Below are positions 1 through 32,759 of a DNA stretch of 32,759 bases, piece after piece. The stretch lies in the NCBI GenBank assembly GCA_009929415.1, contig SAAM01000006.1, forward strand, positions 1-32,759, written 5' to 3'. Every line of letters begins with the position of its first letter. The stretch's first letter is position 1. The position numbers were made by a program, and so were the translations under genes. The notes beneath the pieces were generated by a model that made no database searches, had not been told where the DNA came from, and saw only the letters and a program-made list of their open reading frames with translations. The DNA comes from Clostridia bacterium (lineage in GTDB: Bacteria > Bacillota > Clostridia > Peptostreptococcales > Filifactoraceae).

Positions 1-2
1 AG

Positions 3-140
3 CCCTCTCCCGGCGTATTCATGAATGAGTTTTCAAATCTCATGAAGGAACACGATCTCGCAATCCCTTTCGTAGATTTCATGGAGGAAGATCCGGCGGG
101 GTCGATTGAGAAAATACTGAGCCTGCTTGGTAATAAGTAG
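3..140 (+). CDS. 3' end of an unidentified gene (partial)
   Basis: An open frame enters from the left edge and ends at a TAG at 138-140, giving about 45 residues that end in LGNK. The segment is mixed hydrophobic and acidic, with no recognisable motif. It reads towards the minus-strand small gene at 162-329, so the two transcripts converge, and only about 21 bases separate the stop codons. No clear hairpin terminator is visible between them. I do not recognise the family. The call as coding rests on amino acid composition and an unbroken frame only. Confidence 0.5.
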   Translation, partial: PSPGVFMNEFSNLMKEHDLAIPFVDFMEEDPAGSIEKILSLLGNK

Positions 141-161
141 CCCTGTCAGATTATTGTAATC

Positions 162-329
162 CTACCAGCAGTCCAGGCAGTCGAGGCTGTACTTGCTCTT
201 TATCTCCTTTTCTTCAGGACTCTGGTTAGGATCTGCCACCATATCCCTTACTGCATCATAAATCATCATCTGCTGCTCTGGCGTCATCTGGTCGATCATT
301 TCTACGATATTTCTTGCTATAGTGTTCAT
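162..329 (-). CDS. Small 55-residue protein with C-terminal CLDCW motif
   Basis: The ATG at 329 is preceded by a good Shine-Dalgarno site (AAGGAG, about 7 bases upstream), and the frame runs 55 codons to TAG. The protein starts MNTIARNIVEMIDQM, is acidic and probably helical, and ends in CLDCW, a CxxC pair next to the terminus. CxxC could bind metal or act as a redox pair; that is inference. It starts 26 bases after the ligase gene ends and no terminator is seen between them, so it is probably co-transcribed with the ligase and under the same T-box. I do not recognise the family. No signal peptide or membrane segment is present. Confidence 0.65.
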   Translation of the reverse strand: MNTIARNIVEMIDQMTPEQQMMIYDAVRDMVADPNQSPEEKEIKSKYSLDCLDCW

Positions 330-355
330 ATGTTTTCTCCTTTTTAATTGGTTTT

Positions 356-1651
356 TCAGCTTACTTTTCTGATTATGCGGTTTGCCTTGCCTTCGCTCCT
401 TGCTATCGTTCCTGATTCCATGAGGCTCACGAAGACTGATATCCCAAGCGAGCTCTCGAGCTTTTTGCGTATGTGGTTTGAAAGTGAGGAAAGGCTGTTT
501 GCATCTCCTGATGAAATCCTCTGTGAGACTTCAACCTGTACCTCGAGGGTATCAAGCACTCCCTGCTTGCTGACAACGAGCTGATAATGGGGCTCTATGC
601 CTTCTACGGAAAGAAGTTCATGCTCTATCTGGGATGGATACACGTTGACTCCTCTGATTATGAGCATGTCATCGCTTCTTCCTTCTATCCTTGCGAGCCT
701 GTAATGGGTCCTTCCGCATGCGCATTTCTGGGTATATATGCGGCTGATGTCGCCTGTCCTGTATCTTATTATCGGGAAGGCTTCTTTTGTGAGGGATGTG
801 AATACTATCTCGCCCTCTTCACCGTATGGAAGGACTTCACCGGTATTTGGGTCTATAGTCTCTATTATAAAATGGTCCTCAGCTACGTGAAGGCCGTTTT
901 TCTCTGTACATTCCATTGCTACTCCCGGTCCCATGAGCTCGCTCATTCCGTATATGTCAAGCGCTGTGATTCCAAGCTTATGCTCTATCTCGCTCCTCAT
1001 ATTCTCTGACCATGGCTCTGCTCCGAATATTCCATATTTCAGCTTTGAGCTTTCTGCGGTGAGGCCCTCTTTGCTCATCTCTTCTGCAAGATAGAGTGCA
1101 TAGGAAGGTGTGCATGCGAGCACCGAGCACTGATAGTCGTTCATCAGCATCACCTGGCGCTTTGTATTTCCTCCTGATACAGGGACTATGGATGCGCCGA
1201 GTTTTTCTGCTCCATAGTGTATCCCCATCCCTCCCGTGAAGAGCCCGTAGCCGTATGAGTTGTGGATTATGTCATGCTTTTTTACGCCTGCCATGGTGAA
1301 ACTCCTTGCTACCATCTCTGACCAGTTGTTTATGTCGTTTCTCGTGTATCCCACTACTGTAGGCTTTCCTGAGGTCCCTGAGGATGAATGTATCCTCACT
1401 ACTTCTTCCATCGGAGTCGCAAAAAGCCCGTATGGATAGTTTGCTCTCAGAAACTGTTTTTTCATGAAGGGCAGCTTTTTGAGATCCTCCAGTGTATTGA
1501 TGTCTTCGGGTCTCAGGTTTTCCTTCTGCATCAGCTCTCTGTATGGCTTTACATTGTAATACACTCTCTCGAGAGTGGCCTTGAGCCTCTCGAGCTGTAT
1601 CTTTTCTAGCTCGCTGTGATCCATACATTCGTAATATTCATTCCAGTACAT
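356..1651 (-). CDS. paaK: Phenylacetate-CoA ligase (adenylate-forming)
   Basis: An AMP-forming ligase of 431 residues that activates phenylacetate, or a related aryl acid, to its CoA thioester with ATP. The adenylate-forming P-loop SSSGTSGKP is at about residues 89-97, followed by YGMSELMGPG, YRTGDIS and a C-terminal lid domain with SDDMLIIRGVNVYPSQIE, all typical of PaaK. The ATG at 1651 is chosen because a strong TAAGGAGG site lies just upstream. The frame is open further upstream, to 1699, but that part overlaps the T-box terminator. Length matches the family (about 430). It is the first gene of a short operon under a T-box leader. In anaerobes such ligases can work with an arylpyruvate ferredoxin oxidoreductase to make aromatic amino acids from aryl acids; the oxidoreductase is not in this window. 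Confidence 0.93.
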   Translation of the reverse strand: MYWNEYYECMDHSELEKIQLERLKATLERVYYNVKPYRELMQKENLRPEDINTLEDLKKLPFMKKQFLRANYPYGLFATPMEEVVRIHSSSGTSGKPTVVGYTRNDINNWSEMVARSFTMAGVKKHDIIHNSYGYGLFTGGMGIHYGAEKLGASIVPVSGGNTKRQVMLMNDYQCSVLACTPSYALYLAEEMSKEGLTAESSKLKYGIFGAEPWSENMRSEIEHKLGITALDIYGMSELMGPGVAMECTEKNGLHVAEDHFIIETIDPNTGEVLPYGEEGEIVFTSLTKEAFPIIRYRTGDISRIYTQKCACGRTHYRLARIEGRSDDMLIIRGVNVYPSQIEHELLSVEGIEPHYQLVVSKQGVLDTLEVQVEVSQRISSGDANSLSSLSNHIRKKLESSLGISVFVSLMESGTIARSEGKANRIIRKVS

Positions 1652-1677
1652 TTTTGTTTCCTCCTTATTTTTGAGTA

Positions 1678-1960
1678 TAAAAAAACCTCCATCCCACAAA
1701 GGGACGAAGGTATTAATTTCGCGGTACCACCCTAATTAGTTATATACTAACTCAGCTCTTTCGGACACGAGGCATGGCCTGATGTCTTATCCATGTAACG
1801 GTAGAATCCCGTCCGGGCTTACTGCAATTTCGGCCTGGAAACTCAGGAGCGAACTTCAAGAGCGTTTACTATGGAACTGCTTTCAGTCAGTGGCAGTTCT
1901 TCCCTGGATAATAAATCAGCTGTTTACTTTTCTCCATCAAAGTTTTTATTTATTCACTTT
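1678..1960 (-). promoter_or_regulatory. T-box riboswitch (probable tRNA-Phe) upstream of paaK
   Basis: The leader holds the invariant T-box AGGGTGGTACCGCG (1720-1733 on the minus strand). Its TGGT bulge would pair with a tRNA ending ACCA, i.e. discriminator base A, as in tRNA-Phe. A 10-bp intrinsic terminator stem (1686-1695 with 1701-1710, loop 1696-1700) is followed by a T run, and antiterminator formation would prevent it. Stem I is visible with an AGTA motif (1925-1928) facing GAAGTTCG. The best specifier is TTC (1851-1853, Phe), followed by a purine as is usual. Reading GTT (Val) directly after GAA is less likely. Uncharged tRNA would switch the ligase on. Confidence 0.93.
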
Positions 1961-1965
1961 TTAGA

Positions 1966-1994
1966 ATAATACCAAAATTCAAGCGCTGTGTCAA
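1966..1994 (-). promoter_or_regulatory. SigA-type promoter of the T-box/paaK transcript
   Basis: A perfect -35 TTGACA (1989-1994), a 17-base spacer and a -10 TATTAT (1966-1971) are on the minus strand. Transcription would start near 1959, directly ahead of the T-box leader. Confidence 0.8.
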
Positions 1995-2012
1995 CACATT
2001 TTTAAATAAAAA

Positions 2013-2059
2013 TAAAAAAAAGCAGGAATTATTTCTGTATTCAAACAGATATTCCTGCA
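2013..2059 (-). terminator. Intrinsic terminator of the MATE/LytTR operon
   Basis: A long hairpin with outer arms GCAGGAAT and ATTCCTGC (2022-2059) and an inner TCTGT/ACAGA stem is followed on the minus strand by eight T residues. It lies 12 bases past the response regulator stop and just upstream of the paaK promoter. Confidence 0.85.
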
Positions 2060-2070
2060 TTTTTGTATGT

Positions 2071-2793
2071 TTACCATTCCATTTTGTCAAGGATGTACTT
2101 ATAGTATTTTTCCCTGATTTCCCTGAGGCTCCTCTTTCTTATGAGGACTCTGTCGTCGGTCTTTGTCCTGAATTCAGTATCTACTGAGCTTACGTGGTCC
2201 ATGTTCACGATATAGCTCTGATGGCATCTCAGGAATCTCCTGTTTTCGAGCCTCAACTCTATGTTGTCGAGCTTGTCGTATATCTTGTACCTTTCTTTGT
2301 CCAGCGTGTGTATTATTACCGCCGTGTTCTTGCTCTCCAGATAAACTATGTCTGCATACCTTATGTTGTGTATCCTGCCCTTGATGTTTATGGTAAGGCT
2401 CTTTTCGTTTGCCTCTACTTCTTTTATATATTTGTCCAGAAGCGTCCTGAGCTTTTCATGATCCAATGGCTTGAGAAGATACCCGAAAGCGAATACATCA
2501 TAGCTTTCGAGCGCAAATTCCGGTGATGTGCTCATGAATATTATCTTTACGTTTTCGGAGTACTGCCTGATCTTTTTTGAGATCTGCATGCCGTTTTCTC
2601 CGCTCATGAATATGTCCATGAATATGATGTCAAAGACTCTCAGTTCATCCATATATTCCGCAAGGAGATCTTCACCTTTTTCAAATTCCGATGCCTGATA
2701 GTTGTGCGGATTGCTCTCAAAGTATCCGGATACATATCTTCTTATATTTTCTCTGTCCTTCGCGCTGTCATCACATATTGCTATGTTTATCAT
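2071..2793 (-). CDS. LytTR-family response regulator
   Basis: A 240-residue two-domain regulator. The receiver domain (about 1-120) has the acidic pair D8/D9, the phosphoacceptor D60 in IIFMDIFMSGENG, and a conserved lysine in YLLKPLD. A LytTR DNA-binding domain follows (about 137-236), with FLRCHQSYIVN. This is the AgrA/VirR architecture. It starts 15 bases after the MATE gene ends, so the two are likely co-transcribed and it may regulate that exporter. No histidine kinase is adjacent, so the partner is elsewhere or the protein is an orphan regulator. Confidence 0.92.
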   Translation of the reverse strand: MINIAICDDSAKDRENIRRYVSGYFESNPHNYQASEFEKGEDLLAEYMDELRVFDIIFMDIFMSGENGMQISKKIRQYSENVKIIFMSTSPEFALESYDVFAFGYLLKPLDHEKLRTLLDKYIKEVEANEKSLTINIKGRIHNIRYADIVYLESKNTAVIIHTLDKERYKIYDKLDNIELRLENRRFLRCHQSYIVNMDHVSSVDTEFRTKTDDRVLIRKRSLREIREKYYKYILDKMEW

Positions 2794-2808
2794 ATAGAAC
2801 CTCTAAGC

Positions 2809-4164
2809 TTATGATTTTTTGATTACTGTGCTGATTTTCCATTTTCCGCTAAGATAATATGCCGTAGCGAGCGCTGTGGAACCCAGGCTTGCCACTGGTG
2901 CTGCAAGTCCTATGCCCATGAGACCCCAGTCAAACGTAAGCCCGAATATATAGGCTGCCGGCACTCTGAGAAGAAGCGCTGACATTATCCCTGTTATAGA
3001 TGCGAACGTGGTGTGTCCTGCTCCTGTTATCAGTCCGTTTATACAGAAAATCAACGGCACTATTATATAATCAAGCGATAATGTGTTAAGGTATGTGACT
3101 CCTGCCTTTATCATTTCAGGATCGTTGTCAAATACCGCTATTATCTGCTCCGGAAACATCTGGGTTATTGTGAATATTGGAAGAGATATTCCAAGCGCCA
3201 CAGCTATTCCAATGTACATAGTATGCTGTGCTCTTTTTATCTCTCCTGCTCCTATATTCTGAGCTACCATTGCTGACACGGATGATCCCACTGCTATTGC
3301 GGGAAGTATCGCGAAGGAGTTGTATTTGGATATTACTCCGAGAGCTGCTGATGCCTTTACTCCAAAGCTGTTAACAAGCCCTGTCATAACAAGGAAGGAT
3401 ATGTTTACCGCTACATTTTGTATTGAGGTAGGAATCCCGACCTTCATAAGCATCCTGAACTTGTCTGCGTGGAATTTGAAGGATTTGAGCCTGAAATCGA
3501 ACATGAAGTCCGTATTCTGAAGATACAGTATGCACAGCACCATGCTTGCCGCCTGTGATACTATCGTCGCTATGGCTGCACCTCTTGCGCCCATTCCAAA
3601 GTATCCTACCAGTATCAGATCAAGTACTATATTTACTACGCATGCTATGGTAACAAAGTAAAGTGGCCTCTTGCTGTCTCCCAGGCCTCTCATTATAGCG
3701 CTCAGTGCGTTGTACCCGAAGATGAATACGGATCCAAGCACGGTTATCTGAAGATATTCTCTCGCCTGTGCAAATGCCTCTGGTGGTGTCTGTATGAGAT
3801 TGAGGATAGGGGTCGCGAGGATCATCATCGCCACGGTTATGACTACTGCGGCTGCGAGCAGCGAAATCATCATGGTGCTTATCGATTCTACTGCTGATTT
3901 TCTGTCCCTCGAGCCCATGTACTGGCCTATTACGACCGTACCTCCTACGCTGAGGCCTATCACTATATTGGTTATTATGAATGTTACCTGACCGCCTATG
4001 TTTACCGCTGAAATACCTACCGCCCCGCCAAAACGGCCTACTATAAGCATGTCTGCGACATTATAAAGCGACTGTACGATATTTGAAATCATAAATGGAA
4101 GCGCAAATGTTATAAGCTGCCTTACAACGTTGCCCTGTGTTAAATCATTTCCTGTCTTGCTCAT
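2809..4164 (-). CDS. MATE-family multidrug/sodium antiporter
   Basis: A 451-residue polytopic membrane protein with the pattern of twelve hydrophobic segments expected for MATE (NorM/MepA-type) exporters. It has the N-terminal signature PFMISNIVQSLYNVADMLIVGRFGG and a repeat of the two six-helix halves. The family exports cationic drugs or metabolites in exchange for Na+ or H+; the substrate here cannot be read from sequence. The ATG has a TTGGAG ribosome site. Its upstream region (4165-4252) has its own TATAAT and a palindrome, suggesting a regulated promoter separate from the anti-sigma gene. Confidence 0.93.
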   Translation of the reverse strand: MSKTGNDLTQGNVVRQLITFALPFMISNIVQSLYNVADMLIVGRFGGAVGISAVNIGGQVTFIITNIVIGLSVGGTVVIGQYMGSRDRKSAVESISTMMISLLAAAVVITVAMMILATPILNLIQTPPEAFAQAREYLQITVLGSVFIFGYNALSAIMRGLGDSKRPLYFVTIACVVNIVLDLILVGYFGMGARGAAIATIVSQAASMVLCILYLQNTDFMFDFRLKSFKFHADKFRMLMKVGIPTSIQNVAVNISFLVMTGLVNSFGVKASAALGVISKYNSFAILPAIAVGSSVSAMVAQNIGAGEIKRAQHTMYIGIAVALGISLPIFTITQMFPEQIIAVFDNDPEMIKAGVTYLNTLSLDYIIVPLIFCINGLITGAGHTTFASITGIMSALLLRVPAAYIFGLTFDWGLMGIGLAAPVASLGSTALATAYYLSGKWKISTVIKKS

Positions 4165-4203
4165 TTGTTCTCCAATCTAAATATGTTTAATTTCTCATTT
4201 ATG

Positions 4204-4243
4204 ATTATATCATACAATGCCCTATTTTAGAACGGTATTGTAT
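4204..4243 (-). promoter_or_regulatory. Putative regulated promoter with palindromic operator, MATE gene
   Basis: The minus strand has a -10 TATAAT at 4204-4209. Just upstream is an imperfect palindrome with 10-base arms, ATACAATACC and GGCATTGTAT, separated by 12 bases (4212-4243; one mismatched pair). No good -35 is seen, so an activator or repressor acting at this dyad is plausible. It lacks the T run of a terminator. Confidence 0.5.
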
Positions 4244-4252
4244 CATAATTGT

Positions 4253-5188
4253 CTATCTTATATAAAGATTTCCTGCGAGTATTTCCTGGATTTTCTCAGT
4301 CGGGATGACAAATTCGATAACACCCATGTATCCCGGAGCTACTTCATACTTGTCGAATGAGATCACGAGCTTTGAATCTTCGTTTATATAGAACTGCTGA
4401 TCTACAGCTATCTTTTCAAATCCCTCATCTCCCATTATCTCGGTCTCTCCCTTGAGCCAGTATGTCCTGTTTTCATCCTCTTTCATCTGCTGCTTCATCT
4501 GCTCCTTTATATTACTGCTTATGACATCGATATAGCTTTCATCCCTGAAGAGGCTCGGGAGGGTTATCATAACCTCGTTCTTCTTGTCTATAGTGTCATA
4601 TCTGAACTGAGTCGAGGACGAACCCACTGTGTTTACTACATATCTTCCTATGGAAAGTATCTGGTCGTTGTCTGTCTTTATAACGAATCCGGAGTCTACT
4701 CCCAGATGTCCCCCGTCTGCAAATTCCTCCATCTGAGCCACTTCCTTTTCGAACTGCTCAAAGAGCTCCTTATTCTCATCTATATATCTGCTGTTGAGCG
4801 ATTTCTGGAGCTCCTCGTTATCCATGCCTTCTATTATCGGAGTCTGGATTTCCGCATTGTATGTGCCCTCGTCATAGCTTTGCTGACTGAAATTGATTAC
4901 TCTTACGAGGCTTCCTATCAGCGGTATCTCCGCCACTGAGTCTGCAAATGCGGGGCTGATGTTTACCGCGCCTGTGAACAGCAGCGCTGCCGCCGCTGCA
5001 ATACCTGCGATGCTTTTTATTCCTCGTATTTTTCTGTTTTTATTCATGATTATACTCTCCTTATGCTTTTCAGCTCTGGAGCCTTCGATGGCGCTTATTA
5101 CCGTAATTTCCAGCTCCTGAGGGATCTCTATGTTCTCATATTCTCTTATCATATCTTCGATATTATCTCTAAGCTTGCTGCTCTTCAT
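4253..5188 (-). CDS. rsiV: RsiV-like anti-sigma factor (DUF3298)
   Basis: A 311-residue protein with a cytoplasmic N-terminal segment (about 1-55), one transmembrane helix (about 58-78, GIAAAAALLFTGAV) and a large external domain. The C-terminal motif FDKYEVAPGYMGVIEFVIP is typical of the DUF3298 domain of RsiV. In Bacillus and Clostridioides RsiV holds the sigma factor SigV at the membrane and is cleaved after binding lysozyme. That this protein senses lysozyme is inferred from family and from its position 39 bases after an ECF sigma gene. The start has a clear AAGGAG site. Confidence 0.85.
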   Translation of the reverse strand: MKSSKLRDNIEDMIREYENIEIPQELEITVISAIEGSRAEKHKESIIMNKNRKIRGIKSIAGIAAAAALLFTGAVNISPAFADSVAEIPLIGSLVRVINFSQQSYDEGTYNAEIQTPIIEGMDNEELQKSLNSRYIDENKELFEQFEKEVAQMEEFADGGHLGVDSGFVIKTDNDQILSIGRYVVNTVGSSSTQFRYDTIDKKNEVMITLPSLFRDESYIDVISSNIKEQMKQQMKEDENRTYWLKGETEIMGDEGFEKIAVDQQFYINEDSKLVISFDKYEVAPGYMGVIEFVIPTEKIQEILAGNLYIR

Positions 5189-5227
5189 TTTATTCTCCTT
5201 ATCATATATAAAAGCCTGGCCATGGCT

Positions 5228-5722
5228 CTACTCTATTATCGCTTTCAGCTTTCTCAGGGATCTGTACAGAGTGCTTTTTACCGTGCTGAGCTTCCTGCTG
5301 GTTATCTCTGCCACCTCGCTCAGCTCCATGTTTTCAAAATACCTGAGGATTATTATCTCTCTTTCCTGCTCTGAGAGCTTTTCGAGGGCGCTGCTGAGGA
5401 TTTCGCTGTCCTCAAAACTGCTCTGAGATGGAGTCTCGGCTGTCTTTTCGATTTCCCTGGTCAGTGCCTGTTCTTCCATTAATGTAATCCTTGAGTTTTT
5501 TCTGAGATGGTCTCTCGCGGTGTTTATGAGCACTGTGCAGAACCAGGTCTCCATATGCTGCGGATTTAGGTCGCCTCTGTAGCTGAGCGCCCTGTATATG
5601 CTTTCCTGGATTATGTCGAGGGCATCTTCTCTGTTTCTGACATGGCTCCAGGCGATCCTGTAGTGTTTTTCTCTTGCTGATAGAATATATTCTTCCAGAT
5701 TTTTTCTTACATCTGAGTTCAT
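5228..5722 (-). CDS. sigV: ECF sigma factor, SigV-like
   Basis: A sigma-70 family ECF factor of 164 residues. Region 2 is near the N-terminus (HVRNREDALDIIQESIYRAL). Region 4 is at the C-terminus (LSEQEREIIILRYFENMELSEVAEI, with a helix-turn-helix reading STVKSTLYRSLRKLK). I chose the ATG at 5722 because an AGGAAA site precedes it; the frame is open to 5773 without a better site. The following gene is an RsiV-type anti-sigma factor, so this is the usual sigma/anti-sigma pair for envelope stress. The upstream ECF promoter indicates autoregulation. Confidence 0.9.
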   Translation of the reverse strand: MNSDVRKNLEEYILSAREKHYRIAWSHVRNREDALDIIQESIYRALSYRGDLNPQHMETWFCTVLINTARDHLRKNSRITLMEEQALTREIEKTAETPSQSSFEDSEILSSALEKLSEQEREIIILRYFENMELSEVAEITSRKLSTVKSTLYRSLRKLKAIIE

Positions 5723-5779
5723 TTTGTTTTCCTGCCTTTTTGTTTTAATTGGATATCCGTTTTGTCTTTTCATATATTA

Positions 5780-5805
5780 GACGCATGAGAATGCAAAAAA
5801 GTTTC
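5780..5805 (-). promoter_or_regulatory. ECF-type autoregulatory promoter of sigV
   Basis: On the minus strand GAAAC (5801-5805; TGAAAC in full), a 17-base spacer and CGTC (5780-5783) match the -35/-10 consensus of SigV/SigW-class promoters. It lies 58 bases upstream of the sigma factor start, as expected for a self-activated sigma operon. Confidence 0.8.
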
Positions 5806-5818
5806 ATATTTCATATAC

Positions 5819-5847
5819 GTTTAATTTTACTCCCACTTAGGTATAAT
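5819..5847 (+). promoter_or_regulatory. Promoter of the CsbD-like gene (SigB-like or SigA)
   Basis: TATAAT (5842-5847) is a good SigA -10, but no good -35 is seen at 17 bases. The same stretch reads GTTTAA (5819-5824), 14 bases, AGGTAT (5839-5844), close to the general-stress SigB consensus GTTTAA-N13-15-GGGWAW. Bacillus csbD is SigB-dependent, which makes the second reading interesting but unproven. Confidence 0.45.
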
Positions 5848-5898
5848 ATCTATGGTAGTGTTGTTTTTTGTCATTTATGTAAAGGCAGGTGCTCTGTT

Positions 5899-6174
5899 AT
5901 GGCAAAACTTAATATGGAAGAAAAATTTGAAGAATTCAAGGCTGCTTTTAAGAAAAAATGGAAAGAGCTTGGCAGCGATGAGCTTGACTCCATGCTCGAA
6001 ATAAGGGAAAATCAGGAAGAGATGATCGACAAACTTGCGGTTAAATACAACAAGACCAGGGAAGAGATGAAGAAGGATTTTGAAGAGTGGCTGGAAAAAG
6101 TTGAAGAGGAAAAGGAAGATGACGTCGAGGAGATTCTCGAGGAAATCGAAGATATTGACAAATTTAAGAAATAA
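5899..6174 (+). CDS. CsbD-like general stress protein
   Basis: A 91-residue, highly charged, helical protein. The N-terminal 60 residues follow the CsbD/YjbJ pattern: FKKKWKELGSDELDSMLEIR, then a run equivalent to the family's L..K...Y..+.EEA, here VKYNKTREEMKKDFEEWL. The C-terminal 25 residues are very acidic (EEEKEDDVEEILEEIEDID) and extend beyond the usual family core. Family members are small stress-induced proteins of unknown mechanism. The ATG at 5899 follows a purine-rich AGGCAGG site. The gene is divergent from sigV and ends at a strong terminator. Confidence 0.72.
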   Translation: MAKLNMEEKFEEFKAAFKKKWKELGSDELDSMLEIRENQEEMIDKLAVKYNKTREEMKKDFEEWLEKVEEEKEDDVEEILEEIEDIDKFKK

Positions 6175-6180
6175 CATAAA

Positions 6181-6216
6181 AAGAATGAGCCGGCAGGGGT
6201 ATGCCGGCTCATTCTT
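6181..6216. terminator. Strong bidirectional intrinsic terminator
   Basis: Perfect 15-base arms (6181-6195 and 6202-6216, containing GAGCCGGCA/TGCCGGCTC) with a six-base loop are flanked by A and T runs on both sides. It sits between the convergent CsbD-like gene and the alcohol dehydrogenase, so it ends both the stress gene and the large BMC operon. Confidence 0.92.
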
Positions 6217-6292
6217 TTTGTATATTCACAGACGAAAGGCTTGGGGAATATTCATTTCCTTTACGGCTTTTCATCATCGGGGGGCTGTTTCT

Positions 6293-7462
6293 TCAGCGTT
6301 TTTTCCACGCTTTTCTATATACATCGATTATCTGATCTATGGTTGGCTTTACAGGATTTGACGGCATGCAGGTGTCCTGCAGCGCAAGCTCTGCAAGCGC
6401 TCTGAAGTCTTCTTCTCTTACTCCGAGATCGCTGAGGCTTGCTGGTATGCCGACTTCGTGTGAAAGCTTTTTTATTTCATTTATGGTCTGCGCTACTGCT
6501 GCACGGGAACTGTATGAGGCTCCCTTAAGATCAAGCGCGCCGTATATCTTTTTGAAGTCATAGTGAGTCTTTTCATCTCTGGCATTGAACTCCATGACAT
6601 GTGGAAGGAGCACGGCATTGCATACTCCATGTGGAAGATTATAGAAGCCTCCGAGGGAATGCGCCATGGCATGGACCATTCCAAGCCCTGCATTTGAGAA
6701 TGCGAGCCCTGCGCTGTACTGAGCATAGGCCATCATCTCTCTTGAGTTCATGTCGTCTCCGTTTTTCACGGCGCGCGGGAGATGCTCTTTTATGGCGGTT
6801 ATCGCCCAGAGTGCATCCTTGTCTGTGAAAGGAGTCGCCTCGTTTGAAAGTACTGCCTCTATTGCATGGGTCATTGCATCCATCCCTGTAGCTGCCGTAA
6901 GGCTCTGCGGCATGGATTTCATCAGGTTCGTGTCATTTATGGCTATCCAGACACTGCAGTTGGTGTCTACCATAACCATCTTGGAATGTCTTTTTTCATC
7001 TGTTATTACATAGAAGGTCGTCACCTCTGAGCCTGTTCCTGCCGTAGTATTTACCGCGACTACCGGAAGCGATTTCTCGGATGACTTGTTCACGCCTTCG
7101 TAATCCTCGACTCTTCCTCCGTTTGCCAGTACTATGCCGACAGCCTTACAGGTATCTATCGCTGATCCTCCTCCAAGCGCCACTATAAAGTCCGGCTTTA
7201 TGTCTGCTGCGACGCTGAGGGCCTCGTTTACTATCTCAACCGTGGGGTTTGGCTTTACTCCGTAGTATATGAAGCTGTGTACTCCTGCGCCCGCAAGCTC
7301 TGTGCATATCTGGTCTGCAACTTTGCTTTCAAAGAGAAAGCTGTCTGTTATCACAAGCGCTTTTCTGAAGCCTTTTTTCATTATTTCTCCGCGAAGAAGC
7401 TCTATGGCTCCTGCCCCGAAGAAATTGGTCGATATCATGTTGACTCTGCAGGGATTATGCAT
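6293..7462 (-). CDS. Iron-dependent alcohol dehydrogenase, BMC operon
   Basis: A 389-residue group III (Fe2+) alcohol dehydrogenase that reduces an aldehyde to its alcohol with NAD(P)H. GGGSAIDTCKAV (about 97-108) is the nucleotide-binding motif. The metal ligands are visible as D195 and H199 (GMDAMTHAIE), H264 (MVHAMAHSLGG) and H278 (LPHG), the same spacing as FucO. I chose the ATG at 7462 because a GAGGTG site precedes it and it clears the previous gene by 10 bases. As the last gene of the operon it can recycle NAD+ by reducing the C2 aldehyde made by the aldolase, as PduQ does in Pdu compartments. No clear terminal targeting helix is seen. Confidence 0.93.
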   Translation of the reverse strand: MHNPCRVNMISTNFFGAGAIELLRGEIMKKGFRKALVITDSFLFESKVADQICTELAGAGVHSFIYYGVKPNPTVEIVNEALSVAADIKPDFIVALGGGSAIDTCKAVGIVLANGGRVEDYEGVNKSSEKSLPVVAVNTTAGTGSEVTTFYVITDEKRHSKMVMVDTNCSVWIAINDTNLMKSMPQSLTAATGMDAMTHAIEAVLSNEATPFTDKDALWAITAIKEHLPRAVKNGDDMNSREMMAYAQYSAGLAFSNAGLGMVHAMAHSLGGFYNLPHGVCNAVLLPHVMEFNARDEKTHYDFKKIYGALDLKGASYSSRAAVAQTINEIKKLSHEVGIPASLSDLGVREEDFRALAELALQDTCMPSNPVKPTIDQIIDVYRKAWKKR

Positions 7463-7472
7463 GTTTTTCACC

Positions 7473-8225
7473 TCATTTTTGTCCGAATTCCATGTTTCTG
7501 TAATCATGCGGGTCTATCTTTGCGAGCATGTCCATCTCCTGCTTTGTTGGGAGCGGAGTATAGCTTATGTCTATATATCTTATGTCAAAGCCTGTATTGC
7601 TTGCTACTTCTTCTATGCTTGATGTAGGATGTATGCTGTCGAGTATGAGCTCTCCGTCATACATTCTGAATATGCATAAAGGGGTAACTATCCTGTCTAT
7701 GTTTCCCTGGGTGGTCACGAAGTCCACCTTTTTTACGAATGTCCTTACGTCATGCTTAGTTCTCCATATTATGGCTCTTTTTGCTGTCGGTATGAGCACT
7801 GCGCTTCCTGCTCCGCCTGGCATCCTTACTTTTGGCTTGTTATAGTCTCCTATTACGGATGCGTTTACGTTTCCGGCGTTATCGAACTGGATTCCGCTGA
7901 GGAATGCGACATCGAGCCCGCCTCTCATTGAAAGGTCGAATACGTCTGAAAGCGGAAAATCCGCTACGCTCGTATCTGTAAGCGCGGTTCCTGCGCTGGT
8001 ATATTTCTGGAGCTCTGCCGGATATGGGTCTACTCCTCCCGGGATGTTAAGATGCACTGCGTCCGGTGCATGGAGCGCTTTTGCAAGCAGCACCGCTATC
8101 ATAGGCATGTGCGAGGAAACTCCGTGAAACACAGTATCTCCATCTTTTATGAGTCTTGCCATCGCGCATACCATTATGTCGCAGCTTCTTGCTGACTGCA
8201 CGCTGTTTTCGGATGTGTTGTTCAC
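7473..8225 (-). CDS. Class I CoA-transferase-like beta subunit, catalytic Glu missing
   Basis: A 250-residue homologue of the beta subunit of glutaconate CoA-transferase (GctB). It shares the NAGNVNASVIGDYNKPKVR stretch, the PGGAGSAV stretch and the PTSSIEEVASNTGFDI stretch with GctB. Aligned without gaps from the shared APD motif, the catalytic Glu54 of Acidaminococcus GctB (IIVESG) falls on Ile61 here (LNIPGG), with no Glu close by. The gene follows its alpha partner by 11 bases. Transfer of CoA between acids is the family reaction, but loss of the glutamate suggests a different activity, perhaps hydrolytic as in the IpdAB branch, or a non-catalytic role. Confidence 0.88.
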   Translation of the reverse strand: MNNTSENSVQSARSCDIMVCAMARLIKDGDTVFHGVSSHMPMIAVLLAKALHAPDAVHLNIPGGVDPYPAELQKYTSAGTALTDTSVADFPLSDVFDLSMRGGLDVAFLSGIQFDNAGNVNASVIGDYNKPKVRMPGGAGSAVLIPTAKRAIIWRTKHDVRTFVKKVDFVTTQGNIDRIVTPLCIFRMYDGELILDSIHPTSSIEEVASNTGFDIRYIDISYTPLPTKQEMDMLAKIDPHDYRNMEFGQK

Positions 8226-8236
8226 TGATTCCCTCC

Positions 8237-9064
8237 TTATCTGTAATCCTTTATCTTCTGAGCATCCAGGTAACTGCTCAGCTCCTGAGCGTCCTTCATG
8301 GCCTTGAATGCCTTTATGTGGTCTCTGTCTATATCATAATAGCCCTGGCATGAGCATGGCGCCGCTCCTCCTGGAGCGTGCACTACTGCGGAAACCATGA
8401 ATCCCGGTATGTCTACCTTCTGGGATGAGGTATGCAGTTTTGTATCTGCCTGAAACTTTGAGGTATCAACTATCTTCTCTGCTGAAACTATTATCTTTTT
8501 TGATGCCTTTGCCAGGAGCACGTCATCGAATTTTGGTCCGTATATGAGTGAATTCCCTCTGATATCTGCTTCCTGTACATGTATTATGGTGACGTCAGGC
8601 GCTATGGCCTTTACTACGGTTATCATCTCTCCCGAAAACGGATCTGCCATGCGCGTGAAATAGTCATTCGCATCTATCAGATCACTCACCATCAGTCCTT
8701 TTACAGGCATGAATGGTATCCCGTATACAGCTGCTCTGAGCGCGCTCATAACGGTATAGCATGCGTGTTCATTCGCCTTCACGGTTCCGCCCTGTACGGC
8801 TCTTCTGTAGTGGTCTGCAAGTGAGAACTCGGTCTCATAGCTTATAAAGCCTGCATCTACGCTTTTTACGCATCCACCAAAACACAGCATGTCTACGTCC
8901 ATGGCTCCGGCTGTCTTCACTACCTTAAGGTCTCTTCTGCCCTGTCTGACTGTTTCTCTTATGAGGGCCATCGGCGCTCTGTGGAGCACGTTTCCTCCCA
9001 CGCCAAGCGTGTCCCCGTCTCTGATCAGCTTTACTGCGTCAGAGATGTTCATCAGCTTGTTCAA
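8237..9064 (-). CDS. Class I CoA-transferase-like alpha subunit
   Basis: A 275-residue alpha-subunit homologue (GctA/IpdA type). It opens with the family's ISDAVKLIRDGDTLGVGGN, continues with KTAGAMDVDMLCFGGCVKSV and ends with a C-terminal Rossmann-like half. The start is TTG at 9064, chosen because AGGAGG sits about 8 bases upstream; the in-frame ATG four codons later is too far from that site. It is followed 11 bases on by the beta subunit, with which it should form a heteromer. Position in the BMC operon suggests that the acyl-CoA made from the aldehyde, or a CoA ester derived from it, is the substrate; this is inference. Confidence 0.9.
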   Translation of the reverse strand: MNKLMNISDAVKLIRDGDTLGVGGNVLHRAPMALIRETVRQGRRDLKVVKTAGAMDVDMLCFGGCVKSVDAGFISYETEFSLADHYRRAVQGGTVKANEHACYTVMSALRAAVYGIPFMPVKGLMVSDLIDANDYFTRMADPFSGEMITVVKAIAPDVTIIHVQEADIRGNSLIYGPKFDDVLLAKASKKIIVSAEKIVDTSKFQADTKLHTSSQKVDIPGFMVSAVVHAPGGAAPCSCQGYYDIDRDHIKAFKAMKDAQELSSYLDAQKIKDYR

Positions 9065-9085
9065 TAAAATCCCTCCTCTTAAGTT

Positions 9086-10417
9086 CTATTTTGCTGCGTT
9101 TGCTGCTATGTGGACTGCATCCCACACTCCCGCGAAAGGAGGTGCGTATACGAGGTCTGTCATTCCAAGCTCGTCTGTGGTCATGTTGTTGTGTATTGCA
9201 ACTGCGAATACGTCTACTCTCATAACCGCGCCTTTTATTCCGGCTGTCTGCGCTCCAAGGAGCCTTCTTGTGCCTGCTTCGTATATGAGCTTTATGGTTA
9301 TCGGCGTCGGGTCCGGATAATACGCCGGATGGTCCATGGCCTCTACTATGACTGTTCTGTAGTCTATTGCCTGTCTCTGGGCTTCTGCCTCGCCAAGTCC
9401 CGTACGTCCCATCTCGAGGTCGCATACCTTTATCGCTGCAGATCCGAGCGCTCCTGTGAATTTTATATGCTTGCCCATGATGTTCTCACCGGCTATTCTT
9501 CCGCATTTGTTGGCTACTGTTCCAAGGGCGAGGAATGCATTTTCCTTCAGGCCTTTGTGATACACGAGGCTGCAGTCGCCTGCTGCCCATATGTCGACTA
9601 TCGAGGTCCTCATCTCGCGGTCTACTATGAGTGCTCCGTTTGGGGCCATCTGTATGCCTGTGTCTCTGAGGAATTCTGTTGCCGGACGTACTCCTATCGA
9701 GAGCACTACGAGATCCGCCGGATACTGCCCCTTGTCTGTGACTACGCTGCTTACGCTCTGACCTCCCTGTATCGAAACTACTTTTTCTGATGTCCTGAGG
9801 CTTACTCCCTTTGAAATGAGCTCTTTTTCTGCAAGCGCGGATATCTCTCTGTCAAACGGCATGAGTATCCTGTCTGCGAATTCTACGCAGGTTACGTTCT
9901 TTCCAAGGTGAAGGAATGCGTCTACTGACTCGATTCCTATATATCCTCCGCCTACTACGACTACATTTCTGATCTGAGGGTCTGCTGCTATTTCCTTCAG
10001 GCGAAGGCCGTCCTCAAGCGTCTTGAGCTGATATACGCCTTTTCTGTCTATTCCTTCTATAGGCGGCTTTACTGCTGAGGCCCCCGTAGATATCATGAGC
10101 TTGTCATAGCTGTCTATGAATATGTCTCCTGTCTCGTGGTTTCTCACGAGGAGCTGTTTTTCTGATGGTATTACCTTTAGGACTTCATGATGCAGATGAG
10201 TCTTTATTCCTGTCTTTTCAAACTGCTCTCTGGTCCTTGCTATCATTTTGGTGTAGTCGTCGTTGAATCCGCCTACATAATATGGAAGCCCGCACGCTCC
10301 ATACGAAAGGTATCCGCCCTTTTCGTATACTGTTACCTCTGCCTGTGGGTCCATCCTCTTTATCTTTGAGGCCGCTGACATTCCTGCCGCTACTCCTCCT
10401 ATAACTGCTACCTTCAA
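9086..10417 (-). CDS. CoA-disulfide reductase-like FAD/NAD(P)H oxidoreductase
   Basis: A 443-residue pyridine nucleotide-disulfide oxidoreductase. It has an N-terminal FAD site (VIGGVAAGMSAA), a single redox cysteine C42 in SYGACGLPYY, an NAD(P)H site (VVVGGGYIGIES, mid-protein), a second FAD motif (IWAAGDCS) and the C-terminal dimerisation domain. One active cysteine in this context is typical of CoA-disulfide reductase and NADH oxidase/peroxidase relatives; the PYY after it favours the CoA-disulfide branch. No rhodanese domain is attached. The start is TTG, overlapping the previous stop by four bases, with GGAG six bases upstream. In this operon it could keep CoA reduced for the aldehyde dehydrogenase, or reduce a thiol/disulfide formed from a sulfur-containing substrate. 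Confidence 0.88.
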   Translation of the reverse strand: MKVAVIGGVAAGMSAASKIKRMDPQAEVTVYEKGGYLSYGACGLPYYVGGFNDDYTKMIARTREQFEKTGIKTHLHHEVLKVIPSEKQLLVRNHETGDIFIDSYDKLMISTGASAVKPPIEGIDRKGVYQLKTLEDGLRLKEIAADPQIRNVVVVGGGYIGIESVDAFLHLGKNVTCVEFADRILMPFDREISALAEKELISKGVSLRTSEKVVSIQGGQSVSSVVTDKGQYPADLVVLSIGVRPATEFLRDTGIQMAPNGALIVDREMRTSIVDIWAAGDCSLVYHKGLKENAFLALGTVANKCGRIAGENIMGKHIKFTGALGSAAIKVCDLEMGRTGLGEAEAQRQAIDYRTVIVEAMDHPAYYPDPTPITIKLIYEAGTRRLLGAQTAGIKGAVMRVDVFAVAIHNNMTTDELGMTDLVYAPPFAGVWDAVHIAANAAK

Positions 10418-11553
10418 ATCTGGCTCCTTTCCTGAATGGAATCTGCCTTTGCCTGTGCTTCGTCAATGGCCTGCCTTACGCTCTTTTCACCTGTGAATGC
10501 GCTGTATATCGCGTCATAAAGCACACCGTTCATATCTCCTGCCTCAGCAAGCGGCGGGAAGGGCTCTGCGTATTCTTCTATCATTCTGAGCTGGACTCTG
10601 TACCATGGGTATATGTCCGCACCCTTTTCATAATTGGATTTTCTTACAGGAGCTCCCGAACACTCTCCTGCGAGGGCATCGATTTCAGGGGATCTCAGGT
10701 ATTCAAGGAGTGCCTGTGCATCTTCCTTGTTCTTGCTTACTTCCGTTATCGCGAATGACCAGGTTACGTTCCACGCTGTGTCAAATGTCGAAAATCCTAT
10801 ATCTTCCTTTTCACTGCAGTCTTTCATTACTACGCCAAGCTGGCCGCTCCACGTGGTCGCCATCATGGCTTTTTTATCTGAAAGCATCTCTCTTATGTCA
10901 TCATTTCCATAGGTGTGTGTTTCCTCTGGCGCGAATTTTTTCAGAGATACGTATTTTTCAAGTTCATTTTCAAGCTCTGCGATATTGCAGCTTATTCCTG
11001 ATTCGGTCTGAGTGTATACGTCTTTTCCGCCGCTTCTCAGGTATGGCAGCGCATCAAGCAGTATCTCTGACTTTGCGGCCTTGAGGGCGATCGGATTCTG
11101 ATATCCTGCCTTATGTAATTTTTCGGCGATATCGACAAATTCATCCGCAGTCATTATCTCTCCAGGAAGCTTTCCTGCTGCCTTTTCTACCGCGCTTTTT
11201 CTGTATGCTATCATGTGTCCGTCACAGAATGATGGTGACAGATATGTCTTTCCCTTATACTGCATTTCTCTGGCTATGACTGGAAGTATGTCCTCGAAAT
11301 CATAGCTTATTTCCTGCAGGTATCCTTTTTCTACGAAATCTCTCAGCCAGAGATGCCCTGCTACCATTACGATATCGTAGTCTGCATTTCCCTGAAATGA
11401 TTTCACCATGGTCTCGAAATAATCGTCCCATGACACTATGTCGAATTCTGCTTCAACGTCTTTTTTGGGGAACTTTCTGAGCAGGTCCAGCCTGCTGTCT
11501 ACGTATACGCTTACTGCGGGGTCCTGTACCGCCAGTATCTTTATCTTCTTCAT
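10414..11553 (-). CDS. Solute-binding-protein-like protein without signal peptide
   Basis: A 379-residue protein resembling family 1 extracellular solute-binding proteins of ABC transporters: two-lobed composition, YDIVMVAGHLWLRDFVEKGYL, MIAYRKSAVEKA, and the C-terminal AITEVSKNKEDAQALLEYLRSPE. It begins MKKIKILAVQDPAVSVYVDS, with no hydrophobic leader and no lipobox cysteine, so it should stay in the cytoplasm. No in-frame extension encoding a signal sequence is seen; a good ribosome site leads straight to this ATG. It lies between the shell vertex gene and the flavoprotein gene, unlinked from any permease (the operon's own ABC importer has its own lipoprotein). A cytoplasmic ligand-binding or scaffold role is inferred; the function is unknown. 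Confidence 0.82.
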   Translation of the reverse strand: MKKIKILAVQDPAVSVYVDSRLDLLRKFPKKDVEAEFDIVSWDDYFETMVKSFQGNADYDIVMVAGHLWLRDFVEKGYLQEISYDFEDILPVIAREMQYKGKTYLSPSFCDGHMIAYRKSAVEKAAGKLPGEIMTADEFVDIAEKLHKAGYQNPIALKAAKSEILLDALPYLRSGGKDVYTQTESGISCNIAELENELEKYVSLKKFAPEETHTYGNDDIREMLSDKKAMMATTWSGQLGVVMKDCSEKEDIGFSTFDTAWNVTWSFAITEVSKNKEDAQALLEYLRSPEIDALAGECSGAPVRKSNYEKGADIYPWYRVQLRMIEEYAEPFPPLAEAGDMNGVLYDAIYSAFTGEKSVRQAIDEAQAKADSIQERSQI

Positions 11554-11573
11554 TTGTTCATCCCCCTTAAAGA

Positions 11574-11834
11574 TTATTCTTCTATCTGTGGTATCGAATC
11601 GACGATTCCGACAACAAGGGCGTCAACAGGAGCTGCACTGTCAAGGGCGTGTTGTGTGGTATTATCAGTCGTGATCAGCACGCATTCGCCGATTCCGGCT
11701 CCAAGCTTGTCTGCTGCAACAAATATTTCGTCTCGGTTTCCATAAAGTGGTCTTATCGTCAATAGCTTATATCCCACGAGATTCTGACATTTCCTTGTAG
11801 ATACAACTGTCCCAACTACTTTTCCTAAAATCAT
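11574..11834 (-). CDS. BMC vertex pentamer, EutN/CcmL family (BMC-P)
   Basis: An 86-residue protein with the EutN/CcmL fold signature: it starts MILGKVVGTVVSTRKCQ, continues LVGYKLLTIRP and ends VGIVDSIPQIEE. Such proteins form pentamers that cap the twelve vertices of the icosahedral shell. I chose the ATG at 11834 because AAGGAG lies eight bases upstream; the upstream GTG and ATG at 11843 and 11840 abut the ribosome site. It is the only vertex protein in the operon. Confidence 0.93.
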   Translation of the reverse strand: MILGKVVGTVVSTRKCQNLVGYKLLTIRPLYGNRDEIFVAADKLGAGIGECVLITTDNTTQHALDSAAPVDALVVGIVDSIPQIEE

Positions 11835-11859
11835 GTTCATCACTCCTTAGCCCGTTTTT

Positions 11860-12510
11860 TTATTTTTCTATTTTCTCGAATCTCAGCATCTGGCCCTGCT
11901 CGAGCGCGAATGCGTTTGCATTGTCTGTGTCTATGTGAAGGTCAAGCGCATAACTGCTCTTTACTCTGACCTTTACTCTGTCCATTACTCCGCCGCTTCG
12001 GCCTTCGACATAAACTTTTATATAGTCTCCGTCCTTTATTTCAAATGCCGCAGCCTCTTGCTCTGACATGTGAGCATGCCTCTCTGCTATTATTGCTCCC
12101 TGAGGCGCATCAAGCTCTCCTGCTGGTCCTTTTACCTTGAGCCCCGGAGTTCCTGAGAGGTCTCCCGATTCTCTTACCGGAGGCTTTATGCCCAGAGTCC
12201 TTGCATCTGAAAGCGAAAGCTCTGCCTGAAAGCCTGAACGTACGGGTCCCAGTATCCTCACCTTGTCGATGGTTCCTCTTGGTCCTGTAAGGCTAACTGT
12301 CTCCTGCGCTGCAAACTGTCCCGGCTGGCTGAGGGGCTTGAGAAATGTAAGCTGGTGTCCTTTTCCGAAAAGTATTTCCACTTCCTGCTGGGTGAGGTGT
12401 ACATGTCTTGCTGATATCCCCACCGGTATGAGCTTTTCTGCACTTTTCATCTTTGTTATTTCGGCAAGTACAAGCTTTGTTATCTGATCTATGAGGTTTT
12501 GTGTGTTCAT
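11860..12510 (-). CDS. pduL: BMC phosphotransacylase PduL
   Basis: A 216-residue PduL-type phosphate acyltransferase that converts acyl-CoA plus phosphate to acyl-phosphate and free CoA inside the compartment. The zinc ligands are visible: H36/H38 (SARHVHLT), H145/H147 (ERHAHMSE) and H192 (LHIDTD). The first about 20 residues (MNTQNLIDQITKLVLAEITK) form an amphipathic helix, like the encapsulation peptide of PduL in other compartments. Together with the aldehyde dehydrogenase it recycles CoA within the shell and yields acyl-phosphate for ATP synthesis by an acyl kinase, which is not encoded here. A ribosome site (GAAGGGG) precedes the ATG. Confidence 0.95.
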   Translation of the reverse strand: MNTQNLIDQITKLVLAEITKMKSAEKLIPVGISARHVHLTQQEVEILFGKGHQLTFLKPLSQPGQFAAQETVSLTGPRGTIDKVRILGPVRSGFQAELSLSDARTLGIKPPVRESGDLSGTPGLKVKGPAGELDAPQGAIIAERHAHMSEQEAAAFEIKDGDYIKVYVEGRSGGVMDRVKVRVKSSYALDLHIDTDNANAFALEQGQMLRFEKIEK

Positions 12511-12546
12511 ATTACCCCTTCCTTCAAGCTCTGTGCATATTAAGAA

Positions 12547-12584
12547 AGAAAACTAACTCTGCAAATAAACAAAGTCAGTTTTCT
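12547..12584 (-). other. Intercistronic hairpin between shell gene and pduL
   Basis: Twelve-base arms (12547-12558 and 12573-12584; AGAAAACTGACT with AGTTAGTTTTCT on the minus strand, one G-T pair) enclose a 14-base loop. No T run follows it directly, so it is more likely an mRNA-stabilising or processing element than a full terminator. It would favour higher expression of the upstream shell genes than of the enzymes downstream. Confidence 0.6.
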
Positions 12585-12595
12585 ACAGTCTTTAT

Positions 12596-12868
12596 TTACT
12601 TGATCATTGGCAGGATTGAATTGATGTCTGCGTGTGGTCTTGGGATAACGTGTACTGATACTACTTCGCCAAGTCTTGATGCTGCTTCGGCTCCGCTCTC
12701 TGTAGCTGCCTTTACTGCTCCAACATCTCCCTGTACTATTACTGTAACAAGGCCTGAACCTATTTTCTCTGTTCCTACTAATTCTACCTCTGCTGATTTA
12801 AGCATTGCGTCTGCTGCTTCGATTGATGCTACTAGTCCTCTTGTTTCGATCATTCCTACTGCTTTCAT
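12596..12868 (-). CDS. BMC-H hexameric shell protein (second copy)
   Basis: A 90-residue single-domain BMC protein of the PduA/EutM/CcmK type, with the family opening [19 protein letters not shown], the [21 protein letters not shown] strand-helix region, and VHVIPRPH near the end. It forms hexagonal tiles of the shell; the GSG loop near residue 38 would line the pore. It overlaps the end of the tailed shell gene by four bases (ATGA), so translation is probably coupled. It is a close paralogue of the protein encoded at 13375-13647. Confidence 0.96.
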
Positions 12869-13368
12869 GATTTCGTCCTCCTGGTTTTTGGTTTCTGAGT
12901 TTGATTGGTTTGTTTTGCATTATCCTGCGCTTCCTGAGGCGGCTCTGCTGCCGGTGCCTCATCAGCAGATTTTTCGGCCTGGTCAGCTGAGTCTTCTGCC
13001 TGAACGCTTTGTGCTGGCTCAGCGCTGATGTTCTGAGCCTGATTATCCTGATTATCCTGTTTATCTTGTTTATCTTCTGCAAGGTTGAGCAGTCTTTTTA
13101 TCTCCGGATGGGGATTTGATATCGCAACGGCTACTTTGATATTCTTCTCTCCTATCCTTCCTCCTGTAGCATATACCGCTTCTATGGCCGCATTTACCGA
13201 GGATGTGTCTCCACCTACTATTATCGTCACCATCCTGCCTCCAAGCTTTTTTTCGCATGATACGAGGTGTACGTCTGATGCCTTGAGCATTTCGTCAAGA
13301 GCGATAAGGGCATTGGTGAAAAAGTTGATCTCAACTACTCCTATTGCACTGAAAATTTTTTTATTCAT
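12865..13368 (-). CDS. BMC-H shell protein with long disordered C-terminal tail
   Basis: A 167-residue protein. Residues about 8-96 are a BMC domain ([48 protein letters not shown]). Residues 97-167 are a low-complexity tail rich in Q, D, N, E, A and P that begins with a three-residue repeat ([12 protein letters not shown]) and ends in a basic patch (KPKTRRTKS). The tail has no recognisable domain, unlike the helix-turn-helix of EutK. It could bind cargo, RNA or DNA, or the cell-side positioning machinery; this is inference. The gene lies between two near-identical BMC-H genes and starts six bases after the first. Confidence 0.93.
13041..13076 (-). repeat. Four 9-bp tandem repeats in the shell-protein tail
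   Basis: Read on the plus strand, GATTATCCT occurs twice, followed by GTTTATCTT twice (13041-13076). On the coding strand the array encodes the repeated Q-D-N/K triplet at the start of the disordered tail. Slippage could change the tail length in three-residue steps without breaking the frame. Confidence 0.8.
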
Positions 13369-13374
13369 TATGCT

Positions 13375-13647
13375 TTATTTCATTCCCGGAAATACTTTTG
13401 CAGTGTCATCGTGAGGTCTGGCAATAACGTGTACGCTTACCAGTTCTCCGAGTCTTGATGCCGCTTCGGCACCAGCTTCTGTAGCCGCCTTTACTGCTCC
13501 AACTTCCCCTTTTACTATCACTGTAATAAGGCCAGATCCGATTTTCTCTGTTCCTACAAGCTCTACGTCTGCAGATTTGAGCATTGCGTCTGCCGCTTCT
13601 ATAGATGCCGTAAGGCCTCTTGTTTCTATCATTCCTATTGCCGCCAT
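13375..13647 (-). CDS. BMC-H hexameric shell protein (first copy)
   Basis: A 90-residue PduA/EutM-type hexamer subunit ([48 protein letters not shown]). It differs from the copy at 12596-12868 mainly near the two termini and at conservative positions, so the pair looks like a duplication with the tailed shell gene between the copies. A GGAGGTA ribosome site precedes the ATG. It is expected to be a bulk facet protein. Confidence 0.96.
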
Positions 13648-13668
13648 ATTACTACCTCCATCTGATGG

Positions 13669-13983
13669 TTATCCGTTTATTTTCACCTTGGTAATTTTTC
13701 CCAGTTGAGATGTTCCCTCATATGGATTGTCAATTACGCTTGTTATTATTTCCTGTTCTGTGTTGAATCTGAGCGCCGCCTCGTGAGCTGTCTGAGTCGC
13801 TATCTTTACGTCTGAGACGCTGCCTTCGAACTTCACCTGTACTGTGAGGGGTATGTTGGCACTGGAGTCCTTGGGATTGATGGTATCAATGCCAAGAATT
13901 CTTATATCCGTAGCCTTGCACGCCTTGTCCATTGCATACAGGGCTGTACCATATCCCGCAACTTCTAAAAATCCCATTGCCAT
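13669..13983 (-). CDS. BMC-H-type shell protein with an extended loop
   Basis: A 104-residue single BMC-domain protein, MGFLEVAGYGTALYAMDKACK at the start. Between the usual second and third strands it has a longer stretch (DTINPKDSSANIPLTVQVKF) where the two 90-residue paralogues have a short IGSGL loop. That changes the pore region. It lies 21 bases upstream of the first bulk BMC-H gene and 16 bases after the aldehyde dehydrogenase. It may form a minor hexamer with a distinct pore; no tandem BMC-T protein exists in this operon. Confidence 0.88.
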   Translation of the reverse strand: MAMGFLEVAGYGTALYAMDKACKATDIRILGIDTINPKDSSANIPLTVQVKFEGSVSDVKIATQTAHEAALRFNTEQEIITSVIDNPYEGTSQLGKITKVKING

Positions 13984-13999
13984 GATTACACCTGCTTTT

Positions 14000-15541
14000 C
14001 TATATTATCCTGAAGCCGCCTTCGCTGAGCGCGCATCTTCTCTGTCTAGTGAATGACACTGCATTCGTTATTCCTTCGCCTGTAGGACCTGCGATTGTCA
14101 TCGTAGTGTGTCCTTCTCCGCCGAATCCAACTCCTGCAAGCGTGGCTCCGTTCTTTACGAATATCGTGGTCTCTACTTCTCTTGCGAAGCGTGTAAGATT
14201 ATTTATATTCTGTGAGAACATGGATGCAGTATGTCTGTTTCCGTGCTCTGCGATCATTGCATATTTTATGGCTTCGTCAAGATTTCTGCATTTTACTATC
14301 GGAAGTACCGGCATCAGCTGCTCAAGCAGCACGAATGGGTGATCCGGGCCGACTTCACATATCAGAAGCCTGCAGTCGCTCTTTCCCTGCACTCCTATCG
14401 CATCAAGCATTTTTCCTGCGTCTTTTCCTACCCAGTTCTTGCTTGTGTGATACTCTCTTCCTTTTGGAGTCTCGTCATATGTGAGCACGAGATTCATTAT
14501 CTTCTCCAGCTGTGACTCGTTAAGAAGGAATGCGCCTTCCTGGATCATGTTGTAGACAAGGTCTGTAGCGACGCTCTCGATTACGAATACTTCCTTTTCT
14601 GCAAGGCAGAGTATGTTGTTGTCGAATGAAGCTCCCTTGAAGATCTCCTTTGCCGCTCTCTTTATGTCGGCTGTCTCGTCTACTATTACCGGAGGGTTTC
14701 CTGCTCCTGCTCCTATTACTTTCTTTCCTGACTGAAGCAGTGAACGCACCATCGGCATTCCGCCTGTTCCTACCAGCATTCTTACTTTCTCGTTCTTGCT
14801 GAGCTCAGAAACTGTCTCAAGCGTAGGGTTTTTTACCATGGTAGCAAGGTTTCTTGGTCCGCCTGCTTCTTCTATCGCTCTGTTTATCATCTGAACGGCA
14901 AATCTGCAGACTTCCTTTGCGCTTGGATGCACGTTGAATACCACGCTGTTTCCGCCTGACAGCATAGAGATCACGTTGTTTATGATCGTCTCTGTTGGGT
15001 TTGTAACAGGCGTTATAGCTCCTATTACTCCATATGGCGAGTGCTCTACTATAGTAAGTCCGTCGTCTCCTGATATTGCTTCTGTCCTGAGGCATTCTGT
15101 GCCTGGAGTTCTTTCGAGCACGAGCATGTTCTTAAGTATCTTGTCCTCATATCTTCCAAGTCCGGTTTCATCCACTGACATTCTTGCGAGCTTTTCTGCG
15201 TTTTTTATGCCTGTCTCTCTGATACTCTTTATGAGTCTTTCTCTGTCTCTTAGCTGAAATCCTGCCTGATATGCCTTCTGCGCAAGGTATGCTGCCTCTA
15301 CGGCCTGATCCATCGTGTCAAACACGCCGTAATCTCCCTGAACTGTCTGAGCGGCTGCTGACACTGGAACATATGGTGATTTCATGCTGAACTCCTGAAC
15401 CGGAACGCCCGGCCTGTATGTCTTTACCTGCGGGCCTGCTGAGGCTGGGGCCTCTGGAGCTTCTGCCTGAGCTGCCTGACTCACTACGTTTTTCAGAACC
15501 TGCTGTACTATCAGCTCTATATCTTTTTGTCCTATTTCCAT
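14000..15541 (-). CDS. CoA-acylating aldehyde dehydrogenase with N-terminal targeting helix
   Basis: A 513-residue PduP/EutE-type enzyme oxidising an aldehyde to acyl-CoA with NAD+ and CoA. The catalytic cysteine is C312 in SFDNNILCLAEKE. The NAD region includes ITPVTNPTETIINN (about 176-190) and GTGGMPMVRS (about 258-267). Residues 1-20 (MEIGQKDIELIVQQVLKNVV) form an amphipathic helix, followed by an Ala/Pro linker (about 21-40), which is the standard encapsulation-peptide layout. It starts four bases after the aldolase ends, suggesting stoichiometric expression with it. The likely substrate is the C2 aldehyde released by that aldolase. Confidence 0.95.
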   Translation of the reverse strand: MEIGQKDIELIVQQVLKNVVSQAAQAEAPEAPASAGPQVKTYRPGVPVQEFSMKSPYVPVSAAAQTVQGDYGVFDTMDQAVEAAYLAQKAYQAGFQLRDRERLIKSIRETGIKNAEKLARMSVDETGLGRYEDKILKNMLVLERTPGTECLRTEAISGDDGLTIVEHSPYGVIGAITPVTNPTETIINNVISMLSGGNSVVFNVHPSAKEVCRFAVQMINRAIEEAGGPRNLATMVKNPTLETVSELSKNEKVRMLVGTGGMPMVRSLLQSGKKVIGAGAGNPPVIVDETADIKRAAKEIFKGASFDNNILCLAEKEVFVIESVATDLVYNMIQEGAFLLNESQLEKIMNLVLTYDETPKGREYHTSKNWVGKDAGKMLDAIGVQGKSDCRLLICEVGPDHPFVLLEQLMPVLPIVKCRNLDEAIKYAMIAEHGNRHTASMFSQNINNLTRFAREVETTIFVKNGATLAGVGFGGEGHTTMTIAGPTGEGITNAVSFTRQRRCALSEGGFRII

Positions 15542-15545
15542 GATG

Positions 15546-16403
15546 TTACCTCTTTAGACTTTCCAATACCTGCTGTGTTATCTTCTGTGTCAGCTCTCTT
15601 ATCATGGCTTCTTTTTCTGTGCCTGCGGATGATACTGAGCATCCTGAAGCCTGATAGGCTGTGAGTGGTTTTTCTGTCTTCACAACGTCTGTGGTATTTG
15701 TTTCTTTAAGTGAACATGGTGGCGTGCCGCCTGATGTTATTCCAAGCTTTTCTCTTATGTCGATAAGCTCGTTTACCTGGCTGCAGCTGAGCTCGTTTGC
15801 TCTTCCTATTATTCTTCCTGTGTACATGAGCACGGTTGCATAGTACTCAAGTGATTCAAGTCTGTGGTATGCCTCTGTGAGGTCTTTTCCCCATGAGAGC
15901 GCTCCGTGGTTTGCAAGAAGCACTGCGTTGTGCGTATTGCAGTATGGGGCTATCGAGTCTGGAACATCCTGGCTTCCCGGTGTCGCGTAGTGCGCTATCG
16001 GTACTGACCCCAGGTTTACTACCGCTTCCGGAAGTATAGCTCTGTCAAGGCTTATGCCTGCTATCGCAAACGATGTCGCTACCGGCGGATGCGCATGTGT
16101 TACGGCCATTACGTCCGGATTCTCATTGTATACGCGAAGGTGCATCTTTACTTCTGAGGATGGCTTGAGTTTTCCCATGAGCACTTTTCCGTCAAAGTTC
16201 ATCTTTACGAGCATGTCCGGTGTCATGAATCCCTTTGACACCCCTGTAGGTGTGGTCCAGATTGTGTTTGGACCTACTCTGCAGCTTATATTTCCGTCGT
16301 TTGAAGCCACAAAGCCTTTGTCGTACATTCTTTTTCCTATTGCGATTATCTGCTTTTTGGCTTCATAGTCTGATAAATATTTAAAGCTGTTGTATCCTGT
16401 CAT
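15546..16403 (-). CDS. Class II sugar-phosphate aldolase with C-terminal targeting helix
   Basis: A 285-residue FucA/RhaD-type zinc aldolase. The catalytic Glu is E84 (SSEVKMH) and the zinc ligands are H103/H105 (THAHPP) and H166 (LANHGAL). The core ends near residue 220. A flexible linker then leads to an amphipathic C-terminal helix (EKEAMIRELTQKITQQVLESL, about 263-283), an encapsulation-peptide arrangement. Given the MtnK and MtnA genes immediately upstream, the likely reaction is cleavage of 5-methylthio- or 5-deoxyribulose 1-phosphate to DHAP plus (methylthio)acetaldehyde or acetaldehyde. Fuculose or rhamnulose 1-phosphate would be alternatives, but their kinases and isomerases are absent. 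The ATG at 16403 is taken; a TTG one codon upstream is also possible. Confidence 0.93.
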   Translation of the reverse strand: MTGYNSFKYLSDYEAKKQIIAIGKRMYDKGFVASNDGNISCRVGPNTIWTTPTGVSKGFMTPDMLVKMNFDGKVLMGKLKPSSEVKMHLRVYNENPDVMAVTHAHPPVATSFAIAGISLDRAILPEAVVNLGSVPIAHYATPGSQDVPDSIAPYCNTHNAVLLANHGALSWGKDLTEAYHRLESLEYYATVLMYTGRIIGRANELSCSQVNELIDIREKLGITSGGTPPCSLKETNTTDVVKTEKPLTAYQASGCSVSSAGTEKEAMIRELTQKITQQVLESLKR

Positions 16404-16452
16404 CAAATTTTCCCCTCCTTAGTCTGAGAGTTTCAGTAAACTGTATATTAAA

Positions 16453-17541
16453 TTATTTTGCCTGTGCCTGTGCTTTCTTCTCAAAGATCGCCTTAAGTGA
16501 TTCTTCAAATGGAGGGTAAGCTATTCCGTATTCTGTTATTATTCCGGCGATGCACTCATGATCTGTAACGTCGAATGCCGGGTTGAATGTCTTTACGCCG
16601 TCTGGTGCCATTCTTTCCTTGTACCACATTTCTGTGATCTCCTCTGCAGGTCTTTCTTCTATGTGTATGTCTTTTCCTGTCTGGCAGTTCATGTCTATAG
16701 TCGAAGTAGGGGCACAGATGTACATTGGAACTCCGTAGTATTTGGCAAGTATTCCTACGCCTGATGTCCCTATCTTGTTTGCTGTGTCTCCGTTTGCTGC
16801 TACTCTGTCACAGCCTACGAATACCGCGTCTATCCAGCCTTTTTTCATTACGCTTGATGCCATGTTGTCACAGATGAGCGTTACGTCTATTCCTGCTGAG
16901 TGGAGCTCGAATGCAGTAAGTCTTGCTCCTTGAAGAAGCGGTCTTGTCTCGTCTGCAAACACTCTGAAGTTGTATCCTTTTTCGTGTCCGAGGTACATAG
17001 CTGCTGTAGCTGTTCCGTATTTTGAAGTCGCAAGCTGTCCTGCGTTGCAGTGCGTAAGAAGTCCGTATCCCGGCTTTACAAGTGAAAGGCCGTATTCTCC
17101 GATAGTCTTGCATACCCAGATGTCTTCTTCTTTTATTTCAACTGCTTCCTTGTGAAGAAGCTCTACTATCTCTGCTACTGATTTGTCCTTGTTGTCCAGA
17201 ACGACTTTTTCCATTCTGTTAAGTGCCCATGAAAGATTTACTGCCGTAGGTCTTGATGAATCCAGGTAGTCCTTTGCCTTTACGAATTCGCTGTAGAATG
17301 TATCAAAGTCTTCCGCCTTTATGTCCTTTGCCGCAAGGTATGCTCCTATGGCGCCTGCTATTCCTATTGCCGGAGCTCCTCTTACTTCTAGTCTGTATAT
17401 GGCATCCCAGATCTGCTTCTGAGTGTTCAGTCTCAGAATCTCGATATCATAAGGAAGCTTTGTCTGGTTTATAATGACAAGCTCGCCTTTTTCGCTGTCA
17501 AGTGCTACGGTGTCATAGTTGAGTATGTTTTTTTGTTCCAT
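16453..17541 (-). CDS. mtnA: 5-methylthioribose-1-phosphate isomerase
   Basis: A 362-residue MtnA-family aldose-ketose isomerase converting 5-methylthioribose 1-phosphate to the ribulose 1-phosphate. Catalytic C165 ([12 protein letters not shown]) and D245 ([17 protein letters not shown]) are intact and spaced as in Bacillus MtnA, and the substrate-binding RGAPAIG motif is at about 54-60. Distinguishing features of the eIF2B subunits are absent. MtnA relatives also act on 5-deoxyribose 1-phosphate, so the natural substrate stays open. It follows mtnK by 24 bases. The rest of the classic methionine salvage pathway (MtnB, MtnW/MtnX, MtnD) is not present. Confidence 0.95.
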
Positions 17542-17565
17542 GTTGCTGTCTCCCTGTCTTTAATA

Positions 17566-18795
17566 TTATACGGTTACCTTTGCTACTGCGTCTTTAAGCG
17601 CTCCTGTGAAGTCTTTTCCTGTCTTGAAGCTGTCGCGGTTCATTATGAAGCTTTTAGCTGTAAGGATGCAGATTTTTTCCGCTGCAGCTCTTTTGCTTTC
17701 ATCGGCTATCGTCGTTATGTCCTTTACGTTTGCAAGCCCTACTATTCTTCTTACAAGCTCAAGGCCTGCTACTGCTGCCGTGTCTCTGAGTATAGTGCCA
17801 AGATACCACTCCTTGAATCCAGGAGTCTTTGCCATGTGGTCTTTTACGTTTTCGTCATAGTATCTGCCGTATTTCTCTATGAAAAGATCTATCGTGTCTT
17901 CCACTGACTGCTCTACCCAGCCTGTGAAATCTGCTTTTTCTGCTTCATCTTCTATCGTGAAGGTTCCGTTGTTCCATGCAAAGAACATGTTTGCCACTAC
18001 GTTTCCTATGTCATATCCCATTGGTCCGTAGAATGCGAACTCAGGGTCGAATATCTTTGTTGAGTGGTCGTTTATGAATATCGAGCCTGTATGAAGGTCT
18101 CCGTGTATCAGCGACTGCGCGTTGTTCATGAATTCAAACTTGCATTTTGCTGCTTCAAGATGAAGCGCTGTGTCTTCATAAAGCTCCTGCTGTACAAAGT
18201 CAGCTACCGGAGGGAATACATTGTTTCTGTTTCCTATGTTGTTGAACGGCTCTGTATATACGAGGTCTTCTGAAATCTCGCAAAGCTCAGGGTTGATGTA
18301 GTTTTTGACATCGTCCTTCTTTGCCTTGTGCTCTACGCATACATCTGTAGTTCCAAGAAGCGTATTTACCATGAATGTCGATATCTGATCCGCAAAATGA
18401 GGGAATTTCTCATGGTTCATCAGCGCTGTTCTCATTATAGTATAGTCAAAAAGGTCTTCCATAGTGCATGAACACATAACTGCGTCATAAAGATATACCT
18501 CAGGTACAAGCCCTGGTGCAAGCTCGCCCTGCTTCTTAAGTATTTCTGCCTCGATTCTGGTTCTGTCTGTTGAAAGCTTTATGTCTGCAGATATTCTTGC
18601 TTCTCCGCCTGCCTGCTTTACTATCACTGACTTTCCTGTTGACTCTTCCTTAACTCTGAAAACATAGTTGAGGTTTCCGTCTCCGATCTCCTTTGAAGTG
18701 AGCACTGCATCTGCAGGAAAAATATCAAGCTTTTCCTTTACATACTCTATTACGTCCTGGTCATTCATTAAAAAATAAGTTTCAAATTTTGACAT
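17566..18795 (-). CDS. mtnK: 5-methylthioribose kinase
   Basis: A 409-residue kinase of the MtnK family that phosphorylates the anomeric hydroxyl of 5-methylthioribose with ATP. The catalytic loop HGDLHTGSIF (about 231-240) places the catalytic Asp at D233, and the metal-binding DPEFAFYGPMGYDIG follows at 250-264; both are diagnostic of MtnK rather than general aminoglycoside kinases. The N-terminal GDGNLNYVFRV (about 38-48) forms the nucleotide lobe. I chose the ATG at 18795 because AAAGGA precedes it; an upstream in-frame ATG at 18813 lacks a site. It lies 45 bases after the importer permease, so imported pentose would be phosphorylated at once. Confidence 0.95.
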   Translation of the reverse strand: MSKFETYFLMNDQDVIEYVKEKLDIFPADAVLTSKEIGDGNLNYVFRVKEESTGKSVIVKQAGGEARISADIKLSTDRTRIEAEILKKQGELAPGLVPEVYLYDAVMCSCTMEDLFDYTIMRTALMNHEKFPHFADQISTFMVNTLLGTTDVCVEHKAKKDDVKNYINPELCEISEDLVYTEPFNNIGNRNNVFPPVADFVQQELYEDTALHLEAAKCKFEFMNNAQSLIHGDLHTGSIFINDHSTKIFDPEFAFYGPMGYDIGNVVANMFFAWNNGTFTIEDEAEKADFTGWVEQSVEDTIDLFIEKYGRYYDENVKDHMAKTPGFKEWYLGTILRDTAAVAGLELVRRIVGLANVKDITTIADESKRAAAEKICILTAKSFIMNRDSFKTGKDFTGALKDAVAKVTV

Positions 18796-18840
18796 GGTTT
18801 CTGGTCCTTTCATAAATGTATTTATTATATTAAAGCTTCG

Positions 18841-19848
18841 CTAATTTTTCTTTCTGAAGTACGTACTTGCAAGTGCTATCGCAAGAACTGCTCCCTTTAC
18901 TATATCAAGTGAGTAGTATGGAACTGACATCATTACAAGTCCGTTCTCAAGGATACCTACAAGAAGCGCTCCTACAAGTGTTCCTATCGCGTTGGCCTTT
19001 CCTGAGCCTGCGAATGAGAATCCTATATATGCCGCTGCAACTGCAGGCATAAGATATCCTGCTCCTGCGTTTATCTGTGCTGATCCAACCCTTGCCGCTA
19101 TAAGGATACCACCCATTGATGCGAAAAGCGTTGAAAGGAAGTATGCAAGTGCGCGGTATTTTTCTACCGGTATACCCGAAAGTCTTGCTGCTTCAAGGTT
19201 TCCACCTACTGCATACATGTATCTTCCGTGCTTTGTGTAAGTAAGGAATATGTGTACTACAAATACTATTACAAGCATTATGAGTATTATCCACGGTGCC
19301 TGCCCTATCTTTGAGAAGAGCTCCGGAACCTTTCCTGTAGTTATAGTTCCGTCAAGTCTTGCCATATTCTGAGAAACAGATCCTCCACCTGAGTATGTCA
19401 TCGCAACTCCCTGGAATATGAACATGGATGCAAGAGTCGCAAGCATGTCAGGCACTCTCAGCTTTACTATAAGGAATGAGTTCACTGCCGCTACTACAAG
19501 TGCCACGAGAAGCGCAAGTCCTATCGAAGTGAATGTAGACATGCCATACCATACGAACATCGTCATTACTAGCGATGTCGCAAACGTAGCCGTAGATCCA
19601 ACTGAAAGGTCGAATCCGTTTACTGTAAGTGATATTGTAACTCCTATTGCTATTACCGTAACTATCGATATTCCTCTTAGTATTGTAGTCATGTTGCTCA
19701 TCGTAAGGAATGTTGTCGGCATTAGCGCTCCAAACAGCGCTACAAGGAACACGATCGTTATTACCGTACCCCATTTGCTTATGAACTCTATGATCGAGTT
19801 CTTGTTCTTCTTATTTTCTGATTTCTCAACCTTTATAGTCGATTCCAT
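18841..19848 (-). CDS. Ribose-type ABC transporter permease
   Basis: A 335-residue polytopic membrane protein of the RbsC/LsrC family. It has about ten hydrophobic segments, the family's GFDLSVGSTATFATSLV near residue 75, GGNLEAARLSGI and the C-terminal GILENGLVMM. With the ATPase and lipoprotein encoded upstream it forms a sugar importer. Two copies of this single permease would make the homodimeric channel. It starts two bases after the ATPase stop, with an AGGAGGAC ribosome site overlapping the end of that gene. Substrate specificity cannot be read from sequence; the downstream kinase points to a 5-modified ribose. Confidence 0.94.
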   Translation of the reverse strand: MESTIKVEKSENKKNKNSIIEFISKWGTVITIVFLVALFGALMPTTFLTMSNMTTILRGISIVTVIAIGVTISLTVNGFDLSVGSTATFATSLVMTMFVWYGMSTFTSIGLALLVALVVAAVNSFLIVKLRVPDMLATLASMFIFQGVAMTYSGGGSVSQNMARLDGTITTGKVPELFSKIGQAPWIILIMLVIVFVVHIFLTYTKHGRYMYAVGGNLEAARLSGIPVEKYRALAYFLSTLFASMGGILIAARVGSAQINAGAGYLMPAVAAAYIGFSFAGSGKANAIGTLVGALLVGILENGLVMMSVPYYSLDIVKGAVLAIALASTYFRKKN

Positions 19849-19850
19849 TA

Positions 19851-21374
19851 CTAACGTCCTCCTGTTGAATAATAAAGAAGTTCTTCTTCATTTGTATTTG
19901 CGATTTCAAGTTCTTTTACGATTTCTCCGTCATACATCACATATGTTCTGTCAGCTATTCCAAGGATCTCTCCAAATTCGCATGAAGCATATATTATGCC
20001 CTTGCCCATCTCTGCAAGGCGTCCTATGAGCTCAAATATGTCCTGCTTTGCTCCTACGTCTACTCCCTTTGTCGGCTCGTCCAGTATATATATGTCAGCG
20101 TCTGATATCAGCCATTTTCCAACGGCAACCTTCTGCTGATTTCCTCCTGAAAGGAGCTTTACAAGCTGGTTTTCTGAAGGCGTCTTTATTCCAAGATCTG
20201 CAATGATTTCCTTCGCTGCCGCTTTTTCCGCATTCTTGTCGATGAAGCTGAACTTTTTGGAATATTTGTCAAGCGATGTAGCTGAAAGGTTTGCATAAAC
20301 CGGATCTTCTACGAGTATTCCTTCTTTTCTTCTCTCTTCAGGCACAAGCGCGAGTCCCTGCTTTACGGCGCTGAAAGGGTTTGTGATCTTAAGAGGCTTT
20401 CCGCTCAGCCTTATTTCTCCCTGGCTCTGCTTCATAGCTCCAAACAGGGTCTTGCAGAGCTCTGTCTTTCCGGCTCCAACCAGTCCTGATATTCCTATTA
20501 TCTCGCCTTTTCTTACATTGAAGCTTACGTTCTTTACGGATCCTTCCTTTTCATGAAGGCCTTCTACTTCGAGGAGAACTTCTCCAATTTCTATCTCTTT
20601 CTTTGGATATCTATCATCGAACTTTCTGCCAAGCATCATTTCTACTACCTGCTTTGGCGTAAGATTATTGTCAATAGGCTTGTTGGCAACTACTGTGCCG
20701 TCTTTCATTATTGTTATGTTCTCACAGATTTCAAAAAGCTCGTTAAGTCTGTGCGATATGAAGATTACTCCAACATTTTCATTCTGAGAAAGGTCTCTTA
20801 CTATCCTGAAAAGCTCCTTTGTCTCAGTGTTGCTCAGCGGTGCGGTCGGCTCATCGAGTACGAGGAACCTGCATTCTTCTACCACTGCTCTTGCTATCAG
20901 TACCATCTGTTTCTGCGCAAGCGAAAGATCGCTTACCAGATCTTTTATATTCATCGAAATATTAAGTTTCTCCAGAATAGCCTCTGCTCTTGTATGTATT
21001 TCCTTCCAGTTGACCATCTGTTTCTTGCCCATATTGTTAACTGTGCTGTTGAGCATTATGTTTTCTGCAACGCTTAGATACGGGATGAGCGCAGTATCGA
21101 CTTCCTGATACACTATCTCTATACCCTTGCTTTTTGCTGCTTTTGGAGAGCGAATCTCTTCCTCTTTTCCATCTATGAATATCTTGCCTTCATAGTGTGA
21201 ATTTACTCCTGACAGTACCTTCATCAGGGTAGATTTTCCTGCACCATTTGCTCCTATAAGTGCATGAATTGTTCCACTTTCCATTTCAAAATCGACGTTT
21301 GAAAGGGCTTTTACTCCAGGAAACTCTATAGATATATCCTGCATTTGTAGCTTTATACGCTTTGTCTGTTTCAT
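19851..21374 (-). CDS. Ribose-type ABC transporter ATPase (two nucleotide-binding domains)
   Basis: A 507-residue RbsA/MglA-type protein with two fused ABC domains. Domain 1 has Walker A GANGAGKST (about 41-49), a degenerate signature (LSLAQKQMV) and Walker B FLVLDEPTAPL. Domain 2 has a Walker A GLVGAGKTE, signature LLSGGNQQKVAVGKW and Walker B IYILDEPTKGVD. This asymmetry is normal for carbohydrate uptake transporters of the CUT2 class. A hairpin precedes the gene, between it and the lipoprotein gene. Confidence 0.95.
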   Translation of the reverse strand: MKQTKRIKLQMQDISIEFPGVKALSNVDFEMESGTIHALIGANGAGKSTLMKVLSGVNSHYEGKIFIDGKEEEIRSPKAAKSKGIEIVYQEVDTALIPYLSVAENIMLNSTVNNMGKKQMVNWKEIHTRAEAILEKLNISMNIKDLVSDLSLAQKQMVLIARAVVEECRFLVLDEPTAPLSNTETKELFRIVRDLSQNENVGVIFISHRLNELFEICENITIMKDGTVVANKPIDNNLTPKQVVEMMLGRKFDDRYPKKEIEIGEVLLEVEGLHEKEGSVKNVSFNVRKGEIIGISGLVGAGKTELCKTLFGAMKQSQGEIRLSGKPLKITNPFSAVKQGLALVPEERRKEGILVEDPVYANLSATSLDKYSKKFSFIDKNAEKAAAKEIIADLGIKTPSENQLVKLLSGGNQQKVAVGKWLISDADIYILDEPTKGVDVGAKQDIFELIGRLAEMGKGIIYASCEFGEILGIADRTYVMYDGEIVKELEIANTNEEELLYYSTGGR

Positions 21375-21423
21375 CGTCTCACATCCATCCCATTTTAAAA
21401 AACTAATTTATCCATATTTAAGA

Positions 21424-21452
21424 ATAGAGAAGTGGAGTGTATACTTCTCTAT
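21424..21452 (-). other. Intercistronic hairpin after the binding-protein gene
   Basis: Perfect 10-base arms (21424-21433 and 21443-21452; ATAGAGAAGT/ACTTCTCTAT) surround a nine-base loop. It lies between the solute-binding lipoprotein and the ATPase and is not followed by a T run. Such elements often stabilise the binding-protein mRNA or partly terminate so that the lipoprotein exceeds the membrane components. Confidence 0.65.
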
Positions 21453-21486
21453 CCTAAATATATTCAATAATTAAATTAAATTGCTG

Positions 21487-22578
21487 TTATTTCGCGTTTG
21501 CTGCTCTAAGCTCATCCATCCAAGGCTCGTTGAATGCATCAGACTGTCCCCATCCAGGAACTGCATCAGCAAGTGTGTTCATTGTTGTGTCTGCGCTAAG
21601 CTGATCTTTCTTTATAAGGTGTGCTTCAAGGTTGTAAGTCTGTGGTGTTTCTTCGTCGTGAAGCTTTTTAGCAAGAAGTCTCATGTTAACTATTCCTATA
21701 AGCTTAGGGTCTACTGCTGCTGTTGCTGACCATACGCTTCCCTCTTCCATCATAAGGTTGATGTCCTGGTTTGAAACGTCTATTGAAACAAGGTTTATAT
21801 CAGTTCTTCCTGCTTCTTTAAGAGCTTTGTATCCACCTTTTGCCAATTCGTCCCATGATCCCCACATAGCATCAACTGTGCCGGCTGGGTATTTTGGAAG
21901 TACTGCTCCTACTCTGTTTGAAACTTCTCCCTGAACATCGTCAAGAGTTGAAGGTCCTACGTTTTCAAGCGTAACGATCTTTCCAGCTGCTTCGTACTCT
22001 TTGTATACTACTTCACGGCTGTCAAGCGGAGGGATTCCAGGTCCAAACCAGATCTTAAGAACTTTTGCAGGCTTGTTAGGTGATGCTGCAACTATTTCAT
22101 CAAGTGAAAGTCTTGCAAGCGCTTCATCGTCCTGAGCTGTTGAAGTTACTCCCTCAGGAATAGCTCCATCTTTGAACGCTGTATCGAATGTTACTACCTT
22201 CATTCCTGCATCAAGTGCTGGCTGAATCATGTCTGTTGAATATTCTGCCTTTCCGTGTGATATGATAATTCCGTCATATCCTTTTTGAATCTGCTGTGCT
22301 ACAAGCTCCTGGAACTTTGCATCGTCTCCATTTGAGATGAAAGTGTCTACCTGATATCCAAGTGCCTGTCCTTCTGAAGTAGCTCCCTCAAGGAACTGCT
22401 TTGTGTGGTCATCTGAAGGAAGGTTTCTTATTACCGCTATCTTTCCAGATGTTGCTGTTTCTGCAGAATCGCCTTCTGCACTTTCATTTGATGATCCGCA
22501 TCCTGCAAGAAGTGATGCTGAAAGTGTTGCCACCGTAAGCAGTGACAGTATTCTCTTTGCTTTTACATTCTTTACCAT
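21487..22578 (-). CDS. Ribose-type ABC transporter substrate-binding lipoprotein
   Basis: A 363-residue periplasmic-binding-protein-type (type 1, RbsB/LsrB-like) lipoprotein. A basic, hydrophobic leader ends in the lipobox LLAGC with the lipidated C27, followed by a Ser/Glu-rich linker. The mature part has two Rossmann-like lobes (GKIAVIRNLPSDDHTKQFLE; GYDGIIISHGKAEYSTDM; TVDAMWGSWDELAKGG). It should capture the sugar outside the cell and deliver it to the permease. A GGAGGA site precedes the ATG. It is the first gene of the operon proper; upstream lie a possible -10 TATAAA and the LacI-family gene, but no strong -35 is visible. Confidence 0.95.
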   Translation of the reverse strand: MVKNVKAKRILSLLTVATLSASLLAGCGSSNESAEGDSAETATSGKIAVIRNLPSDDHTKQFLEGATSEGQALGYQVDTFISNGDDAKFQELVAQQIQKGYDGIIISHGKAEYSTDMIQPALDAGMKVVTFDTAFKDGAIPEGVTSTAQDDEALARLSLDEIVAASPNKPAKVLKIWFGPGIPPLDSREVVYKEYEAAGKIVTLENVGPSTLDDVQGEVSNRVGAVLPKYPAGTVDAMWGSWDELAKGGYKALKEAGRTDINLVSIDVSNQDINLMMEEGSVWSATAAVDPKLIGIVNMRLLAKKLHDEETPQTYNLEAHLIKKDQLSADTTMNTLADAVPGWGQSDAFNEPWMDELRAANAK

Positions 22579-22669
22579 AAGTATCCTCCTGGTATGTAAT
22601 ATTAGATTTTTGTGTGATTTATAATAAATACGAAGGCAGATAAAACACTCCCGTTAGCCATCGCAGTTA

Positions 22670-23695
22670 TTAACGCTGTTCTGCCTTTGGAGGGCAGGTA
22701 CTCTCTCTTACTGTAAGCTTTGTTCTTGTAACCATTTTTATGCAGCCTTTTTCCTTATTCTTTATCTTGTTGTTCAGAGCTTTTACTGCAAGCTCTCCAA
22801 GCTGCTCCTTGTCCACATGCATTGTCGTGAGGCTCTTTTCGAGGACTCTTCCAAATGGTATGTTGTCAAATCCCACTACTGATACATCCTCCGGGACCTC
22901 ATATCCTTTTTCTCTGAGCGCCTTTATGGCTCCTATGGCTATGGTATCGTTTGCTGCAACATATGCGGAAGGTATTCTTTTTCCCGATTCGAGCTCCGTG
23001 ATCATGTTGCAGTATGCTCCCTCGAGATTTGGCTGTACGAACTTTATGTTTTCCTCGCTGTACTCCATTCCGAGCTTTCTTATGGCTCTTTCGTAGCCGA
23101 TGCTTCTCTGTTCGAAGTTTGGAAATCTTATATGGCTGTCTATGTATCCTATGTCCCTGTGTCCAAGCTCGTACAGATATCTTACTGCGGAGAATATGCC
23201 TCCGTAATTGTCCATTACCACGCAGTCCACGTCATGATCCTCGAACATGTTGTCCACGGCAATGGTAGGTACCGGAATAGTCCTTATGATTTCACCTTTG
23301 TCAGCTTCAAGCTCAGTAGCCAGTATGATCACTCCTTCAAAGCTGTCAAAGTCTATATATTTGATTTCTCTTTCAAATTCACCCACTTCTATATTCTTTA
23401 TAGTGAGGCTGTATTTGAGCTCTCTGCTTGCAAATTCTATCGCATCTACGACTCTTGCCACAAAGTCGCCATTGTGCTCTATCGCTGCTCCGTTACCTAT
23501 GTATTTTATGAACAGGATATTCTTTTTGATAGTATAGCTCTTCTTGTTGTATCCGTTTAAATTCGCTATGTCCCATATGAGTTCTCTTGTCTTTTCGCTT
23601 ACTGCGCCCTTGTTGTTGAGAGCCAGCGAAACAGTGGCTTTTGAGACTCCTGCCTTTTCTGCAATTTCTTTGATAGTTATCGACATATTTACCAT
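22670..23695 (-). CDS. LacI-family transcriptional regulator of the BMC operon
   Basis: A 341-residue LacI/GalR-type repressor. The N-terminal helix-turn-helix (ITIKEIAEKAGVSKATVSLA) is followed by a hinge and a sugar-binding core (about 60-335) with the family's VVGFDNIPFG near the end. It lies 91 bases upstream of the importer lipoprotein gene, in the same direction. It is the obvious candidate to sense the imported pentose or its phosphate and derepress the operon. An ATG three codons downstream (23686) is an equally possible start, since neither has a strong ribosome site. It closely resembles the second LacI-type protein at 24084-25079. Confidence 0.93.
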   Translation of the reverse strand: MVNMSITIKEIAEKAGVSKATVSLALNNKGAVSEKTRELIWDIANLNGYNKKSYTIKKNILFIKYIGNGAAIEHNGDFVARVVDAIEFASRELKYSLTIKNIEVGEFEREIKYIDFDSFEGVIILATELEADKGEIIRTIPVPTIAVDNMFEDHDVDCVVMDNYGGIFSAVRYLYELGHRDIGYIDSHIRFPNFEQRSIGYERAIRKLGMEYSEENIKFVQPNLEGAYCNMITELESGKRIPSAYVAANDTIAIGAIKALREKGYEVPEDVSVVGFDNIPFGRVLEKSLTTMHVDKEQLGELAVKALNNKIKNKEKGCIKMVTRTKLTVRESTCPPKAEQR

Positions 23696-24008
23696 CTACT
23701 TTTCAATTTGATATTTTTGTGTTTTCACATTTTCTTATAAGAATAATATCATATTTTTAATAAAATGCAAACGTTTTTTTATTAAAACTTTTTATTAAGT
23801 TTTTATCAATATGCACGTTATTTGTGATTTCAATATCTTCAGCTTTATAATTTATGTCAAAAATTAATATATGTGTTACTATATTAACCTGAATAAGCGC
23901 TTTTGTGAGTCTTTTATCTTGTCTATTTGTCATATTTGTATACAAAACTCAGTATTTTTTGGTGAATTTCAGATTAAGTTTAACTAAAGTTTAATAAACG
24001 AAAAGAAA
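23696..24008. other. AT-rich intergenic region with LacI-gene promoter and operator
   Basis: About 310 bases without a supported gene. On the minus strand there is a promoter TTGCAT (23765-23770), a 16-base spacer and TATTAT (23743-23748). It is overlapped at the -35 by AAACGTTT (23769-23776), an eight-base palindrome with a central CG, typical of LacI-family half sites. This suggests autoregulation of the LacI gene, or control by its paralogue. The rest is AT-rich with no recognised element. Confidence 0.55.
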
Positions 24009-24009
24009 A

Positions 24010-24049
24010 ATACCAGGCCTTCACGTTGCTGCGTGACCGACCTGGTATC
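24010..24049 (-). terminator. Intrinsic terminator of the activase/LacI operon
   Basis: ATACCAGG and CCTGGTAT outer arms with an inner TCACG/CGTGA stem (24010-24049), followed on the minus strand by a T run. It lies 35 bases after the second LacI stop. Confidence 0.85.
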
Positions 24050-24083
24050 TATTAAAGTTTTATTAGAATTTTTACTAAATATT

Positions 24084-25079
24084 TTACATTTGTTTAATGC
24101 TGTTTCTTTCTATGAGCTTTGGTCTTATGAGAATCTTCACTGTATCTTCGTTTATCCCCTCTATGCTTTCGACAAGAAGCCTCACAGCTCTTTCGCCAAG
24201 GCTTTTCTTATTTACGCACATTGTAGTGAGAGGGCTGTCCATCATCGTGCAGAAAGGTATGTCGTCAAAACCTATTACGGATATGTCCTCAGGCACGCTG
24301 TATCCATTTTCCCTGAGTGCCTTTATGACGCCTATAGCAAGGGTATCGTTTCCTGCTATATAGACAGAAGGCAGCTTTATGCCTTTGTGCAGGAGCTTTA
24401 CCATGTCTTCGTAGGCTCCGTCAAGGGTTGGCATTACTTCTATGGTGTTTGCAGGATCATATTTGAGTCCGAGTGCAGAAAGCGCTCTGCGATATCCTTC
24501 TTTACGGTTCATTATATTTGTGAATTTGACGCTGCTGTGTATATATCCTATGTCTGTATGGCCCTTGTCCTTAACATATTTCACTGCATCATATATCCCC
24601 CCCGCATTGTCTATGCTCACTGCGTTGAGGTCTACTGTCCCGAATACATTGTCTACTGCAACAACCGGTATGCTGAGGCTCTTTATCTGCTCTCCAAGCT
24701 TTTCATCCGCTTCGGTTGAAAGGAATATGACTCCTGAGAACTCATCCTTATCTATCTGGTATATGCTCTCATGCCAGTCCCTTGCCTGTATATTCTTGAT
24801 GTTTATGTTGTATTCATGATCGCTTGCAGTGACTTCTATGGCGTCTATTATCTTCGCTATAAAGTCACCGTTTTTTTCTATGGATATCCCGCTGCTTACA
24901 TATTTTATCAGCAGGATGTTCTTTTTACCTTCCTGCTTTCTTTTTATATATCCGCTTTTTCTCGCAATCTCGAGTATGTGCTCCCTGGTCTCTTTTTTTA
25001 CATTCCCCTTGTTATTGAGGGCCAGGGACACGGTTGCAATTGATACCCCCGCTAAATCCGCAATTTCCTTTATTGTCAC
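24084..25079 (-). CDS. LacI-family transcriptional regulator, paralogue
   Basis: A 331-residue LacI/GalR-type regulator with helix-turn-helix VTIKEIADLAGVSIATVSLA and sugar-binding core (VIGFDDIPFC). It shares much of its sequence with the regulator at 22670-23695, including the motif after the hinge, NILLIKYVSSGISIEKNGDF. I chose the GTG at 25079 because an AAGGGG site precedes it and the protein then starts at the conserved helix-turn-helix; a TTG at 25100 is possible. It is the last gene of the operon with the dehydratase activase pair (gap about 50 bases). It may regulate that operon, the BMC operon or both; this is unknown. Confidence 0.92.
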   Translation of the reverse strand: MTIKEIADLAGVSIATVSLALNNKGNVKKETREHILEIARKSGYIKRKQEGKKNILLIKYVSSGISIEKNGDFIAKIIDAIEVTASDHEYNINIKNIQARDWHESIYQIDKDEFSGVIFLSTEADEKLGEQIKSLSIPVVAVDNVFGTVDLNAVSIDNAGGIYDAVKYVKDKGHTDIGYIHSSVKFTNIMNRKEGYRRALSALGLKYDPANTIEVMPTLDGAYEDMVKLLHKGIKLPSVYIAGNDTLAIGVIKALRENGYSVPEDISVIGFDDIPFCTMMDSPLTTMCVNKKSLGERAVRLLVESIEGINEDTVKILIRPKLIERNSIKQM

Positions 25080-25129
25080 GTTACCCCTTCCTTCTTTCAA
25101 TAAAATAGCAGCCTGCCATTGACAGCTGT

Positions 25130-26365
25130 TTATTCAGCATCTGAAAGCATAAGTTTAATCCGGTTTTCCTGATTTACCCTGGACGCGCTCGGATCATAGT
25201 CGACCGGTACTATGTTTGCTTTTGGATATATCTCTCTTATCCTTCTTATCATTCCCTTGCCTACAATATGGTTAGGAAGGCATCCAAACGGCTGTGTGCA
25301 TATGACGTTGTTGACGCCGTGCGCCACCATTCCTATTATCTCTGCAGGAAGGAGCCAGCCTTCTCCCATCTTTACTCCGAGGCTTATCACCCTGGTAACC
25401 AGCTTTCGGCCTTCTTCGAAATTGTGCGGAGCTGAAAAGCTGCTGTTTTTCCTGATGATTTCTCTGATGTCCTTCTGCTTTGAGAGTATATATCTGTATA
25501 TTATCCTTGAATTGAATGCTCCCAGAGCTTTGCGCCCATAGAGTCTGTAGTCCACTATACTATTATACACTACATAGAGGCAGAAATCCATAAGTCCCGG
25601 AACAACAGGTTCTGCATCTTCGCTGAGAAGGAATTTCTCAAGTTCGTTGTTTCCAAGAGGCGAGAATTTCACATATATCTCTCCGACTATGCCCACTCTC
25701 TTTTTCTGCGGACCCTGTCTCTCTATGGAGCTGAATCTTTTTACTATGTCCTCTGCGATCGCTCTTATTTCGCTGTACCTTATTACCGTCCTTCCGCGAA
25801 AGTGATCCGATATCTTTGCCACTATCTCGTCTACCTGGCTGTCACAGCTCCCTTTGTTTACTTCATATGGTATGCTCTGATTATAAAGGGCCATTATGAG
25901 GTCCCCGAGAAGCACTCCGTATGCTAGCTGCTGTATTACTTTCAGTGAAAGATGAAATCCTGAGGATTTCTCCGTCCCTGAAAAGTTGAGCGAAATTACC
26001 GGTATGTGGCCATAGCCTGCCTTGTTCAGCGCCTTCCTGAGAAGATGGATATAGTTTGAGGCTCTGCATCCTCCTCCTGTCTGGCTTATCATAAGGGCAA
26101 TCCTGTCTTTGTCATATCCTCCGTTTTCTATCGCATCTATGAGCTGACCTATTACGAGTATTGCCGGATAACAGGTGTCGTTGTGTACGTGCCTGAGCCC
26201 TGTCTGTGCTATCGAGGGACCGCTGGTCTCGAGCAGCTCCATGTTGTATCCATAATTCTTCAGTATCGATATTATCAGCTTGAAGTGTATGGGAAGCATG
26301 TTTGGAACCAGTATAGTATAGTCTTTTTTCATTTCCTGGGTAAATTCAACCTTTTCAAGCTTCAT
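25130..26365 (-). CDS. HgdB/BcrC-like 2-hydroxyacyl-CoA dehydratase-related protein
   Basis: A 411-residue protein matching the C-terminal part of the large CoA activase-related proteins of Clostridia (2-hydroxyglutaryl-CoA dehydratase D-component-like). It has conserved cysteine contexts: HNDTCYPAILVIGQ, GGGCRASNYIHLLRKAL and NVICTQPFGCLPNHIVGKGM, which could ligate an Fe-S cluster. The partner gene upstream ends 14 bases before. In many relatives the two are one polypeptide of about 1400 residues; here they are two genes with a GGGAG site between. The physiological substrate is unknown. Related systems couple ATP hydrolysis to low-potential electron transfer. Confidence 0.85.
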   Translation of the reverse strand: MKLEKVEFTQEMKKDYTILVPNMLPIHFKLIISILKNYGYNMELLETSGPSIAQTGLRHVHNDTCYPAILVIGQLIDAIENGGYDKDRIALMISQTGGGCRASNYIHLLRKALNKAGYGHIPVISLNFSGTEKSSGFHLSLKVIQQLAYGVLLGDLIMALYNQSIPYEVNKGSCDSQVDEIVAKISDHFRGRTVIRYSEIRAIAEDIVKRFSSIERQGPQKKRVGIVGEIYVKFSPLGNNELEKFLLSEDAEPVVPGLMDFCLYVVYNSIVDYRLYGRKALGAFNSRIIYRYILSKQKDIREIIRKNSSFSAPHNFEEGRKLVTRVISLGVKMGEGWLLPAEIIGMVAHGVNNVICTQPFGCLPNHIVGKGMIRRIREIYPKANIVPVDYDPSASRVNQENRIKLMLSDAE

Positions 26366-26379
26366 GTCCGTTACTCCCT

Positions 26380-29343
26380 CTATCTGTCAATTGCTGCCTT
26401 AAGGCTTCTTATCCTTATCCTGGCAGCTCCCAGATTGTTAATCTCATCTATCTTGAGCTGTGTATATATTTTTCCGCTTTCCTCAACTATGGATCTTATC
26501 TCATCGGAGGTTATTGAATCTATGCCGCATCCGAATGAAACCAGCTGAATTAGCTGTGCGTTCTGCTTGTTTTTTACATACTCTGCGCTTGCATACATCC
26601 TTGAATGATAGGTCCACTGATTGAGCACATTTACCTGTGGCACCTCTGCCAGCCTGGCTGCCACGTCCTCGGTTATCACTGCCATCTCGCAGGATGCTAT
26701 GAGCTGGTTTATACCGTGGTTTATCTCAGGATCTATGTGATATGGCCTTCCTGATAGAACTGCTATCGTAAGCCCGTTTTTGTCAGCATATTCAATATAT
26801 CTGAGGCCCTCATCATATACTTCGTCTTCGTATTTCTTCTGAGCCCTGAATGCGGACTCCATGGCTCTGGATATCCTCATTCTGCTGACTCCCCTGAACT
26901 CCTTCAGCTCCCTGAGAAGCTGGGTCTTCAGCTTTATCCTGCTGTTAAGCTCCAGATACGGCTTTATAAGCCTCGTATTCCTGAGGTTCTTCTGGTTGGC
27001 CTCTATCAGCTCCGGATAATATGCAACTACAGGGCAGTTATAGCAGTTGTCTCCTTTTTTTTCATCCACATTGTAGGTCATGCATGGATAAAAAATCGCA
27101 TCACAGCCTTTTTCAATAAGGGTTTCAATATGTCCGTGAACAAGCTTCGCCGGATAGCATACTGTATCTGAAGGTATTGAATTCTGGCCTTTTCTGTAGA
27201 TCTCGCGGTTTGATATGTCTGAGATGATCACTTTGAATCCCAGCGAGCTGAAAAATTCATTCCAAAGAGGCAACTGCTCTACCATGTTCAGCACGAGTGG
27301 TATCCCTATTCTTGGGGAGTCTTCTCTAAGCGACTGATTTTTTTCTTCCGCGCTTTTTTTAAGGGCTCTCAGCTTGTCGAGCTTGAACTGATACATATCC
27401 GGTATTTCTCTGCCCGCTACCCTTCCAAGCGGTTTTTCGCAGCGGTTTCCGGATATATACTTTCCTCCGTTTTCAAAAATATTTATGTTGAGATTGCAGT
27501 TGTTCGTGCAGAGTCCGCACTTCGCGTGCTTTACTGTGTGGCTGAAGGTCATCAGCTCACTTCTGCTTATCATCTTTTCGGCCTTATTTGATGCTGACCT
27601 CTCTCTGGCATACAGGGCTACTCCAAATGCCCCCATAAGCCCCGATATGGAAGGCCTTATGACATTTCTTCCTATCTCCTTTTCAAAGCTCCTCAGGATG
27701 GCATCATTCAGGAATGTGCCTCCCTGCACTACAATGTTTTCTCCGAGCTCATCTGCGCTGTTTATCCTTATTACCTTGTAAAGGGCATTCTTTACTACGC
27801 TCATGGAGAGTCCTGCCGATATATCCTCCATGGATGCACCTTCCTTCTGAGCCTGCTTTACTGATGAATTCATGAATACCGTGCACCTTGAGCCGAGGTC
27901 TATCGGCTGTTTTGATACGACTCCCATGCTGCAGAAATCCTCTACCGTATGTCCCATGGATTTTGCAAAGGTCTCTACGAAAGAGCCGCATCCTGATGAA
28001 CAGGCTTCGTTGAGCATTATATTGTCTACACGCCCGTTTTTTATCTTGAAGCATTTCATGTCCTGACCGCCGATGTCTATTATGAAGTCGACCTCAGGGC
28101 AGAAGTGCCTTGCTGCCATGTAATGGGCTACTGTCTCTACGGTCCCATGATTTATACCAAACGCATTTTTGATGAGATCTTCTCCGTATCCGGTAACTCC
28201 GGAGCTTTCTATAGTTATCCTGTCCTCGCACAGATCGTATATCTCTTCAAGCTGATGTCTCACTATCTGTACGGGATTTCCCTTGTTTGAGCTGTAATAC
28301 TGATACAGTATCCTGTTATCCTCGCTTATCAGCACTATTTTCGTGGTAGTGCTTCCGCAGTCTATTCCCAGATACGCCTTTCCCTTATAGAATATGGCCT
28401 CTGCTGTCTCCAGAGTGTTTTTCGAATGTCTCTCTACGAATTCACGATATTCCTCCATATCCTTGAACAGCTGAGAGAGATACTTAGTGTTTGCTGCTAT
28501 TTCTCTTGTTCTGCAGGTCCTGTCTATTATCTCATCGAAGCTGTATGCCTCTCTGTTTTTCCTGCTGTGATAGGCCGCTCCTGCCGCTATGGCATATGGT
28601 CCGACTTCCGGGAAATGGGCGTGCTCCGAGCTGAGACCCAGCGTATCTATGAATCTTTTCTGAAGCCCTTTGTAAAAATGAAGCGGGCCTCCAAGGAAAA
28701 GCACGTCTCCTTCTATATCTCTTCCCTGCGCAAGTCCTGACAGTGTCTGATCCACAACTGCCTGAAATATGCTCATGGCTATATCTTCTTTTCTTGCTCC
28801 CTGGTTGAGTATGGTCTGAATATCCGTCTTTGCGAATACTCCACACCTGGAAGCAATCGAGTATATCCTCTCCGAGTTCTCCGAGAGAATGTCAAGCTCC
28901 TCTCCCGTAACGTTGAGCAGAACTGACATCTGGTCTATGAAAGCGCCCGTGCCGCCTGCACAGGTACCGTTCATCCTCTCCTCCATAAGCCCTGTGAGGA
29001 ATATTATCTTGGCATCTTCGCCTCCAAGCTCTATTACCACGTCAGCTGCGGGGACCAGTACTCCTACTGCCTGCCTTGTCGCAAATACTTCCTGTACAAA
29101 ATCAAGCCCGCTTGCCTTTGCAAGTCCAAGTCCAGCCGAGCCTGTTACCGAAACCTTTATCCCTCCCTGTTTCAGTATATCTGAAAGCTCCTCGAACTTT
29201 CCCATCTCGAGGAGCATTTCAGCTGTCTTTTCTCTTACTTTTGAATAATGCCTGTCGTATTTTCTGTAGATAATTTCCGTACCTCTGAGAAGTACTACTT
29301 TAACCGTTGTAGATCCTATGTCTATGCCTAATAAAATCTCCAT
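26380..29343 (-). CDS. Double-domain acyl-CoA dehydratase activase (BcrA/BadF type) with DUF2229
   Basis: A 987-residue protein. Domain 1 (about 1-270) and domain 2 (about 315-580) are both ASKHA-type ATPases of the HgdC/BcrA/BadF family: GIDIGSTTVKVVLL and NGTCAGGTGAFIDQM in the first, LGIDCGSTTTKIVLI and NEACSSGCGSFVETF in the second. The cysteines would bind the bridging Fe4S4 cluster of activases. The remainder (about 620-987) resembles the DUF2229/HGD-D region, with CGLCTNNCNL, NRCEKPLG, CYPAKLVHGHI and CYNCPVV. Activases use ATP to drive one electron to a very low potential for a partner dehydratase or reductase. Here the likely partner is the product of the next gene. A promoter with TATAAT and a palindrome lie just upstream. 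Confidence 0.9.
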   Translation of the reverse strand: MEILLGIDIGSTTVKVVLLRGTEIIYRKYDRHYSKVREKTAEMLLEMGKFEELSDILKQGGIKVSVTGSAGLGLAKASGLDFVQEVFATRQAVGVLVPAADVVIELGGEDAKIIFLTGLMEERMNGTCAGGTGAFIDQMSVLLNVTGEELDILSENSERIYSIASRCGVFAKTDIQTILNQGARKEDIAMSIFQAVVDQTLSGLAQGRDIEGDVLFLGGPLHFYKGLQKRFIDTLGLSSEHAHFPEVGPYAIAAGAAYHSRKNREAYSFDEIIDRTCRTREIAANTKYLSQLFKDMEEYREFVERHSKNTLETAEAIFYKGKAYLGIDCGSTTTKIVLISEDNRILYQYYSSNKGNPVQIVRHQLEEIYDLCEDRITIESSGVTGYGEDLIKNAFGINHGTVETVAHYMAARHFCPEVDFIIDIGGQDMKCFKIKNGRVDNIMLNEACSSGCGSFVETFAKSMGHTVEDFCSMGVVSKQPIDLGSRCTVFMNSSVKQAQKEGASMEDISAGLSMSVVKNALYKVIRINSADELGENIVVQGGTFLNDAILRSFEKEIGRNVIRPSISGLMGAFGVALYARERSASNKAEKMISRSELMTFSHTVKHAKCGLCTNNCNLNINIFENGGKYISGNRCEKPLGRVAGREIPDMYQFKLDKLRALKKSAEEKNQSLREDSPRIGIPLVLNMVEQLPLWNEFFSSLGFKVIISDISNREIYRKGQNSIPSDTVCYPAKLVHGHIETLIEKGCDAIFYPCMTYNVDEKKGDNCYNCPVVAYYPELIEANQKNLRNTRLIKPYLELNSRIKLKTQLLRELKEFRGVSRMRISRAMESAFRAQKKYEDEVYDEGLRYIEYADKNGLTIAVLSGRPYHIDPEINHGINQLIASCEMAVITEDVAARLAEVPQVNVLNQWTYHSRMYASAEYVKNKQNAQLIQLVSFGCGIDSITSDEIRSIVEESGKIYTQLKIDEINNLGAARIRIRSLKAAIDR

Positions 29344-29377
29344 GATGCTTCCTATCTGCTTTTCTCTTAGCCGTCAA

Positions 29378-29402
29378 AGATACATGCAAGCTGCATGTAT
29401 CT
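29378..29402. promoter_or_regulatory. Perfect 25-base palindrome in the activase leader
   Basis: Arms AGATACATGCA and TGCATGTATCT (29378-29388, 29392-29402) are separated by three bases. A -10 TATAAT lies upstream on the minus strand, in an AT-rich region around 29430. The palindrome falls 35 bases before the activase start, in the expected 5' leader. No T run follows, so an operator or an RNA hairpin is more likely than a terminator. Confidence 0.6.
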
Positions 29403-29492
29403 GCTGATTATTTGTTATTCATACCATATTATACTACAAATAAATTTTAATTAAAGTAATATTTTTTGAATGAAAATCAGTTTGTGAAATCC

Positions 29493-30281
29493 TCATATTT
29501 CGTACTTGCGCTTTTTGGGCGGAAGCGGTATGAAAACTGATGTTACCTCCTTGTATGACTGATATCCGGGCCTTTTTTCAAAGCTCTTTTCAAGCATAGG
29601 CACGCCTGATACGAAAAGCAGAAGGAACGTTATTACAAAAGGGCTTATAAAAGCTGCCGCGCCCGCTCCTGACCCAAATGCCGCAAGTCCGATCCCCCAC
29701 CACATGGTGGATTCTCCAAAGTAGTTTGGATGGCGTGAATATTTCCACAGCCCTGTCCTCAGTATGGTCCCCTTGTTTGCGGGATTTTTCTTGAACTGCT
29801 CCAGCTGATAGTCCCCCACGCTTTCAAAGAAGAATCCGATCATCCATATCACAGCTCCCAGAGCCGTTATCCATGTAAATTCAGATGACTCCATGCTGTT
29901 CAGGAGTATGAATGGACTTGCTACCGTGAGCATGAAAAGTCCCTGAAGCATATATACCTGAAGGAAGGCTCTCGGGATTACCCATTTGCCCCACTCCTTT
30001 CTCCATGCAGCATATCTGAAGTCCTCTCCTTTTCCGAGATTCCTCCTCATGATATGGATAAACAGCCTCATGCCCCATATCGTGACTGCGAGAGTTATTA
30101 TTATATTGGATACAAAAAAGCTCCTGCTGATAAAGAGCGTGAACCAGGCGGTTATAACAAACCCCAGCCCCCAGCCTATGTCTACGATGGAATTGTTCTT
30201 TTTGATCGTACCGGCAATGAAAAATATAAAGAAATAAAGCGTTACAAGCCCTACGGCCTGTCCGATAATATAAATCCTCAT
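29493..30281 (-). CDS. DUF1295 membrane protein (steroid 5-alpha-reductase-like)
   Basis: A 262-residue integral membrane protein with about six or seven hydrophobic segments. It has the DUF1295 hallmarks SIVDIGWGLGF, RRNLGKGEDFRYAAWRKEWG and the C-terminal LWKYSRHPNYFGE, which is shared with 5-alpha-reductase and isoprenylcysteine methyltransferase-like folds and usually binds NADPH or S-adenosylmethionine. The substrate is unknown. It starts 15 bases after the DAK2-DegV gene ends and closes a three-gene operon. Confidence 0.88.
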   Translation of the reverse strand: MRIYIIGQAVGLVTLYFFIFFIAGTIKKNNSIVDIGWGLGFVITAWFTLFISRSFFVSNIIITLAVTIWGMRLFIHIMRRNLGKGEDFRYAAWRKEWGKWVIPRAFLQVYMLQGLFMLTVASPFILLNSMESSEFTWITALGAVIWMIGFFFESVGDYQLEQFKKNPANKGTILRTGLWKYSRHPNYFGESTMWWGIGLAAFGSGAGAAAFISPFVITFLLLFVSGVPMLEKSFEKRPGYQSYKEVTSVFIPLPPKKRKYEI

Positions 30282-30296
30282 ACTGCGCTCCCCCTT

Positions 30297-32102
30297 TTAT
30301 CCGGTTATGGAAACTGCAACTGCGCCTTCGCCTACATGAAGTGCCGTAACCGATGATATCTCACATACATACGCAGGCGGCCTTCCTGTTATCTGTTCCA
30401 GCTTCTCTACAAAATCTGCTGCCTTTCTGTAATCTCCTGAATATGAAACTGCATAGTCACTTATCTCTCCTTCTCTTGCTTTTTCGCGTACCAGATTATA
30501 CATCTTGTCAAGAAGAGAGGCTCTGCTGAGCGATACGAATGGAACGGTACCATTTCCCTCACTGTCAAGGGATATCATGGCCTTAAGCCCCAGAGCCGCT
30601 CCGATCGAAGCCGTCTTTTTTGGAACTCTTCCGCTCCTGCTTACATTCTTGAGGGTACTGAGTGCCACATATATCTCGGTTTTCTCAGATATTGATTTTA
30701 CGGCATCTACCACTGAGTCAAAATCCCGTCCTTCCTCGATCAGCTGCGCGGTCCTCATTACCAGAAGTCCCTGAGCCGCAGAGTTGAGCCTGCTGTCTAT
30801 AACCTTTATCTGAAATCCCTTTTCCCTGAGCTTTGCCGCAGATTTCTGGAATGCATCATAAACTCCGCTGAGCCTTGAGGATACAGTTACTGCTATTATG
30901 GATCCATAATGCCCGCTGAGAAGCTCCAGCCTTTCCATCACCTGTATGTCATTTGGCATGCTGCTTGTAGGGTAGCTGTCCTTCCTTCTCATCTCCTCAT
31001 ATATCTTCTGCCTTGATATTCCAATCCTGTCTATATATGTCGATTCTGCGGACTGTATGCTGAGCGGGATTACATGTATGTCATATTTGTCTATTATTTC
31101 ATCCGGTATGTCTGCTATCGAATCTGTAACCAGCGCTATGCTGTGATTTTTTTCTTCAATCCTGTTTATGAGATGCATGTCGTCTATCTTTGGTCTTTTG
31201 AGGCTCCCGAATGAGGAAAGGTCTTCAAATACCTTATCTGGATGCTTGCTGTGGACATGCACGTGGAATGTCCCTCCATGCTCTATGCATATAACGCTGT
31301 CTCCATGTTTTTCAAGTGCTTCTCTTATATCCTGGCTTTGGGAGATCGTCCCTGTGATGAGGCATTCGCAGCAGTATCTGTATATGCTGCTTTCTTCATG
31401 CTGGTCGAAATCTGCAGGAAGATTCTTCATAAGGCTTTCCATCTGAACCGATTCATGATTTTCATTATTATTTCCGGATTCGTCCTGGCCTATGCTGTGG
31501 AGCGCATTCTTTATCCCCTCAAGGAAATATACGAAGCCGCTGCCGCCTGAATCTACGAGATTGTGTTTTTTAAGGACCTCGAGCTGCCCTGTGGTAGCCT
31601 TGAGAGCTGAATATGCAGTATCTATAGACTTTTCATAAAGGTCCTCAAATGTCCTGATTTCTTCTCTGTTTTTCTCGAGGTATTCGCTCCATGACCTTAT
31701 GACCGTCAGCATGGTGCCCTCTACCGGCCTTGAAACCGCGCTGTAGAGCTTTCTTGCCGATGATGCGTTTATGTTTATGAAGTCGCTTACATGAAGCCTG
31801 TCCATGTCTCCCGACTCCTCAGCCAGCCCCATGACATACTGCGCGAATATTATTCCTGAGTTTCCCCTGGCTCCTGACACTATCGCCTCTGCCATGGAAA
31901 GCGCGGTCTGTGCAAATGAAGGACCTACGCTGGCAAACTCTATGGCGCTCCTCATGGTAGCCTCCAGATTGCTTCCTGTATCTCCGTCAGCCACAGGAAA
32001 TACATTTATCCTGTTGAGCTTTTCCTTGTTCCTTATGACAAGCTCCGCTCCCGATGTGAAAAGCCTGTAAAAATCCGTCCCATTCATGAATTCAGTTCCC
32101 AT
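30297..32102 (-). CDS. DAK2-DegV fusion (fatty acid kinase-like)
   Basis: A 601-residue two-part protein. The N-terminal part (about 1-200) is a DAK2-type nucleotide-binding domain with VFPVADGDTGSNLEATM and VSGARGNSGIIFAQY, as in FakA. The C-terminal part (about 310-600) is a DegV fatty-acid-binding domain with ALVTDSIADIPDEI, YPTSSMPNDIQ and SSRLSGVYDAF, as in FakB. FakA and FakB are normally separate partners that phosphorylate exogenous fatty acids; here kinase and carrier are joined, as in some other Firmicutes. A GGGGAGG site precedes the ATG. It sits between two predicted membrane proteins, consistent with a lipid-related role. Confidence 0.9.
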   Translation of the reverse strand: MGTEFMNGTDFYRLFTSGAELVIRNKEKLNRINVFPVADGDTGSNLEATMRSAIEFASVGPSFAQTALSMAEAIVSGARGNSGIIFAQYVMGLAEESGDMDRLHVSDFININASSARKLYSAVSRPVEGTMLTVIRSWSEYLEKNREEIRTFEDLYEKSIDTAYSALKATTGQLEVLKKHNLVDSGGSGFVYFLEGIKNALHSIGQDESGNNNENHESVQMESLMKNLPADFDQHEESSIYRYCCECLITGTISQSQDIREALEKHGDSVICIEHGGTFHVHVHSKHPDKVFEDLSSFGSLKRPKIDDMHLINRIEEKNHSIALVTDSIADIPDEIIDKYDIHVIPLSIQSAESTYIDRIGISRQKIYEEMRRKDSYPTSSMPNDIQVMERLELLSGHYGSIIAVTVSSRLSGVYDAFQKSAAKLREKGFQIKVIDSRLNSAAQGLLVMRTAQLIEEGRDFDSVVDAVKSISEKTEIYVALSTLKNVSRSGRVPKKTASIGAALGLKAMISLDSEGNGTVPFVSLSRASLLDKMYNLVREKAREGEISDYAVSYSGDYRKAADFVEKLEQITGRPPAYVCEISSVTALHVGEGAVAVSITG

Positions 32103-32129
32103 AATATCCTCCCCGTTGAATAATATATT

Positions 32130-32531
32130 TTACATGAACCTGTTTATCAGCATATAGCTCAGCACTGAAGTAGATGATGCCACAAAAGCTCCCCAGATAA
32201 GGTCTATGACCGTAACGAAAAGCGGCCAGCCCTCTATCGTAGCAAGATTTGTGAGATCATAGGTCGCATATGCGACAAATCCAAAAAATGCCCCCGCTGC
32301 CAGAGCATATCTTATGCTCTGTGTTCTTACAGATGGCTCTATAACGAAAAACAGAAGCCCCGCCATAAAAATCAGGTAAAACACCCCTGCCGCCCACCAT
32401 ACTATATTCTTTGCCATTATATATCCCAGGTATTTCGCATAGATGCCCCTTGCTATGAATCCAAGCCATATTGCATCTATACATAGGAATATACCTGTCG
32501 ATATAAGATACATCTTCATCCATGCAGCCAT
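32130..32531 (-). CDS. DUF2177 family membrane protein
   Basis: A 133-residue protein with four predicted membrane helices, starting MAAWMKMYLISTGIFLCIDA. It has the family pattern IWLGFIARGIYAKYLG and ATYDLTNLATIEGWP in the third and fourth segments. Family function is unknown. I chose the ATG at 32531 because AAGGAGGG precedes it; the frame is open to 32585. It is the first gene of the operon with the DAK2-DegV fusion. Confidence 0.85.
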   Translation of the reverse strand: MAAWMKMYLISTGIFLCIDAIWLGFIARGIYAKYLGYIMAKNIVWWAAGVFYLIFMAGLLFFVIEPSVRTQSIRYALAAGAFFGFVAYATYDLTNLATIEGWPLFVTVIDLIWGAFVASSTSVLSYMLINRFM

Positions 32532-32641
32532 GTTGCCCTCCTTAATCCTTAAAACCAGATATGCTTCTGTTATATATTTACCCATGTAAGTAAAAAAAAG
32601 TCTCGGGATTTCTATTTTATTTTGAATTAATGGTTATATAT

Positions 32642-32671
32642 ATACTACCCAAACAAAATGGGTAGTGTAAA
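32642..32671 (-). promoter_or_regulatory. Promoter overlapped by perfect palindrome, DUF2177 operon
   Basis: On the minus strand TTTACA (32666-32671), an 18-base spacer and TAGTAT (32642-32647) could be a promoter. The spacer carries a perfect palindrome, ACTACCCA and TGGGTAGT with a seven-base gap (32644-32651 and 32659-32666), touching both hexamers. This is the geometry of a repressor or MerR-type operator. The rest of 32586-32759 has no gene or other recognised element. Confidence 0.5.
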
Positions 32672-32759
32672 GTTCGATATGAAAAAGTGATTTAAAAGGA
32701 TTTTCAGATTTTGTATCAGATTTTTAAAATATAATGATGTGCGAAGCACCTGAATTCGG

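Follow-up and report, generated by a model that had tools for sequence, protein, structure and literature searches.

Introduction

What is a solute-binding protein that carries no export signal doing in the operon of a bacterial microcompartment (BMC)? The question arises from a 32,759-nucleotide stretch of DNA (the window; contig SAAM01000006.1 of the Clostridia bacterium assembly GCA_009929415.1), in which a leaderless family 1 solute-binding protein, referred to here as SBP1, is encoded within a BMC operon. A sequence-only reading of the window had suggested a metabolite sensor, a cargo scaffold or a chaperone for a toxic intermediate. A gene of this type is easily labelled 'extracellular solute-binding protein' and overlooked, and our literature search found no papers on a cytoplasmic solute-binding protein of the SBP1 kind.

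The SBP1 gene and its operon

The genome to which the window belongs is a fragmented bin with 88.8% completeness and 7.6% contamination. A syntenic isolate of Proteocatella sphenisci (L011) shows the window itself to be genuine. The features of the operon are listed in Table 1. SBP1 starts at an ATG behind a good, G-rich ribosome-binding site (AAGGGGGATGAACAA-ATG); this ATG follows an upstream in-frame stop and is the earliest possible start, and the codons preceding it do not encode a hydrophobic stretch. The protein scores 70.3 bits with the Pfam profile SBP_bac_1 (PF01547), whose cut-off is 26, and two orthologues from outside BMC operons score 61–62 bits. In the direction of transcription, EutN lies upstream and the CoA-disulfide-reductase-like flavoprotein (CoADR) downstream, and the SBP1 stop codon TGA (10414–10416) shares 4 bp with the TTG start of the flavoprotein gene (10417). 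The sequence-only reading was right in placing a leaderless family 1 protein of a BMC operon between the vertex protein and the flavoprotein, with a four-base overlap with the latter, and in giving the operon a lipoprotein of its own, which is RbsB-like.

Table 1. Features of the window operon, listed in the order of transcription.
Feature	Position	Strand	Remarks
RbsB-like lipoprotein, the importer's own leadered receptor	21487–22578	(-)	lipobox ...SASLLAGCG
Importer ATPase, RbsA/AraG type, two NBDs	19851–21374	(-)	profile match and tree
CUT2-type importer permease (BPD_transp_2)	18841–19848	(-)	profile match and co-occurrence
MtnK, S-methyl-5-thioribose kinase	17566–18813	(-)	above curated cut-off
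MtnA, S-methyl-5-thioribose-1-phosphate isomerase	16453–17541	(-)	above curated cut-off
Class II aldolase (PF00596)	15546–16406	(-)	5-deoxyribulose-1-P/MTRu-1-P aldolase type by context
CoA-acylating-type aldehyde dehydrogenase	14000–15541	(-)	N-terminal encapsulation-peptide-like helix
Four BMC-domain shell genes (span 12596–13983)	12596–12868, 12865–13368, 13375–13647, 13669–13983	(-)	
PduL-type phosphotransacylase (PTAC)	11860–12510	(-)	N-terminal encapsulation-peptide-like helix
EutN/CcmL vertex protein	11574–11843	(-)	
SBP1, leaderless family 1 solute-binding protein	10414–11553	(-)	379 aa from ATG
CoA-disulfide-reductase-like flavoprotein (CoADR)	9086–10417	(-)	TTG start
CoA transferase subunits A and B	7473–9064	(-)	profile match
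Iron-containing alcohol dehydrogenase, lactaldehyde-reductase-like	6293–7507	(-)	profile match

A cognate pair of CUT1 permeases (BPD_transp_1) is absent beside SBP1; the sole importer of the window operon is of the CUT2 type, with its own RbsB. CUT2 importer genes were found by BLAST beside SBP1 in other loci too, and a leadered RbsB receptor is present in every importer operon where it was read.

Orthologues of SBP1

Proteocatella sphenisci (85% identity) has an orthologue, as do Acetoanaerobium noterae (44%), for which an unannotated plasmid-collection record carries the operon, and several clostridial metagenome-assembled genomes; the homologues spread over several clostridial families and a second order. 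The samples were drawn from the available species with single E-value cut-offs (1e-35 for SBP1, 1e-55 or 1e-60 for the permease), and gene neighbourhoods were inspected across roughly 20 kb. The orthologues group in a single clade that excludes the leadered family 1 proteins, though the branches to the outgroup are long. Most of the loci found are BMC operons, as the proposed check of homologues for BMC linkage had anticipated, and there SBP1 usually lies between EutN and CoADR. The regulator varies, being of LacI types in the window and of two DeoR subtypes elsewhere, while SBP1 stays. At one locus (G092), SBP1 adjoins a soluble chemoreceptor-like protein of 275 aa with an sCache_3_3 and an MCP signalling domain (L021, 10312–11139, minus strand).

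Candidate paralogues in the window's own genome were rejected. L002 and L004–L006 encode ordinary leadered solute-binding proteins of at most 22–27% identity where a long alignment exists, and the match in L003 lies within a longer, LacI-like reading frame. The leaders of L002, L004, L005 and L006 end in '...FSAG' or '...FAAG', unlike that of the operon lipoprotein, and are possibly spirochaete-like, in a bin with 7.6% contamination.

The missing leader

Neither leader nor lipobox was found in SBP1 of the window or in any full-length orthologue examined. All 13 full-length homologues examined (38–85% identical) begin directly at strand 1 (...LAVxDPAV...), and a motif close to LAVxDPAVxxY opens every full-length orthologue whose start was read. 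The maximal hydrophobicity of the first 40 residues (Kyte–Doolittle, 14-residue window) is 0.9–2.0 in SBP1 proteins versus 2.0–3.1 in the leaders of the RbsB proteins that these operons encode, and 1.04 versus 1.96 for the pair in the window. Loss of a leader through a wrong start site or a sequencing error, which would have undone the earlier observation, is rejected in view of the earliest possible start, the non-hydrophobic codons above it and the leaderless orthologues. The absence of a leader is an ancestral trait of the family and not an error. SBP1 proteins contain 3–7 cysteines, a count as for cytosolic proteins, whereas the mature RbsB proteins mostly contain none; leadered family 1 proteins reach up to 5, so this argument for a cytosolic SBP1 is weak. 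SBP1 probably acts inside the cell, its export signal being permanently gone. The comparison of orthologues thus agrees with the original picture of a conserved, leaderless, presumably cytoplasmic ligand-binding protein.

Fold and conserved cleft

An AF2 model of SBP1 (pLDDT 92.6, pTM 0.89) has the two-lobed binding-protein fold. It matches the trehalose/maltose-binding protein TMBP (1eu8) over 368 residues at 2.3 Å with a Z-score of 41.4, and the best structural neighbours are all binding proteins, with no enzyme among them. The model is closer to the ligand-bound than to the apo forms of MalE3 and SmoF (for MalE3, TM 0.86 to the maltose-bound and 0.77 to the apo form), which is weak evidence because prediction may favour closed forms.

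Across 14 orthologues, 52 positions are invariant, many of them in loop motifs (DPAVxxY, AGHxW, PSFcDGH, SEI, WxGQxG, WxxxWSF and WY), and most are not common to leadered solute-binding proteins. The invariant residues sit in loops that line the cleft in MalE and TMBP. D111, W235 and W265 align with conserved D/W positions of sugar binders, positions that we take to touch the ligand in those structures. Among the proteins compared, H67, H113, S162–E163, Q238 and W261 are peculiar to the SBP1 family. SBP1 therefore resembles the family 1/CUT1 proteins MalE, TMBP and SmoF (PF01547) in whole-length fold, Pfam membership and these three aligned residues, but differs from them in lacking a leader or lipobox in the orthologues examined, in lacking a CUT1 permease and in having its own invariant cleft-loop residues.

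SBP1 follows the importer, not the shell

Three SBP1 operons (G668, G794 and G804) have no shell genes within the roughly 20 kb read. Their layout is DeoR-RbsB-ATPase-permease-MtnA-(aldolase)-SBP1-MtnK, with an aldolase nearby. The G668 operon also contains an aldehyde:ferredoxin oxidoreductase (L026, 12031–13821) in place of the BMC aldehyde route. The survey of the window's order for SBP1 took in 394 genomes and the comparison with the permease 388; among the latter, the SBP1-positive and the permease-positive genomes are the same (7/7, zero discordance). In a second order (38 genomes), the three genomes with SBP1 are also the three with the importer permease. The corresponding Fisher values are very small, but they take no account of kinship or of linkage within the operon.

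Another genome, G054, retains the BMC, aldehyde dehydrogenase, PduL, CoADR, CoA transferase, MtnK and MtnA genes, and importer and SBP1 are deleted. What is left of SBP1 in the interval from EutN to the flavoprotein is its opening codons and roughly 26 codons from its end (L064, 5887–5994); of the permease, only the final 74 nt survive, between the CoA transferase and MtnK (8932–9023; 89% identical to G037), so that two separate blocks have been lost from one operon. This co-deletion is stronger evidence than the co-occurrence counts, but it is one pair of events in one fragmented genome. Four further genomes (G110, G085, G071 and G122) have a close MtnK (56–58%) with neither an importer nearby nor SBP1, and an aldolase is nearby only in G122. 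SBP1 has no extension resembling an encapsulation peptide; it starts at strand 1, and it has much the same length and C terminus whether or not the locus encodes a BMC. At the level of gene content, these distributions show SBP1 to be coupled to the importer rather than to the shell, and the proposal of an organelle scaffold or cargo fails on the three shell-free operons, the loss from a retained BMC operon and the missing extension.

In the importer tree, related importers stand with MtnK and without SBP1 in Bacillus-type loci (L113, L115 and L114, the last with the RuBisCO-like, HAD and ARD genes of full aerobic methionine salvage). The CUT2 importer of these three loci, accompanied by MtnK and in L113 and L114 also by MtnA, is a candidate methylthioribose importer of methionine salvage. 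An obligatory transporter subunit is rejected, since these relatives of the importer lack SBP1; SBP1 therefore accompanies the combination of importer and aldolase route, not import as such. The sequence-only reading had held that homologues found mainly next to permeases would count against it. SBP1 does track a permease, but this permease is of the CUT2 class, is served by a leadered receptor of its own and has relatives that operate elsewhere in the absence of SBP1.

The DHAP shunt and the microcompartment

The kinase MtnK, the isomerase MtnA and a class II aldolase convert 5-deoxyribose or methylthioribose into DHAP and an aldehyde (PMC6079011, PMC12632272). This gene set is complete in the operon, with MtnK and MtnA above their curated cut-offs and the aldolase identified by PF00596, and by gene content the operon is a 5-deoxyribose/methylthioribose DHAP shunt. 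The aldehyde part of the pathway would be enclosed by the BMC, and the locus at 6293–22578 likely encodes a microcompartment for 5-deoxyribose/methylthioribose; no papers linking BMCs with these sugars were found in the literature search. Only in BMC loci are the aldolase of the window and its relatives extended at the C terminus, by a stretch that closes with an amphipathic helix; they measure 260–315 aa there versus 201–231 aa without a BMC, a gain of about 30–110 aa. This extension is a candidate encapsulation peptide.

By the gene content given in Axen 2014 (PMC4207490), the nearest published type is that of the PVM-like BMC loci, with which the window shares a class II aldolase, an excess of BMC-domain over EutN-type genes and an origin in Firmicutes. 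The window has the aldolase, the aldehyde dehydrogenase and four BMC-domain genes to one EutN; it differs in its LacI-type regulators, whereas most of its relatives have DeoR, as the PVM-like loci described there do. The main text of that paper mentions no methylthioribose genes and no solute-binding protein. The drdK-drdI-drdA clusters of 5-deoxyribose salvage (PMC6079011) likewise combine MtnK, MtnA and class II aldolase with transporter genes, but in the window the set is joined to SBP1 and, as in most loci, to a BMC.

A proposed role and its alternatives

Our leading interpretation, held at somewhat less than even confidence, is that SBP1 is a cytosolic binding protein that handles imported 5-deoxypentose between importer and kinase; its cytoplasmic location, the identity of its ligand and its position between the two are what we infer. 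A MalE-like family 1 protein would have lost its leader in the family ancestor and been taken into the cytoplasm, where it would serve the uptake-dependent branch of 5-deoxypentose catabolism. The RbsABC-type importer would bring in 5-deoxyribose and/or 5-methylthioribose, the conserved cleft of SBP1 would capture the sugar and SBP1 would hand it to MtnK, the sugar most likely being converted before or during this transfer to the anomer that the kinase can use; MtnA and then the aldolase would act after MtnK. SBP1 would thus take the role that RbsD/FucU mutarotases play beside other pentose and deoxyhexose importers. RbsD and FucU are cytosolic mutarotase partners of importer and kinase, and SBP1 is like them in proposed role and operon position, although the folds are unrelated. 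Anomerisation or hand-over is proposed because of this analogy and because a Denitrovibrio drd cluster with transporter genes includes a fucose-mutarotase homologue (PMC6079011).

Enzymes that evolved from solute-binding proteins are documented (PMC7683729). It is possible, at a lower level of confidence, that SBP1 has turned into an enzyme of the cytosol, such as a 5-deoxypentose anomerase, or into a partner handing substrate to MtnK, and so founds a new class of leaderless binding proteins coupled to an importer with a different receptor. The anomerase or hand-over activity itself is doubtful. RbsD/FucU-family genes occur elsewhere in 9/13 of the SBP1 genomes and may already supply a mutarotase of a different family; the importer relatives in Bacillus-type MtnK/MtnA operons have no SBP1, and therefore imported methylthioribose presumably reaches MtnK unaided there.

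The main rival, itself rather unlikely, is a cytosolic sensor: SBP1 would bind the sugar after import and pass a signal to the importer, a regulator or chemotaxis, with no chemistry of its own. The binding-protein fold with its conserved cleft and the chemoreceptor-like neighbour (sCache_3_3 and MCP signalling domain) in G092 speak for this role, and the coupling to the importer would suit a sensor of uptake. That neighbour occurs in one locus only, however, SBP1 has no output domain, and the regulator changes type between loci while SBP1 stays.

It is improbable that SBP1 catalyses other chemistry, such as C–N cleavage of an imported 5'-deoxynucleoside. Thiaminase I, an enzyme of solute-binding-protein fold, and cyclohexadienyl dehydratase are precedents for this fold doing chemistry; SBP1 has invariant polar residues (D11, H67, D111, H113 and E163) and a weak similarity to thiaminase I (20.2 bits; structures 4kys and 2thi–4thi). 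The score is far below the NCBIfam equivalog cut-off of 175, however, and the nearest candidate catalytic cysteine, C110, is a serine in G804 and so not essential; with no strictly conserved cysteine at that position, a thiaminase-like enzyme is unsupported. PF01048, the superfamily to which the nucleosidases and phosphorylases usually belong, occurs in every SBP1 genome except the incomplete one of the window, and is rejected as a missing enzyme.

A component of the BMC, whether luminal cargo, scaffold or aldehyde chaperone, is very improbable and largely refuted. Most SBP1 genes do belong to BMC operons, as a rule flanked by EutN and CoADR; the three operons without BMC genes and its loss from the otherwise retained BMC operon of G054 stand against such a part, including the chaperone for a toxic intermediate first suggested, and SBP1 keeps the same length and C terminus whether a BMC is there or not, where the aldolase gains its helix-ended extension. 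That SBP1 is a second extracellular receptor, exported without a classical leader, is scarcely credible: it belongs to a receptor family and is coupled to the importer, but the orthologues examined are leaderless and contain cysteines, its class is wrong for a CUT2 permease, and every importer operon read has a leadered RbsB.

Significance

The 5-deoxypentoses are waste sugars of SAM and radical-SAM chemistry. No such substrate for this type of BMC locus was found in the literature searched, and SBP1 helps to assign one. SBP1 represents a whole orthologous family without the usual export route that is gained and lost with a 5-deoxypentose importer, and it offers a tractable case of a binding protein relocated to the cytosol.
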